Below are positions 1 to 64,000 of a stretch of DNA of 64,000 nucleotides, one piece after another (positions within the stretch are counted from its first letter, which is position 1; every line of letters starts with the position of its first letter). Location: NCBI RefSeq assembly GCF_003610235.1, contig NZ_RAPR01000001.1, positions 3,596,001-3,660,000 on the forward strand. The letters are read 5' to 3'. The notes beneath the pieces are model-generated. The model was not told where the DNA came from. It worked only from the letters and a program-made list of their open reading frames with translations, and did no database searches. Both the position numbers and the translations under genes were made by a program. This DNA comes from Catellatospora citrea. Its GTDB lineage: Bacteria > Actinomycetota > Actinomycetes > Mycobacteriales > Micromonosporaceae.

Positions 1-3
1 GTT

Positions 4-48
4 CTCCGCCCGCCCGGTTTCGGGGGGACCCGCACTGCGCGGGCGGAG
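4..48 (-). terminator. Hairpin downstream of the S10 operon
   Basis: Ten-base arms CTCCGCCCGC and GCGGGCGGAG enclose a 25-base loop. It lies about 100 bases after the rpsQ stop on the transcribed strand. A shorter hairpin (GGCCGC-tag-GCGGCC, about 111-126) lies closer to the stop. They may separate the S10 operon from the next ribosomal operon. There is no clear U-tract, so termination is inferred. Confidence 0.4.
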
Positions 49-148
49 CCTGGCGGAACTCGAACCGCCCGGAACGCCCCACAGGGCGCCCCGGCCGGCT
101 ATCTGATCTTCGGCCGCTAGGCGGCCGGCGAACCTGCCGGAGGCAGGG

Positions 149-427
149 TCACTTGGCCTTCTCGAGGATCTCCACGACCCGCCACCGCTTGGTGGCGGAC
201 AGCGGACGGGTCTCCATGAGCAGCACCCGGTCACCGATGCCGCACGCGTTCTGCTCGTCGTGCGCCTTCAGCTTGCTGCTACGGCGAAGAACCTTGCCGT
301 ACAGCGAGTGCTTGACCCGGTCCTCGACCGCCACGACGACGGTCTTGTCCATCTTGTCGCTGACGACCAGGCCCTCGCGTACCTTACGCCGGTTCCGGTC
401 GACTGCGTTCTCGTTGGTCTCGCTCAT
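149..427 (-). CDS. rpsQ: 30S ribosomal protein S17
   Basis: This is ribosomal protein S17, a primary 16S rRNA binder of the small subunit. The 92-residue product has the family core [14 protein letters not shown] near residues 19-32 and a conserved C-terminal half ([13 protein letters not shown] near 66-78). The N-terminal extension of about 15 residues before the core is typical of actinobacteria. It starts at ATG five bases after the rpmC stop and is the last S10-operon gene visible. Two hairpins follow before the window edge, so it may end the transcript. The identification is secure. Confidence 0.97.
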
Positions 428-432
428 GTTCC

Positions 433-663
433 CTACGCCACCTCAGTAGGCGCGGCCGAGAGCCCCAGCTCACGCTCGCGCATGATCGTGTAGATCCGGG
501 CGATCTCGCGACGGACCACATCCAGCCGACGGTTGTTGTCGAGCTGGCCGGTCGCACCCTGGACGCGGAGGTTGAACAGCTCCGCCTTGGCCTCCCGCAG
601 CTTCGCGACCAGTTCCTCGGAGGAACTCTCGCGCAGCTCGGCTGCCTTGGTACCGGCTGCCAT
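433..663 (-). CDS. rpmC: 50S ribosomal protein L29
   Basis: L29 sits at the exit-tunnel rim of the large subunit. The 76-residue product begins [12 protein letters not shown] and contains the family signature [13 protein letters not shown] and [15 protein letters not shown]. The ATG at 663 overlaps the rplP stop as TGATG, which points to translational coupling. An in-frame GTG lies one codon upstream, but the ATG fits actinobacterial L29 better. It is in the middle of the S10 operon. Confidence 0.96.
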
Positions 664-1088
664 CACGCCTCACCCACTTCGCGCTTCACGATTCGGCACT
701 TCATCGGGAGCTTGTGGATCGCGCGGCGCATGGCCTCGCGAGCAATCTCCTCGTTCGGGAACGCCATCTCGAAGAGAACGCGTCCCGGCTTGACGTTCGC
801 CACCCACCACTCGGGCGAACCCTTACCGGAACCCATGCGGGTCTCGGCGGGCTTCTTGGTCAGGGCCTGGTCCGGGAAGACCGTGATCCAGACCTTGCCA
901 CCACGCTTGATGTGACGGGTCATGGCGATACGCGCCGACTCGATCTGCCGGTTGGTGACGTACGCCGGCTCGAGCGCCTGGATGCCGAACTCGCCGAACA
1001 CCACCCGGTTGCCGCCCTTGCTCCGACCGGAACGGTCGGGGTGGTGCGGCTTGCGGAAGCCATTCGGAGGCTTACGCGGCATCAGCAT
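663..1088 (-). CDS. rplP: 50S ribosomal protein L16
   Basis: L16 helps organise the A-site region of 23S rRNA. The 141-residue product contains [23 protein letters not shown] and [10 protein letters not shown], both family hallmarks. Two ATG codons lie two codons apart (MLMPRKPP). The first has GGAGG eight bases upstream and is chosen; the inner one at 1082 would give 139 residues. It starts three bases after the rpsC stop and overlaps rpmC by one base. Confidence 0.96.
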
Positions 1089-1091
1089 TGT

Positions 1092-1922
1092 TCAGCCCTC
1101 CTGCTCAACCGGTGCGGCCGGAGCCGCCTCGGCGTTGTCCTTGGTGAGCTCCGCGGCGGCCGCACGGCCGGCCTCGGTGCCTGCACCGGTCGTGCCGGTG
1201 GCACCCGAACGGCCACGGCGCGGTCGCTCGGACCGCTCGCCGCCACGGCCTTCACGGCGCTGGCGACCCGGGGCCTCGGCCGGGGTCTCGCGACCCGGCA
1301 CGGCGTCACCCTTGTAGATCCAAACCTTCACGCCGATGCGGCCGAAGGTGGTACGGGCCTCGAAGAAGCCGTACTCGATGTTGGCGCGCAGCGTGTGCAG
1401 CGGCACGCGACCCTCACGGTAGAACTCCGTGCGGCTCATCTCGGCGCCGCCGAGGCGGCCCGAGACCTGGACACGGATGCCCTTGACCATCGGGTTCTTC
1501 ATGGCCGACTGGATCGCCTTGCGCATCGCCCGGCGGAACGCCACGCGGCCCGAGAGCTGCTCGGCGATGCCCTGCGAGACCAGCTGAGCGTCCGACTCGG
1601 GGTTCTTGACCTCGAGGATGTTCAGCTGGACCTGCTTCTTGGTGAGCTTCTCGAGCTCGCCGCGCAGGCGCTCGGCCTCCGCACCCTTCCGGCCGATGAC
1701 GATGCCCGGCCGGGCGGTGTGGATGTCGATGCGGACCTTGTCACGGGTGCGCTCGATCTCGACCTTCGAGATACCGGCGCGCTCGAGGCCCTTGGCCATC
1801 ATGCGGCGGATCGCGACGTCCTCGCCGATGTAGTCCTTGTAGAGCTTGTCGGCGTACCAGCGGGACTTCCAGTCGGTCGAGATGCCGAGCCGGAACCCAA
1901 TCGGGTGGACTTTCTGACCCAT
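1092..1922 (-). CDS. rpsC: 30S ribosomal protein S3
   Basis: S3 lies at the mRNA entry channel of the small subunit. The N-terminal KH domain ([13 protein letters not shown] at 1-13, [13 protein letters not shown] near 75-87) and the C-terminal domain ([23 protein letters not shown]) are both present. At 276 residues it is longer than the E. coli protein (about 233). The extra 60 residues form a low-complexity Arg/Gly then Ala/Glu tail after [10 protein letters not shown]. Its ATG overlaps the rplV stop as TAATG. Confidence 0.97.
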
Positions 1923-2395
1923 TACTTGGTCTCCTCCTGCTCGGCGGCCTCAACCTCGGGCTTCGCGGCGGCCTTGGTGGCCTTGGCCGGCGTCGCCTTC
2001 GCGGCGGCGGTGGCCTTGCGGACCGGCGCCTTCGGCGCGACTGCCTCCACCTCGACGGTGATGTGGCAGGTGCGCTTGCGGATCCGGTACGCCCGGCCCT
2101 GCGCCCGCGGCCGGAACCGCTTCAGCGTCGGGCCCTCGTCCACGTAGGCAGCGCTGACCAGCAGCGCGTCCGGGTCGAGACGCTCGTTGTTCTCAGCGTT
2201 GGCGATAGCGCTGGCCAGCACCTTGTAGACCGGCTCGCTCGCCGCCTGCGGCGCGAACTGGAGCACCGTCAGTGCCTCCTTCGCGGGCAGACCGCGGACG
2301 AGGTTGACCACACGGCGCGCCTTGCTGGCGGACAGGCGCACGTGGCGGGCGACCGCACGGGCGCCCGGCGCGGCCTGCGCGTCATTCGTAGGCAT
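1922..2395 (-). CDS. rplV: 50S ribosomal protein L22
   Basis: L22 lines the peptide exit tunnel. The core ([20 protein letters not shown] near 19-38, [21 protein letters not shown] near 94-114) is intact. The 157-residue length reflects an Ala/Lys-rich C-terminal extension of about 40 residues that is common in actinobacteria. It begins at ATG 2395, 34 bases after the rpsS stop, and overlaps rpsC by one base. Confidence 0.96.
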
Positions 2396-2429
2396 CGTGT
2401 TTCCCCTAAATCCTTATTACGGTCCGCCG

Positions 2430-2711
2430 TCAGCGACGGCGACTCTTCCGGTCGTCCTTCTCGTGACCCTTGAACGTGCGGGTCAGCGCGAACTCGCCGA
2501 GCTTGTGCCCGACCATCGCCTCCGACACGAACACCGGGACGTGCTTGCGCCCGTCGTGCACGGCGATCGTGTGGCCCAGCATGTCCGGGATGATCGTCGA
2601 ACGCCGCGACCAGGTCTTGATGACGTTCTTGGTGCCCTTTTCGTTCTGCACTTCCACCTTCTTGAGCAGGTGGTCGTCGATGAAGGGGCCCTTCTTCAGG
2701 CTGCGAGGCAT
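2430..2711 (-). CDS. rpsS: 30S ribosomal protein S19
   Basis: S19 binds the head of the small subunit with S13. The 93-residue product begins [16 protein letters not shown] and carries [29 protein letters not shown], the family signature. It ends in a basic tail. It lies 16 bases after rplB in the S10 operon, with an ATG start. Confidence 0.97.
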
Positions 2712-2727
2712 CTGTCAGCTCTCCCTA

Positions 2728-3567
2728 TTACCCGCGCTTGCGGGTGGCGTAGCGGCGGCGGACGATCAGCTTGTCGCTCGCCTGGCCCTTGCGGCGGGTA
2801 CGACCCTCGGGCTTACCAGCCGGGTTCACCGGGTGGCGACCACCGGAGGTCTTACCCTCACCACCACCGTGCGGGTGGTCGACCGGGTTCATGGCGACAC
2901 CACGGACGGTCGGGCGCTTGCCCTTCCACCGCATACGACCGGCCTTGCCCCAGTTGATGTTCGACTGCTCGGCGTTGCCGATCTCGCCGACCGTCGCGCG
3001 GCAGCGGACGTCCACCTTGCGGATCTCACCAGAAGGCATACGCAGCGTGGCGTAGTCCTCCTCGCGGCCCAGCAGCTGGACACCGACGCCGGCCGAGCGG
3101 GCCAGCTTGGCGCCGCCACCCGGACGCAGCTCCACGCAGTGCACGGTCGTACCGACCGGGATGTTGCGCAGCGGCAGGTTGTTGCCCGGCTTGATGTCCG
3201 CGCCGGGGCCCGACTCGACCGGGTCGCCCTGCTTCAGGTCCTTCGGCGCGACGATGTAGCGCTTCTCGCCGTCAACGTAGTGCAGCAGCGCGATGCGCGC
3301 GGTGCGGTTGGGGTCGTACTCGATGTGCGCGACCTTGGCCGGCACGCCGTCCTTGTCCACCCGCTTGAAGTCGATCAACCGGTACTGACGCTTGTGGCCG
3401 CCGCCCTGGTGCCGCGTGGTGATGCGGCCGTGAACGTTACGACCGCCCTTCTTCGGCAGCGGAACGACGAGCGACTTCTCCGGCGTCGACCGGGTGACCT
3501 CGGTGAAGTCGGCGACGCTGGAGCCACGGCGACCGGGCGTCGTCGGCTTGTACTTACGGATACCCAT
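2728..3567 (-). CDS. rplB: 50S ribosomal protein L2
   Basis: L2 is needed for subunit association and the peptidyl-transferase centre. The 279-residue product has the usual length and ends with the conserved region [22 protein letters not shown] (near 225-246), which includes the peptidyl-transferase-linked histidine. It begins [18 protein letters not shown] at an ATG 13 bases after the rplW stop. Confidence 0.98.
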
Positions 3568-3580
3568 TGTCTTATACCCC

Positions 3581-3883
3581 TCAGCTCACCGGTCCGCCGA
3601 AGGCCTCGATGCGGTCGCCTTCGGCGAGCTTCACCATCGCGCGCTTCGTCGCCTTGCGCTGACCCCAGCCGGTGCGGGTGCGCTTGCGCTTGCCCTCACG
3701 GTTGAGCGTGTTCACCGTCAGCACCCGAACATTGAAGATCTGCTGAATAGCGATCTTGATTTCGGTCTTGTTCGCGTCCGGGTGCACCAGGAAGGTGTAC
3801 CAGTTGCGGTTGAGCTCGCCGTAGCTCTTCTCCGAGACCACCGGAGCGACGATGATGTCGCGCGGGTCGGCAATCGTCGTCAC
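3581..3883 (-). CDS. rplW: 50S ribosomal protein L23
   Basis: L23 surrounds the tunnel exit and docks trigger factor and the signal recognition particle. The 100-residue product contains [27 protein letters not shown] and the basic loop [15 protein letters not shown]. The GTG start at 3883 overlaps the rplD stop as GTGA, so coupling is likely. Confidence 0.96.
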
Positions 3884-4524
3884 TTGGAACCCTCCTCAGC
3901 GGGCACGCCCAGGAACTCCTCGAGCGCCTCGGTGGTGAAGACCACCGCGTCGCTGACGAGCACGTCGTACGTGTTGAGCTGCCCGGCCTCGATCAGGTGC
4001 ACCTGCGGCAGGTTGCGCAGGCTCACCCAGTTGACCTCGTCGTTGGCGCCGAGCACGGCCAGCACGCGCGGAGCGTCGCCCGCGACCTTCTGGATCGTGG
4101 CCAGGGCGGCCTTCGTCGACGGCGTCTCGCCGGCCACGAACGCGTCGACCACGTGCAGCAGGCCGTTGCGAGCCCGGTCCGACAGGGCACCGCGCAGGGC
4201 GGCGGCCTTCATCTTCTTCGGGGTCCGCTGGCTGTAGTCACGCGGCACCGGGCCGTGGACGACGCCACCGCCGGCGAACTGCGGCGCGCGGATCGAGCCC
4301 TGACGGGCGCGACCGGTGCCCTTCTGCTTGTACGGCTTCTTGCCGCCACCGGCGACCTCGCCGCGGCTCTTCGCCTTGTGCGTGCCCTGGCGCGCGGCGG
4401 CCAGCTGGGCCACCACGACCTGGTGCATCAGCGAGATGTTCGCCTGCACGTCGAAGATTTCAGCGGGCAGCTCGACCGAGCCGGCCTTGGCGCCCTCAAC
4501 GCTGATCACGTCAACCGTGGTCAC
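3880..4524 (-). CDS. rplD: 50S ribosomal protein L4
   Basis: L4 has a tunnel-wall loop in the large subunit. The protein begins [24 protein letters not shown] from a GTG at 4524 that overlaps the rplC stop as GTGA; the reading frame stays open further upstream, but that part is shadow of rplC. This start gives 214 residues, normal for the family. The loop [25 protein letters not shown] (near 63-87) and [14 protein letters not shown] C-terminal features are present. Confidence 0.96.
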
Positions 4525-5183
4525 TTCGAGGCACCACCCTTCTTCTTCGTCTTCGCGGCGCTGCGAACGAGCACCAGCGCACCCTTGGGGCCCGGGATGG
4601 CGCCCTTCACGAGCAGCAGGTTGTTCTCGAGGTCCACGGCGTGCACGGTGAGGCCGGGCGCGGTGTAGCGCACGCCACCCATGCGGCCCGCCATGCGGAC
4701 ACCCTTGAACACGCGACCCGGCGTGGCGCACGCGCCGATCGAACCGGGCGAGCGGTGCTTGCGCTCGACGCCGTGGCTGGCCTTGAGGCCGTGGAAGCCG
4801 TGGCGCTTCATGACACCGGCGAAGCCCTTGCCCTTGGTCTTGCCGGTCACGTCGATGGCCTGTCCGGCCGCGAACGTGTCGACGGTGACCTCCTGGCCGA
4901 GCTCGTACGAGTCCGCGTCAGTGGTGCGCAGCTCGACGATGTGCCGGCGGGGGGCGACGTTCGCCTTGGCGAAGTGGCCCGCCTTGGGCTGGCTCACCTT
5001 GCGCGGGTTGATCGCGCCGAAAGCCAGCTGAACGGCCTGGTAGCCGTCCTTCTCAGTGGTACGAACCTGGGTGACGACGCACGGGCCGGCCTGCACCACG
5101 GTCACGGGGACGACTTTGTTGTTGTCCCAGACCTGAGTCATGCCGAGCTTGGCGCCCAGGATGCCCTTAACTTGCCTGTCCAT
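4521..5183 (-). CDS. rplC: 50S ribosomal protein L3
   Basis: L3 reaches the peptidyl-transferase centre. The protein begins [20 protein letters not shown] at ATG 5183, 11 bases after the rpsJ stop, giving 220 residues. The open frame runs further upstream through rpsJ in another frame, which is an artefact. The motif [13 protein letters not shown] and the following [15 protein letters not shown] are typical. It overlaps rplD by four bases. Confidence 0.96.
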
Positions 5184-5194
5184 CAGTCCGGTCC

Positions 5195-5503
5195 CTACAG
5201 CTTGATCTCGATGTCGACGCCAGCCGGCAGATCGAGTCGCATGAGCGAGTCGACCGTCTTCGGGGTCGGGTCGATGATGTCGATCAGACGCTTGTGCGTG
5301 CGCATCTCGAAGTGCTCGCGCGAGTCCTTGTACTTGTGCGGCGAACGGATCACGCAGAAACGGTTGATCTCCGTGGGCAGTGGCACCGGCCCTGCGACCT
5401 GCGCACCCGTACGGGTCACCGTCTCGACGATCTTCCGTGCCGAGGAATCGACGACCTCGTGGTCGTAGGCCTTGAGCCGGATGCGGATCTTCTGTCCCGC
5501 CAT
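5195..5503 (-). CDS. rpsJ: 30S ribosomal protein S10 (NusE)
   Basis: S10 is a small-subunit head protein and, as NusE, a transcription antitermination partner of NusB and NusG. The 102-residue product begins [19 protein letters not shown] and carries [39 protein letters not shown], which is diagnostic. It is the first gene of the S10 operon. Its leader shares a 25-base motif with the rpsL leader. Confidence 0.98.
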
Positions 5504-5837
5504 GGTGGCTTCTGTTTCCTTCTCTCAAGCCGCTACCTGCGGCGGCAGACGGTGGGGCCTGCCCCCTGTCCGACCCCCGCGGTCGGGCGTGTCGCGCGCT
5601 GAACCAGACTGATTTCCCTATTAAAAGGTCATTTGCCTTGGCTCAGCGGGCATCAAGCCCGATCACAGGAGCTTCACGTCAGAGGCCCGAAGACCCCCAC
5701 GTCACGCGACGCGACACACCCACTGGGCGCGATCGGCCGCAACGCAACCTGTTCATTATGCCGTATCGGGTACGCCATTGTGAAATCAGGGTGCCTAGGC
5801 TCACTAAAACGGGCCCGGCCTGCGTACATGCAAAGGT
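5504..5837 (-). promoter_or_regulatory. S10 operon leader and promoter region
   Basis: This gap between tuf and rpsJ holds no gene. On the minus strand it contains an AT-rich patch near 5615-5640 (ATGACCTTTTAATAGGG) that could hold the promoter, then a CG-rich leader. Bases 5570-5594 are identical to 10391-10415 in the rpsL leader and can fold (CCGACC/GGTCGG). No -35/-10 pair is convincing enough to name. Confidence 0.5.
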
Positions 5838-5869
5838 GCGGGCGCCCCGCCCGAGAGCGGGGCGCCCGC
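5838..5869 (-). terminator. Terminator of the str operon (after tuf)
   Basis: Perfect 13-base arms GCGGGCGCCCCGC and GCGGGGCGCCCGC surround a 6-base loop. The hairpin starts five bases after the tuf stop and is followed by CACCTTTGC on the transcribed strand. Confidence 0.75.
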
Positions 5870-5874
5870 GGAGA

Positions 5875-7068
5875 TCACTTGGTGATCTTGGTGACTCGGC
5901 CGGCACCGACCGTGCGGCCACCCTCGCGGATCGCGAAGCGGAGGGTCTCCTCCATGGCGATCGGCTGGATGAGCTTCACGGACATCTCGACGTTGTCGCC
6001 GGGCATGACCATCTCGGTGCCCTCGGGCAGCGTGACGACACCGGTGACGTCGGTGGTGCGGAAGTAGAACTGCGGCCGGTAGTTCTGGAAGAACGGGGTG
6101 TGACGGCCACCCTCCTCCTTGGAGAGGATGTAGACCGACGCCTCGAACTCCGTGTGCGGGGTGGTCGTGCCGGGCTTGACCACGACCATGCCGCGCTCGA
6201 CGTCCTCGCGCTTGATGCCACGCAGCAGCAGACCGACGTTCTCACCCGCGCGGGCCTCGTCGAGCAGCTTGCGGAACATCTCGATGCCGGTGCAGGTGGT
6301 CTTCATCGACTTCTCGCGAATACCGACGATCTCGACCTCCTCGTTCGGCTTGAGGATGCCACGCTCGGCGCGACCGGTGACGACGGTGCCACGACCGGTG
6401 ATCGTGAAAACGTCCTCGATCGGCATGAGGAACGGCTTGTCGACCTCACGCTCGGGCTGCGGGATCGCGGAGTCGACCGCGTCCATCAGGCCCATGAGCG
6501 CCTCGGACCACTTCGGGTCGCCCTCGAGCGCCTTCAGCGCGGAGACCCGCACGACCGGCAGGTCGTCACCCGGGTACTCCTGGTTCGACAGCAGCTCGCG
6601 GATCTCGAGCTCGACCAGCTCCAGCAGCTCCTCATCGTCAACCATGTCGCTCTTGTTGAGCGCCACGACGATGTAGGGCACGCCGACCTGGCGAGCCAGC
6701 AGCACGTGCTCGCGGGTCTGCGGCATCGGGCCGTCGGTGGCGGCGACCACCAGGATGGCGCCGTCCATCTGGGCGGCACCGGTGATCATGTTCTTGATGT
6801 AGTCAGCGTGACCCGGGCAGTCAACGTGCGCGTAGTGCCGGTTCTCCGTCTGGTACTCGACGTGCGCGATGGAGATCGTGATACCACGAGCCTTCTCCTC
6901 CGGCGCCTTGTCGATCTCGTCGAACGGGGTGTACGGGTTGAGTGCCGGGAACTTGTCGTGCAGGACCTTAGTGATGGCCGCCGTCAGCGTCGTCTTACCG
7001 TGGTCGATGTGACCAATGGTGCCGATGTTGACGTGCGGCTTAGTCCGCTCGAACTTCGCCTTCGCCAC
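5875..7068 (-). CDS. tuf: Elongation factor Tu
   Basis: EF-Tu delivers aminoacyl-tRNA to the ribosome with GTP. All G motifs are visible: GHIDHGKT (18-25), DCPGHADY (near 81-88), NKSDM (near 136-140) and SALK (near 174). Length is 397 residues, as usual. It starts at GTG 7068. It is the last gene of the str operon, separated from fusA by a 14-base-pair hairpin, so it may have both readthrough and independent expression. Confidence 0.98.
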
Positions 7069-7186
7069 TGGTGTCCTCCTGTGGACTGTTGGTTCGTTCG
7101 CCCGACGGCGCCGACTGGCGCTTAGGACCTTTGCCCGCCGGGGTCGCCGGCGCTTCCTTGCTGTGCTGAGACCTGGAGAGCTCAGC

Positions 7187-7218
7187 CGTGGTGAGGCCGG
7201 CTCGCGCCGGCCTCACCA
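7187..7218 (-). terminator. Hairpin between fusA and tuf
   Basis: Arms GTGGTGAGGCCGGC and GCCGGCCTCACCAC pair perfectly over 14 bases with a 4-base loop. It begins seven bases after the fusA stop. There is no clear U-tract, so it may attenuate or protect the mRNA rather than fully terminate it. Confidence 0.55.
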
Positions 7219-7224
7219 CCGCGG

Positions 7225-9321
<2,097 letters not shown>

Positions 9322-9407
9322 TTCACGATCCTTTCGGAGTGGGACTCAGTCCCGGAAAGTCAAGGTTGTGGAGCCGGAACCGACGGATCGGCCCGGCTCC
9401 ACGTTGT

Positions 9408-9878
9408 TCACCAGCGGTAGTGCGCGAAGGCCTTGTTGGACTCGGCCATCTTGTGCGTGTCCTCGCGACGCTTGACAGCGGCGCCCAGACCGTTGCTGGC
9501 GTCGAGCAGCTCGTTCATGAGGCGCTCGATCATCGTCTTCTCGCGGCGGGCGCGGGAGTACGTCACCAGCCAGCGCAGACCCAGCGTGGTCGCGCGGACC
9601 GGACGGACCTCGACCGGCACCTGGTAGGTCGCGCCACCGACACGGCGGCTGCGGACCTCGAGGGTCGGCTTGACGTTGTCCATGGCGCGCTTGAGCGTCA
9701 CCACGGGGTCGGTGCCGGTCTTCTCGCGGCAGCCCTCGAGCGCGCCGTACACGACACGCTCGGCCAGCTGGCGCTTGCCGGCCAGCAGGATCTTGTTGAC
9801 CAGCTGGGTGACCAGCGGCGAGTTGTACACCGGGTCAGCGGCCAGCGGCCGACGCGGAGCGGGGCCCTTACGAGGCAT
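9408..9878 (-). CDS. rpsG: 30S ribosomal protein S7
   Basis: S7 nucleates assembly of the small-subunit head. The 156-residue product begins [12 protein letters not shown] and contains [20 protein letters not shown] sequence ([15 protein letters not shown] near 79-93) and ends KAFAHYRW, the normal C-terminus. The ATG overlaps the rpsL stop as TAATG. Confidence 0.98.
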
Positions 9879-10261
9879 TACTTCTTCCCTTCCTTGACCA
9901 GCTTCGCGCCGTAGCGGCTACGCGCCTGCTTGCGGTTGCGGACACCCTGGGTGTCGAGCGAACCGCGAATGATCTTGTAGCGCACGCCGGGCAGGTCCTT
10001 CACACGGCCGCCGCGGACGAGCACGATCGAGTGCTCCTGCAGGTTGTGGCCGACACCCGGGATGTACGCGGTGACCTCGATCTGGCTGCTCAGCTTGACG
10101 CGAGCGACCTTCCGCAGTGCCGAGTTCGGCTTCTTGGGCGTCGTGGTGTACACACGCGTGCACACACCGCGCCGCTGGGGGCTCCCCTTCAGCGCCGGCG
10201 TCTTGGTCTTGCTCGTCTTCGCCTGGCGGCCCTTGCGGACCAGCTGCTGGATTGTGGGCAC
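9878..10261 (-). CDS. rpsL: 30S ribosomal protein S12
   Basis: S12 is the decoding-centre protein. From GTG 10261 the product is 127 residues ([12 protein letters not shown] onward), slightly longer than the usual 123-124 because of its C-terminal LVKEGKK. The frame is open upstream to 10387 but that sequence has no family similarity. Lys43 and Lys88 (TTPKKPNSA and GRVKDLPG), the streptomycin-resistance positions, are wild type. It heads the str operon. Confidence 0.97.
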
Positions 10262-10834
10262 CGGTGTTCTCCGCTCCCTTTTGCTTCCTCTCCGCGGCTT
10301 CCCGCCGCGGAAACTTATGTGTGGCCGTGGCCGCGAATGCGGCCCGAACTGCTGCGATCGGCGCTGTCTCGGAGTGATCCGCGACAAGTGCCGACCCCCG
10401 CGGTCGGGCGTGTCGTCCGGCGCACGGGCCCGGCGGCTCGATTTCTCGAGCTGTCGGAGTCTGTCGTTGTCGTGGTGCTAACGGGCCGCCCGACCAGTGG
10501 TCGGACCTCTCCCGCTCGGCGCACGCACGAGGGGCCCGGGCAAGCCCGGGCACGAGGGGAAAGAGTACCGAACCGATGGCCCACTGGTCAAAACGGGGTG
10601 ACCCGACCCCCCGTCGATGCGAGGCAACCAGTCGTTCCGAACAACCAGCCCGCCGTCAGTGCGAACTCCGACAGCCAGTCTACCTCTTCGATTCCCAGGG
10701 CCCGAACGGGATACCGCACCGTGAGGTAGCTCGCACCGGCAGGCCGGCGGCGAACGGCTGCGCGGCGCAGCACAGCGACCACCGGTCAGGCCCCGCGGCG
10801 AACGGCTGGCCGCACGGCAGCCGCCGAGCAAGGC
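10262..10834 (-). promoter_or_regulatory. str operon leader and intergenic region
   Basis: No gene is supported in this 573-base gap. The rpsL leader contains bases 10391-10415, identical to the rpsJ leader motif. Near 10742-10812 the phrase GGCGAACGGCTG is repeated twice. The str promoter must lie here but no -35/-10 pair could be fixed by eye. Confidence 0.4.
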
Positions 10835-11434
10835 TCAGCGGGCGCTCAACACGATCGCGGTGAGCAGACCCACCGCGGCCAGCAGCAGGCCCACCGCGCC
10901 GCACACCAGGCCGGCGACCGCCACCCCGCGGCCGGTCATGTTGCCCGCGGCCAGCCGGATCTGGCGGATCCCGAGCCAGCCGAGCAGCACACCCGCCGCA
11001 CCGAGCAGGATCGCCAGCGCCGCGAACGCGCCCGCGACCAGCCCGCCCCAGCCCTGCTGCGCGCCTGCCACACCGAAGCACCACACCACCAGCGACACCA
11101 GGATCGAGCCGGCCCCGACCACCAGCGCGCTGGCCGCCACGCCCGAGGCGGTCTTCGGCGCGCCCAGCACCGCCAACCCGTACGGCGTGCCCGGCACGAC
11201 CTCGACCCGCACCGGCGGCGGGTAGTTCACCGGCTGCGGCCCGGCCACGGGTTGCCCGGCCGCCGACGCGGACGGGGGTTGCCCGGCCGCCGACGCGGAC
11301 GGGGGTTGCCCGGCCGCCGACGCGGACGGGGGTTGCGGACCCGTCGGGGCCGTCACCGGCCACTGCGGCGCGGGCGGCTGCTGGCCCGACGGCACGGAGG
11401 GCCACTGCGGCACCGGAGGCTGCTGGTAGGTCAC
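10835..11434 (-). CDS. Pro-rich membrane protein, DUF4190-like
   Basis: The GTG start at 11434 (VTYQQPPVPQWP) gives 199 residues; an ATG at 11557 would add 41 residues of unlikely composition. Residues 1-90 are a Pro/Gln/Ala-rich cytoplasmic tail with three tandem PPSASAAGQ repeats. The C-terminal part has about three hydrophobic segments (ALVVGAGSILVSLVVWCFGV, LVAGAFAALAILLGAAGVLLGWLGI, GVAVAGLVCGAVGLLLAAVGLL). This architecture resembles actinobacterial DUF4190 proteins; function unknown. It is transcribed toward the str operon. Confidence 0.7.
   Translation of the reverse strand: MTYQQPPVPQWPSVPSGQQPPAPQWPVTAPTGPQPPSASAAGQPPSASAAGQPPSASAAGQPVAGPQPVNYPPPVRVEVVPGTPYGLAVLGAPKTASGVAASALVVGAGSILVSLVVWCFGVAGAQQGWGGLVAGAFAALAILLGAAGVLLGWLGIRQIRLAAGNMTGRGVAVAGLVCGAVGLLLAAVGLLTAIVLSAR
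11251..11331 (-). repeat. Three tandem 27-bp coding repeats
   Basis: Three identical 27-base units lie in frame inside the DUF4190-like gene and encode PPSASAAGQ three times. Identity at every base suggests recent slippage. Confidence 0.9.
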
Positions 11435-11583
11435 GCCGCCGATCCTGCCACGTCGCGGCCACCACCCGCCCGCCGCCACCAACCGGCCACCGCAAACGAT
11501 CATGAAGTAGGGTCCACGACACACCGTCGAGCCGTGCCATAGGTTCATGATCGACACGGGTGGGTGGCCCGGAGGCCGGACGG

Positions 11584-11937
11584 TCAGTTGACGGTGGGTG
11601 GGAAGTCCTGGGTGCCGAAGTGCACTCCGCGTAGGAACAGCCAGACGGTCAGCGCGACCAGGCTGAGGCCGGCCAGTGCCAGGCCGAGCCAGGCCAGCCG
11701 CTCCGCCCAGCGCACGCGGCCCGCGCCGGTGCGCCAGCCCTCGCCCGTCCGCAGTTCCTCGCGGGCCTGGCGGGCCAGGGCCAGGGCGATCGTGGCGGGC
11801 ACGATCCCGCCCACGGCCGGGCCGGTCACCGCGGCCAGCAGGCCGAGCCCGAACGCGGCGGTGGCCTTGCTGTCGGCGACCGGCTCCGGGTCAGCCGGAT
11901 CCCGGTCTGCCCCGGACACGAAAACGGCGTCCCCCAT
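11584..11937 (-). CDS. Small membrane protein, function unknown
   Basis: From the ATG at 11937 the product is 117 residues. Two hydrophobic stretches are visible (ATAAFGLGLLAAVTGPAVGGIVPATIALAL and LAWLGLALAGLSLVALTVWLFL) separated by a basic, charged loop with QAREELRTGEGW. The pattern resembles short DUF4190-type proteins. The ATG lies inside the rpoC terminator stem, so the GTG at 11919 (111 residues) is a real alternative. No function can be assigned. Confidence 0.6.
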   Translation of the reverse strand: MGDAVFVSGADRDPADPEPVADSKATAAFGLGLLAAVTGPAVGGIVPATIALALARQAREELRTGEGWRTGAGRVRWAERLAWLGLALAGLSLVALTVWLFLRGVHFGTQDFPPTVN

Positions 11938-11965
11938 GCCGTGTAAACGACACGGGGGACGCCGT
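11924..11965 (-). terminator. Terminator of rpoBC
   Basis: Perfect 12-base arms ACGGCGTCCCCC and GGGGGACGCCGT, with an inner GTGT/ACAC pair, begin 18 bases after the rpoC stop and are followed by TTTT on the transcribed strand. Confidence 0.85.
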
Positions 11966-11982
11966 GATCTCACTTCAAGCGA

Positions 11983-15873
<3,891 letters not shown>

Positions 15874-15924
15874 GTTGTATGTCCCTCTTTGCTCGTGTCT
15901 TCATCAGTGTCAGTTGATGGTGGA

Positions 15925-15960
15925 GGCGTCCTCCACACGCCGGAGCGCGTGGAGGACGCC
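15925..15960 (-). other. Hairpin between rpoB and rpoC
   Basis: Arms GGCGTCCTCCAC and GTGGAGGACGCC pair perfectly. No U-tract follows, so an RNA processing or stability role is as likely as partial termination. Confidence 0.5.
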
Positions 15961-15966
15961 TTTGCA

Positions 15967-19398
<3,432 letters not shown>

Positions 19399-19767
19399 GA
19401 TACGTCCTTCCGAGGACCGGTGGTGCAACGGCCGTTACGCGAGCAACCCGACAACCCCTGGTCCAGAGCCGACGTCAAAAGACATCCGGCATTCCGGGCA
19501 GGGGGAAAGTCGAAGGGCAGCGCAAACTAGCACTGTAGCAGAAGCACCGACCGCTGTCGAGTCCCCACGGCAGGCTTCCGCAGAACGTGTCCTGGACCAC
19601 CTTCAGATCGGTGTCAACCACGCTCTGTACCCTGCCCGCTACGTACTCGGAAGGTCGTACTGAAGAAAGACTGCCTGGCGTCGTCGTTCACGTCAAGACC
19701 CGGCGACGGGTTCCAGTGTCCAACACTGCGTCAACTTCGTATCACTACGCGTTTGCCCAGCATGCGT
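19399..19767 (-). promoter_or_regulatory. rpoBC upstream region
   Basis: This 370-base region between the rplL terminator and rpoB has no gene. It should hold the rpoBC promoter. TTGACA on the minus strand at 19612-19617 is a possible -35 element, but no good -10 hexamer lies at the expected spacing, so the call is tentative. Confidence 0.35.
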
Positions 19768-19800
19768 GAGGGGCGGGCACCCACTGGATGCCCGCCCCTC
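19768..19800 (-). terminator. Terminator of rplJL
   Basis: Twelve-base arms GAGGGGCGGGCA and TGCCCGCCCCTC with a 9-base loop lie 44 bases after the rplL stop. Confidence 0.75.
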
Positions 19801-19843
19801 GATGCGGTCACGCTCCTGGCGTAATGCCGGGCGCGACCTCAGA

Positions 19844-20227
19844 TCACTTGAGGGTGACCTTGGCGCCCTCGGCCTCGAGCTTCGCCTTGGCCTTCTCGGC
19901 GGTCTCCTTGTTGGCCTTCTCGAGGATGGCCTTCGGCGCGGCCTCGACCACGTCCTTGGCCTCCTTCAGGCCCAGGCCGGTCAGCTCACGCACGACCTTG
20001 ATGACCTGGATCTTCTTGCCACCGTCGGACTCGAGGACGACGTCGAACTCGTCCTTCTCCTCGACCTCGGCGGGCGCGCCGCCGACCGGGCCGGCGGCCG
20101 CGACGGCGACCGGGGCGGCGGCCTTCACGTCGAAGGTGGTCTCGAACTCCTTCACGAACTCGGAGAGCTCGATCAGGGTCATCTCCTTGAAGGCCTCGAG
20201 GAGCTCGGTGCTGCTCAGCTTCGCCAT
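19844..20227 (-). CDS. rplL: 50S ribosomal protein L7/L12
   Basis: L7/L12 forms the flexible stalk that recruits translation GTPases. The 127-residue product has the N-terminal dimer domain ([26 protein letters not shown]), an Ala-rich hinge near 40-55, and the C-terminal domain ([31 protein letters not shown]). It follows rplJ by 80 bases and ends with a terminator. Confidence 0.98.
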
Positions 20228-20307
20228 GTCAGGCGTCCTTTCGTTACGGGTCTACATGCCGCGGCAGGGAGCCGCGAGCTGGATGGTTCGGACGACGTCG
20301 ACGCCGA

Positions 20308-20844
20308 TCAGGCGTCGGCGCCCTCCTTCTCGCGCTTGTCCTGCAGGGCAGCAACCGTGCGAACGGCCTGCGCCAGCGGGGCCTGGAAGAGCGCCGCGGC
20401 GTTGCCCATGCTTGCCTTCATCGCGCCGGCCAGCTTGGCCAGCAGCACCTCGCGGGACTCGAGGTCGGCGAGCTTGGCGACCTCGGCCGCCGTGATCGCC
20501 TTGCCCTCGAAGACGCCGCCCTTGATGACGAGCAGCGGGTTCGCCTTCGCGAACTCCTTCAGGCCCTTCGCCGCCTCGACGACATCGCCGGAGACGAAGG
20601 CGAGCGCGGTAGGACCGGTGAACAGAGCGTCGAGACCGGTCAGACCGGCGTCGGTCGCGGCGCGCTTGGCAAGCGTGTTCTTGGCAACGGTGTACTCGGC
20701 ACCGCCCAGCGAACGACGCAGCTCGGTCAGCTGCTTCACGGTCAGGCCGCGGTACTCGGTGAGCACCGTGGCGTTCGACTCGCGGAAGCGCTCGGTGAGC
20801 TCCGCAACACTGCCGGCCTTGTCGGCACGGATCTTGTCCGCCAT
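20308..20844 (-). CDS. rplJ: 50S ribosomal protein L10
   Basis: L10 anchors the L7/L12 stalk. The start chosen is ATG 20844 ([16 protein letters not shown]) with a GGAGGGG site just upstream, giving 178 residues. The frame stays open to 20934 but that part is leader. Family sequence [31 protein letters not shown] is evident. In other bacteria L10-L12 represses its own leader; a leader hairpin is present here. Confidence 0.96.
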
Positions 20845-20915
20845 GTCCCCTCCTCTCTCGTACTCCAGGCTGGTCTCGCGGGACCCGGCGTTCGACAGGA
20901 GCGGACAAACAAAAC

Positions 20916-20939
20916 GCCCCGGCGCAGGGCGCACGGGGC
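20916..20939 (-). promoter_or_regulatory. rplJ leader hairpin, attenuator-like
   Basis: On the minus strand GCCCCG-t-GCGC pairs with GCGC-CGGGGC around a 3-base loop, followed directly by GTTTTGTTTG. It lies about 70 bases before the rplJ start, where it would act as an attenuator in the L10 leader. Confidence 0.6.
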
Positions 20940-21141
20940 TTCACACGGCACAGGGCCGTCAGGCTCACCGTTCTTCCCTGCGCGGGCCGCCCGTGGGTCC
21001 GCTCGTTGCCGAGCGACGGGGCCTTCGATCGTCTCCGGATGACTCCGGATCAGATGACCAGCGGTCTTTGGGTGGAACTGTTGACAGGAACGATACGTGA
21101 CCTGGTGGACGCCCGCCAAATCGGGGGTCGTGTGACCTATC

Positions 21142-21163
21142 TTGTATCAATCGATTGACACAA
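21142..21163 (+). promoter_or_regulatory. GntR-type operator, distal copy
   Basis: The palindrome TTGTATCA-atcgat-TGACACAA differs from perfect symmetry by one base. It matches the downstream copy at 21184 and lies upstream of the membrane protein/GntR pair. Confidence 0.65.
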
Positions 21164-21183
21164 AGCGCAGCGATGCCGTTCAC

Positions 21184-21205
21184 TTGTATCAGTTGCTTGA
21201 TACAA
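21184..21205 (+). promoter_or_regulatory. GntR-type operator, proximal copy
   Basis: The perfect palindrome TTGTATCA-gttgct-TGATACAA lies 14 bases before the ATG. Its centre is 42 bases from the upstream copy, so both sites face the same side of the helix. The regulator encoded two genes on is the likely binder. Confidence 0.7.
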
Positions 21206-21219
21206 CGGGGAGGTCAATC

Positions 21220-21957
21220 ATGAACGGAGCCGCCTACGTGCGGTCGGCCGGTGTCGTCCTGGGCGGGGCGCTGAGCTTCACGGTGGCCAACAGTCCCCTG
21301 ATCCCGCTCGCCGTGCCCCTGTTCACGGTGTTCGTGCTGGTCGGGGTCGCCGTCAGCGAACTGATGTCACCCCGGCCGTCGCGGTCGGGACAGCCGACGG
21401 CACAACTCGCCGCTCGCGACGTCGACGCGTACCTGCCGCCCGGGGCCCGGGCGCACCTGCGCTGGCTCGGCCTGGCGGTGCTGGTGGCAGTGCCGCCGAT
21501 CGCGGTGCAGATCGGCGCGAACCCGCTCGCCCTGGCCGGGCAGTTCGGCGGCCGCGAAGCCATGCTGCGCCTGGCGCCCACCGCCGCGATCCTCGCCTGC
21601 TGGTGCCTGCCCGCCCGGCATCTGCTGCGCCGGATCGCCGAGGCCGGTCATGCCGGGCTGGACCCGCAGCACCTCGTCGCGGACGAGGCGTGGCGGCGGC
21701 GGGCGTCCCGGCTGGTGCTCGGCACCACCGGCGTGCTGCTGTCCGGCACCCTGGCCGGCGCGATGTTCTACTACAGCCAGCGCGCGTGGCTGGTGTTCGT
21801 CGGCGGCTGGGGCTGGTGGATGTTCGTCCTGCTCACCCTCGGCCTCACCGCGTTCCTGGTGTTCGCCCACTACCTGCACCTGCTGATCCACCCGGGCCCG
21901 TCGGGCGTGGTGAGCGCCGTCGCGCGGCAGCAGGAGCCGGCCGAGGCCGTGGCGTGA
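21220..21957 (+). CDS. Multi-pass membrane protein of a GntR operon
   Basis: The 245-residue product starts at ATG 21220 after GGGGAGG. It has about six hydrophobic segments: two near residues 10-55, one near 90-110, one near 125-145, and a pair near 165-215 (VLGTTGVLLSGTLAGAMFYYS, GWWMFVLLTLGLTAFLVFAHYL). No catalytic motif was recognised; DUF1648-type proteins are a possible comparison. Its stop overlaps the start of the GntR gene (GTGA), so the two are one operon, presumably autorepressed through the two upstream palindromes. Confidence 0.75.
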   Translation: MNGAAYVRSAGVVLGGALSFTVANSPLIPLAVPLFTVFVLVGVAVSELMSPRPSRSGQPTAQLAARDVDAYLPPGARAHLRWLGLAVLVAVPPIAVQIGANPLALAGQFGGREAMLRLAPTAAILACWCLPARHLLRRIAEAGHAGLDPQHLVADEAWRRRASRLVLGTTGVLLSGTLAGAMFYYSQRAWLVFVGGWGWWMFVLLTLGLTAFLVFAHYLHLLIHPGPSGVVSAVARQQEPAEAVA

Positions 21958-22328
21958 TCCCCACGATCACCATCCGGCCCGGCCCCGTGCCGCCCTATGA
22001 ACAGATCCGGGCACAGGTCGAGGCGCTGATCAACGGTGGACTGCTGGCACCCGGCCACCGCCTGCCGCCGATCCGGCAGCTCGCCGCGGACCTGGGCCTG
22101 GCCACCGGCACCGTGGCCCGCGCCTACCAGGAGCTGGAGTCGGCCGGGCTGGTGACCACGCGGCGCGCGGCGGGCACGGTGGTCGCCGCACGAGCCCCCG
22201 CACCGCCGACGGACCGACGGGGGCCGCTGGCACAGGCGGCGCACGGCTACACCACCACCGCCCTCACCCTCGGCGCGGACCTCGACGAGGCACTCGCCGC
22301 GATCCGCGCAGCCTGGCCCCACTCCTGA
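21954..22328 (+). CDS. GntR-family regulator, YtrA type
   Basis: The 124-residue product starts at GTG 21954. An N-terminal winged helix-turn-helix is clear (PPYEQIRAQVEALINGG, HRLPPIRQLAADLGLATGTVARAYQELESAGLV, TTRRAAGTVV). Only about 45 residues follow, so there is no large effector domain; that short C-terminus is typical of the YtrA subfamily, which usually controls adjacent membrane-protein genes. It overlaps the membrane gene by four bases. The paired upstream palindromes are its likely operators. Confidence 0.85.
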   Translation: MIPTITIRPGPVPPYEQIRAQVEALINGGLLAPGHRLPPIRQLAADLGLATGTVARAYQELESAGLVTTRRAAGTVVAARAPAPPTDRRGPLAQAAHGYTTTALTLGADLDEALAAIRAAWPHS

Positions 22329-22408
22329 CCCGCGTTGATCGCCGTTTCGGGTCGGAAAGTGCGGCCGGGCCACACCTCCTGACCGCAAGTAGCGATCAAG
22401 CGCAGCAG

Positions 22409-22440
22409 AAGGCCCCGCTCGCGAGTGCGGGCGGGGCCTT
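22409..22440 (-). terminator. Terminator of rplKA
   Basis: Arms AAGGCCCCGC and GCGGGGCCTT with a 12-base loop lie 23 bases after the rplA stop. The symmetrical A/T flanks also let it serve the convergent GntR operon. Confidence 0.75.
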
Positions 22441-22462
22441 CGGCGTGGAGTGGCGAGGCGGA

Positions 22463-23176
22463 TCAGGCCTCGGGGTTCTCCTGGATGTTGCGGGTCACGT
22501 TGGGGTCGACCGGGATGCCCGGGCCCATCGTGGTGGTCACGAAGACCTTCTTCAGGTACTTGCCCTTGGACGCCGACGGCTTGGACCGCAGCACCTCCTC
22601 CAGCACCGCGGCGTAGTTGTCGACCAGCTGCTCAGCAGTGAACGACGCCTTACCGATGATCAGGTGCAGGTTCGAGTGCTTGTCCACGCGGAAGGTGATC
22701 TTTCCGCCCTTGATGTCGGAGACCGCCTTGGCGATGTCCATGGTGACCGTGCCGGTCTTCGGGTTCGGCATGAGGCCGCGCGGGCCCAGGATCCGCGCGA
22801 TCCGACCGATCTTGGCCATCTGGTCCGGCGTCGCGATCGCGGCGTCGAAGTCCAGCCAGCCTTCCTGAATGCGAGCCACCAGCTCGTCGGTCCCGACGGC
22901 GTCGGCGCCGGCGGCGGTCGCCTCGGCGGCCTTCTCGCCGGAGGCGAAGACGATCACGCGGGCGGTCTTACCGGTGCCGTGCGGCAGGTTGACCACGCCG
23001 CGGACCATCTGGTCCGCCTTGCGGGGGTCGACGCCGAGGCGCATCGCGACCTCGACCGTGGCGTCGAACTTGACCTTGGTGGTGCCCTTCGCCAGCTTGA
23101 TGGCCTCGACCGGGGTGTACAGCTTGTCCCGGTCGACCTGCTCAGCGGACGAGTTGTAGCTCTTGCCGTGCTTCAT
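22463..23176 (-). CDS. rplA: 50S ribosomal protein L1
   Basis: L1 forms the mobile stalk near the E site. The 237-residue product carries [20 protein letters not shown] and the signature [16 protein letters not shown] (near 130-145). It starts at ATG 23176, 86 bases after the rplK stop, in a two-gene operon. Confidence 0.98.
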
Positions 23177-23262
23177 TCTCAGATCTCCTGTGGTTGTGTC
23201 GAGCCCTGCCGGGCCCTCCCACGAAACATCGAACCGTGAGGCGGCGACGCCGCGTGCGGCGT

Positions 23263-23694
23263 TCAGTCCTTGACGGTGATGCCCATCGACCGGGCGGTGC
23301 CGGCGATGATGCGCTCGGCCATGTCCAGGTCGTTGGCGTTCAGGTCGGACATCTTCTTCTCGGCGATCTCGCGCACCTGGGCGCGGGTAACCGAACCGAC
23401 CTTGGTGGTGTGCGGCACGCCGGAGCCCTTGGCGACACCGGCGGCCTTGATCAGGAGTCGGGCGGCCGGCGGCGTCTTCAGCACGAACGTGAACGAGCGG
23501 TCCTCGTACACGCTGATCTGTGCCGGGACGATGTCACCGCGCTGCGACTCGGTCTGGGCGTTGTACGCCTTGCAGAACTCCATGATGTTCACGCCGTGCT
23601 GACCCAGCGCGGGACCCACCGGCGGAGCCGGGGTGGCCTGGCCGGCCTTCAGCTGCAGCGTGAACGTCTTGACGAGTTTCTTCTTCGGAGGCAT
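23263..23694 (-). CDS. rplK: 50S ribosomal protein L11
   Basis: L11 binds the GTPase-associated centre and is needed for stringent-response signalling by RelA. The start at ATG 23694 ([34 protein letters not shown]) gives 143 residues; the open frame before it has no family match. The proline-rich switch region and the C-terminal rRNA-binding domain ([19 protein letters not shown]) are present. Confidence 0.97.
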
Positions 23695-24027
23695 GTCTAC
23701 TTCCTGGGACTTGTCGACCCGCCGTCTCGGCGGATCAGGGTGGTTTACACCGGACCGGCCGGTGCGTTCGCGCGCACGGTCAGCGCGCGGCACAGGCCGG
23801 ACGTTCTAGGTTAGCGCATACTCGTACGCGCCTATCCGGCGAGGTGGGACCTTCGCACCGGATGTGACCTGCGACGCGCTGAAACGCCGCGCGGCGGGCC
23901 CCCGAAGGGCACCCGCCGCGCGAACACGCTGTCATGCGGAGCTCGCTCCGCGGCCTTAATCGGTCGTCCATCCTGCGCTTCGCTCCGAATGGACACCGAA
24001 CGGCCGCTCCGACGAGCTTGACCTCAA
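23695..24027 (-). other. nusG-rplK intergenic region with hairpin
   Basis: No gene is seen in this 333-base gap. On the minus strand a hairpin with 10-base arms GCGCGGCGGG and CCCGCCGCGC (23889-23921) lies after nusG and probably ends secE-nusG. The remainder should contain the rplKA promoter, which could not be fixed by eye. Confidence 0.5.
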
Positions 24028-24744
24028 CTAGATCTTGGCGACCTGGTTGAAGTTCAGCTCGACCGGGGTCTCCCGACCGAAGATCGACACCAGCACCTTG
24101 AGCTTCTGCTGGTCGGCGTTGATCTCGGAGATCGTGGCCGGCAGCGAGGCGAACGCGCCGTCGGTGACGGTGACCGAGTCGCCGACCTCGAAGTCCAGCA
24201 CCCGGATCTCGGCCTTGGCCTTCTTCTGGCCGGCGCCGGGCGCCTCGACCGCGGGCAGCAGCCACTTCAGCACCTCGTCGAGGCTCAGCGGCGCCGGGCG
24301 GTCGGCCCGGTCCGTCGCGCCGACGAAGCCGGTCACACCCGGGGTGTTGCGCACGCACGAGTACGACTCGGGCGTGAGGTCCATGCGGACCAGCAGGTAA
24401 CCGGGGAAGACCTTGCTCTGCACCTGGGTGCGCTTGCCGTTCTTGACCTCGACCTCTTCACGGGTCGGCACCTCGACCTGGAAGATGAACTCCTCCATGT
24501 CGAGGCTCGTGATCCGGGTCTCGAGGTTGGTCTTGACCTTGTTCTCGTATCCGGCGTAGGAGTGCACGACGTACCAGTCGCCGGGCGCGAACCGCAGCTT
24601 CTGGCGCAGCTCCGCGGCCGGGTCGAACTCGTCGTCAGCGGGTGCCGTCTCAAGCGTCGGCTCGTCGGTCACCGCGACCGCGGAGGTCACCTCGGTGTCT
24701 TCCGTCTGGGCCGTCTCGTCGTACTCAGGCACGTAGCCGCTCAC
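24028..24744 (-). CDS. nusG: Transcription termination/antitermination protein NusG
   Basis: NusG links RNA polymerase to Rho and to ribosomal S10. The 238-residue product has an acidic N-terminal extension of about 50 residues, common in actinobacteria, then the NGN domain ([21 protein letters not shown] near 57-77; [11 protein letters not shown]) and a C-terminal KOW domain ([24 protein letters not shown]). It starts at GTG 24744, 14 bases after secE. Confidence 0.97.
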
Positions 24745-24758
24745 TTCCGTAGTTTGTG

Positions 24759-25151
24759 TTACTTCGCTTCGCCGAAGACGAACAGCACGCCCCGGGCGTA
24801 GGCGAGATCCAGCAACGTCACGATGGCCATCATGAAGGTCACGAAGATCAGGACTACCGCGGTGTACGTCAGCAGCTCGTTGCGCGTCGGCCAGATGACC
24901 TTACGCAGCTCGGCGACGATCTCACGGACAAAACGTCCGATACGGCCGAAGAAGCCGACCTTCTCGGCCTTCTCCGTGCTCTTGACCGCGCGCGAACCCT
25001 TGCCGTCGGTCACCTTGCGCGACTTGGTCGCGGTGCCACCGCCGGAGACGCCGGACTCGTCGTCGGAGGCGTCATCGTCGACAGCGTCGTCGAACACGTC
25101 GTCAACGTGCTCGGCCGCGGCGTCCTCGCCACGTCGGTTGCTCTCGGCCAC
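24759..25151 (-). CDS. secE: Preprotein translocase subunit SecE
   Basis: SecE clamps SecY in the translocon. The 130-residue product has a disordered acidic then basic N-terminus (about 65 residues) and one C-terminal membrane helix with the family core [34 protein letters not shown]. It starts at GTG 25151 and is followed directly by nusG, the standard arrangement. Confidence 0.95.
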
Positions 25152-25378
25152 TTCGCCCTACTTCCATCTCGCGGGGTGGTGTCGGAACCGTGAAGGGACA
25201 CGATCCCGTGTGCCCGACGCAGTCGCACGAGGAGCACCTGTCACATCTGGCCCGCCCCCCAGACTGTGGGGGCCGATACGGGCCATACGACCATGGTCCA
25301 CCAGCCGAGGACGTCACGGAAGACATCCGGTGGGCCGATTCCCATGATCGCCCACCGCGGGCCGGTAGGCCAAAGCCG

Positions 25379-25451
25379 CAGGGGCGACAGGACTCGAACC
25401 TGCAACCTGCGGTTTTGGAGACCGCTGCGCTGCCAATTGCGCCACACCCCT
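25379..25451 (-). tRNA. tRNA-Trp (CCA)
   Basis: A 73-base cloverleaf is visible. The acceptor stem is AGGGGTG/CGCCCCT with discriminator G, the anticodon loop reads CTCCAAA, and the T arm contains GGTTCGAGTCC. No CCA is encoded. It sits between hadB and secE, as in other actinobacteria. Confidence 0.97.
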
Positions 25452-25602
25452 GTGCGGGAAAGAGCACCCTGCCGGAGGCCAAAAACCACCGGCGGAGTTC
25501 ACTAACCCCACGGCCGACCAGTGTACGGGTAGACAGGCGAGTGGGCCAACTGGCACTCCCTATTTTCTCTCGCCGCCGGTCGGCCGCCCAGCCGAGCAGT
25601 CC

Positions 25603-26022
25603 TCAGATCTGCTTGACCACGACCCTGGCCTGCGCCAACACCTTCTCGCCACCGCAGGTCGCGGTCAGGTCGAAGGTGACCAGCCCGTCCTCGGAGACGC
25701 TCTTGATCACCGCGGTGAACTCCACCTCGGTGCCCTCGTCGGTGTCCGGCACCGGCACCGGACGGGTGAATCTGACCCCGATGTCCAGCACCGCGTCTGC
25801 GGCGCCGACCCAGCCGGTCACGGCCCGGCCGGCCAGCGCCATGGTGTACATGCCGTGCGCGATCACCCCGGGCAGGCCCACGCCGACGGCGGTGCGCTCG
25901 CTCCAGTGGATCGGGTTGAAGTCGCCCGACGCGCCCGCGTAGCGGATCAGGTCGGCCCGGGTCACCCGGAACGTCTGCAGCGGCAGCTGCTGCCCCTTCT
26001 CGAACGCCATCTCACTCACCAT
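25603..26022 (-). CDS. hadB: MaoC-like dehydratase, HadB type
   Basis: This 139-residue hotdog-fold protein carries the MaoC hydratase motif: YAGASGDFNPIHWSERTAVGVGLPGVIAHGM, with the catalytic Asp and His (DFNPIH). In mycobacteria HadAB and HadBC dehydrate 3-hydroxyacyl-ACP in FAS-II; here a short-chain hydratase role is equally possible. It overlaps the upstream MaoC gene by 11 bases and lies next to tRNA-Trp, secE and nusG, as in Mycobacterium. MAFEKG, four codons in, is an alternative start. Confidence 0.85.
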   Translation of the reverse strand: MVSEMAFEKGQQLPLQTFRVTRADLIRYAGASGDFNPIHWSERTAVGVGLPGVIAHGMYTMALAGRAVTGWVGAADAVLDIGVRFTRPVPVPDTDEGTEVEFTAVIKSVSEDGLVTFDLTATCGGEKVLAQARVVVKQI

Positions 26023-26461
26023 GCCCTCGGACGACGAGCTTGCACACCACGGTCACCACGGGCTCGCCGGCCGGCGTGGCCAGCTCGGCGCGGGTGGTCA
26101 GGAAGTCGTGCCCGCCACGGTGCGTGATGTCGTCGATGCTGCTGACGACCACCAGTTCGTCCCCGGCGACGATCGGACGGCGGTAGGAGAAGCGCTGGTC
26201 GCCGTGGACCACGCGGGTGTAGTCCATACCCAGTTCCGGGTCGGTGACGATCTGCTCCATGGCGGCGAAGCTCAGCACGATCGGGAAGGTGGGCGGCGCC
26301 ACCACGTCGCGGTAGCCGGCCTTCTGCGCGGCCTCCACGTCGTGGTACAGGGCGTCCTCGGCACCGACGGCGGTGGCGAACTCCCTGATCTTCTCGCGGC
26401 CCACCTGGTAGGGCTCGGTCGGCGGATAGGTCCGACCGGTGAATGACTGGTCCAACGGCAT
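26012..26461 (-). CDS. hadA: MaoC N-terminal-type dehydratase, HadA type
   Basis: The 149-residue product has the FAS1_DH/MaoC N-terminal hotdog pattern: FTGRTYPPTEPYQVGREKIREFA, VAPPTFPIVLSF, and VHGDQRFSYRRPIVAGDELVV. It lacks the catalytic Asp-His motif, so it should be the stabilising and substrate-binding partner of the HadB-type protein encoded downstream. Only two genes are present, with no hadC. A strong hairpin separates it from rpmG. Confidence 0.83.
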   Translation of the reverse strand: MPLDQSFTGRTYPPTEPYQVGREKIREFATAVGAEDALYHDVEAAQKAGYRDVVAPPTFPIVLSFAAMEQIVTDPELGMDYTRVVHGDQRFSYRRPIVAGDELVVVSSIDDITHRGGHDFLTTRAELATPAGEPVVTVVCKLVVRGHGE

Positions 26462-26477
26462 ACCGGTGAACCTATGC

Positions 26478-26512
26478 CAGCAGGGGGCGGCCCGATGGGC
26501 CGCCCCCTGCTG
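26478..26512 (-). terminator. Terminator after rpmG
   Basis: Arms of 16 bases (CAGCAGGGGGCGGCCC and its complement) pair perfectly with a 3-base loop, between the rpmG stop and the hadA start. It may limit readthrough into hadA. Confidence 0.75.
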
Positions 26513-26536
26513 GGAACGTCTGCTGGACCGGAGAGG

Positions 26537-26704
26537 TCAGCGGGTCTCGCGGTGCGCGGTGTGCTTGCCGCAGCGCGGGCAGAACTTCTTCAGCTCAATC
26601 CGATCCGGGTCGTTACGCCGGTTCTTCTTGGTGATGTAGTTCCGCTCCTTGCAGTCCACGCACGCCATGGTGATCTTTGGACGTACGTCAGTCGCCTTGG
26701 CCAC
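26537..26704 (-). CDS. rpmG: 50S ribosomal protein L33, zinc-binding type
   Basis: A GTG at 26704 opens a 55-residue frame beginning [22 protein letters not shown] and ending [14 protein letters not shown]. Two CxxC pairs mark the zinc-binding form of L33; many actinobacteria also have a zinc-free paralogue induced by zinc starvation. It precedes the hadAB - tRNA-Trp - secE - nusG cluster, the conserved order. Confidence 0.95.
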
Positions 26705-26879
26705 GGGAGTGCCTTTCTAGAACAAGCTGCTTTAGTTACCGGCATATCAAGATAGACGACGTCCATCCAGACATGCAAAAAGGGTCGCCGTGGCGATCCT
26801 TACACCGCGACCAGGGAATACCCCACCGGTCTGCGATCTCGCGTTGACTGGCGACACGCGCCAGCGAATCAACACAACG

Positions 26880-26952
26880 TAGCGGTGGCCGGAATTGAAC
26901 CGGCGACACAGCGATTATGAGCCGCTTGCTCTGCCATCTGAGCTACACCGCC
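26880..26952 (-). tRNA. tRNA-Met (CAT)
   Basis: The 73-base gene begins GGCGGTGTAGCTCAGATGGC, has the anticodon loop CTCATAA and the T arm CCGGTTCAATTCCGG. The first base pair is G-T and the discriminator is A. The sequence looks like an elongator tRNA-Met; lysidine-modified tRNA-Ile also reads CAT and cannot be fully excluded. Confidence 0.9.
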
Positions 26953-26992
26953 GTGGCGGGCACTCCCGGTGGATGCACCGGGAGTCCGGTCG

Positions 26993-27065
26993 AGCCCCCT
27001 TACGGAATCGAACCGTAGACCTTCTCCTTACCATGGAGACGCTCTGCCGACTGAGCTAAGGGGGC
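26993..27065 (-). tRNA. tRNA-Thr (GGT)
   Basis: The 73-base gene begins GCCCCCTTAGCTCAGTCGGC, has the anticodon loop ATGGTAA flanked by TCTCC/GGAGA, and acceptor arms GCCCCCT/AGGGGGC. It lies about 40 bases upstream of tRNA-Met on the same strand, so the two are probably cotranscribed. Confidence 0.96.
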
Positions 27066-27171
27066 GTGCTCGTAGCCAGGTGATTTCCCACCTCGCCGCG
27101 CGCCTTGGTAAGAGTACACAACAACGAGCCGCCGTGGAAATCGGGATACCCCCGGCGCGGCGTGCTGTGGT

Positions 27172-29700
27172 TCAGCCCACCGCGCGCAGCCGCCGGACCT
27201 CGCCGAGCGGGGTCGGTTCGGCGTCGGTCTGCGCGCCCAGCCAGGCTTCCAGCCGCTCGTACGGCAGCGGGCGGCTGAACAGGAAGCCCTGCCCGATGTC
27301 GCAGCCGATCTCCTCGAGCAGCTCCAGCGTCAGCTCGCTCTCCACGCCCTCGGCCACCACGCTCAGGCCGAAGTGCCGCGAGATGTCCACCACGGCCCGC
27401 ACGATGGCCAGGTCGCCCGGATCGGTCGCCATGCCCTGCACGAACGAGCGGTCCACCTTCACCTCGTGCACCGGCAGCCGGCGCAGGTACGACAGCGACG
27501 AGTAGCCGGTGCCGAAGTCGTCCACGCTCAGGTGCACGCCCAGGTCGTAGAGCCGGCGCAGGGTCGGCAGCAACCGGTCGACCCCGTCCACCACCCCGTC
27601 CTCGGTGATCTCCAGGGTCAGCCGGTCGGGTGACACGCCGTACTCCTGGAGCAGGTCGTCGACCCGGTCCGGGAAGGCCGGGTCGACCAGCGTGCGCGGC
27701 GAGAGGTTCACCGCGACCGACAGCGGCCGTCCCGCGTCCACCCACTGGCGGGCCCGGCGCAGGCCCTCCCGCATCACCACCTCGGTGAGCCGGGACAGCT
27801 GCCCGGTGTGCTCCGCCACCGCGACGAAGTCCTCCGGCTGCACCGCGCCGTGGGTCGGGTGCTCCCAGCGGGCCAGGCACTCCACGCCGACCAGGCGGCG
27901 GTCCCGCAGGGTCACCTTGGGCTGGAAGTAGACCTCCAGCTCGTCGTTGTCCAGGGCGCGGCGCAGGTCCCCGGCCAGGCCGAGCCGGCGCACCGAGCGC
28001 GACTCCAGCGCCAGGTCGAACAGCTGCACCCCGCCGGCCAGCGATTTCGCCGCGTGGGTGGCCACGTCGGCGCGCTGCAGCAGCGTCGCCGGGTCGGAGC
28101 CGTGCTCCGGGTGCAGGCTCACCCCGACCGCGGTGTCCACGTCCAGGGTCAGCGAGCCGAACGTCATCGGGTCCTGCAGCTGCCCGCGCAGCTCCGCCGC
28201 GAGTTCCAGGGCGGCCTCGGCGTTGGGCAGGCGCAGCGTCACCACGAACTCGTCGCCGCCGACCCGGCCCACCAGCGCCGCCGGCGGCGACAGGGTGCGC
28301 AGCCGCGTCGCGACCTCGGCCAGCAGCTGGTCACCGGCGGCGTGGCCGAGCGAGTCGTTGACGTCGCGCAGCCCGTCGACGTCGAACATCAGCACCGCCA
28401 CGACCTCGCCCGGCGCCCGCACCCGCACCGCCTCCTCCAGCGCCTGGCTGATCCGGCGGCGGTTGGGCAGGGCGGTCAGCGCGTCGTGGTAGGCGTCGAA
28501 GCGCAGCCGGTCGACGAGCCGGTTGTTCTCCACCGCCACCGCGGCGTGCGCGGCCACGGCCTCCAGCAGGCGCACGTCCCCGGGGCCGAAGTTGAGGTTG
28601 TCGCCCAGCCGGCCCGCCACCTCGAGCGTGCCGATCACCGCGGAGCTGGCGCGCAGCGGCACGATGATGGCGTCCTTGGTGCCGAACTCACGCAGCTGGG
28701 AGCGCGAGACGTCGTCACCGAGCTTGGCGCCCGCCGCCACGGTCTGGCCGGTCTCCACCGCCTGCTTGCGCAGCGACTCCGGGGCGCCGGCCACGTCGAG
28801 CAGCCCCTTGTCATCGGCGCGGGCGCTGAGCAGCACCTCCGGGTGGCGGCCCTGGGCGGGCAGCCACAGCGTGGCGTACTCGGCCTGCAGCAGCTGGCGC
28901 ACCCGGGCCAGCAGGACGTCAGGCAGCGTGCCGTCGGGCGGCGTCTCCGAGATCGCCCCGGTGAGGTCGTAGATCTCGGTCAGGGTGCGGTTCTGGTTCA
29001 TGGACTTCGCATAGCACCGGTAGGCCACCACGAAGAACGCGACCAGCACCGCCATCAGCAGGAAGGCGGCGATGCCCTCCCGCAGGATCAGCAGCACGGC
29101 CAGCCCGACCGAGGCGTTGATGACCGCGACGATGACGCTGGGCAGCAGCGTCGAGGCCGTCTCCTGCGGCGCGAAGCGGCCCTGCACCAGGGTGATCACG
29201 CCGATCACCGCGGCCATCGAGACGAGGTGGCTCACCAGCACCGCGACGACCAGGACCAGCCAACTACTGGGTCTCTCGGGGTCGATCGGGCCCCAGCGCA
29301 GGACGACCAGGTTGGCGCAGGCGACGCTCGCGCCCATGGAGGTCGTGTTGAAGATCGCCTTCACCGGCACCGCGCGTCTGTGCACCTGCACCAGCGCGTG
29401 GGCGGCGATGCGCACCAGGAGCAGGGTCACCGGCGGCAGATAGGCCAGGGCCAGCAGGAACGGGATGTCGGCGAGCGAGATGACGAACCCGTGGCGGCGC
29501 ACCTCGAATTGCAGCGTGGTCATCTCGGCACCGAGGAACAGCACGAAGAAGACCAGGCCCAGCAGCCAGGCACCGTAAGGCTGGTCGTCCCACCGGAAGA
29601 CGAGCGCGGTCAGTCCGAGCGTCAGCAGGGCCAAGGGGCCGGTGATCAGCCAGGCAAGCTCGGCAGAGCGCCTCACTCGTCGATCAGAACTGCTGGCCAC
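27172..29700 (-). CDS. Membrane GAF-GGDEF-EAL cyclic-di-GMP protein
   Basis: The 842-residue protein has about eight membrane helices (residues 12-235), a GAF-like sensor region (about 245-395), a GGDEF domain (about 405-570) and an EAL domain (about 585-825). The cyclase motif RVGGDEF is intact; no RxxD inhibitory site is seen upstream. The EAL signature reads ECLARW, keeping the metal-binding Glu, and DDFGTGYSS and EGVE are intact, so both synthesis and hydrolysis of c-di-GMP look possible. It starts at GTG 29700. A tiny secreted protein follows divergence-free upstream. Confidence 0.92.
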   Translation of the reverse strand: MASSSDRRVRRSAELAWLITGPLALLTLGLTALVFRWDDQPYGAWLLGLVFFVLFLGAEMTTLQFEVRRHGFVISLADIPFLLALAYLPPVTLLLVRIAAHALVQVHRRAVPVKAIFNTTSMGASVACANLVVLRWGPIDPERPSSWLVLVVAVLVSHLVSMAAVIGVITLVQGRFAPQETASTLLPSVIVAVINASVGLAVLLILREGIAAFLLMAVLVAFFVVAYRCYAKSMNQNRTLTEIYDLTGAISETPPDGTLPDVLLARVRQLLQAEYATLWLPAQGRHPEVLLSARADDKGLLDVAGAPESLRKQAVETGQTVAAGAKLGDDVSRSQLREFGTKDAIIVPLRASSAVIGTLEVAGRLGDNLNFGPGDVRLLEAVAAHAAVAVENNRLVDRLRFDAYHDALTALPNRRRISQALEEAVRVRAPGEVVAVLMFDVDGLRDVNDSLGHAAGDQLLAEVATRLRTLSPPAALVGRVGGDEFVVTLRLPNAEAALELAAELRGQLQDPMTFGSLTLDVDTAVGVSLHPEHGSDPATLLQRADVATHAAKSLAGGVQLFDLALESRSVRRLGLAGDLRRALDNDELEVYFQPKVTLRDRRLVGVECLARWEHPTHGAVQPEDFVAVAEHTGQLSRLTEVVMREGLRRARQWVDAGRPLSVAVNLSPRTLVDPAFPDRVDDLLQEYGVSPDRLTLEITEDGVVDGVDRLLPTLRRLYDLGVHLSVDDFGTGYSSLSYLRRLPVHEVKVDRSFVQGMATDPGDLAIVRAVVDISRHFGLSVVAEGVESELTLELLEEIGCDIGQGFLFSRPLPYERLEAWLGAQTDAEPTPLGEVRRLRAVG

Positions 29701-29749
29701 CGCCGCCCGTCCGTTCCACTCGCGCCTGCCGACCCAACGGCGGCAATGC

Positions 29750-30028
29750 TCAGGTCCAGTCGACCGTTAGCTCCTCGAACCCGGTCCAGGGCCGGCGCGC
29801 GTCGAGGCCGCCCTTCACGGTGCTGGGGTCTTCGGCCGTGCCGTCCGCCCCGAATGCCGGAATCACCGTCCAGTCGACGGTCTGCGTCGTGCTCTCGTCA
29901 CCGACCCTCGTCCAGTCCACCGTTTCAGCGTGGGCCGAGGCCGGGCTCCCCGCGCCGAGCACGGCGACGCCGAGAGCCGCGATAATCGCACTGCGGCTCA
30001 TCAAGCGGCCAAGCCTGCTTGTACGCAT
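29750..30028 (-). CDS. Small secreted protein with VDWT repeats
   Basis: From ATG 30028 (GGAG six bases before) the product is 92 residues; an ATG four codons earlier is possible. A signal peptide ends near SPASAHA (residues 5-33). The mature part repeats VDWT three times (ETVDWT, TQTVDWT, LTVDWT at the C-terminus). No known domain was recognised. It lies 49 bases upstream of the GGDEF-EAL gene on the same strand and may be cotranscribed with it. Confidence 0.6.
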   Translation of the reverse strand: MRTSRLGRLMSRSAIIAALGVAVLGAGSPASAHAETVDWTRVGDESTTQTVDWTVIPAFGADGTAEDPSTVKGGLDARRPWTGFEELTVDWT

Positions 30029-30253
30029 CGTCGACTCCATAGGACAGCAGAAAGGTCAGGGGGCTGTCATGGATCGTGCCACAACCGCGTATGCCGGAGG
30101 AAGCCCGCAGGGCGTGCCACGCCGCCGACACGCGGATTTCTAGCCGTTCGGTCGTGATTCGCGTGTCCGGCAGAACCAAACCTCCTGACGGCAGGAGCAT
30201 GAAGCAACACTGTACGTCTCGGGCTCTGCCCCGGATAGACTTCTGCGACCGTT

Positions 30254-30267
30254 CGAACATGTGTACG
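30254..30267 (+). promoter_or_regulatory. Candidate LexA (SOS) box
   Basis: CGAAC-atgt-GTACG matches the actinobacterial LexA consensus CGAAC-N4-GTTCG at all but one base. It ends ten bases before the ATG of the next small gene, overlapping where its promoter should be. Confidence 0.4.
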
Positions 30268-30276
30268 ATACGCGCC

Positions 30277-30498
30277 ATGATGCGACTGGTAGAGCACCGA
30301 TGGAACGGCACCACCGCCAGCTACCGACGCCAGGACGTGTTCCTGCGCGTCAACCCGGCGGGGCCGTGGGAGGTCGAGCACCGCCGGCACGGCAGGTCCG
30401 TGATGCGGGAGTACGCCACCGAGCGGGAGGCCCGGCGGGTCGCCGACGGCCTGTGCGCCCAGGGTGAGTGGCGCAACCTGGAGCACCTGCACCGCTGA
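30277..30498 (+). CDS. Small basic protein, function unknown
   Basis: The 73-residue product from ATG 30277 (MMRLVEHRWNGTTASYRRQDVFLRV) is rich in Arg and contains a compact beta-type pattern ending ADGLCAQGEWRNLEHLHR. The reading frame is open upstream but that sequence has non-coding composition. No domain was recognised. The near-perfect LexA box just upstream suggests damage-inducible expression, perhaps from a leaderless or very short transcript. Confidence 0.6.
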   Translation: MMRLVEHRWNGTTASYRRQDVFLRVNPAGPWEVEHRRHGRSVMREYATEREARRVADGLCAQGEWRNLEHLHR

Positions 30499-30624
30499 CC
30501 GCGCGCCCGGGACGCCACCGCGAGGCGCCCCGGTCGCCGAGGCGGCGGCACACGCCGGCGGTCCATTCTGTCCGGACGCGCCGTTCCCCACCCGCCTCGG
30601 CACGGCCGCGGCGACCGCGACGAC

Positions 30625-31212
30625 TCAGCGCGCCAGCAGCGCGACGAAGTCGTCGACGAGCTTGACCTGCCGCTGCGGCGGGAACCGGGCCGGATCGAAG
30701 AGGGCCTGCACCACCAGGCCGTGCCCGAACCCGGCCGCGGTGGCCACGACATCGTCGGGGTCGGCGTCAGCGGGCAGCTGTCCCCGCCGAAGCGCCGCGT
30801 CGACGTGTGGGCGCAGCATGCCCCGCCACCGTTCATAACGGCGCAGCTCGGCCGCGGCCAGCTCGTCGTCGCCCAGCGCGGCGTCCCAGAAGCTGACCCA
30901 CACCCTGTTGCGCGCGGCGCCCTCCGGCGTCAGCGGCATCACGTCCAGCAGCGCGGCCCGCAGGCCGGGCAGGCCTTCGCCCTCGGCCGGGAAGCGGTCG
31001 AGAACCTGGGTGTGCTCGTGCGCGACCTCCAGCGCATACCGCATGAGCGCCTTCTTGCTGGGGAAGTAATGCGTGAGCAGCCCGGTGGAGGCGCCCATGC
31101 GCGCGGCGACCGCCCGCAGGGTCAGTCCACCGAAGCCACCGGCCGCGAGCACCTCCCAGACCGCCTGCGACACGTCGCGGCGCCGGGCGTCATGGTCACC
31201 CCGTGCGGGCAC
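30625..31212 (-). CDS. TetR-family regulator
   Basis: The product is 195 residues from GTG 31212, which has GGAAGGGG seven bases upstream; a GTG two codons earlier is possible. The N-terminal TetR helix-turn-helix is clear (VWEVLAAGGFGGLTLRAVAARMGASTGLLTHYFPSKKALMRYALE). The C-terminal part resembles the BetI-like ligand domain (FWDAALGDDELAAAELRRYERWRGMLRPHVDAAL). It is divergent from the acetyltransferase gene, whose promoter it may control through the AT-rich gap. Confidence 0.88.
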   Translation of the reverse strand: MPARGDHDARRRDVSQAVWEVLAAGGFGGLTLRAVAARMGASTGLLTHYFPSKKALMRYALEVAHEHTQVLDRFPAEGEGLPGLRAALLDVMPLTPEGAARNRVWVSFWDAALGDDELAAAELRRYERWRGMLRPHVDAALRRGQLPADADPDDVVATAAGFGHGLVVQALFDPARFPPQRQVKLVDDFVALLAR

Positions 31213-31286
31213 CGCCACTCCCCTTCCGTCGGCTAAGCTGTGGCCAATATACATAACAAACGTTCGGTACGTGAACAGGAGCGCTC

Positions 31287-31841
31287 GTGCTGACCCACCC
31301 CCTCACCGGCACCGCCGAGATGCGTGCCCTGGAGCCTCACTACGCGGGGCAGTTCGCGGCTTTCATCGAGCGGCACCGCGAGCACCTCGCACCGTGGCTG
31401 CCCTGGGCCGCCACCCTCACCGACGAGCCGCAGACCCGAGCCTGGCTGCAGCGATACGCCGACGACGCCGCCCGCGACGGCGGCCGCATCTACGGGATCT
31501 GGCTCGACGGCGAGCTGGTCGGCGGCACGCTGTTCCGCACCTTCGACACCCGCTTCCGGACCGCCGAGATCGGGGTGTGGCTCGCTCCGCACGCCCAGGG
31601 GCGAGGTCTGATCACGCAGGCCGCCCAACACATGATCGCCTGGGCGGTGGACGAGCGCGGCATCAACCGCGTCGAGTGGCGCACCGTGCCCGGCAACACC
31701 CGCAGCATCGCCTGCGCCAAGCGGCTGGGCATGACCCTCGACGGCGTGCTGCGCGAAGCCTTCCCCTACCGCGGCGAGAACCACGACGCCCACGTCTACT
31801 CACTGCTCGCCGCCGAGTGGCGGGAGCGGGGCCGCCAGTAG
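31287..31841 (+). CDS. GNAT acetyltransferase, RimJ/RimL type
   Basis: The 184-residue protein has the RimL-type GNAT pattern: LEPHYAGQFAAFIERHREHLAPWLPW near the N-terminus, the acetyl-CoA loop WLAPHAQGRGLITQAAQHMI (near 107-126) and the C-terminal NTRSIACAKRLGMTLDGVLREA. It probably N-acetylates a protein terminus or small molecule; the substrate is unknown. It starts at GTG 31287. It is divergent from tetR and followed directly by a methyltransferase gene. Confidence 0.88.
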   Translation: MLTHPLTGTAEMRALEPHYAGQFAAFIERHREHLAPWLPWAATLTDEPQTRAWLQRYADDAARDGGRIYGIWLDGELVGGTLFRTFDTRFRTAEIGVWLAPHAQGRGLITQAAQHMIAWAVDERGINRVEWRTVPGNTRSIACAKRLGMTLDGVLREAFPYRGENHDAHVYSLLAAEWRERGRQ

Positions 31842-31842
31842 G

Positions 31843-32664
31843 GTGCTGCCCGTGACGACACCCTTCGACGACTACGAGCGCCGCCTGTGGCAGGGCCGCG
31901 CCTCGGCGTACCGGCGCAGCTTCGCCACCCTGTGCGGGCACACCGCTCCCGCACTGCTCGACGCGGCCGGCGTCGGCGCGCGGACGCGGCTGCTGGACGT
32001 CGGCACCGGAACCGGCACCGTCGCGGCGCTCGCGGCGGCCCGTGGCGCACTGGTCACCGCGATCGACGCCGAGCAGAGCATGGTCGACGCGGCCCGCCGC
32101 CAGGCGCCCGCCGCCGACGTGCGCCTCGGCGTGCTGCCGGACCTGCCGCTCGACGATCACTGCTTCGACGTCACCGTGGGCAACTTCGTCGTCAACCACG
32201 TCGGCGACCCCGCCGCGGCAGCCGCGGAGCTGCGGCGGGTCACCCGCCCTGGCGGCCGGGTCGCGGTGAGCGTATGGCCCGCTCCCGCACCGCCGCTGCA
32301 GCAGCTCTGGGGCTCCCTGGCGGCAGCCTGCGAGCTGCGCCGCCCGGACTCCGCACCAACGGTCGCCGAGGAGCTGAACTTCACCCGCGACGAGGCCGGC
32401 CTGGCCGGCCTGCTGCGCGGTGCGGGGCTGGAGGAGGTCTCGGCGTACACCGTCACCTGGGTCCACCGGGCCGACCCCGAGGACTGGTGGGCCGGGCCCG
32501 CCAACGGCATGGGCGTGCTCGGCGCGATGCTGAGCGCCCTGAGCGGCGCCGAGATCGCCGCGGTCAAGGCGCAGTACGACCAGATCGTGGCGCCCCACCT
32601 GGACGGGAGCGGCCGGCTGGCGCTGCCCACCGCCGCGTTGATCGCCGCCGGCCAGGTGCCCTGA
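31843..32664 (+). CDS. Class I SAM-dependent methyltransferase
   Basis: The 273-residue product carries motif I LLDVGTGTGTVAALAAARG (near 49-67), the acidic residue after beta-2 (VTAIDAEQSMVDAAR), and the UbiE-like segments LPLDDHCFDVTVGNFVVNHV and LRRVTRPGGRVAVSVW. The substrate is unknown. The GTG at 31843 lies one base after the acetyltransferase stop; a GTG three codons on (31852) is an alternative. The two genes form a tight operon. Confidence 0.88.
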   Translation: MLPVTTPFDDYERRLWQGRASAYRRSFATLCGHTAPALLDAAGVGARTRLLDVGTGTGTVAALAAARGALVTAIDAEQSMVDAARRQAPAADVRLGVLPDLPLDDHCFDVTVGNFVVNHVGDPAAAAAELRRVTRPGGRVAVSVWPAPAPPLQQLWGSLAAACELRRPDSAPTVAEELNFTRDEAGLAGLLRGAGLEEVSAYTVTWVHRADPEDWWAGPANGMGVLGAMLSALSGAEIAAVKAQYDQIVAPHLDGSGRLALPTAALIAAGQVP

Positions 32665-32729
32665 CCAGCGCCGACACCGAGATCTCGGGCGCGCTCAAGG
32701 CGAACGCCGCAGCGCTGACCGCGAACGGG

Positions 32730-32771
32730 CTCGGTCCCGCGCCCTCGTCATGGCGACGGCGCGGGACCGAG
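32730..32771. terminator. Bidirectional terminator
   Basis: Arms CTCGGTCCCGCGCC and GGCGCGGGACCGAG pair over 14 bases between two convergent genes. Confidence 0.7.
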
Positions 32772-32785
32772 GTTCGCGCGGAGGA

Positions 32786-33541
32786 TCACTCGCAGGCGAC
32801 GCCGTCGTTGTCGCTGTCCAGGTCGTAGATGTCCGAGCCGATCACCCTGATCGGACCGCGGACGTACTTGGGGCCGTTGCCGCTGCCGCCGGCGCAGTCG
32901 ACATCCGAGGCGATCGGCACGCAGCCGCTGTAGTTCTTGTCGCACGACGAGGTGGCCGCCACCTTCGTGCCGACCAGGATCACCTCGGTGACCGGCTGCT
33001 TGACGACCTCGTCGCGGACCTGGACCCGGGAGGTCTCCACGCCGTCGGTCAGCGTCACCGTGTAGGTGATCTTCCTGGTTCCGTTCACGCCCTGGGTCTT
33101 CACCCGGGTCGTGCCCTTGGCCAGGGTGGAGTCGTTGACCCGCTTCACCCCGTGCGCGATCGTCTTGGTCTGCGTGACGGTGCGCTTCTCGACCACCGGC
33201 TGCACGGGGGTGGGCGAGGCCACCGGCTCCGCCGGGGTGGGCTCGACGAGCGCGGCCTCGGGGGACGGCGAGACGGTGAGGCCCTCCGCTGCCACACCCG
33301 CCGTCGCCGCCGCGCCGGACGGCACCGCGGCCGCCACGGGCCGGGTGGGCTCCGCGTCGGGCGATCCGCTGATCGCGCCGAGGAAGGCGGTGCCGCCGCA
33401 GCAGGCCAGGACGATGCTCACGAAGCCGATGCCGAGGAAGAGGCCGACCTTCTGCCCGGGGCCGAGGCCGGCCAGGAAGCCGGTCTTGGGGGCGGCGGGC
33501 CAGGGCGCCGGGTGGGGGTTGCCGGGGGTCTGATGCGTCAT
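32786..33541 (-). CDS. Membrane protein with G5 and Excalibur-like domains
   Basis: The 251-residue protein has a Pro-rich cytoplasmic start, a membrane helix (VGLFLGIGFVSIVLACCGGTAFLGAI, near 33-58), a Pro/Ala-rich stalk and a G5 domain (about 118-195: VEKRTVTQTKTIAHG, GTRKITYTVTLTDGVE, REEV-like VRDEVVKQPVTEVI). The C-terminus SDIYDLDSDNDGVACE is an Excalibur-type calcium-binding motif (DxDxDGxxCE). G5 domains often bind cell-wall sugars, so a cell-envelope role is likely. Confidence 0.82.
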   Translation of the reverse strand: MTHQTPGNPHPAPWPAAPKTGFLAGLGPGQKVGLFLGIGFVSIVLACCGGTAFLGAISGSPDAEPTRPVAAAVPSGAAATAGVAAEGLTVSPSPEAALVEPTPAEPVASPTPVQPVVEKRTVTQTKTIAHGVKRVNDSTLAKGTTRVKTQGVNGTRKITYTVTLTDGVETSRVQVRDEVVKQPVTEVILVGTKVAATSSCDKNYSGCVPIASDVDCAGGSGNGPKYVRGPIRVIGSDIYDLDSDNDGVACE

Positions 33542-33830
33542 CGGGGCAGTGTGTCCCGGCAGGACTCATCGCGGTAAGCACATAACCGGTGACGCTTTGC
33601 CACTGCCGAGCAGATCTTCGCCACCGGCCGGCGGACCGTCCCGGCCACCCGGCATACCTTCCACGATCACATGGCGAGAAGTTGCGACCGCGTGCGCCGC
33701 AGCGCAGGTTTTCAGCCGACTCCCAGGTCGGACGAACGGTATGGAAATGAGCCCCGCCGGGGTAACCGGAGGGGCTGAGCACATCCGCCGTCCCGCTGGA
33801 TAGCTTCGGCGCCCCCAGGCGTCTGTAGCT
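33542..33830. other. Intergenic region between G5 gene and sigma gene
   Basis: This 289-base gap separates divergent genes and should hold both promoters. A hairpin-forming stretch (GAGCCCC...GGGGCT near 33748-33778) is visible. No gene or firm promoter motif was found. Confidence 0.3.
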
Positions 33831-34373
33831 GTGGAAGAGGCCGGGCGAGAGGGTGGGTGTGGACGGGGAGACGCCACAGCGGTGTTCACGGAGTTCGCCA
33901 CGGCGCGCACGCCGGCGCTGATCAGGGTGGCCTACCTGCTCACCGGTGACCAGCACGCCGCGGAGGACCTGGTCCAGTCGGCGCTCGCCAAGACGTACGC
34001 CCGATGGGGCTCGCTGCGGCACCGGGATCCCGAGGGCTACGTGCGCACCGTGATGTACCGGGAGCAGGTGAGCTGGTGGCGACGGCTCGGCCGGATCCGC
34101 GAATCGGTCGCGTCCACCCCGGCCGACGTGGCCGTGCCGGACCCGAGCACCCATACCGACCTGCGCGTGACGATGCGCGCCGCGCTGCGCCTGCTCTCCC
34201 CGGCACAGCGCACCGTCGTGGTGCTGCGCTACTACGAGGATCTGACGGAGACCCAGGTCGCCGACATCCTCGGCTGCTCGGTCGGCACCGTGCGCAGCCG
34301 GACATCCCGAGCCGTCAGCCGCCTGCGGGAAGTGCTGCCCGCCGCGGAACTCGTGTTGGAGACGACGCCATGA
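33831..34373 (+). CDS. ECF sigma factor, SigE-like family
   Basis: The product is up to 180 residues from GTG 33831; a GTG at 33882 (VFTEFATARTPAL) may be the better start. Region 2 is evident (LLTGDQHAAEDLVQSALAKTYARWGSL) and region 4 too (LLSPAQRTVVVLRYYEDLTETQVADILGCSVGTVRSRTSRAVSRLRE). It matches the SigE-family subgroup common in actinobacteria. Its stop overlaps the next gene as ATGA; that gene encodes a single-pass membrane protein that could be its anti-sigma partner or regulatory target. Confidence 0.88.
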   Translation: MEEAGREGGCGRGDATAVFTEFATARTPALIRVAYLLTGDQHAAEDLVQSALAKTYARWGSLRHRDPEGYVRTVMYREQVSWWRRLGRIRESVASTPADVAVPDPSTHTDLRVTMRAALRLLSPAQRTVVVLRYYEDLTETQVADILGCSVGTVRSRTSRAVSRLREVLPAAELVLETTP

Positions 34374-35191
34374 ACAGTCCGTTCGAAACCCTCGTCCGCA
34401 CCGCCCTGACCGAGGTCGCCGACGAGGCCTCGCCCGTGAACCTGACCCCCCGCGCCCTCGGCCTCGCCCGGCGCAGACGCCGCACCGCCGCGATCACGCT
34501 GGGCGCGGCCGCGGTCGCCGCCGTGCTGGTCGGCGCACCGCTCGCGATCACCGCCGCCGACCGGGACACCCCGCCCGCAGCCGTCACCTCGCCGGCTCCC
34601 GCGCCCGCGCCGTCGGCGAGCCCGGCCGACCGCGGCGCGCAGCTGCTGGCCGCGGTCCGGGGTGCGATCACGCGGGAGGCCCCCCAGGTCACGGGCTTGG
34701 AGACACTGGTCCGGTACATGGACGTGTGCGAGCTGGTCACTTCGCCGTCCGGCAAGCTCATGCCCAAGGACGGCTTCATCGCCCAGGCCCCGTACGAAGC
34801 GTCGGCCGTGCCGCAGGCCTGCCCCCCGCCGTGGGGCAACGTCCCCGACAGCTACCGCTGGCAGGGACGGTTCGCAAAGAACGGCAAGGTGTACGCGGTG
34901 ACGATCCACATCTACCCGACCGTCCACCACGACCCCGCCGACCCACCCGTCAACGGGACCGACGCGCGGGAGCGCGAGCTCGCCGCCCAGGGCGAGAACC
35001 CGCCGTACCGCGGTCCGAACGGCGAGCACGTCCTCGTCCACGATTACCTGCTGAACATGACGAAGCCGGGCGGAGTCGGCGTCTTCATCGAGTGTCACGA
35101 CACCGACGAGACGGGCGCCTTCATGACCCGCAGCCCGTTCACCAGGACCGAACTCGCCGCGATCGGCCTGGACCCGGCCCTGCGCCCCTGA
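34370..35191 (+). CDS. Single-pass membrane protein, sigma-factor partner
   Basis: The 273-residue product begins MNSPFETLVRTALTEVADEA, has one membrane helix near residues 40-60 (AAITLGAAAVAAVLVGAPLAITAA) after an Arg-rich stop, then an extracellular Pro/Ala linker and a domain with several Cys. No zinc-binding anti-sigma motif (HxxxCxxC) is visible in the cytoplasmic part, so a non-ZAS anti-sigma or a simple partner role is inferred from the 4-base overlap with the sigma gene. Confidence 0.72.
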   Translation: MNSPFETLVRTALTEVADEASPVNLTPRALGLARRRRRTAAITLGAAAVAAVLVGAPLAITAADRDTPPAAVTSPAPAPAPSASPADRGAQLLAAVRGAITREAPQVTGLETLVRYMDVCELVTSPSGKLMPKDGFIAQAPYEASAVPQACPPPWGNVPDSYRWQGRFAKNGKVYAVTIHIYPTVHHDPADPPVNGTDARERELAAQGENPPYRGPNGEHVLVHDYLLNMTKPGGVGVFIECHDTDETGAFMTRSPFTRTELAAIGLDPALRP

Positions 35192-35200
35192 GCGGACACG

Positions 35201-35237
35201 GCAAGGGCACCTTCTTTGCCGCTGAAGGTGCCCTTGC
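35201..35237. terminator. Bidirectional terminator
   Basis: Fourteen-base arms GCAAGGGCACCTTC and GAAGGTGCCCTTGC with a 9-base loop lie ten bases after the membrane-partner stop. Confidence 0.8.
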
Positions 35238-35299
35238 TCGGCGGCAGCCGACAGGGGTCGGGCTCGGCCGAGGTGAAACTGTGCCTGCCGCCGTCGACG

Positions 35300-35773
35300 C
35301 TAGACACGCAGGAGGGTCGTGGTGCCCGTGCCGATGACGAACGCCTCTCCGATGTAGTTGCCCGGATCCCTGCTCACGTCCTTCAGCGCAGGGAGGAAGC
35401 GCTTGGTGTCCTCGTCGGCGCGCAGCTCCTGGGCGAGCACCCGGAATTCCTGTTCCGGCCCGTCCCATTTCACGCCCCGCCCCTGGTCCAGACCGTGGGA
35501 GCTGCGGAACGCGTAGCCGCCGTTACCGACAACCGCAGGCCCGCCGGCAAGGAGCCACCAGGGCGGACTGCCTTTCGCTCCGCCGGCGAGAACATCCGGC
35601 GGCCCCTCGGCGAGCCGGGCCTCAAACAGGTAGGCCTTGCCCTCCTCGGTACTCGGCGCCTTGCCGCGGACGCTTATGGCGTCCAGCGTCCCGCTCGGCA
35701 GACGCCCGTACTGGATTGCCATGGTCCAGCCTGCGCGGACGGGAATCGTCGCCCAGTCGCCCTTCACTAACAT
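35300..35773 (-). CDS. Hypothetical protein
   Basis: From ATG 35773 (AGGAG six bases before) the product is 157 residues; an ATG five codons upstream also exists. It contains LVKGDWATIPVRAGWTMAIQYG, a Gly-rich centre and ends DPGNYIGEAFVIGTGTTTLLRV. No signal peptide, membrane helix or known domain was recognised. Codon use looks native. Confidence 0.6.
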   Translation of the reverse strand: MLVKGDWATIPVRAGWTMAIQYGRLPSGTLDAISVRGKAPSTEEGKAYLFEARLAEGPPDVLAGGAKGSPPWWLLAGGPAVVGNGGYAFRSSHGLDQGRGVKWDGPEQEFRVLAQELRADEDTKRFLPALKDVSRDPGNYIGEAFVIGTGTTTLLRV

Positions 35774-36124
35774 GCGTTGCTCCTTCATCGACGACAGTCC
35801 AGGTTGCCGCGTGCACAAGCAGCGCCGGCCGTAGCGTGTCCGGCACCCCAGCCTATCGATCACGACCTGCCCAGACGTCTGTTTTCGCTGGTAGGACGCA
35901 CGCCGATACTCCAATGCGGTTGGTGCGCGAGGTCGGCGGACGGGGAGGGATCACGTGCGGATCGGTCGCGCAAGCGCTGCGGCAGAAGACCGCTCGCCGC
36001 GGACCGCGCCTTCCCCGGAAATTCGGTGATCGAATCGTGATACGCCGACCCTAGGCTGCCACGGGTGATCAACTCCGGACCGCCCGTGTACGCGTGCCGG
36101 TCTTCAAAGCAAAGGAAGCCAGTC
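35774..36124. other. Intergenic region, no gene seen
   Basis: This 351-base gap has divergent flanking genes and should hold two promoters. No coding frame, RNA gene or repeat was found. Confidence 0.3.
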
Positions 36125-36622
36125 ATGCGCCGCGTCATCGCGACCCTGTCCCTCAGCCTTGCCGTTCTCGGCACCGCCGCCTGTGGGGACACGCCCACGA
36201 CCGAGGCGGGGCCGGGCACCTCGGCTGCTCCTTCTGCCTCGGCCCCCGCCGCTCCGGCCGGCACCGCCGACAAGAAGACCACCTGCGCGGCGTACGAGAA
36301 GGCCGAGCTCGCCGCCAAGACGGCCGTGGTGAACCTGTTCGGCGAAGCCGTCAAGTCCATGGACGACAAGGCCAAGCTGCAGCAGGTCGCCACCGATCTG
36401 AAGAAGACCATGACCGACTTCGGCGCCGCCCTCGGCACGGCTGCCGCCAACAGCGCCGACACCGAGGTCAAGGCCGCCCTTGAGGCGAACATCGCGGCCC
36501 TGACCACCGCCGCCGCGGCGATCGAGTCCGCAGCCGGTGACTTCGACAAGGCCAGCAGCGCCATGGACGCGCCCGAGTTCGAGGCGGCCACCAAGAAGAT
36601 CGAATCGCTCTGCGCGGCCTGA
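36125..36622 (+). CDS. Putative lipoprotein, paralogue 1
   Basis: The 165-residue product begins MRRVIATLSLSLAVLGTAACGD, a lipoprotein signal with Cys near residue 20 (TAAC, a loose lipobox). A Pro/Ala/Ser linker follows, then an Ala-rich helical domain with two conserved-looking Cys (TTCAAYEKAE and ESLCAA at the C-terminus) that could form a disulfide. The next gene encodes a similar protein, so this looks like a tandem duplication. Function unknown. Confidence 0.72.
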   Translation: MRRVIATLSLSLAVLGTAACGDTPTTEAGPGTSAAPSASAPAAPAGTADKKTTCAAYEKAELAAKTAVVNLFGEAVKSMDDKAKLQQVATDLKKTMTDFGAALGTAAANSADTEVKAALEANIAALTTAAAAIESAAGDFDKASSAMDAPEFEAATKKIESLCAA

Positions 36623-36761
36623 GCCCAGCGGGCGGGCTCCGGCATTCGTCACCGGGCGTCCCCGCTACCCGCAGACAGCTCCGAGGCGAGTAAAGCCGCC
36701 GCCGACGCGCGATGAGGTCGATCATCGCGCGTCGGCACGCCCCGACCGCAAGGACCGTCAG

Positions 36762-37262
36762 ATGCGTATCGCCACCTGTCTCACCCTGGCCGCGGCCATG
36801 TTCGGCCTCGCCGCCTGCGCGAACCAGAACCCGGCCGAGCCGAGCGCCACTGCGGCCCCGACCGCCGCCACGTCGGTGCCGGGAGGCATCGCCGCCGACT
36901 GTCCCCGCCTCAGCCGGGCTCTCGGCGAGCTGGAGGCGCAGGCCCCGGTGCTGTTGCCGCAGCTGGCCGCCACCAAGAAAGACCCGGGAAAGGCCGCGGA
37001 GGCCATCGCTGCCCTGGTCCATGAGCTGAAGGCTTTCCGGGACGCTTACGGTGCGGGCGCGGAGGCCATCGCCGACCCGGGGCTGAAGGCCGCGGTCCAG
37101 TCCGACCTCGCCGCGATCGACAGCACCCTCGCCGACATCGTGCAGGCAGGTGACGACGCCGCCCGGGTCGAGCTGGAACTGCAGTCCGCGGAGTTCCGCA
37201 ACGCCGGCAACCTCGTCCCGGTGCTGTGCGCGATGGTCGGCCCTTCGCCGTCCGCCGGATGA
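36762..37262 (+). CDS. Putative lipoprotein, paralogue 2
   Basis: The 166-residue product begins MRIATCLTLAAAMFGLAACAN with a good lipobox (LAAC). The layout matches the preceding gene: a Pro/Ala linker, a Cys after the linker (AADCPRLSRAL), an Ala-rich helical domain and a Cys near the end (VPVLCAMVG). The conserved Cys pair supports a shared fold. No function is known. Confidence 0.72.
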   Translation: MRIATCLTLAAAMFGLAACANQNPAEPSATAAPTAATSVPGGIAADCPRLSRALGELEAQAPVLLPQLAATKKDPGKAAEAIAALVHELKAFRDAYGAGAEAIADPGLKAAVQSDLAAIDSTLADIVQAGDDAARVELELQSAEFRNAGNLVPVLCAMVGPSPSAG

Positions 37263-37395
37263 TCGGCGATCGAGCACCACACCAAAGGCCCCGTAAGGGG
37301 CAAGCGACGCCCCTCGGCGAGAACGCGGTGGTGCAGGACGATGTGCTCCCGCCGGTGCACGGCAGGGTCGAACGGCAAGTGCGTAACCTCTGGCT

Positions 37396-37810
37396 ATGAA
37401 TCGACGGGGATGGAGCCTGGTCGTTGTCGCCGCCAGTGTGCTGGCCTTGGTTTCACTTGCCTCAAACGTGACGACCGTGAGCCAGCTCGAAGGCAAGGCG
37501 GACACCTTGCTGGCCGGACGGTTGACCCTGAGCCAACTGGTCAACGCGGGGACGGTCTGGGCGGGGCTGGCAGTGGTGTCCGGGTGGCTCGTCCGACGCC
37601 CCGCGCAGGCCGTTGCCGCCGGAGTCGTCGCCCTGCTCACCGCTTGCGTCGTGCACTACGGCGTGGGGACAGCCTTCGGCATGTTCGATCCGAACGTCTG
37701 GACGGCCAACGTGCACTGGCTCCTGGCGGCGATCGTCGTGGGCGGACCGCTCGGCCTGGTGGGCGCAATCGCTCGCCGGCGCGATCCGTGGGGGGTGGCG
37801 GCCCGCCTAG
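37396..37810 (+). pseudogene. Membrane protein gene, 5' part, split by IS
   Basis: The first 138 codons encode a multi-pass membrane protein (MNRRGWSLVVVAASVLALVSLASN, AGTVWAGLAVVSGWLV, VAAGVVALLTACVVHYGVG, HWLLAAIVVGGPLGLVGAI). The frame is interrupted inside ARL by an insertion sequence. Removing the IS and one CTAG copy restores an unbroken frame into the 3' part at 38745. A truncated 149-residue product could still be made by reading into the IS end. Confidence 0.8.
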
Positions 37811-38744
37811 GTTCTGTCTCGCGGATCATGAATCTGGTTCGTTAGACGTGTGTGGCCCGTGGAGACCTGAGCAACGCCGAGTGGGCTGTGCTGGAGCCGT
37901 TGCTTCCGGCGCAGCCCGCTCGCGGCGGACAGTGGCGTGACCACCGGCAAGTCGTCAACGCGATCTGCTGGATCAAACGCACTGGGTCGCCTTGGCGTGA
38001 CCTGCCCGAACGCTACGGGCCGTGGAAGACCGCCTACCAGCGGTTCCGGCGCTGGGCCGCCGACGGCACCTGGGCCATGCTCAAGAAGCAGGTCATCGCC
38101 CTGGCCGAGGCCGACGACGACATCGACTGGGACGCCCAGATCGACGCCACGATCGTGCGAGTGCACCAGCACGCCGCCGGCGCCCGTAAAAGGGGCTCGA
38201 CAGTGACGAATCGCGGGCACGCCAGGGCATCGGACGCTCCCGCGGCGGGCTGACCACGAAGGTCCACACCCTGTCCGACGGACGCGGCCGATCCCTGGCC
38301 ACCCGGATCACCCCCGGTCAGGCCGCCGACACCCGCCAGCTGGCGGCGCTGCTGGACCAGGTCGCGGTTCCGCGTCCGGGTGGCATCGGTCGGCCACGCA
38401 AGCGCCCGGACTCGTTGACCGGCGACAAGGCGTATTCGTCACGAGCCAACCGGGCGCTGCTGCGTTCACGGGACATCACCACGGTCATCCCGGAGCCCAA
38501 CGACCAGATCGCCAACCGGAAGCGGCGCGGGCGCGTCGGTGGTAGACCACCGAACTTCGACCGCGCCGCATACCGCAAACGCAACCAGGTAGAACGCGGG
38601 TTCAACAGGCGCAAGCACTGGCGCGGCCTGGCCACCCGGTTCGACAAGTTGGCCAGCCACTACCAGGCCACCCTCGATCTCGTCGAGGCCCTGGACTGGC
38701 TACGCGCCGTGCCTGACAGACATGATCCGCGAGACAGAACCTAG
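37807..38744 (+). mobile_element. IS5-family insertion sequence with CTAG duplication
   Basis: The element (37811-38740, 930 bp) has perfect terminal inverted repeats of about 20 bases starting GTTCTGTCTCGCGGATCAT. It is flanked by CTAG on both sides (37807-37810 and 38741-38744), a target preference known in the IS5 family. It carries a two-frame transposase. The exact repeats and intact host frame outside suggest recent insertion. Confidence 0.92.
37852..38740 (+). CDS. IS5-family transposase, programmed -1 frameshift
   Basis: Frame A (37852-38253, GTG start) gives 133 residues: LSNAEWAVLEPLLP, WRDLPERYGPWKTAYQRFRRW and the first catalytic Asp in QIDATIVRVHQHAAG. Frame B, one base back, carries the rest: GRSRGGLTTKVHTLSDGRG, the second Asp (LTGDKAYSS) and the Glu (NQVERGFNRRKHWR). 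The frames meet at the run TAAAAG (38187-38192), where slipping back one base gives RKKGLDSDE. Both halves are undamaged, so a programmed shift is more likely than mutation. Confidence 0.85.
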
Positions 38745-38947
38745 TCGTCCCTGTCGGAGCCGTGCTGGAGCCGTTCGTCGTCGGCCGGTTCACCACCCCC
38801 GCGATCCTGCCCTGGCCGAACCGGGTGGCCGACATCGTCACCGGACTGGCGCTGTTGACGGCCGGAGCGGTGGGCTGCTGTCTGGTCCTTGCCGCCGGCA
38901 GGCGGCGGCCGGCAGTACATGAGCGGCGGGCTACGGGGGTTTCCTGA
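38745..38947 (+). pseudogene. Membrane protein gene, 3' part after IS
   Basis: This part continues the frame of the gene beginning at 37396 (VVPVGAVLEPFVVGRFTTPAILPWPN, then a last helix LALLTAGAVGCCLVLAAG) and ends at TGA 38945-38947. With the 5' part it gives an ancestral protein of about 205 residues. Confidence 0.78.
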
Positions 38948-38952
38948 CGCTC

Positions 38953-38983
38953 AGCCCCTGACCAGGTTTCCTGTTCAGGGGCT
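38953..38983 (-). terminator. Terminator at the outermost att site
   Basis: Nine-base arms AGCCCCTGA and TCAGGGGCT lie 13 bases from the tRNA 3' end remnant. This is probably the original chromosomal tRNA-Tyr terminator. Confidence 0.6.
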
Positions 38984-38995
38984 CATTTGCGGCGG

Positions 38996-39035
38996 TGGCG
39001 GGTAGAGGATTCGAACCTCTGCAGCTTTCGCGACG
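38996..39035 (-). repeat. att copy 1, tRNA-Tyr 3' end remnant
   Basis: On the minus strand this is the 3' part of a tRNA: variable arm, T arm AGAGG-TTCGAAT-CCTCT and acceptor ACCCGCC with discriminator A. It matches copies 2 and 3 with one mismatch and is about nine bases shorter at the anticodon side. It marks the outer boundary of the integrated array. Confidence 0.85.
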
Positions 39036-39095
39036 ACCGCGCCGGGGCCCCAGGGGCCACGGGTCGGCACGCCGGCCACCGGCGCGTCGCTTGAA

Positions 39096-39338
39096 TCATC
39101 CGCAGGTGACGGCGCGCGCGATACCGAGAATCAGCCCCGCGAGCCCACACATTCCCATCCCTGCCCCGATGATCACGACGGCGGGCCGCCTTTCGTCGTC
39201 CGGGCCCATCAGTACCCAGAGCAGACTGAACATGATGACAGCGACACCGATGCAGATAACTCCCGTAGGAGAAGCGTCTTTAGGGGTGTCGCCGGCCCCC
39301 AGACAGTTGCCCGCCAGCACGGTCAAGTGATCAAGCAT
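39096..39338 (-). CDS. Small membrane protein in element 1 remnant
   Basis: From ATG 39338 the product is 80 residues (MLDHLTVLAGNCLGAGDTPKD) with two membrane helices (TGVICIGVAVIMFSLLWVLM and AVVIIGAGMGMCGLAGLILGIARA). The frame is open to 39473, but the extension is polar and unconvincing. It is the only likely gene between att copies 1 and 2, so it may be the last relic of an older element. Confidence 0.5.
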   Translation of the reverse strand: MLDHLTVLAGNCLGAGDTPKDASPTGVICIGVAVIMFSLLWVLMGPDDERRPAVVIIGAGMGMCGLAGLILGIARAVTCG

Positions 39339-39490
39339 TGGCCCATTAGACACACGGCCGTCAAGCCGAGCAGGGTGGACGTCGGGGGCTGCATGCCGCT
39401 TGGCCTCGGCCCGGGATTCTTCCGCCATGTTCCCGCAGGCCGCCCGTGGACGGCCGGACTCAACCGGACACACACCTGGCCGTCAAACGA

Positions 39491-39529
39491 AACGCGGCTC
39501 CGACCAATCTTGCTGGTCAGAGCCGCGTT
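39491..39529 (-). terminator. Terminator next to att copy 2
   Basis: Arms AACGCGGCTC-c-GACCA and TGGTC-a-GAGCCGCGTT pair with one mismatch around a 7-base loop. It lies 11 bases from att copy 2 and would end the tRNA transcript restored by element 1. Confidence 0.7.
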
Positions 39530-39540
39530 CTTGCTGCTGG

Positions 39541-39589
39541 TGGCGGGTAGAGGATTCGAACCTCTGTAGCTTTCGCGACGGATTTACAG
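39541..39589 (-). repeat. att copy 2, tRNA-Tyr 3' end
   Basis: The 49 bases are identical to copy 3. On the minus strand they start in the anticodon loop (CTGTAAA, anticodon GTA) and run to the discriminator A. The upstream sequence does not continue as a tRNA, so this is an attachment-site copy. It forms the left end of element 2. Confidence 0.92.
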
Positions 39590-39745
39590 ACGGCGAACCG
39601 TACCGGTACTGACCTGCGAATATGCCCCAAGCAGGTGAACTTTGCGCAACTTCACTGACCGTAGCTGCTCAGCCGAGCAACAAAAGCCATGCATAACCAA
39701 GTTGATTAAGCACCCTGCTTGTGCCCTGCTCTCGCGATGACAGAG

Positions 39746-39802
39746 CTTCAACCCTTGCTGAAACACAAGGAGTGCTGCTCTGTGTTTCAGCAAGGGTTGA
39801 AG
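39746..39802. repeat. 22-bp perfect inverted repeat near the element 2 left end
   Basis: The arms (39746-39767 and 39781-39802, beginning CTTCAACCCTTGCTGAAACA) are perfect complements with a 13-base loop. No U-tract follows on either strand. It lies in an open 500-base region between att copy 2 and the toxin-antitoxin genes that has no convincing gene. Confidence 0.8.
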
Positions 39803-39920
39803 GCCGTAGAACCTCGCGCCCGCACCGGCCGCGAAGCGTCCGAAGGAATATGGCTCGCGACGCGAGTCGTCCTAAGCTCTTCTCCCCCGCACTGGCACGG
39901 CGCGGCCCAGACCCGCCGGA

Positions 39921-40029
39921 GGCGGTGACACGGTGACAGTCGGCCCGCCGCACGTCTATCGCAGCAGTTCAGGAGCCCCGCAGACCTGTCACCGCTGGGC
40001 GGTGACAGGCGGTGACAACGGTGACAGCG
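39921..40029 (+). repeat. Element 2 repeat module A (GGTGACA type)
   Basis: Two GGTGACA units (39924, 39932) are followed by a spacer and a palindrome CCTGTCACCGC-tgg-GCGGTGACAGG (39985-40009), then two more units to 40027. It has the same layout as modules B and C. Confidence 0.75.
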
Positions 40030-40045
40030 CTATAGGCACGCAATG

Positions 40046-40066
40046 GCGTGCATGTTCTATGCACGC
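40046..40066 (+). promoter_or_regulatory. Operator-like palindrome before the element 2 toxin-antitoxin genes
   Basis: GCGTGCAT-gttct-ATGCACGC is a perfect palindrome with 8-base arms, ending 27 bases before the antitoxin ATG. Autoregulation by the antitoxin is the likely use. Confidence 0.65.
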
Positions 40067-40093
40067 AGATGATGCCCGCGCTACAGTGCATCT

Positions 40094-40327
40094 ATGGCAA
40101 CCGAACGGATCAACCTCACCATGGAGGCCGACGCGCTGACCGCAGCACGCCGCGCCGCCGCGAGCGACGGTGTCTCACTGTCTGCCTGGCTGAGCCGCGC
40201 CGCGTGGAATCAGGCCATCGAGCACGCAGCCCGGATCAGCGCCGAGCAGGATCGTCACCTGGCCGACGAGTTCGCCGACTACGACGCTGAGCGCGAAGAG
40301 CTGATGTTCCGCCGGGAGGCTGCGTGA
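40094..40327 (+). CDS. Antitoxin of a PemK/MazF-type system
   Basis: The 77-residue product begins MATERINLTMEADALTAARRAAASDGVSLSAWLSRAAWNQ, a ribbon-helix-helix-like start (one strand, then two helices) followed by an acidic, Arg-rich C-terminus suited to neutralise a toxin. Its stop overlaps the toxin start as GTGA. A perfect palindrome upstream should be its operator. It lies between repeat modules A and B in element 2. Confidence 0.8.
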   Translation: MATERINLTMEADALTAARRAAASDGVSLSAWLSRAAWNQAIEHAARISAEQDRHLADEFADYDAEREELMFRREAA

Positions 40328-40626
40328 AGCGGGGCGAAGTGTGGCTGCGCGAACGTGCCGGCAGTAAGAACCTGGTGGTGCTTGTTGGCCACGACAAGCT
40401 CACCGAGACCCGCCCGACGACGCTGGTTGTGCCGCTGTCCGACGTGCGGGCATCAACGCTGATCGAGCCTGACGTACGGCTTGACGACGGTTCGTCCATC
40501 GGTGTGGCCATGACCCCGCGCGTCGGTGAGATCTCCAAGGACTACCTGACCGAACGGCGCGGCGCGCTGCACGCAGACTCGCTGGAAGCGCTGGAAACCG
40601 CCCTACGAGCGGTGCTCGACCTGTAA
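40324..40626 (+). CDS. PemK/MazF-like toxin
   Basis: The 100-residue protein starts at GTG 40324 with MKRGEVWLRERAGSKNLVVLVGHDKL, the MazF/PemK beginning (KRGEVW). Later segments TTLVVPLSDVRAS and DDGSSIGVAMTPRVGEISKDYL fit the fold, and the C-terminal helix SLEALETALRAVLDL is typical. Family members are mRNA interferases. The conserved RP after the first strand is not evident, so activity is uncertain. It stabilises the element if active. Confidence 0.78.
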   Translation: MKRGEVWLRERAGSKNLVVLVGHDKLTETRPTTLVVPLSDVRASTLIEPDVRLDDGSSIGVAMTPRVGEISKDYLTERRGALHADSLEALETALRAVLDL

Positions 40627-40989
40627 ATACCGCCACCTCGCGTCCGGCCGCAACGAGCCGGGCGTGAGCGTTGGTGTGCCGACCCTACGCACGCCGGGGG
40701 CGGTGACAGCAGTGACACGGTGACAATCGCCCGGCCGCCGCAGCGTGACAGCAGTTCAGCAGCCCAAACTGCTGTCACCGCTCTGCGTTGACAACGGTGA
40801 TCAATAACGTGGTAGTGCAACCTTGCCCACCCACGGTGACCGCGGTGAACGCTTGGCTTCGGCAGACACCCGAGTCCTTGCCCAAACCTCACCGGCCAAG
40901 GTAGGTATTCGCATCAGCCGGGTGACAGATCTCTGACTCTGGCGGCTTTGAGGTGGTAGACGGCAGCTCGGCGTTGTCAACATATCCAG
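40627..40989. other. Non-coding stretch holding module B
   Basis: This 363-base gap holds repeat module B. Beyond 40,802 composition turns more AT-rich toward the next gene. No gene was seen. Confidence 0.4.
40698..40802 (+). repeat. Element 2 repeat module B (GGTGACA type)
   Basis: Three units (GGTGACA 40702, AGTGACA 40711, GGTGACA 40719) precede a hairpin with perfect 12-base arms GTGACAGCAGTT and AACTGCTGTCAC (40745-40778). It follows the toxin gene and matches module C in reverse orientation. Confidence 0.78.
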
Positions 40990-42198
40990 ATGTCACCCGA
41001 GATGCTTGCGGCAACACTGGTCTATACCTTTGCCGCCGTCGGCATTGTACTCGTAGCCTCGGCGTCGGTTTTACTAGCACGCACCAATGCATTTCTTTTT
41101 GCTGAGCTCCCGCTAAAGTTGCGCCTTACCCTAAGTCGTTCTCATTTCGGACGCGTGCCGAAGCCGTTGAAGCGAAAGTTGTTGGCGGAACCGCTCTTCA
41201 TCTTTAGCCTCGCGGTTCTACTTGGCTCGCTAACCATTGCCTTTTTGGCAGATCTGGTCTTTAAGGCAAGATGGTACGCAATACTTGCTTGCGTTGTCCT
41301 CTATATCCTTTCAATGACTGCGGCCATACGTCTTGCATGGGTCAACAACATTCGGTACTTCCGCCGATGGGACGACCTTAGGGTGAGGTGGACTGGACGC
41401 CATCATGCGCATATGCGCCAGTCCATTAGCCATCACCTCGCCAACAGCTTTTTTCTTGACGTATACACATTTCTTGTTATGCAGCTATCACCGGCCGCCA
41501 TCTGTGCGGTGCTCTTCGCTCAACATGGCGATAAACTCGACTCCGACCAGCAGCCACAATTTGACGTTCCCCTGAGCTTCATCATCAGCGGCTGCCTTGC
41601 GTTCGTTATGACTGGAACGGCACTTAGATGGATTAGGCGGAGAGTTCCCGCATATTCGGCCTTGCAAGCGCTAGACCGAGCGCGTGTCTCTGTAGCAAAT
41701 TGGGACTCCCCCACCAGGGATACAGCGCGGACCATCGTGCGGGCCGGCCTTGAGGTCAATCGGTATGCAGAGAGCATCGAGAGGGATTTGCCATATCCTC
41801 TGACCAGTGGTCGGGCAGCGCTCCTCAGGGCCTCAGCCGCCAACATTCAAGAATTCATAGGCCATCGAGACTCCCTGACGTCCGATCGCCCACGACGACT
41901 GATAAACGCCGTGTGCTACGCCGCTATAATCATCCTGGACTACCCGCCCAAGGAATTCTACGAAACGGCCGCCGCCGATTTGAATGCCTTCAACGATGAA
42001 GGGAACGCCGCATACCAACGCGACCGCACGCCGATTGGTCGAGTTCGCGGTTTCTTATCGAATTCTTTCAATAACTTCGAGACCTCGGTTGCTTCCCTGC
42101 TGAAGCTTGCCCAGGTCGCCGCCATGGGTCTGTTGATATGGCTATGGTGGCGCGGAGATCTAGACCTCGTTGAGCTGGCGAAGCAACTATTCCAGTAA
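40990..42198 (+). CDS. Low-GC multi-pass membrane protein
   Basis: The 402-residue product has about six membrane helices: residues 8-31, 68-90, 95-114, 150-175, 197-218 and a last one near 378-394 (AAMGLLIWLWWRGDLDL). The soluble part between (about 220-375) is helical and charged. Codon use is clearly more AT-rich at third positions (many TTT, CTT, ATA, TTA) than any neighbour, so it was acquired from a lower-GC source. No family was recognised. It occupies the place where transfer genes would be in an intact element. Confidence 0.7.
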   Translation: MSPEMLAATLVYTFAAVGIVLVASASVLLARTNAFLFAELPLKLRLTLSRSHFGRVPKPLKRKLLAEPLFIFSLAVLLGSLTIAFLADLVFKARWYAILACVVLYILSMTAAIRLAWVNNIRYFRRWDDLRVRWTGRHHAHMRQSISHHLANSFFLDVYTFLVMQLSPAAICAVLFAQHGDKLDSDQQPQFDVPLSFIISGCLAFVMTGTALRWIRRRVPAYSALQALDRARVSVANWDSPTRDTARTIVRAGLEVNRYAESIERDLPYPLTSGRAALLRASAANIQEFIGHRDSLTSDRPRRLINAVCYAAIIILDYPPKEFYETAAADLNAFNDEGNAAYQRDRTPIGRVRGFLSNSFNNFETSVASLLKLAQVAAMGLLIWLWWRGDLDLVELAKQLFQ

Positions 42199-42200
42199 CT

Positions 42201-42344
42201 TGCTTCGACACCCTCGCCGGCCGCTACTCCAGCACGCCCAACCTGGACCCCTACCTAAAGGGCTACAGCGGCGGCCACGGACATTACGAACTTCACCCCA
42301 CGCGGTTGCGTTGGATCACACCATGCGGGGAGAGGGTTAAGTAG
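42201..42344 (+). pseudogene. 3' fragment of an unidentified gene
   Basis: Right after the low-GC gene, GC-rich codons return in an open frame reading FDTLAGRYSSTPNLDPYLKG then YSGGHGHYELHPTRLRWITP, ending at TAG 42342. There is no start codon, so this is the tail of a lost gene. Its high GC contrasts with the gene before it and marks a junction. Confidence 0.5.
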
Positions 42345-42376
42345 GCTCGGCTGCGCCGAAAGCTGCGCAGCCGAGC
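42345..42376. terminator. Bidirectional terminator
   Basis: Arms GCTCGGCTGCGC and GCGCAGCCGAGC pair over 12 bases with an 8-base loop between convergent genes. Confidence 0.7.
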
Positions 42377-42402
42377 ACCGCCCGATGTCTCGGGCCCACG
42401 CT

Positions 42403-42846
42403 TTAGAACTGCGGGTCTAGTTTGGTGCCCCATGTGACTTGCTCGATTGAGTGATTGGAAACATCACCCAAGTACCAGTTCACGCTCGTCACTGCAGGGT
42501 GCTCTCGGTCGCCGTGCCAAGTCAGCGCTGATTGCATCCAACGGTCACCAAGCCTAGGCCCCGTCATAAGGGTGCAGTCCTCCCATGTGTAATCACCTGC
42601 TGCGAGCAGGATCGTACGCATGATTCCCGTCTTGGTCGCCTTGGGGCCAGAGAAGTAGTACTCCCACTCATACGACCCGGCCGCCAACTTGATGACCCGA
42701 CTGTGGCAGAACCCCGGGTCAGGATACGGGAAGCTGTTGGTTGAAAAGTTACTCGCAGTTGCAGCCGCTGCGGCCACTCCGGGCGTCGTCCCTAGCGCTA
42801 CTAGGACCAGAGCCGAAGCCAGCGCAGCCTTAATCAGGCCCTTCAA
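42403..42846 (-). CDS. Secreted protein with internal repeat
   Basis: The 147-residue protein has a signal peptide (MKGLIKAALASALVLVALGTT, cleavage near VAAAAATA). The mature part has two similar beta segments (IKLAAGSYEWEYYFSGP and ILLAAGDYTWEDCTLMTGP) and two Cys. No known domain was recognised. Codon use is moderately AT-rich, like other accessory cargo. Confidence 0.68.
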   Translation of the reverse strand: MKGLIKAALASALVLVALGTTPGVAAAAATASNFSTNSFPYPDPGFCHSRVIKLAAGSYEWEYYFSGPKATKTGIMRTILLAAGDYTWEDCTLMTGPRLGDRWMQSALTWHGDREHPAVTSVNWYLGDVSNHSIEQVTWGTKLDPQF

Positions 42847-43367
42847 TTAAGCCTCCGAATTAGCTCAATCCTCCGTGTTGAGGGCACACGAACGGTATCC
42901 AGCACATCGATGCGTCGCAACGATGCAATTCGGACATGTATTGGATTGCGAATTTCGTTCCCCTCGGAACCCTCTAAACCATTCGAAGATCGAGACATCT
43001 GAGGGCTACGGCACCGACAGCTTCAGCCGGAGCTCCTGCCACTGACACAGCCTGCCCGCACTAACCGGCGCGACTGCCCGGGCTCCCCGTCGACGACACC
43101 CCGTGCTGTCGACACTTCCTGTCACCGCTGTCACCGGCAGGCGGTGACAGCATTTCCGGCCATCTGACCAGCACGAACACCGCTCGGCTGGGGCGATTGT
43201 CACCGTGTCACCGCTGTCACCGCCCGGCCGGCCACCGACGACACAGGACACCGACCGTGCCAGAGGCCGCGCCGCACCCATTAAGGAACACCTACTTATC
43301 GCAGATCTTGGCCCAGAAAGGCTCTCAACCCGCTTAACGCGGCCACAACCCCTGGGGAGAGACGGAT
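42847..43367. other. Non-coding region before the excisionase fragment
   Basis: This 521-base stretch contains the promoter of the secreted-protein gene and repeat module C. An opposite-strand frame of 156 codons (43006-43476) has no coding character and is rejected. Confidence 0.4.
43116..43231 (-). repeat. Element 2 repeat module C, inverted relative to B
   Basis: Read on the minus strand it has three units (complement of TGTCACC at 43198, 43206, 43215) followed by a spacer and the palindrome GCTGTCACCG-gcagg-CGGTGACAGC (43127-43151). It aligns with module B over about 105 bases, including the phrase GTGACACGGTGACAATCGCC. Confidence 0.78.
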
Positions 43368-43520
43368 ATGACGCGCACGGCCGTACGCGACGCGCTGATG
43401 GAACTTGAGGAAGTCCTAGAAGAGCTGGGAGTGGCCAAGTCGACCTTCTACCACTGGAAGGCGACCGGCCGAGCACCCAGAACGATCAAGTACCCGAACG
43501 GGAGTCTGCGGGTCCGCCGC
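43368..43520 (+). pseudogene. Excisionase-like HTH fragment
   Basis: The start at ATG 43368 reads MELEEVLEELGVAKSTFYHW and KATGRAPRTIKYPNGSLRVRR, a MerR/Xis-type DNA-binding domain closely similar to the gene at the window end. After VRR the frame leaves the family sequence, and an integrase-like sequence begins in another frame two bases on. The 3' end of the gene is therefore deleted. A fusion product of up to 191 residues could be read but looks meaningless. Confidence 0.7.
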
Positions 43521-43521
43521 A

Positions 43522-44802
43522 TAGTCCTTCCGGTCGAGGCTGATCACGGCGGCGCGGGAGGGTCAGCCGTTCGACGAGGCCAGCGGCCTGCCGGAGCGCA
43601 TGGTGCGCGAGCAGAACTCGCGCACCTGGTACACGCACGCGTGCGAGTTCGTAGACATGAAATGGCCGCGCGCCTCCGGCAAGCACCGCAAGGGCATCGC
43701 GGAGTCGCTGGCCACGGTCACCGAGGCGCTGCTGGCCACCGACCGCGGAGCGCCGAGCCGCAAGGACATCTGGGGCGCGCTGTACGGGTGGGCGTTCAAG
43801 GCCAACGAGCGGGCGGGTGGGCCGCCGCCGGCCAAGCACGAGGCCACCGTCCGGTGGCTGGCCGAGAACACCGTGCGGCTCTCGGCGATGGCCGATCCGG
43901 CGATCATGCGCAAGGCACTCGATGCCCTGTTGCTGAAGATTGACGGCACGGCCGCCGCCGCGAGCACCGTCGCCCGCAAGCGGGTGATCTTCTACGGCGC
44001 GCTGGCGTACGCGGTCGAGCTGGGGAGGCTGCCCGCGCACCCGCTCCACGGGGTCAAGTGGATCGCACCGCAGAATGACGACGAGGTAGACCGGCGGGTG
44101 GTCGCCAACCCCACGCAGGCCGAGCGTCTGCTGGCAGGCGTCCGGCAGGACACGCCCGAGCTGGAGGGGTTCTTCGCGGGCATGTACTACTCGGGCCTGC
44201 GGCCGAAGAAACTGCTCCATGTGCTCGACGCTCACTGTGAGCTACCCGACCAGGGCAACCCGGACGCGTGGGGCTGGTGGCATCTGTCGGGCGCGACCGT
44301 GGCCGTGGGCGAGGGCTGGACCGATGATGGCACCGCGCACGAGTCCCGGCAGCTCAAGCACCGCGGGAAGAAGTCCACCAGGCGCGTGCCGATCCCGCCC
44401 GAGGGCGTCGCGGTGCTCCGCCGGCACCGCGAGCAGTTCCGCCCCGGTCGCGACGGCCGGATGTTCGTCACGCGGCGCGGGCCGGGCGGGCGCTACTTCG
44501 AGACCTGGCCGGGCACGACGATCCCGAACAACAGCTACACCACCGTGTGGGCGCGGGTCCGGGAGAAGGTGCTCACGCCGGCCGAGGCCGCATCACCGCT
44601 GGCGGGCAGGCCGTACGACCTGCGCCACGCCTGCCTGAGCCTGTGGCTGAACGCCGGAGTCGCGCCGACCCAGGTCGCCGAGTGGGCGGGCAACTCGGTG
44701 CGGGTACTGCTCAAGGTGTACGCCAAGTGCATCGACGGTCAGGAGGAGTTGGCGCTGCGTCGAATTCGAGCGGCGCTCAAGCTGCACAACGACGAGCCGT
44801 GA
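43522..44802 (+). pseudogene. Tyrosine integrase, N-terminus deleted
   Basis: Integrase-like sequence begins at SFRSRLITAAREGQPFDEAS (43522) without a start codon; the first ATG is 43600 (400 residues). Intact relatives have about 70-80 more N-terminal residues, which form the arm-binding domain. The catalytic part is present: Arg in GLRPKKLL, Arg in PYDLRHACLSLW (His replaced by Tyr), and Tyr in VLLKVYAKCI. The N-terminus and the end of xis were lost in one deletion, so integration activity is doubtful. Confidence 0.75.
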
Positions 44803-44832
44803 CCATGGGCGCTATCCGCCATGGCTGGGATT

Positions 44833-45141
44833 TCAGCGCAGCGCTTCTAGCACGGCGCGGAACAGCGCGCCCGCGCCTGCAAGCACGGCCACGCTGCCAC
44901 CCACCAAGATCAGAAACCACGCTCCGGGATCGCGCGCATCACGCTCGTACTGCTCCCAGTACGACGGCTCTGGCCGAGGGTTATCGAAGATGTCGTCCAC
45001 GCCAACCTCGCGGACGGCCGCGTTCCGGTGCCGTCGGCGTCGACTCAGGGCCTCGCCTACAGCCAGCAGACCCAAGCCCGCCAGTATCAAGCCGATGAGG
45101 AAGAGGGCAGCGGGGCTCAACTCGCGCTCGGCCGGGTTCAT
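44833..45141 (-). CDS. Small two-helix membrane protein
   Basis: The 102-residue product has helices near residues 10-30 (ALFLIGLILAGLGLLAVGEAL) and 74-95 (WFLILVGGSVAVLAGAGALF) joined by a basic then acidic loop. It lies between the integrase and att copy 3, an unusual place for a gene. Function unknown. Confidence 0.6.
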   Translation of the reverse strand: MNPAERELSPAALFLIGLILAGLGLLAVGEALSRRRRHRNAAVREVGVDDIFDNPRPEPSYWEQYERDARDPGAWFLILVGGSVAVLAGAGALFRAVLEALR

Positions 45142-45189
45142 GTAGCCAGGCTAAGTAGAGGCGCAAGCCGAGACGTCAGGCACAGGCAG

Positions 45190-45245
45190 ACCTGACGCAG
45201 CGCCGCATCCGGGCGGCACTCAAGAGGGCCGACGACATGCCCTGA
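45190..45245 (+). pseudogene. Second integrase 3' end remnant
   Basis: This frame reads LTQRRIRAALKRADDMP then stop, matching the C-terminus of the nearby integrase (LRRIRAALKLHNDEP). It is a separate relic about 390 bases further on, immediately before att copy 3, so the right end of element 2 is composite. Confidence 0.6.
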
Positions 45246-45253
45246 TCTTGGCG

Positions 45254-45268
45254 GCAAACTTTGCCGCG
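45254..45268. repeat. Short palindrome by att copy 3
   Basis: CGGCAAA-c-TTTGCCG is a perfect inverted repeat and TTTGCCGC recurs 14 bases on. Such repeats beside att sites may be integrase arm sites. Confidence 0.45.
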
Positions 45269-45327
45269 TATTTGCCGCAGACAGCGGGACACAGCCGTCT
45301 ACGGCGGGACTCAACTGGACTGGCACG

Positions 45328-45368
45328 AAAGAGCCCCTGACCGGGTTTCGCCTGGTCAGGGGCTCTTT
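45328..45368 (-). terminator. Terminator next to att copy 3
   Basis: Fifteen-base arms AAAGAGCCCCTGACC and GGTCAGGGGCTCTTT enclose an 11-base loop, 10 bases from att copy 3. It would terminate the tRNA-Tyr restored by element 2. Confidence 0.82.
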
Positions 45369-45378
45369 TTGCTGTTTG

Positions 45379-45427
45379 TGGCGGGTAGAGGATTCGAACC
45401 TCTGTAGCTTTCGCGACGGATTTACAG
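45379..45427 (-). repeat. att copy 3, tRNA-Tyr 3' end; element 2/3 junction
   Basis: It is identical to copy 2 over 49 bases, from the anticodon loop to the discriminator A. It ends element 2 and begins element 3. Beyond 45427 the sequence diverges from a tRNA. Confidence 0.92.
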
Positions 45428-45932
45428 CCCAGGCAGGAAACGTGTCGCGGCCAGGAGAAGCACTGGAGCCGCAGGCAGTTTCCCCGGACATTCCCCGGAT
45501 CTTGGAAAATCTGTCGTGTGAATCGCCGGTGCCTGCTGTTCGCAGCGCTCCACCTGCCGCAGCCGTGGCCAGCGCCGCTCGGAGTGACCTCGCCGACGAC
45601 TCACACAGCGTCCCACCACCGCACGCCTCAGGCATCACCCCTGCGCGGTGGCCTGTGGATAACGACGCAGTTGTGGATAACTGCCTGATCATGCTGTGGC
45701 GTGCTACGCGCGGGCATCCTTGCAGCTTCATCACCCGTCAATGATCGACTAGGGAGTGGTGAAAGCAGGGCGAACGAAGAACCCTTCAAAGATCACTACA
45801 TTAGATGAATCGAACTCATGATTTGCTGGGTGAAGTTGGCCGAGAGTTAGCCCTCAGCCGTTTGGTCAGGATCTCGTCCATCGCGGTTAGACCCAGCGAA
45901 ATTGTCGCCGTCCCTCGATACGCTCCACAGCT
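45428..45932. other. Element 3 left-end region
   Basis: No convincing gene lies in these 505 bases. Two TTCCCCGGA direct repeats (near 45480-45500) may be integrase arm sites. Two TGTGGATAA sequences (45654-45662 and 45672-45680), matching the DnaA box TTATCCACA, lie 18 bases apart. The open frame at 45376-45744 merely reads across the att site. Confidence 0.5.
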
Positions 45933-47843
45933 ATGACGGACGCCGCCAAACCCCGTGATCGCCGTCGCCGCTTCAACAGTGCGGAGCGAGTCGCACTGTT
46001 CCTGGCAGCGGATGGCCACTGCACCAGGTGCGGCGTTGAACTTCTTCCGGGATGGCATGGAGATCATGTTGATCCGTGGGCAATGGGTGGCGCAACAGAC
46101 GTTCTGAACGGCGATGCACTGTGTCCCGAGTGCAATCTCAAGAAGGGTGGGTCACCGATGGCAGAGGCGACACCGGATCTACGGGAGTGGCAGCACGAAG
46201 CCCGCGAGCGCTACCAGAGCCGCAACGGTGGCGTTGGTCAGAACTTCCTTGTGGTCGCTACACCCGGGGCCGGCAAGACGACCTTCGCTCTACAGATCGC
46301 CGAAGATCTAATGAGCCAGCGGGTCGTCACCAACGTCGTCGTAATCGTGCCAACGGCCCACCTGAAGCAGCAATGGTCCAAGGCCGCACACCTGCGGGGA
46401 ATCCAGCTTGACGACAAGTTCGTCAACCGCAACGGAGCCGTTGGCTCGGACTTCGATGGCGTCGTTGCGACCTATCAGGCTGTCGCGTCCGAGCCGCTGC
46501 TCTGGCGTCGGCTGTGCGCCCGCCCGACTCTGGTGATCTTTGACGAGATTCATCACGCTGGTGAAGGCGATAATCTTGCATGGGGTCCGGCACTTAAGCA
46601 GGCGTTTGAACCAGCCGCCAGGCGTCTGCTTCTCTCGGGCACACCGTTCCGCAGCGACGCCAAGCCGATTCCGTTCGTCGAGTACCACGACGGACGCGCC
46701 GTTCATGGCTACAACTATGACTACGGTATGGCACTAGCAGACGGTGGAGTGGTCCGGCCAGCCGTGTTCCCAGCTATGGACGGCAGGTCCGTCTGGCGGC
46801 GCGCGGGGGAGTTTGAGGAGACATCAATTTCCCTGGCAGAGACAGACGAGAAGACCGTCCCGCCCGCCCTGCGAGCCGCGCTCGACCCCACGAAGGACTG
46901 GATTCCCTCTGTACTCCTCGAAGCCAATAATGCGTTGAGCTTGGCGCGGGAGGACACTCCGGATGCCGCAGGCCTCGTGGTCGCCAGCGACCAGAACGCA
47001 GCTCGGGCGTATGCCGCCATCTTGGAAAGGATCACCGGGGAGCGGCCCGCTGTGGCGGTTTCCGACGAGCCTGCGGCATCGGACCTCATCACCGCCTTTG
47101 AGAAGGCTACGTCTCGCTGGATTGTCGCCGTGCAGATGGTTGCTGAAGGGGTCGACATCCCGCGGCTGGCGGTTGGCGTGTTCGCAACCCGCGTCAGGAC
47201 CCAGATGTACTTCATCCAGGTGGTAGGTCGTTTCGTTCGTATGCGCGGCCTGGATGATGAGACAACGGCACGTGTGTTCATCCCCTCGATCGAGCCGCTG
47301 CTGTCCTACGCGCGCGACATCGAGAAGACCGTTGACGCTGTCCTTGCCGATCAAGAGAAGCGTGTTCGCGACCTTCAGGAGTCCGGGGAAGAGTTCGGTG
47401 AGCCGCCTGCACCGTTCCGGGAGATCGAGGTCATAGGCTCATCCGCCGCTACGCACCATGCAACCATCGCGAGCGGAACCTCCATCACGACGGAGGAGAA
47501 ACTTCGCGCGGAGGCCCTGCTCAGCAGGGCTGGAACGGCAATCGCCAAGCACACGACGCCGGAGACGGTCGCGCTGATCTTGCGCATGGCAGGCCAGGAC
47601 AGCCCGCTACCGAGCCCCCGGCAGTCGGAACCGACCACCGTCCCCCTGTCAACGCGAAAGCAAGAGCTCAAGGGACTGATCCACCGCAAGGTCGGCAAGC
47701 TGTCATACGCCACCAGCAGGCCGCACAACCACATCCACGGCGACATGAACCGGCAGCTGAATAATACGATCACCACAGCGCCGCTGGACTCGCTCCGCAA
47801 GCGCCTGGAGATGCTGGACCGCTGGCTGGAGGAAGCGTCGTGA
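45933..47843 (+). CDS. HNH nuclease - SF2 helicase fusion
   Basis: The 636-residue protein starts with an HNH-type zinc module (CTRCGVELLPGWHGDHVDPWAMGG, then LCPECNLKKGG; residues 30-72), as in HNH nucleases. A superfamily 2 helicase follows: Walker A TPGAGKTT (109-116), DEIHH (about 200-204), LSGTPFRSD, and motif VI VVGRFVRMRG (about 429-438). The last 180 residues are unassigned. Such fusions of nuclease and helicase are typical of DNA-targeting defence. It overlaps the next gene as GTGA. GC is lower than the AICE core, suggesting separate acquisition. Confidence 0.85.
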   Translation: MTDAAKPRDRRRRFNSAERVALFLAADGHCTRCGVELLPGWHGDHVDPWAMGGATDVLNGDALCPECNLKKGGSPMAEATPDLREWQHEARERYQSRNGGVGQNFLVVATPGAGKTTFALQIAEDLMSQRVVTNVVVIVPTAHLKQQWSKAAHLRGIQLDDKFVNRNGAVGSDFDGVVATYQAVASEPLLWRRLCARPTLVIFDEIHHAGEGDNLAWGPALKQAFEPAARRLLLSGTPFRSDAKPIPFVEYHDGRAVHGYNYDYGMALADGGVVRPAVFPAMDGRSVWRRAGEFEETSISLAETDEKTVPPALRAALDPTKDWIPSVLLEANNALSLAREDTPDAAGLVVASDQNAARAYAAILERITGERPAVAVSDEPAASDLITAFEKATSRWIVAVQMVAEGVDIPRLAVGVFATRVRTQMYFIQVVGRFVRMRGLDDETTARVFIPSIEPLLSYARDIEKTVDAVLADQEKRVRDLQESGEEFGEPPAPFREIEVIGSSAATHHATIASGTSITTEEKLRAEALLSRAGTAIAKHTTPETVALILRMAGQDSPLPSPRQSEPTTVPLSTRKQELKGLIHRKVGKLSYATSRPHNHIHGDMNRQLNNTITTAPLDSLRKRLEMLDRWLEEAS

Positions 47844-49189
47844 GCAACACCGAGGGCAACGCCGTACTAGTCAATGTCCTTAGCTCGTCGGTGCGATCGG
47901 CCCTCAACGGCATGGAGACCGCGCCCGGCCTCATCAGGCGCGTGATTGAGGAGGAGGCGTGGCGCAGCTTCGTGACGCCCCGCGGGGAACAGGTCGAACA
48001 CGAGACATTCGATTCGTTCATCACCACTGCGCCGACCGCCGGACTTGGCCAGACCGTCGTTGACCTTGTTCGCCTAGTCGCCGATGACAAGGAAACTTTG
48101 AGCTTGCTAGCCGCCGCGCTGGGCGTTCATGTTTCCGATCTGCCAACCGGACCGTGGGCTGACGACGCGATTCTCCACATCGACAAGGACGCCCGCGACT
48201 TCGGGAGGCACACCTCCGCAGGTGGATGGCTACTCGGACTCATGGTTGCGCGCAGCGTGCACCCACGGCCGGCACCCACCGTGGCCCGCTCCACCCGACG
48301 GAACGGCCGAGCGGCACATGTACCAACTGCCGACAAGATCACTGCTGCAGAATTCGCGTTGAAGGCCGGTTGTTCCAGCGAGCGTGTGATGCGCTTCTAC
48401 CGGGCATGGGAACGAGCAGCAGCCGCGGGTGTCGTTCCCTCGCCTGACAAGTTGATACCTGGAGTCGAGGTCGATCTACCCGACCTGGACTCATGGTCCG
48501 AGTACTACACCTCGATAGAAAGAACCTCCGAGCGCCGGGAAAACATCGCCCAGCAGGCAGAGGCGACGGGCACCAGTTACCTTTCAGCCGTCCAGGTAGC
48601 AGAGCGCCCAGGCGCGTTGAGGACAGCCATCATGGCCGATGGGCGGACCGCCGAAACGGCGTTCCACGCATTGCTGCACCGCATGGACGAAGATCCGGAC
48701 CTCCAGTCGCTCGTGGCTCGAAGCATCGCGGAGCTGCCAAGTGCTCGGAAGGCGGTCTCGGATGAGGCCAAGAGAACTGAGGGGATGGAGTTCATTCGCC
48801 GAGTAGCGGACGAAGGTACCGCCAAAACGCCTGGTGGTGAGGTGGTACAGCTCAACGAATCTGCGCTGCGCGTGGTCAAAGACCAGCTAGCGATAGTTAC
48901 GGGTCCCCAATCCAGTCACCAGACTGTCAAAGCGGCTCTGAGCGTGGTTCAGGACGCGATCACCGAAGTCATAGAGGGCGACCCTGAGCTGTCCAGGCTT
49001 GAGCAGCAGGTAAAGGTGAGAAAGATGCTGCTATCCACAGCTCGCACAATTGAGACGATCAACCCGACTGACCTTGGAGACCTAGCCGACGACCACATCC
49101 GTGAGACTGTTGAGGCATTGCAGCGACGCATCAACGAATTGGCCGATTCAATCGCGGAACCGCGTACGCGCCGACTCCGCGCTGTCTAG
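47840..49189 (+). CDS. Unknown partner protein of the HNH-helicase
   Basis: The 449-residue product starts at GTG 47840, overlapping the helicase stop. Its N-terminus (RRVIEEEAWRSFVTPRGEQV, FDSFITTAPTAGLGQTVVDLVRLVADD) resembles a module I associate with actinobacterial mobile-element proteins of unknown role. A helix-turn-helix-like stretch follows (ITAAEFALKAGCSSERVMRFYRAWERA, near 164-190). The C-terminal third is helical and charged, probably coiled coil (RLEQQVKVRKMLLSTARTIE). DNA binding is inferred, not shown. Coupling implies joint function with the helicase. Confidence 0.75.
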   Translation: MSNTEGNAVLVNVLSSSVRSALNGMETAPGLIRRVIEEEAWRSFVTPRGEQVEHETFDSFITTAPTAGLGQTVVDLVRLVADDKETLSLLAAALGVHVSDLPTGPWADDAILHIDKDARDFGRHTSAGGWLLGLMVARSVHPRPAPTVARSTRRNGRAAHVPTADKITAAEFALKAGCSSERVMRFYRAWERAAAAGVVPSPDKLIPGVEVDLPDLDSWSEYYTSIERTSERRENIAQQAEATGTSYLSAVQVAERPGALRTAIMADGRTAETAFHALLHRMDEDPDLQSLVARSIAELPSARKAVSDEAKRTEGMEFIRRVADEGTAKTPGGEVVQLNESALRVVKDQLAIVTGPQSSHQTVKAALSVVQDAITEVIEGDPELSRLEQQVKVRKMLLSTARTIETINPTDLGDLADDHIRETVEALQRRINELADSIAEPRTRRLRAV

Positions 49190-49343
49190 CGGCTGCCCGC
49201 GATTCGCCTGTCTGGCATCTGGCCCAGACAGGACCGCGCCGGCCGCGACCATCACTAGTGGTAGGCCACTGAGCTGCGAAAATGACGCCCAGGACACGCG
49301 TAGGCCCACACATAGCCCCCGGTGTGCCCCTGACGGTTCCCGG

Positions 49344-49757
49344 CTACATCGTTCGGAGGACCTTCTTGCCGTCCCATCTCGCGACGTCGTCGCGGGCGCG
49401 GTGAACTGACTGGACCCGGAACAACAGGGCATCCCGCAACCCGTCTATGGCTGCCGCCAAGCTTGCTTCCGGCTCGGACGACTTCGGCCAGAACTCCCCC
49501 AGCAGGGGTGAGCCGATCCTGACCAGTTCGTCAACGTTGGCGCTGGCGCCCTTCGCCGTGACCACGTCCCTAGCGTCCTGGATCATCTCGGCGCGCTTCC
49601 GGTCGTACTTGCTAGCTGTCGCTCGGCGCTCTGGCCACCACGCATCGAACCACCACCACACAGCGACCATCGCTACGCGGATGCCCTCCGCGAGGCTCGC
49701 GTCAGGGATCTGGGCGCGCGCCCTGGTGTAGTCGTCAGGTCCCTGGTAGCCCGCCAT
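49344..49757 (-). CDS. Hypothetical cytoplasmic protein
   Basis: From ATG 49757 the product is 137 residues; a GTG three codons upstream is possible. It has a Trp-rich segment (RVAMVAVWWWFDAWWPERRATAS) that may be amphipathic, and a C-terminal acidic/Arg-rich part (FRVQSVHRARDDVARWDG). No family recognised. It is convergent with the helicase operon. Confidence 0.55.
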   Translation of the reverse strand: MAGYQGPDDYTRARAQIPDASLAEGIRVAMVAVWWWFDAWWPERRATASKYDRKRAEMIQDARDVVTAKGASANVDELVRIGSPLLGEFWPKSSEPEASLAAAIDGLRDALLFRVQSVHRARDDVARWDGKKVLRTM

Positions 49758-49870
49758 ACGATCCACCTGTCAAACATACGTTCGACAAGATGCGGTCATT
49801 TAGACCACCACACCCTTACCTACATGTGATCTTGTGTGATTGGGCGTAGTGGCTAACTGTGCACCTGACG

Positions 49871-49884
49871 TACGATGAATCGTA
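49871..49884 (+). promoter_or_regulatory. Operator-like palindrome at the element 3 antitoxin start
   Basis: TACGA-tgaa-TCGTA overlaps the first candidate ATG of the antitoxin gene. It would allow direct autorepression. Confidence 0.5.
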
Positions 49885-50096
49885 TGAAGTCACGTGTGAC
49901 GCTCTCTCTCGAAGAGAGCACCATCAACTACCTGTCCAAGCGTGCGCAGGTCGAGACAGGCGGCAACGTCTCGGCGCTGCTGGAGCGCGTCGTGCACGCC
50001 GCCGCCGTGACCGAGTCGGCCAAGCAGCACGCTGCCTGGTTTGCCGCACGCCCCGACTACGCCGATGCTGCCGAGGCTGAGCGGTACGCCGCGTGA
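49875..50096 (+). CDS. Antitoxin of a PemK/MazF-type system
   Basis: The 73-residue product (MNRMKSRVTLSLEESTINYLSKRAQVETGGNVSALLERVV) has a ribbon-helix-helix pattern: an initial strand RVTLSL and two helices. The second ATG (49884, MKSRV) may be the true start because the palindrome covers the first. The C-terminal half is Ala/Glu-rich. The stop overlaps the toxin start as GTGA, as in element 2's pair, though the sequences differ. Confidence 0.78.
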   Translation: MNRMKSRVTLSLEESTINYLSKRAQVETGGNVSALLERVVHAAAVTESAKQHAAWFAARPDYADAAEAERYAA

Positions 50097-50404
50097 TCCC
50101 GGCCCGTGGCGACATCTGGCGCTACACCCCCGCCGTACCGCGCCCTGGCCAATCGACGCTACGGCTGATCGTCAGCAGCGACGGCATCAACCGCGTGCAA
50201 GAGCTACCCGTCGTCCTGGCACTTCACATCGTTGACGACGATCCCGGCGGGCTGCTGGCCGTGGCCGTACCCCCGTACGGATGGGCTACGGCGCTCACGA
50301 TCGAACCCGTGATGAGGTCCCGACTGGCCGAACACGTCGACACCATCGACGCAGCGTCACTAGACAACGTATCTGCGGCATTACGCGCTGCTCAGGACCT
50401 GTAA
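50093..50404 (+). CDS. PemK/MazF-like toxin
   Basis: The 103-residue protein starts at GTG 50093: MIPARGDIWRYTPAVPRPGQSTLRLIVSSDGINR. The RGDIW start and the C-terminal helix SLDNVSAALRAAQDL fit the MazF/PemK fold, though the middle (VVLALHIVDDDPGGLLAVAVPPYG) is divergent. Family members cleave mRNA; activity here is not provable by eye. It is followed directly by the left copy of the element 3 repeat module. Confidence 0.72.
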   Translation: MIPARGDIWRYTPAVPRPGQSTLRLIVSSDGINRVQELPVVLALHIVDDDPGGLLAVAVPPYGWATALTIEPVMRSRLAEHVDTIDAASLDNVSAALRAAQDL

Positions 50405-50427
50405 AGCGCCGAAGCGACACGTGGGGT

Positions 50428-50519
50428 GGGGGTAACCCGTCCCACCCGTCCCACCCGTCCCAGGGCAGCTCAGCCCTGGGACGGGATCTTGAGTGGGACG
50501 GGTTGAGCCGTCCCACTCG
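50428..50519 (+). repeat. Element 3 repeat module, left copy (CCCGTCCCA type)
   Basis: Three tandem 9-base units CCCGTCCCA (50436-50462) are followed by a hairpin CCCAGGGC/GCCCTGGG and a 26-base palindrome AGTGGGACGG-gttgag-CCGTCCCACT (50492-50517). About 92 bases match the complement of 63536-63627, with only about ten to fifteen differences. Confidence 0.88.
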
Positions 50520-50524
50520 ATCGC

Positions 50525-51517
50525 TTACGGCATGGTCCCGCGATCGGTGATTACTATCGGTTCACGTACTTCGATCATGGCGACTTTCCAGCCACCGAAC
50601 GTCACCCGCTCTACGGTGATCACCCACGTCTCGGCGCTCTTATCGATCTGGAAGCGCCGATCACCTGGCATGAACCGGCCCTCCGAGGCGAACTCCACCG
50701 AGTAGGTGAGCACCACCCGGTTCCCGTCGTCGCGCCGATCCTTCGGCGAGAGCTGCAAGGTGATCAGGTACGCGTACGTGTTCTGTACGTCCCACCAGCG
50801 AGCGAACGCTCCCCGCGGCTGCGGGTCGGTGATCAGGGTGTCGAACTCTTCGTCATGTACGCCCTGGTAGCGCAGGCTGTAGCTCTGACCCTCCGGGCAG
50901 TCAGCCTCCACTAGCTCCCCCGCCTTGTGGTACCACCGGCCCGTGTCCGACAGGCACGAGGTGGCTTCCAGCGCGCGCACTGCCGCTTCCGGCGTCTGCT
51001 CACCGACCAGCCCGAAGCCGCGCGTGCGCGTCCACACGTGCCAGCCCAGCGCCGCGCCGTTGCCGCCGAGCAGCACTGTCACGGCGACCAGGTAGACCAG
51101 CGACCGGCGGCCCCTCCCGCGAGAGCCGCCGAGCCACCACGCGGTGACGACGCCCAGGGCGACCAGCACACCCCACGCCCAACCGAGGTAGCCCAACGGC
51201 CACCACGGATCGGGCCACCACACCGCGAACGTCGCGTACGTCAGCAGGTACGGCGCTTGCGTGGCGACGACTCGTGCACGTGCCGGCCGCGCCGCGAACG
51301 CCCACCAGCACACCGCAGCGTGCGTGCCGACGATCAGCGCACTGCACAGCGCGAACACCCCGACCGCGCCGAGCTTCGTCTCACCGAACAGCCGCAGCAA
51401 CCCCACGGCCCCGCCGCCCAGGCCGCCGCCGCAGGCGGCCAGCGTGAACGCGAGGAGGCCGCCAGCGGCGGCCCCCACTCGTGCCCTCCTTGAAGTTGTA
51501 TTGATCTCCATGCACAA
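50525..51517 (-). CDS. Multi-pass membrane protein with extracytoplasmic domain
   Basis: The 330-residue product has about five membrane helices (residues 14-36, 47-72, 85-100, 108-128, 140-160) and a C-terminal soluble domain (about 175-330) with CLSDTG and ADCPEG Cys residues and TYSVEFASEGRFMPGDRRFQID. The architecture resembles AICE cargo membrane proteins. Function unknown. The first Met is preceded by a weak site; MEINTTSRR two codons on is an alternative. Confidence 0.7.
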   Translation of the reverse strand: MCMEINTTSRRARVGAAAGGLLAFTLAACGGGLGGGAVGLLRLFGETKLGAVGVFALCSALIVGTHAAVCWWAFAARPARARVVATQAPYLLTYATFAVWWPDPWWPLGYLGWAWGVLVALGVVTAWWLGGSRGRGRRSLVYLVAVTVLLGGNGAALGWHVWTRTRGFGLVGEQTPEAAVRALEATSCLSDTGRWYHKAGELVEADCPEGQSYSLRYQGVHDEEFDTLITDPQPRGAFARWWDVQNTYAYLITLQLSPKDRRDDGNRVVLTYSVEFASEGRFMPGDRRFQIDKSAETWVITVERVTFGGWKVAMIEVREPIVITDRGTMP

Positions 51518-51678
51518 GATCCTAAATCAGTGGATCAACCGCCCGTCGTGATGACCCTGGCCAGCCGTCCGTAGGGGCGTTGGGGGACGTTTCCGAGACA
51601 TCGGGCCTATGTTCTGGGTCTACCGTCGTCCCCTGCACGCGGTGTTCTGCTAGCCGTCCGACGCCTACCGTCTACGTC

Positions 51679-52413
51679 ATGACTGACATCGCTGCCGCTG
51701 TGCCGCTGCTGGTTCTCTGGGACGTTGACGACACGCTGATCTTCAACGGCGGCGTGAGCAAGGAGGCGTACGCGCTGGGCTTCAAGCTTCTTACGGGCAG
51801 GAGCCCGGTGGAGAAGGTGATCACGGACGGCATGACCGACACGGGCATCATGCGATCGCTCTTCGAGCGGCATGGCATGGTCCTCACACCCGAACTGGCC
51901 GCCCAGGCGCACGAGGTCATGCCCACTGCCTTGGGGTCACTCGTGCCGCAGCTACGCGAGCGTGGTCATGCCATGCCTGGCGCACGCGCTGCGATCGACG
52001 CCCTGGGCAAGGAAGTGGGCGTCACGCAGTCTGTGCTGACCGGGAACATCGGGCCTAACGCGTACACCAAGGTTGCGACGTTTGGCCTGGCTGATGGCCT
52101 CGACTTCGAGGTCGGCGGCTACGGTTCGGATCACGAGGTGCGGGCGGAGTTGGTGCCCGCGGCCCGTGCGAAGGCAGCGAGGAAGTACGGGATCGAGTTC
52201 ACGCCAGCTACAACCGTGCTCATCGGCGACACCCCCCGCGACGTTGAGGCCGGCCGCGTCGGAGGCGCGTACGTGGTGGCCGTTGCGACGGGGAAATTCG
52301 ACTCCGAGACCCTGGCCGGGCTCGGTGCTGACGTGGTCCTGCCTGACCTCCGGGACACTGCGCGTGTTGTCGAGGCGGTCCTATCGATCCGCGGGCTGCT
52401 GGACGCTCGCTGA
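51679..52413 (+). CDS. HAD-superfamily hydrolase
   Basis: From ATG 51679 the product is 244 residues. The catalytic motif DVDDTLI (near 17-23) fits HAD motif I, with cap-domain helices after it (MTDTGIMRSLFERHGM). Motif III/IV is VLIGDTPRDVEAGRVGGAYVVAV. The overall form is phosphoglycolate-phosphatase-like; substrate unknown. It is convergent with and overlaps the next gene's 3' end by 33 bases. Confidence 0.85.
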   Translation: MTDIAAAVPLLVLWDVDDTLIFNGGVSKEAYALGFKLLTGRSPVEKVITDGMTDTGIMRSLFERHGMVLTPELAAQAHEVMPTALGSLVPQLRERGHAMPGARAAIDALGKEVGVTQSVLTGNIGPNAYTKVATFGLADGLDFEVGGYGSDHEVRAELVPAARAKAARKYGIEFTPATTVLIGDTPRDVEAGRVGGAYVVAVATGKFDSETLAGLGADVVLPDLRDTARVVEAVLSIRGLLDAR

Positions 52414-53160
52414 GGGCGGCTCGGCAGCCTGATGGGTGTAGGCGGCCTCCCAGACGCGCTCGAATGACTCGGCGTACATGTCGAAGAGGTCGCCTCCCTC
52501 GCACCGTCGAAGATGCAGGATCGGGGCGCGGTAGCCGTACACCCCGTAGGCGTGCTGGTTGACCAGCATTTCTTCGTCGTACATGAAGACGGAGTTGTAG
52601 AGCGTCGTCCGGTGCAGGCGGAAGTCGATGTTCGGCACGCCGAGCAGCGGGCGGTAGTACGCGATCGCCATACGTACCCGCCCGACCAGTCCGTCATAGA
52701 GCTGTTCCTCGGCCCCTCGGAGGGCAATCTCCGGCGTCTCTGGGTCGCCCAACGCGATCCGAATGCGTACCCCTGCTGCTGCCTTCTCACGCAGCAACCG
52801 GATGGACTCCGGGTTGTCCTCGGGCAGGAACAGGCTGGCGTACGCCATGAGCACGATCTCCCGCTGAGCGCCACGTAGAAGGTCCAACCACATGGACTTC
52901 GGCACCAGGTGGCGGTGCGGGTAGAACCCGAGAACCTCGGCTTCCGACGCCGCAGTGCGGCTGTCCTCCAGCGCGGGCCAAAGGTAGGCAGCCTGACTGC
53001 CGAGCAGGCGGGCTGCGGTCAGCGCGGTTGTCCGGTGCGGGACGGTGTCTCGGGTGATCCAGCGTTCGACCGTCTTGGGATCTACGCCTAGCTCGCTCGC
53101 GAACTTTTGGGTGGTGAGCCCGGCAGTTTGCATGACGCTGCGTAGACGCTCATTCGCCAT
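52381..53160 (-). CDS. XRE-type HTH protein with PLD-like C-terminal domain
   Basis: From ATG 53160 the product is 259 residues; 20 further open codons upstream are unlikely. The N-terminus is an XRE helix-turn-helix (LRSVMQTAGLTTQKFASELGVDPKTVERWI). The C-terminal part (LLRGAQREIVLMAYASLFLPED, VRIRIALGDPE, VNQHAYGVYGYRAPILHLRR) resembles the phospholipase-D-like DUF5919 region, seen with XRE domains in actinobacterial elements. A regulatory role is likely; nuclease activity is unproven. Confidence 0.75.
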   Translation of the reverse strand: MANERLRSVMQTAGLTTQKFASELGVDPKTVERWITRDTVPHRTTALTAARLLGSQAAYLWPALEDSRTAASEAEVLGFYPHRHLVPKSMWLDLLRGAQREIVLMAYASLFLPEDNPESIRLLREKAAAGVRIRIALGDPETPEIALRGAEEQLYDGLVGRVRMAIAYYRPLLGVPNIDFRLHRTTLYNSVFMYDEEMLVNQHAYGVYGYRAPILHLRRCEGGDLFDMYAESFERVWEAAYTHQAAEPPSASVQQPADR

Positions 53161-53308
53161 TGGACACGGCCATCCTCGTGAGGGGCATTCAGGGACATGA
53201 ACATGATCCGTCAAATGCACCAGGATGGGAAACCCACGCGGTGGGAACGCCCGTGATGTCCAGCGTTTGATCGATGCATGACGGACTGCATGAGTGCATG
53301 GACATCAA

Positions 53309-53542
53309 TCACGCTGAACGCTTCGGCCCCGGTGCCGCCGGCGGAATTCCCTCCTCCCGGGCGAGCTTACGGAGGTAGGCACCGGTGAACGGCGAGAGCC
53401 GTTCAACCTCGGCCGGCCCCACGCCTGCACGTAAGGCCGCGAGCGAGGCAGAAATCGCACCACGGCGCGCCTCCTCGTGGTCCGCCTCGGTCTTGCGATA
53501 GCGCCTCGTAGCTGCGGCAAGTTCACTTCGCACATCAGTCAC
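53309..53542 (-). CDS. Small Arg-rich helical protein
   Basis: From GTG 53542 the product is 77 residues (VTDVRSELAAATRRYRKTEADHEEARRGAISASLAALRAGVGPAEVERLSPF as pattern: a charged coiled helix then a short HTH-like GVGPAEVERLSPFTGAYLRKLAREEG). The GTG lies six bases after a TACTCT hexamer, implying a leaderless transcript. It may be a DNA-binding regulator. Confidence 0.65.
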   Translation of the reverse strand: MTDVRSELAAATRRYRKTEADHEEARRGAISASLAALRAGVGPAEVERLSPFTGAYLRKLAREEGIPPAAPGPKRSA

Positions 53543-53543
53543 C

Positions 53544-53600
53544 GCATCAGAGTAGCGGAACCCACTTGCGCAACTCGCCCTCGTATCGCTACTCTGATGC
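53544..53600. promoter_or_regulatory. 14-bp inverted repeats, divergent promoter/operator
   Basis: Perfect arms GCATCAGAGTAGCG (53544-53557) and CGCTACTCTGATGC (53587-53600) flank 29 bases containing TTGCGCAA. Each arm gives an outward TACTCT hexamer that could be a -10 element. One leads to the small Arg-rich gene; the other points toward the transfer genes. Confidence 0.65.
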
Positions 53601-53982
53601 GCAACACGCAAGCGCAACTAAGAATCGCTTCGGGGGTTCTGGCAGCGCTTCTGCACAGCAACGCCGGTAGGTGGCGGGGCGGCGAGGTGGCTTCGGCTGC
53701 GTCGTGCGCTACGGCCCCCGCGCACTTGTTCTTTGGTGAATTTCATAGCGACAGGAAAAGGCGCTGGCTACAGCCGCTCCGAGCATCCCTGCCTTGAGCC
53801 ACACGGTGGCCGACCCCGGCATGTCCGGGCGAGCGGGGCGAACGAGCAGAAGGGCTGGCGCTGACTGCACTGATCCATCTGGCCGCTTGCCGGCCGAGTG
53901 TTTCGCGCCGGGCGCGGTCCATGTGGCCGCGCCCGGCCGACATCTGCTCCTGACCGCATCTGACCTGGAAGAGGTGGACGTG
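53601..53982. other. Leader region of the AICE operon, no gene seen
   Basis: This stretch has frames open in both directions but no convincing codon pattern. It probably forms the 5' region of the plus-strand element 3 operon. Confidence 0.35.
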
Positions 53983-54126
53983 ATGACCCTCGCCGCATCT
54001 GTTCGTGTCTCGATCCGTTCGTCGGCCGCGTGGCGTGAGTGCCGCTGCGGTCGCCTGGTTACGCAGCCCGCCGACGACGGCCGTTGCCCCCACCGTTCCA
54101 CCCGTGCGCGCCGCTCGGCGCGCTGA
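53983..54126 (+). CDS. Small Cys/His protein
   Basis: ATG 53983 has GAGGTGG upstream and opens a 47-residue frame (MTLAASVRVSIRSSAAWREC) with ECRCGRLVTQPADDGRCPH, a possible single zinc site. A frame extending back to 53794 is less convincing. It precedes a strong terminator, so it may be a leader-like small protein of the element. Confidence 0.5.
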   Translation: MTLAASVRVSIRSSAAWRECRCGRLVTQPADDGRCPHRSTRARRSAR

Positions 54127-54205
54127 CAGCTTCCGTGGGGCTGGGCTCGCCCAGCCCGCGCGGTAGCCGCCAGGGTGGCGGCGCGCGATTGACGCGCAGA
54201 AAGAC

Positions 54206-54239
54206 GGCCCCAGCGGGATTGCCGCCCGCTGGGGCCTTT
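54206..54239 (+). terminator. Terminator or attenuator before the AICE core operon
   Basis: Twelve-base arms GGCCCCAGCGGG and CCCGCTGGGGCC with a 7-base loop are followed by TTTC, 36 bases before the next gene. Confidence 0.75.
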
Positions 54240-54274
54240 CGCACCCAACTCCGCCTGCTGAAGGGAAGAGAGCG

Positions 54275-54685
54275 ATGCCTGTTCAGGCTATCGCGTCGGC
54301 ACCTGCCGACGAGCCGGGCGCTGCCTGGCTGACCAACGAACACCCCCTCGCCGGTGTGGCGGCTCGCCACTGTGCCAGCCACGTCCACATCGATCCGGCC
54401 GACCTGGTCGGACAGGTCGCCTGCGGGTCGGCCTGGGCCAAGGCCCTGACCGATGACCTGCTGTTCGCCCTCGAATGCGGTCTCCCGCTGGAGATCGAGC
54501 CGGACCCGTTCTACGTCGATGAGGTCGCGGTCCGGCGCGCCATGCGCGGCGAAGAGCTGGAGCTGACCGAGCTGGAGCGCGCAGAGGTCAAGCGCCGCCT
54601 GACCGCCATCCGCAACCGCCGCAACCGGCCCTACCGGTTCGCGTGCTCCCACGCCGCTGCGACGCGGCGGGAGACGGCGCGGTGA
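54275..54685 (+). CDS. AICE operon protein, function unknown
   Basis: The 136-residue product (MPVQAIASAPADEPGAAWLT) has no signal or membrane segment. A central acidic helix region (EEIEPDPF-like LEIEPDPFYVDEVAVRRAMRGEELELTELERAE) precedes a basic tail. It is the first gene of a run of eleven or more tightly coupled plus-strand genes. Its stop overlaps the next start as GTGA. Confidence 0.7.
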   Translation: MPVQAIASAPADEPGAAWLTNEHPLAGVAARHCASHVHIDPADLVGQVACGSAWAKALTDDLLFALECGLPLEIEPDPFYVDEVAVRRAMRGEELELTELERAEVKRRLTAIRNRRNRPYRFACSHAAATRRETAR

Positions 54686-54987
54686 ACGGCCAGATCGACC
54701 TATTCACCGGCGCGGTTGCCGAGCTAGAGCCCGCGCCGGTGGTGCCGGTGCGGCGGGCGGTCCGCCCGCCGCTGGAGCCGGGGCAGGTGCGCTACGCCTC
54801 GTTCGGCGGGCAGCGCGACTGTGACGACTGCTGGCAGGCCCAGGCCGACGCGCACGCGGCGGGCGGCAAGGTGCCGATGCGGCGCCGGGCCGGCAGCACC
54901 CGCGAGACCGCCACCAGCGCAAAGGCGTACCTGTGCGAGCCGCACAAGCTCGACCGCCAGTCCACGGACAAGGAGGTCGAGGTCTGA
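54682..54987 (+). CDS. Small zinc-finger-like AICE protein
   Basis: From GTG 54682 the product is 101 residues (MNGQIDLFTGAVAELEPAP). It contains QRDCDDCWQAQADAH and YLCEPHKLD, giving a CxxC...C..H set that could bind zinc. It overlaps both neighbours, so translation is coupled. Function unknown; small Cys-pair proteins at this position are common in actinobacterial elements. Confidence 0.7.
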   Translation: MNGQIDLFTGAVAELEPAPVVPVRRAVRPPLEPGQVRYASFGGQRDCDDCWQAQADAHAAGGKVPMRRRAGSTRETATSAKAYLCEPHKLDRQSTDKEVEV

Positions 54988-55328
54988 TGCCTCGCACTCG
55001 TGCCGGCCGCGCCATCGGCGACATCGCCCGCGCGGTCGCCCGCGGTGAGCTGACCGCAGCCCAGGCCGCAGCACTCACGGCCCGGATTCGCGCCGGGCAG
55101 CGGCAGGCGCTCTACCGCGCTGCCCTGGACACCCTGGCCGCGCCGGGCGAACCGGTGCAGGTGCGGCTGATCGGCCGTACCGGGGACGTGGCCAACCTGC
55201 TGACCGTCCTGGACGAGACAACGGCCCTGACCGGCGTGTCCGACCCGTACCCGACTTCCCGGCCCGGCGTGGTGCGCGTGTACGCGACCGCCGAGCGCCG
55301 CCACCCACTCATCGGAGGCTCGAAATGA
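54987..55328 (+). CDS. AICE operon protein, function unknown
   Basis: From ATG 54987 (TGATG overlap) the product is 113 residues. Its N-terminus is helical (RAIGDIARAVARGELTAAQAAALTARI), and a beta pattern follows (PVQVRLIGRTGDVANLLTVLDE, RPGVVRVYATAE). No family was recognised. The stop overlaps the SpdB-like gene start. Confidence 0.68.
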   Translation: MPRTRAGRAIGDIARAVARGELTAAQAAALTARIRAGQRQALYRAALDTLAAPGEPVQVRLIGRTGDVANLLTVLDETTALTGVSDPYPTSRPGVVRVYATAERRHPLIGGSK

Positions 55329-56698
55329 CCGCACCCACAGCCACCTACCCGGCGTCGGTCGCCGACCTGGTAGACGACTTCAAGCTCTGGGCTGCCGAGC
55401 TGGGCACGACCCCGTCAGCCAACGCGACCCGCAAGCGGTTCCGGATCGGCAACGACAAGGCCAACGCCCTGCTGGCCACCCTGACCGCGCCCGCTCCCGA
55501 CGAGCGCCTGACCTCCGGCCCGGCCACCCAGCCGCCAGCCGAACCGACCGGCCCGGCCCCGGTGCCGGAGGTCACCGCCGCGCCGGTCGCGGTGGAGCCG
55601 TCGCCGCTGGCCGTGGTGGACGTGGACCCAGGTCCCGAGATCGGCCCCGCACCGATCCCGCCGCCCGCGCCCGCCGCGCCGGTTGTCGCCGAGGCTGGCG
55701 GACAGGTCGACGGCTGGCCGGTGGACGAGGTGGCCGCGAAGCTGGACAGCGAGCGGGCGCGGCTGAGCGTGAAGCGTGAGGACACCCTGGCGCGGCGGGC
55801 GATGGAGGCCGAGCACCGTATCGCGATGGGCGACGTGCGCGAGCAGGCACGCGCCGCCAAGCGGGCACGCGGTGAGCGGGCGCGGGACGCGGCGGACGCG
55901 GCGGCGCTGTCGGCGCTGTACCGGCGGGCGCAGCGCTCGGGCACCAGGGCGCGGCTGCGGGCGCAGATCCAGGGGTCGGCGGAGATGCGGGCGCTGCGCG
56001 TGGCCCGCGTGCGGTCGGTGATCCTCGCCGCCGGTGTGCCGCTGCTGGCCGCGTTCGCGGCCTGGTCCACCACCGGTGTTCAGGCCGGTGTGGTCAAGCT
56101 GCTGAACCTGGACAGCGGTTCGGCGGGCTGGTGGGCCGCGTGGGCAATGGAACCCGCGTTGATCGCGATCGTCGGTCTGATCATCATCGGGCGGGCGATG
56201 CTGCGTTCGGCCGGTGGCGACACCGACGCCCGCGCCCTGATCATCGAGTGGTCGGCGCTGTTCACGTCGCTGGCGCTGAACATCATCGGCGGTTGGGATT
56301 CCAGCCTGCCCCAGGACCAGCAGTACGGGCCGATGCTGGCGCACTCGGTCGGCCCGATCGGCGCGGCCACCGTGGCGTTCCTGATCGGCCTGTTCGACGG
56401 CTACGTCAGCGCCGCCCGGCCGTGGCACGGCGCGCCCAAGCTGGCGGAGATGGATCTCGACATGGCTGCGGTCATGGGGACTCGTCCGGATGCCATCAAC
56501 CGCCCCGAACACCCCCGCGCGCACCTGCTGCCCGGCGATGTCCGGACGCTGCTGGACGACACCCGCGCCGCCGTCGCTGACGGCACCCTGACCGCCGAGC
56601 CCAGCGCCTACGCCATCCACAAGCACGTGATGGGTGGACGCGGCGACAAGGCCAAGGCGTCGCGGGTCGCGGCGCTGCTGGCGCACCAGGCCGCCTGA
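55325..56698 (+). CDS. SpdB/DUF2637-like membrane protein
   Basis: The 457-residue protein has an N-terminal region with an HTH-like stretch (TPSANATRKRFRIGNDKANALLATL), a Pro/Ala linker, an Arg-rich coiled region (about 130-220), and four membrane helices (about 225-350). The helix block (VILAAGVPLLAAFAAWSTTGVQAG, WWAAWAMEPALIAIVGLIIIGRAML, SALFTSLALNIIGGWDSSL, VGPIGAATVAFLIGLFDGYVSA) matches the DUF2637 pattern of conjugal spread proteins. It probably aids intramycelial spread with the FtsK-like translocase. Confidence 0.82.
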   Translation: MTAPTATYPASVADLVDDFKLWAAELGTTPSANATRKRFRIGNDKANALLATLTAPAPDERLTSGPATQPPAEPTGPAPVPEVTAAPVAVEPSPLAVVDVDPGPEIGPAPIPPPAPAAPVVAEAGGQVDGWPVDEVAAKLDSERARLSVKREDTLARRAMEAEHRIAMGDVREQARAAKRARGERARDAADAAALSALYRRAQRSGTRARLRAQIQGSAEMRALRVARVRSVILAAGVPLLAAFAAWSTTGVQAGVVKLLNLDSGSAGWWAAWAMEPALIAIVGLIIIGRAMLRSAGGDTDARALIIEWSALFTSLALNIIGGWDSSLPQDQQYGPMLAHSVGPIGAATVAFLIGLFDGYVSAARPWHGAPKLAEMDLDMAAVMGTRPDAINRPEHPRAHLLPGDVRTLLDDTRAAVADGTLTAEPSAYAIHKHVMGGRGDKAKASRVAALLAHQAA

Positions 56699-56794
56699 CC
56701 GGCCGCCTCCGTGCGGGCCAGGACTTCGCCAGTCCTGGCCCGTCGCGGTGGCCGCCAGATCGGCGACCGGCACCACCAGCCCGAAGGAGCCCTC

Positions 56795-57235
56795 GTGGCT
56801 AACGAGACCACCCTGACCCTGGTCGGCAACCTCACCGCCGACCCCGAGCTGCGCTTCACCCCGGCCGGGGCGGCGCTGTGCAAGTTCACCGTCGCGTCCA
56901 CCCCGCGCAACTACGACAAGGGCACCGGGGAGTGGAAGGACGGCGAGGCCCTGTTCATGAACTGCTCGGCCTGGCGCGAGATGGCTGAGAACATCGCCGA
57001 ATCCCTGCACAAGGGCTCGCGCGTCGTGGTCACCGGCCGCTTGAAGCTCAACCGGTGGAAGACCCCGGAAGGCGAGAACCGGCAGGCGATGCAGCTGGAC
57101 GTCGAGGAGGTCGGCCCGTCGCTGCGCTACGCGACGGCGCAGGTCAAGAAGCTGACCCGCACCGGAGGCGGCGCGCCGGCCGCGACTGAGGCGAACCCGT
57201 GGGAGAGCAACACCAACGACGAGCCTCCGTTCTGA
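56795..57235 (+). CDS. ssb: Single-stranded DNA-binding protein
   Basis: From GTG 56795 (AGGAG upstream) the product is 146 residues. The OB fold is clear: [31 protein letters not shown], then [31 protein letters not shown], and the C-terminus ends NDEPPF, the acidic partner-binding tail. An element-borne SSB fits the autonomous replication step of AICEs and may protect transferred or replicating DNA. Confidence 0.94.
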
Positions 57236-57325
57236 CCGACCGGGCCGTCACCGTGCGCGCCGAGCAGCAGTGTTCGGCGCGGGCGGTGGCCGCCATCGTG
57301 GCAGGTCAGAGAGGGGATCGTCACC

Positions 57326-57595
57326 TTGTTCACGATCGTCATCAACTACCCCGCCGACCTGGACTCGCTCATGCGGTGGACCAGGCGGCTGCGGACGGCC
57401 TGGCAGGCCAGCAGCGCGATCGGGGTCCTGTGCCTAGTCGGCGCGGCGTACGCCGCGTTCACCGGCCACGGCTGGACCGCCGCCGGTGTGTTCCTGCTGA
57501 GCGGGCTGTGCGGCGGCGCGATGGAGGGCCTGGAATTCCTCATCGAGCAGACCGAGCAGCGCTGCGAGGCGCTGCTGACCGCCGACCGGCCCTGA
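57326..57595 (+). CDS. Small two-helix membrane protein of the AICE
   Basis: From TTG 57326 (GAGAGGGG upstream) the product is 89 residues (FTIVINYPADLDSLMRWTRRLR). Two helices (SSAIGVLCLVGAAYAAFTG and AAGVFLLSGLCGGAMEGLEFLIEQ) follow. It lies in the transfer cluster between ssb and the translocase genes. Spread-type function is possible but not shown. Confidence 0.65.
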   Translation: MFTIVINYPADLDSLMRWTRRLRTAWQASSAIGVLCLVGAAYAAFTGHGWTAAGVFLLSGLCGGAMEGLEFLIEQTEQRCEALLTADRP

Positions 57596-57687
57596 ACCAC
57601 CTGTGCCGGGGCGTGACCCGACTGGCCGCCAAACCGCAGGCCACGCCCCGGCGCACCCCTCCATCCGACAGGAAGGTGCACGCCATC

Positions 57688-57981
57688 ATGTCAACCCTCC
57701 CCACCGGCCCGTTCCCGGTGTTCGAGCCCGACGACGCCTTGCCCGACCAGTTGGCCGCGCTCGAACTGTGGCTGTGCGTTCGCTTGGACACCGGCCGCGA
57801 CCACTTCGCCGCGCTGGAGACCGCGCACGCCTACGTGCAGTGGCTGGCATACCGCGCCGAGCAGATCCGCCAACAGCTCGAAGTCGACCTGTGGCCACCC
57901 GACCCGCACGCCCGGATCACCACTCCCTATGGCACCCCGAGCGTGCCGAGGTTCCCGAACCGCGACAGGAGGCACCCGTGA
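57688..57981 (+). CDS. Small AICE protein upstream of the translocase
   Basis: From ATG 57688 the product is 97 residues (MSTLPTGPFPVFEPDDALPD); a GTG at 57676 with the ribosome site at better spacing is an alternative. It is helical (QLAALELWLCVRLDTGRDHFAALETAHAYVQWL) and ends in a Pro/Arg-rich tail. Its stop overlaps the translocase start as GTGA. Function unknown. Confidence 0.68.
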   Translation: MSTLPTGPFPVFEPDDALPDQLAALELWLCVRLDTGRDHFAALETAHAYVQWLAYRAEQIRQQLEVDLWPPDPHARITTPYGTPSVPRFPNRDRRHP

Positions 57982-60050
57982 GCACCGACGACGCCCGGAT
58001 CGACTGGGACGCCTACGAGCAGGAACTTTCCACCGACGAGACTCCGGCCGTGCCGGTCGACGACCCCGACCAGGCCGGGCCGCCGCCCGGACCGGGCACG
58101 CGCCGTCCGGTGCTGCCGCGCTGGCTGCACTCGCCGCAGGCCGCCCGCGACCAGATGCGCTGGGCCATCGACTACAGCAGCCACGTCGCGGCCTACCACC
58201 TGGTGCGCGTGCCGTTCTACGGCGGCAAGCTCGCCCTGCGCGCCCCGCGCGGCCTAGGCCGAGTGGTCACGGGCGGGGTGCGGTGGATGTTCGACTGGGA
58301 GGCCGAGCAGCTGCGCCGCGCGATGGTGCGCGACGAGAACTCCGCCGAGTACATGAAACTCGCCAACAAGCGCGACCAGCGCGTACGGCTGCGAGTGTGG
58401 GTCGGCGCGTTCACGATGCTGGCCACCTGCGGCGGCGCAGCAGCGCTGACCGCCGCGCCGCTGGGCTGGCAGGCCGCCGCCCTGGCTACCGCCGTCGCCG
58501 GGCTGGGCCTGGTCGGCGGGAACCCCGACGCGCCGCTGCTGGGCACCGCCGTGGTGTCCCAGCGGATCTCGAAGCTGACCGGCGACGCGATCGAACGCGC
58601 CCTGCTGGCCCTCGGTATCGCCGGGATCAACCGGGCGGTGGCCAAAGACCCGCACGCGATCGGCTGGCCGGCACGCATCGGCCGGGAGGGCGCGGGCTGG
58701 CGGGCCGACATCGACCTGCCGCCCGGCGTGACCGCCACCGAGGTCATCGCCAAGCGCGAAGCACTCGCGTCGGCCCTGAGCCGCCCGCTGGGCTGCGTGT
58801 GGCCAGAGGGACAGCCGAAGGTCCACCCCGGCCGCCTGGTCGTGTGGGTCGGTGACCAGCAGATGAGCGAATCCAAGAACCCCGAATGGCCGCTGCTGCG
58901 CGCCGGGACGGTGAACCTGTTCAAGGCGTTCCCGCTGGGCACCGACCCACGCGGGCGCGCCGTGGAGATCACGCTCATGTTCGCCTCGATGCTGATCGGG
59001 TCGATCCCGCGCATGGGCAAGACGTTCACGCTGCGGCTGTGCCTCCTCGCAGCAGCCCTCGACCCGCGCGCCCAGGTGTGGCCGTTCGACCTGAAGGGCA
59101 CCGGCGACTTCCGGTGCCTGGAGCCGGTCGCGCACCGCTACCGGGCAGGCGACGACCACGACGACATCGAGTACGGCCTCACGGCGATGCGCGAGCTGCA
59201 CGCCGAGATGCGCCGCCGGACCAAGGTGCTGCGGGAACTGCCGCCGCACCTGGTCCCGGAGTCGAAGGTCACCGACGAGCTCGCCTCGCAGAAGTCCTAC
59301 GGCCTGTTCCCGATCGCCGTGGGCGTGGACGAGTGCCAGCGCTGGTTCGAGCACCCCGAGTACGGCGAGGAGCTGCGCGAGATCTGCGAGGACATCGTAC
59401 GGCGCGGCCCGGCGCTGGGCATCATGCTGCTGTTCGGCACCCAGCGCCCCGACAAGGACTCCATCCCGGCGAAGATCTCGGCGAACGTCGTGCTGCGGTA
59501 CGCGCTCAAGGTGGTCCACCACACCCCGAACGACATGATCCTCGGTTCGGGGATGCACACCTCGGGGATCTCGGCCACGATGTTCGCCCGCTCCGACAAG
59601 GGCATCGGCTGGCTGGTCGGTGAGGGCGACGAACCGCAGATCACCCGCACGCACGAGGTCGACAACCCCAAGGCCGAAGCGGTCGTCGCCCGCGCCCGCG
59701 CCGCCCGTGAAGCGGCCGGCACGCTGTCGGGCCACGCCCTGGGCGTCGTCGATGACGCGCCCGTGCGCCCGGCCCATGACGTGCTGGCCGACGTGCTGAC
59801 CGTCATCGGCCCCGACGAGCGCAACGCCGCGTCCGTCGCGGTCGCCGCGCGGCTGGCCGAGCTACGGCCCGAGGTCTACGCCGGATGGGACACCGGCAAC
59901 GTCTCGGCCGCGCTCAAGCCCTACGGCGTGGTCACCGGGCAGGTGTGGGCGACCGATCCCGACACCGGAAAGAAGAAGAACCTGTTCGGGATCAAGCGCG
60001 ATGACATCCTGTCCGCGATCGCGGAGCGTGACCGCAAGCGCGGGAAGTGA
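57978..60050 (+). CDS. FtsK/SpoIIIE-type DNA translocase, TraSA/TraB-like
   Basis: From GTG 57978 the product is 690 residues. Two membrane helices lie near residues 140-185. The ATPase has Walker A SIPRMGKTF (near 338-346) and Walker B IAVGVDECQRW (near 445-455), then FGTQRPDKDSIPAKI, all as in actinomycete conjugation ATPases that move double-stranded DNA. The C-terminus has a winged-helix-like part (VAARLAELRPEVYAGWDTGNVSAAL) suited to recognise a DNA transfer site. The palindromic region just downstream could be that site. Confidence 0.9.
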   Translation: MSTDDARIDWDAYEQELSTDETPAVPVDDPDQAGPPPGPGTRRPVLPRWLHSPQAARDQMRWAIDYSSHVAAYHLVRVPFYGGKLALRAPRGLGRVVTGGVRWMFDWEAEQLRRAMVRDENSAEYMKLANKRDQRVRLRVWVGAFTMLATCGGAAALTAAPLGWQAAALATAVAGLGLVGGNPDAPLLGTAVVSQRISKLTGDAIERALLALGIAGINRAVAKDPHAIGWPARIGREGAGWRADIDLPPGVTATEVIAKREALASALSRPLGCVWPEGQPKVHPGRLVVWVGDQQMSESKNPEWPLLRAGTVNLFKAFPLGTDPRGRAVEITLMFASMLIGSIPRMGKTFTLRLCLLAAALDPRAQVWPFDLKGTGDFRCLEPVAHRYRAGDDHDDIEYGLTAMRELHAEMRRRTKVLRELPPHLVPESKVTDELASQKSYGLFPIAVGVDECQRWFEHPEYGEELREICEDIVRRGPALGIMLLFGTQRPDKDSIPAKISANVVLRYALKVVHHTPNDMILGSGMHTSGISATMFARSDKGIGWLVGEGDEPQITRTHEVDNPKAEAVVARARAAREAAGTLSGHALGVVDDAPVRPAHDVLADVLTVIGPDERNAASVAVAARLAELRPEVYAGWDTGNVSAALKPYGVVTGQVWATDPDTGKKKNLFGIKRDDILSAIAERDRKRGK

Positions 60051-60096
60051 CCCAACCGGGAAAGCCGCGAATCCGGGCGAACCGTCTTGGCCGATC

Positions 60097-60134
60097 GCTC
60101 TAGGTCTAGAGCAACCGCGCTCTAGACCTAGAGC
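60097..60134. repeat. 16-bp inverted repeat with CTAG core
   Basis: Arms GCTCTAGGTCTAGAGC and GCTCTAGACCTAGAGC are perfect complements with a 6-base spacer, and each arm is itself a 7-base palindrome. A third half site CCCTAGAGC follows at 60137-60145. Confidence 0.85.
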
Positions 60135-60161
60135 ACGCCCTAGAGCACACCCGTACACCCT

Positions 60162-60194
60162 GGCCAGGCGTCTAGACGTCCTAGACGCCTGGCC
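60162..60194. repeat. 14-bp inverted repeat after the translocase gene
   Basis: Arms GGCCAGGCGTCTAG and CTAGACGCCTGGCC are perfect complements with a 5-base spacer. It contains the same CTAGA core as the preceding repeat. It lies in the only long non-coding gap of the transfer operon. Confidence 0.85.
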
Positions 60195-60228
60195 CCGCGC
60201 ACCCGAAACCGCCTCTGGAGGCACTTCC

Positions 60229-60477
60229 GTGGACCCCTCCGCGACTCTAGCCATGATCGGATGCGCCGCCGCATCCGCCGTGACGCTCGGTTATGCCGGG
60301 CTGTGCGCTGTCCAGCCGTTCGCCCGATGCGAACGCTGCCAGGCCACCGGCTGGCGACGCACCGCCGTGCTGCGCCGCCGCAAGGACTGCCGCCGCTGCA
60401 AGATGACCGGCTACCGCGCCCGGCGCGGCGTGCGCGTCTACAACCACCTGCGCCGCCTGTCCCGGGAGGTGCGATGA
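60229..60477 (+). CDS. Small zinc-ribbon protein
   Basis: From GTG 60229 (GGAGG upstream) the product is 82 residues. It has an N-terminal hydrophobic helix (ATLAMIGCAAASAVTLGYAGLCAV) and then CERCQATGWRRTAVLRRRKDCRRCKMTG, a DnaJ-type CxxCxxxG zinc pattern. It may be membrane anchored. The stop overlaps the methylase start. Confidence 0.72.
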   Translation: MDPSATLAMIGCAAASAVTLGYAGLCAVQPFARCERCQATGWRRTAVLRRRKDCRRCKMTGYRARRGVRVYNHLRRLSREVR

Positions 60478-61148
60478 ACCGCCCGAGGCTGCTCGACCTG
60501 TACTGCTGCGCCGGTGGAGCCACGCGCGGCTACCAACAGGCCGGATGGCACGTCACCGGCGTCGACAACGTCCCCCGCCCCGACTACTGCGGCGACGACT
60601 TCCACGAGGGCGACGCGGTCGCGTTCGCCCTCGCGCACGGCTCCAAGTTCGACGCGATCCACGGCAGCCCGCCGTGCAAGGACCACAGCATGTTGACCCG
60701 CTCCAACCGGGCGCGCGGCTGGACGGACCAGCACGTCAACCTGATCCCGCCGACCCGCGCGGCGCTGATCGCGTCGGGCCGGCCGTGGGTCATGGAGAAC
60801 GTCGTCGGCGCGCCCCTGCGGCCTGACCTGGTGCTGTGCGGGTTGATGTTCGGCCTGCGCGTGTTCCGCCACCGCCTGTTCGAGACCCACGGCTTCGCCG
60901 CGCTGGTCCCGCCGCACCCGGCGCACCGGGGACACCGCGTCGCCGGGTGGCGGGCCGGTGTCCGGCACGAAGGCGACATGTTCGCCGTGTACGGCGACGG
61001 CGGCGGCAAGGGCACCACCGAGCAGTGGCAGCAGGCCATGGGCATCGACTGGACCACCGACCGCGAAGCCATCACCCAGGCCATCCCACCCGCGTTCACG
61101 CACTTCATCGGAGAACACCTCCTCACCGCCGTGCAGGTGACCGCATGA
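60474..61148 (+). CDS. Cytosine-C5 DNA methyltransferase-like protein
   Basis: From ATG 60474 the product is 224 residues, short for the family. Motif I is LLDLYCCAGGATRGYQQAGW, the catalytic motif is GSPPCKDHS, and VMENVVGAPL is motif VI. Motif VIII-like sequence VFRHRLFETHG is present; the target recognition domain seems reduced, so the target is short or degenerate. No restriction enzyme gene is visible, so it is an orphan methylase, perhaps protecting the element in new hosts. Confidence 0.85.
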   Translation: MNRPRLLDLYCCAGGATRGYQQAGWHVTGVDNVPRPDYCGDDFHEGDAVAFALAHGSKFDAIHGSPPCKDHSMLTRSNRARGWTDQHVNLIPPTRAALIASGRPWVMENVVGAPLRPDLVLCGLMFGLRVFRHRLFETHGFAALVPPHPAHRGHRVAGWRAGVRHEGDMFAVYGDGGGKGTTEQWQQAMGIDWTTDREAITQAIPPAFTHFIGEHLLTAVQVTA

Positions 61149-61204
61149 CCCGCCCGCGTCACGACATCCCGCCGACCGCCGCACGCCCGAAGGAGCAGCC
61201 ATGA
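61145..61204 (+). CDS. Possible 19-residue coupled ORF
   Basis: ATG 61145 overlaps the methylase stop and its own stop overlaps the next ATG (61201), so a 19-codon frame (MTRPRHDIPPTAARPKEQP) bridges the gap exactly. This would support translational coupling. The AAGGAG site inside it serves the next gene. Evidence is positional only. Confidence 0.3.
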   Translation: MTRPRHDIPPTAARPKEQP

Positions 61205-61428
61205 TCCCGCGCATCTACGAAGCCGTCACCGGTAAGCCCTGGGTGACCACGACGCTCGACGTGACCACCGACGTCGGCCCCACCATCCGCGCCCGGTTCC
61301 CCGAGCTGAGCGTCTACAGCGACCTCGAAATCATGCGGTTCACCCCCGAGCAGGCCATCGCCGAGGGCCAGCGCCTGCGCGCCGAGCGCACCGCGCGGAC
61401 GGCGCCGCGCGCCCTCGCCCACCAGTGA
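61201..61428 (+). CDS. Small AICE protein, function unknown
   Basis: The 75-residue product (MIPRIYEAVTGKPWVTTTLD) starts at ATG 61201 with AAGGAG upstream. It has a beta-type N-terminus and an Arg/Ala helix at the end (AEGQRLRAERTARTAPRALA). No family was recognised. It sits between the methylase and primase genes. Confidence 0.65.
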   Translation: MIPRIYEAVTGKPWVTTTLDVTTDVGPTIRARFPELSVYSDLEIMRFTPEQAIAEGQRLRAERTARTAPRALAHQ

Positions 61429-61489
61429 CCGCAACCGGGACCGGCCGGCCACACGGTCGGCCGGTCCCCACCGCCACGCCGGAGGACAG

Positions 61490-62431
61490 ATGAGCAGCAC
61501 AACCCGAAGAGCAGACAGGCCGCCTGCGGCGGCTCACCCTCTGTTGGCGGCTGCGCTTCGCTACGCCGCCAACGGCTGGCCGGTGTTCATGCTGGGCCGG
61601 TCCAAACGGCCCGTGGCGCTGTGCCCGCCCTGCGAAGCGGCGCGCAAGGCCAAGACGCCACACGACCCGCAGGCGTGCCCCTGCCTGACCTGCCACGGGT
61701 TCTACGCGGCCATGACCGACCCGCACCGCATCGCCGCGATGCTGGCCGCCGTGCCGCGCGGGCTCCTGGCCATCCGCACCGGCGTCGCCTCCGGCCTGGT
61801 CGTCATCGATGTAGACCCCCGCCACGGCGGCACCCCGTCGCTGCAAGCCCTGATCGCACGCGGACTCACCCCGCCCACCCGGTACGTGCGTACCGGCGAC
61901 AACGGGCTGCACCTGTACTACCGCCACCCCGGCGGGATCACGATCCCCGGCGACCAGGGCAAACGGCTCGGCCCCGGCATCGACGTGAAGGCAGACGGCG
62001 GCTACGTCGTCGCGCCGCCCTCACGCCATCCCGTCACCGGTCGTCCGTACCAGTGGGCCGACCAGGCCACGCGAGTAGAGGAGGCGGCCCCCGCGCTGGT
62101 GGCTGCCTGTGTCGCCGAGGTACGGCGGCGCGCGCCCGTCCGTCCCGCCGGCCACCACCAGCCCCCGCGCAGCGGGGGGGCCGCCTCCTTCCCCGACCGA
62201 CTCATGACCGCGCTGGCCGCCCGAATCCACCAGGCCCCACAGGGCAAGCGGCGCGTCACCCTGTTCGGCTGTGCCCGCGGGGCCGCCCGCATGGTCGCCG
62301 CAGGCCAGATGACCAGCACCGACGCCTATGACGCCCTCGTGTCGGCCTGCGACGCCGCAGGCTGGCCGTGGGCCAAGTCCACCCCGAACGCGATCCGTGA
62401 AGGGTTCGCCGCAGAAGGAGTGACACTGTGA
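61490..62431 (+). CDS. Bifunctional DNA primase/polymerase (Prim-Pol)
   Basis: The 313-residue protein starts at ATG 61490 after GGAGG. It has the Prim-Pol pattern: ALRYAANGWPVFMLG at the start, RTGVASGLVVIDVDPRHGG (catalytic Asp pair, near 97-115), GDNGLHLYYRHPG, and GIDVKADGGYVVAPPSRH (near 165-182). The Cys pairs CPPCEAA and CPCLTC are an inserted zinc-binding loop. It initiates element replication and pairs with the downstream ATPase. The stop overlaps that gene as GTGA. Confidence 0.9.
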   Translation: MSSTTRRADRPPAAAHPLLAAALRYAANGWPVFMLGRSKRPVALCPPCEAARKAKTPHDPQACPCLTCHGFYAAMTDPHRIAAMLAAVPRGLLAIRTGVASGLVVIDVDPRHGGTPSLQALIARGLTPPTRYVRTGDNGLHLYYRHPGGITIPGDQGKRLGPGIDVKADGGYVVAPPSRHPVTGRPYQWADQATRVEEAAPALVAACVAEVRRRAPVRPAGHHQPPRSGGAASFPDRLMTALAARIHQAPQGKRRVTLFGCARGAARMVAAGQMTSTDAYDALVSACDAAGWPWAKSTPNAIREGFAAEGVTL

Positions 62432-63657
62432 CCCGACCACCAGCCAAAACACGCCCCGCCGTCGACGGCGCTGCGCTCCTGGACCGCGTACACGCCACGA
62501 TCGCGCGCTACTGCGTGCTGCCCTGCCCCGAAGCCGTCGACGCGGTCACGCTGTGGATCGCCGCGACGCACGCCCAGGAGGCGTGGGCGTACGCGCCGCG
62601 CCTGATCATCCGGGCACCGCTGCGCCGCTGCGGCAAGTCCCGCCTGCTCGACGTGGTCGAAGCCGCGTGCCACAACCCGATGATGAGCGTCAACGCCTCC
62701 CCGGCCGCGATCTACCGCACGGTCGGCATGGGCTCCACGATGACGCTGCTGCTGGACGAGTTCGACGCGATCTTCGGCGCGAAAGCCTCCGGAGACGAAG
62801 ACCTGCGCGGACTGCTCAACGCCGGCCACCAGCGCGGGCGACCGGTGAGCCGCTACGACGCGGGCACCCAGCGCGTGGAGCACATCGAGACCTTCTGCAT
62901 GGTCGCCATGGCCGGGATCGGCCTCGCCCCCGAAACCATCGAGGACCGGGCCGTCATCGTCAAGATGCGCCGCCGCGCCGCCGGAGAGACCGTCAAGCCC
63001 TGGCGACTGCGCCGAGACCGGCCGATCATCACCGGGCTCGCGACCGAGCTACGCGAGTGGCTCGCCCCGCACCTGGCCGAGCTGGAGACCGCCGAGCCGG
63101 TCATGCCCCTGGAGGACCGCGCCGCCGACACCTGGGAACCGCTGATCGTCATCGCCGACTTCGCCGCAGGCGACTGGCCCGAGCGCGCGCGGGCGGCCGC
63201 TGTGCTGCTCAGCGAGGAAGCCGACCGCGTAGCGACCAACTCCGACTCCGGCCGGCTGCTGGCCGACATCCGCAACGCGTTCGGCACCGAAGAGGCCCTG
63301 CCGACCGCCGGACTGCTCGCCAAGCTGCGCGCCGACGACGAAGCGCCGTGGGCGACCTGGGACAAGACCGGGCTCACCCCGATCAGGCTCGCCGCGATGC
63401 TGCGCGAGTACGACATCCGCAGCAGCAACATCCGCTTCCCCGCCCCGCTCGGCCAGACCAAGGGCTACCGGCGCGCCGACTTCACCGACGCGTGGTCGCG
63501 CTACTGCCCCGAAACCACCGACAGTGACGACAACGGTGAGTGGGACGGCTCAAGCCGTCCCACTCAAGATCCCGTCCCAGGGGTGAGCAGCGTTGGGACG
63601 GGTGGGACGGGTGGGACGGGTACCCCCCTCCCCTTGCGTCTCATCCACTCTCGGTGA
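62428..63657 (+). CDS. DUF3631 replication ATPase
   Basis: From GTG 62428 the product is 409 residues. Walker A-like PLRRCGKSRLLD (near 69-80) and Walker B LLLDEFDAIFGAK (near 108-120) are clear, as is the DUF3631 body (RPIITGLATELREWLAPHL, DIRSSNIRFPAPLGQTKGYRRADF). It is the helicase-like partner of the Prim-Pol. The last 35 residues (VGTGGTGGTGTP) come from the right copy of the inverted repeat module lying inside the gene's 3' end, so its C-terminus is shaped by the cis element. Confidence 0.87.
   Translation: MTRPPAKTRPAVDGAALLDRVHATIARYCVLPCPEAVDAVTLWIAATHAQEAWAYAPRLIIRAPLRRCGKSRLLDVVEAACHNPMMSVNASPAAIYRTVGMGSTMTLLLDEFDAIFGAKASGDEDLRGLLNAGHQRGRPVSRYDAGTQRVEHIETFCMVAMAGIGLAPETIEDRAVIVKMRRRAAGETVKPWRLRRDRPIITGLATELREWLAPHLAELETAEPVMPLEDRAADTWEPLIVIADFAAGDWPERARAAAVLLSEEADRVATNSDSGRLLADIRNAFGTEEALPTAGLLAKLRADDEAPWATWDKTGLTPIRLAAMLREYDIRSSNIRFPAPLGQTKGYRRADFTDAWSRYCPETTDSDDNGEWDGSSRPTQDPVPGVSSVGTGGTGGTGTPLPLRLIHSR
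63536..63627 (-). repeat. Element 3 repeat module, right copy, inverted
   Basis: It contains the palindrome AGTGGGACGG-ctcaag-CCGTCCCACT (63539-63564) and three 9-base units TGGGACGGG (63594-63620). It mirrors 50428-50519 in inverted orientation and overlaps the DUF3631 coding sequence. Confidence 0.88.
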
Positions 63658-63661
63658 CATC

Positions 63662-63696
63662 GAGCGTGCCCGCCCCATCCAGAGGCGGGCACGCTC
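63662..63696 (+). terminator. Terminator of the AICE core operon
   Basis: Thirteen-base arms GAGCGTGCCCGCC and GGCGGGCACGCTC with a 9-base loop begin four bases after the DUF3631 stop. Confidence 0.85.
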
Positions 63697-63761
63697 CATC
63701 CCCGACAGTTCAGAGCAAACCAGCGCTAAACGCGAGCAACGCCCATGTAATAGACACCAAT

Positions 63762-63799
63762 CACGCTGAGATCTTGGCTCAGCGTGGCCCTCAGGGCCG
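63762..63799 (+). promoter_or_regulatory. Palindromes upstream of the excisionase gene
   Basis: CACGCTGAG-atcttgg-CTCAGCGTG (63762-63786) and GGCCCTCAGGGCC (63787-63799) lie directly before the xis gene. They may be an operator or an attenuator. Confidence 0.55.
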
Positions 63800-63831
63800 T
63801 TTCCACTGGGGAGGAGACACAGTGACCACCG

Positions 63832-64000
63832 CAGCCATCCCGAGACAGCGCACCAGCGAAGAGAAGCTGACGCTCCCGGAAGTTCTGGCAGAACTCAAGA
63901 TCACACGCTCAACCTTCTACGACTGGCGGGCAAAGCGGCGCGCCCCTCGCTGCCTGAAGTGGCCAAACGGCGAACTGCGCGTGCGGCGCAGCGACCTAGA
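63832..64000 (+). CDS. Excisionase-like HTH protein, cut by window end
   Basis: From GTG 63832 (GAGGAG upstream) 56 codons are visible: TSEEKLTLPEVLAELKITRS then TFYDWRAKRRAPRCLKWPNG and ELRVRRSDL. This is a MerR/Xis-type winged-helix domain, very similar to the fragment at 43368. In AICEs it precedes the integrase gene, predicted to begin just right of the window. Confidence 0.85.

Follow-up and report, generated by a model that had tools for sequence, protein, structure and literature searches.

What is the function of two inverted copies of a repeat module that lie 13 kb apart within an integrated element of Catellatospora citrea? The window (the 64,000-nt stretch of contig NZ_RAPR01000001.1 analysed here) contains such a pair. 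An earlier note, made from the sequence alone, had suggested that the copies are replication iterons, incompatibility sites, or a device that loops or protects the 13-kb core of an AICE. We consider it probable (approximately 0.72) that each module is one half of the origin from which an AICE of the RepAM/Prim-Pol type replicates; this origin would be read by the DUF3631 protein and would provide strand-specific starts for strand-displacement replication.

The element and its genes

The element extends from an att repeat at 45264–45430 (+ strand) to its partner at 65506–65671, past the window end, at tRNA-Tyr (65617–65700). The inverted pair is real, but the element is larger than the 13-kb core that the earlier note had delimited, being approximately 20.2 kb from att to att; the pair therefore splits the circle into arcs of approximately 13.0 and 7.0 kb. 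Of the features that define a RepAM/Prim-Pol AICE, a tyrosine integrase gene (L008:1032-2468; phrog_1, E = 4.2e-32), att at a tRNA gene, and a DUF3631 gene adjoining a Prim-Pol gene were found. The DUF3631 (RepAM) protein (62428–63657, + strand; PF12307, E = 6.5e-62) is the proposed self-loading helicase and origin reader, and the Prim-Pol, a bifunctional primase/polymerase (61490–62431, + strand; PF09250, E = 2.7e-40), the proposed primer maker. The FtsK/SpoIIIE-like transfer protein, here called TraB (57996–60050, + strand), matched PF01580 at E = 2.6e-4 and 20.9 bits, under the 24-bit cut-off. The ORF at 56711–57235 (+ strand) was taken by eye to be SSB-like.

Structure of the two modules

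The inverted repeat consists of a left module, M+ (50411–50518, + strand), and a right module, M− (63538–63645, − strand), with 108-nt arms that are 88% complementary and 13,019 nt between them. Alignment confirmed the two copies where they had been placed before; the match of about 92 bases was genuine, but the full repeat is the longer one given here. M+, found as a module +++--+, follows the PemK-like ORF (50093–50404), the toxin gene of the earlier note. M− adjoins DUF3631 and, as had been noted, overlaps the 3' end of that ORF; the last codons beneath it encode a C-terminal tail that is disordered by prediction.

Within each module, three 9-bp iterons are followed by hairpin A and then hairpin B, and both hairpins are built from the iteron unit. 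In M+, three tandem copies of CCCGTCCCA occupy 50436–50462, the third of which doubles as the left arm of hairpin A (50454–50485; loop motif CAGCTCA at 50466–50472), and an inverted iteron pair forms hairpin B (50491–50518), all on the + strand. In M−, on the − strand, sequence and unit pattern place the three tandem CCCGTCCCA copies at 63594–63620, followed by hairpin A (63571–63602; loop motif CTGCTCA) and, by sequence and fold, hairpin B (63538–63565). The three units per copy were thus as first described, and a palindrome of the same unit is present, but it is not one 26-bp dyad; there are two, hairpins A and B. When both strands of both modules were folded as ssDNA, z ranged from −5.8 to −6.9, and 0 of 200 shuffles folded as well.

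The module is present in two copies in the 9.3-Mb genome of Catellatospora citrea. Of the seven matches in the own-genome search (E ≤ 1), two were the modules themselves, three were palindromic parts within these, and the remaining two were weak and lay elsewhere (E = 0.084). A mobile repeat, which scattering outside the element would have indicated, was set aside because there are only these two copies. A DNA search of phages and plasmids with the left module gave no match at E = 1e-3.

Modules at other DUF3631 loci

The module is a usual companion of DUF3631 (RepAM) genes: in a 100-locus sample chosen by DUF3631 alone, a repeat array was present at the 3' end of the gene in 78 loci. Usually both modules stand back to back at this end; the order was identical in all 33 loci with adjacent full pairs, and the start-to-start distance was 51–144 bp. 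In some relatives the modules flank DUF3631 alone, or Prim-Pol and DUF3631. Since two full modules, where a relative has them, are mostly adjacent, the idea that the pair serves to bracket, loop or protect the core is not supported. Transposon-like gene capture between inverted repeats was set aside because of the same 33 loci.

Separated halves with clear modules occurred in eight loci, the window included, at distances of 1.5–17.7 kb (in L214, for example, the far M+ is clear and lies at 2.7 kb), and their orientation relative to DUF3631 was the same in 8/8. Three further separated loci fit on the loop motif only. The separated layouts fall into four groups, of which one belongs to another family, and their iterons are good. 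Judged from the loci compared, the inter-module distance is free and the relative orientation is kept. The hairpin arms showed Watson-Crick pairing in 78–90 of 90 modules, counts that are partly built in because the search required arms like the locus unit, with a frame varying between loci; the test was repeated blind to the iteron middle base. The loop motif was found in 0/6 of the gammaproteobacterial and phage loci examined, several of which have short repeats there.

DUF3631 as the putative reader of the iterons

The iteron followed DUF3631 in 57 of 73 loci, Prim-Pol in 46, TraB in 41, and the integrase in 38; the permutation maximum was 43/73, and TraB and integrase were both within the permutation range. 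In the C-terminal domain, residue 334 of DUF3631 varied with the iteron middle base, being Asn in 39/39 C loci and Thr in 31/36 A loci. This rule held in 20/20 new loci, and the DUF3631 of the window has Asn334, as in all CCGTCCC loci.

The predicted fold of DUF3631 is an AAA+ helicase with a core of the MCM/SF3 kind, MCM being closest. Among the best Foldseek matches of the model was PriRep1 with dsDNA, a likeness to the staphylococcal self-loading helicases. By sequence, a PDB search gave one match (E = 0.67), and NCBIfam and PHROGs gave no family for DUF3631. DUF3631 seems to read the iterons, as the covariation suggests, and may do so through its C-terminal winged-helix-like domain. The earlier idea that these are replication iterons to which a multi-subunit protein binds is well supported by the comparison across loci, and a possible role in incompatibility would fit an element-specific iteron that tracks its initiator.

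A proposed split origin and its alternatives

In the split origin that we favour, the AAA+ helicase-like DUF3631 would bind the 9-bp iterons by its winged-helix-like domain and, given its fold, form a ring on each module. It would then open the DNA and expose the hairpins, Prim-Pol or another primase would prime one strand per module, and strand-displacement synthesis could proceed round the circle from each. Since the modules are inverted, each would serve the opposite strand. Strand-specific starts would explain why these can be 51 bp or 17.7 kb apart without any observed change of relative orientation, and the M+ half of the window would simply sit 13 kb from its usual position next to M−. 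We read the halves as tolerating separation but not reorientation, as would be expected of two strand-specific start sites such as ssiA/ssiB of RSF1010.

Alternatively, the near module alone may be the working origin, and the far copy a relic or a copy-number or incompatibility site for DUF3631, acting by titration or handcuffing. The pattern search found a single full module in 17 loci, although in many of these the unit strings point to a second, less perfect module; L039 has a far module mismatched to its own DUF3631 protein, and the module of L053 is an orphan, no DUF3631 having been found near it. However, orientation is kept in every clear separated pair, and among the clear pairs that were scored only L039 has a middle base that differs between its far and near modules. 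In both L055 and L062 the far module shows isolated conservation, and far modules look to be under selection. We regard this alternative as unlikely.

Somewhat less likely again is a bidirectional bubble origin, on which two helicase rings would assemble head to head like a double hexamer. Most full pairs are adjacent, and the closest fold is MCM. Adjacency would then be needed, and split elements would be defective or depend on one half; however, separated layouts recur in four groups with good iterons, and their far modules look selected.

A rolling-circle double-strand origin is very unlikely. Rolling-circle replication with a pC194-like nick site has been predicted for RepAM (PMC3218068, the nick-site claim following te Poele's review), and the spacer between hairpins A and B contains TCTTGA in 16/90 modules, including both window copies. 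However, CTTGA, whether or not preceded by T, occurs in 24/90, DUF3631 has the fold of an AAA+ helicase, and Pfam (E = 1e-3) gave no rolling-circle Rep family for the DUF3631 or Prim-Pol ORFs. CTTGATA, which we take to be the pC194-type nick heptamer, occurs in 0/90, and the inverted double module would be left unexplained.

It is still more improbable that the modules are clt, the sites that TraB binds in the conjugative transfer of double-stranded DNA. Known clt repeats are short direct repeats similar to the iterons here, and the element encodes an FtsK-like Tra; however, TraB and the integrase are about equally good predictors of the unit, and the arrays adjoin DUF3631 in 25/43 loci where TraB was not found, some of which lie on short contigs. 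Least probable are transcription terminators or RNA attenuators, for which strong hairpins adjoining gene ends might speak, but TTTT follows hairpin B within 8 nt in only 5/97 modules, the spacer after hairpin A has T4 in 8/90 and T5 in 3/90, Rfam gave no family at gathering score in 44000–64000 (ten matches at E ≤ 1 in 50350–50600, all below gathering), and direct iterons and protein covariation would be unexplained.

Comparison with known replicons

As far as the sources describe it, oriV of RSF1010/IncQ has iterons, hairpin initiation sites ssiA/ssiB, one per strand, and an element-encoded primase and helicase (PMC6925257, PMC4434180, PMC4234260). Iterons and two oppositely oriented hairpin sites are also present here. 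However, three proteins, RepA, RepB' and RepC, act there, whereas DUF3631 and Prim-Pol were found in the window element and DUF3631 alone seems to be iteron reader and AAA+ motor; in addition, the hairpin stems here are made of the iteron itself and the halves lie up to 17.7 kb apart.

Plasmid pRN1 of Sulfolobus is described with a Prim-Pol, an AAA+ helicase and a C-terminal winged helix, and with a stem-loop origin just 3' of the rep gene that is functional when moved (PMC4234260). Here an array lies at the 3' end of DUF3631 in 78 of 100 loci, with an origin role that is putative. In the pRN1 account all domains share one polypeptide, whereas two ORFs are present here, and the origin, which lacks iterons, is a single stem-loop of 100 nt; the account mentions no inverted pair (PMC4234260). 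Among RepAM AICEs of the pMEA300 type, Prim-Pol sometimes adjoins as well, but PMC3218068 predicts rolling circle and the term 'iteron' is absent from that paper.

In the phage P4 alpha protein, a primase-helicase, a winged helix is described as binding the origin repeats, but its primase is Toprim rather than Prim-Pol. P4 has a second separated cis site, crr, and no strictly inverted pair of modules is known to us in it. The C-terminal part of SaPI Rep matches its iterons, which flank an AT-rich stretch, in contrast to the GC-rich hairpins here.

We propose more tentatively, at slightly less than even odds, a bipartite origin whose halves can drift kilobases apart, even round the whole gene core, with only orientation selected, and an AAA+ initiator whose one-residue/one-base code (Asn334 = C, Thr334 = A) has switched many times.

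DUF3631, which Pfam still lists as being of unknown function, would gain a role, as origin reader and helicase, that can be tested, and a recognisable origin would be available for a large class of mobile elements in actinobacteria. The rule would predict which origins an initiator reads and therefore which elements may be competitors within a cell, and the split pairs would be natural experiments on whether origin halves need to be neighbours.

An inverted module pair in the window

The inverted match of 92 bases that the earlier note had claimed is real and slightly longer: the left module (M+, 50411-50518) and the right module (M-, 63538-63645), which lies at the 3' end of the DUF3631 gene, pair as an inverted repeat of 108 nt with 88% complementarity. 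Each copy contains three CCCGTCCCA units (iterons), hairpin A and hairpin B in the unit order +++--+, and the z for folding was -5.8 to -6.9 for either strand of the modules. No third copy was found in the organism's own genome (9.33 Mb, E<=1). The modules are probably the two halves of a split replication origin, a reading to which we assign a probability of roughly 0.7.

The element spans 20.2 kb between the att sites at 45264-45430 and 65506-65671, at a tRNA-Tyr gene. Directly right of the right module come the integrase gene and an HTH ORF that was judged xis-like by eye. The closest named relatives of the DUF3631 protein are those of Catellatospora tritici (78%), C. methionotrophica (72%) and C. 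paridis (69%). Cargo of the left arm includes a protein resembling HNH plus superfamily 2 helicase (45933-47843) and a PemK-like toxin gene (50093-50404), whose PemK score of 21.9 bits was below the cut-off of 23.1. Left of the element, extra att copies (38953-39035 and 39513-39589) and a second integrase (43600-44802; 48% identity to the element's own) represent the remnant of a further element, about 6 kb long and arranged in tandem at this tRNA site.

Iteron arrays accompany DUF3631

Among the 300 family genomes searched with the left module, 34 had matches, the own genome included. Thirty-five loci were fetched for these matches: in 25 a module lay at the 3' end of a DUF3631 gene, and in ten (L053, L062 and L066-L073) DUF3631 was not found. 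Because the 25 loci and the window's element were module-selected, loci were also sampled by DUF3631 alone, which was present in 43/394 genomes of the class and 66/300 of the family. This unbiased set comprised 100 previously unfetched loci (L134-L233; 51 from the family, 49 from the class), with four matches left out (G636:C200, G068, G040 and G239). When an array was defined as at least six exact copies of one 7-mer within -150 to +450 of the domain end, arrays were present in 78 unbiased loci (47/51 family, 31/49 class), and the site was the densest repeat of the entire locus, or tied, in 75. The six-copy threshold was reached in 87 of 2159 random 600-bp windows from 128 loci. The 22 unbiased loci below it count against the split-origin reading. 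For all 126 anchored loci, a set outside which L053 falls as it could not be anchored, the corresponding counts were 103 and 98.

Longer arrays of 17-18 units, apparently with an additional module, were seen in L165, L168 and L172. Two circular Streptomyces plasmids of 13.5 and 14.3 kb (L251, NZ_CP108827.1; L252, NZ_CP108973.1) carry 12-13 CCGCTAC units beside DUF3631 and look like excised AICEs maintained as free replicons. In small samples from Gammaproteobacteria and Pseudomonas phage Phipami28 (L245, L246, L248 and L253), the DUF3631 3' end had 4-8 copies of a 7-mer; these units were other than the actinobacterial ones, and the loop motif was absent.

Module architecture and order

The iteron units vary among elements and are mostly CCG-NNN-C. 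In 100 clear-call loci, the core NNN was TCC in 39, TAC in 36, CTA in 10, TAA, GAA and CCA in 4 each, and a singleton in three. A pattern search returned 97 modules in 57 loci, including one false call (L153, -30) and a few more poor ones; the hairpin A loop was C[AT]G[GC]TCA in 86 of the 97. Since this search required arms resembling the locus unit, it was repeated blind to the middle base in the 75 TCC and TAC loci, giving 77 modules in 42 loci. Across the 48 modules of TCC loci, every one of the six units had C as its middle base in 45-48. Across the 29 modules of TAC loci, five units had A there in 27-28 and the third iteron in 19. One middle base was common to all six units in 62 of the 77 modules.

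In the blind search, 35 loci were '+-' (six of them separated pairs), seven had a lone '+' and none was reversed. The loop motif string 3' of DUF3631 in the 100 unbiased loci was exactly '+-' in 54, '-+' in 2, none in 12 and other in 32. All 33 full adjacent pairs, 15 of which came from the unbiased set, had the order M+ then M-, with start-to-start distances of 51-144 bp. The same order relative to DUF3631 was kept in 8/8 clear separated pairs. The whole core lies between the halves in the window (13.1 kb), L039 (13.9 kb), L055 (13.2 kb) and L040 (17.7 kb). In L042 and L051 the halves are 1.5 kb apart, with M+ within the 3' part of the ORF for Prim-Pol (the proposed primer maker) and DUF3631 between; Prim-Pol and DUF3631 separate them in L052 (2.6 kb, read by eye from sequence) and L214 (about 2.8 kb, near module read by eye from sequence). 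As these pairs fall into four groups (Catellatospora-like; L042 and L051, same genus; L052; L214, from another family), there were at most four independent separation events.

Nothing but the far module could be aligned over 2.4 and 3.4 kb to its two sides in L055, and over 9.9 and 1.8 kb in L062, a locus that stops at its contig end and in which DUF3631 was not found. Several points count against a split origin: the long splits all come from one genus, the far module of L039 is mismatched to that locus's own protein, and the unit order is ambiguous in three far modules. These belong to the L214 relatives L207, L208 and L210 (about 2.1-2.5 kb), where the far module at the Prim-Pol start has a self-mirrored unit string; that of L210 was minus by pattern search with 4 mismatches, and all three carry the loop motif CAGGTCA on the plus strand. 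L040 has an additional module in partial decay at 1988-2074, its third, 1 kb from the far one, and an orphan module was seen at L053:9946-10032, where DUF3631 and the other queried element genes were not found in the 19.9 kb fetched.

Residue 334 of DUF3631 follows the middle base

Where all four proteins were present (73 loci), the iteron core was shared with the nearest neighbour by DUF3631 in 57, by Prim-Pol in 46, by the FtsK-like transfer protein TraB in 41 and by integrase in 38; permutations gave a mean of about 27 and maxima of 45, 44, 43 and 42, respectively. Of the 28 loci where neither TraB nor Prim-Pol was found, 13 had arrays next to DUF3631. Within DUF3631, the C-terminal part predicted the iteron in 86/99 loci, compared with 72 for the AAA+ part, 71 for the helical part and 74 for the whole protein.

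The dominant column was residue 334. It was Asn in 39/39 TCC loci; in the 36 TAC loci it was Thr in 31, Asn in 4 and Lys in 1, and the five without Thr334 are a further point against the split-origin reading. Other cores had Lys (GAA, 4/4), Asn or Pro (CTA, 8/9 and 1/9) and Val or Pro (TAA, 3/4 and 1/4). The unbiased set by itself gave Asn in 19/19 TCC and Thr in 25/30 TAC loci. The wing was excluded from the tree, on which no fewer than 18 changes of the core were counted. Across nine independent pairs with good support, residue 334 changed with the core in 7.8 on average and in the opposite direction in none (median p 0.008), compared with 2.0 with and 0.4 against for residue 79, the second-best column. 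A new set was then scored: twenty loci of another family (f19), the best-scoring unused ones among 54 matches, each with at least six copies of its own core; seven loci of this family were already in the first set. Asn334 accompanied middle C in 13/13 and Thr334 middle A in 7/7 (six TAC, one TAA), residue 334 being read by eye in L258 and L275.

A possible replication mechanism

Replication of RepAM (DUF3631) elements has been predicted in print as rolling circle (PMC3218068), which would make the modules a rolling-circle origin; TCTTGA, present in 16 of 90 spacers including both window copies, was the sole support found for it, and we consider this origin type very improbable. For a split origin, the sequences establish the modules, the order of these and the way they are coupled to DUF3631 and its residue 334. 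DUF3631 would bind the modules and assemble into a ring, and the DNA would then open; priming at each of the two modules and strand displacement synthesis would follow. Two strand-specific start sites predict a free distance and a fixed orientation, as seen in the module pairs. In RSF1010, the opposite orientation of the ssi sites is reportedly required. This plasmid carries a single ssi on each strand, and only the leading-strand mode was indicated by earlier work (PMC4434180); the stem-loop origin of pRN1 lies 3' of its Prim-Pol gene and is functional after relocation (PMC4234260).

The same genome carries a second DUF3631 element (L176, G000:C1:4170619-4190149) with an adjacent pair and the iteron AACCGTCCC. 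Since its core is shared and its flank differs, the two elements may compete or be distinguished through the flanking bases.
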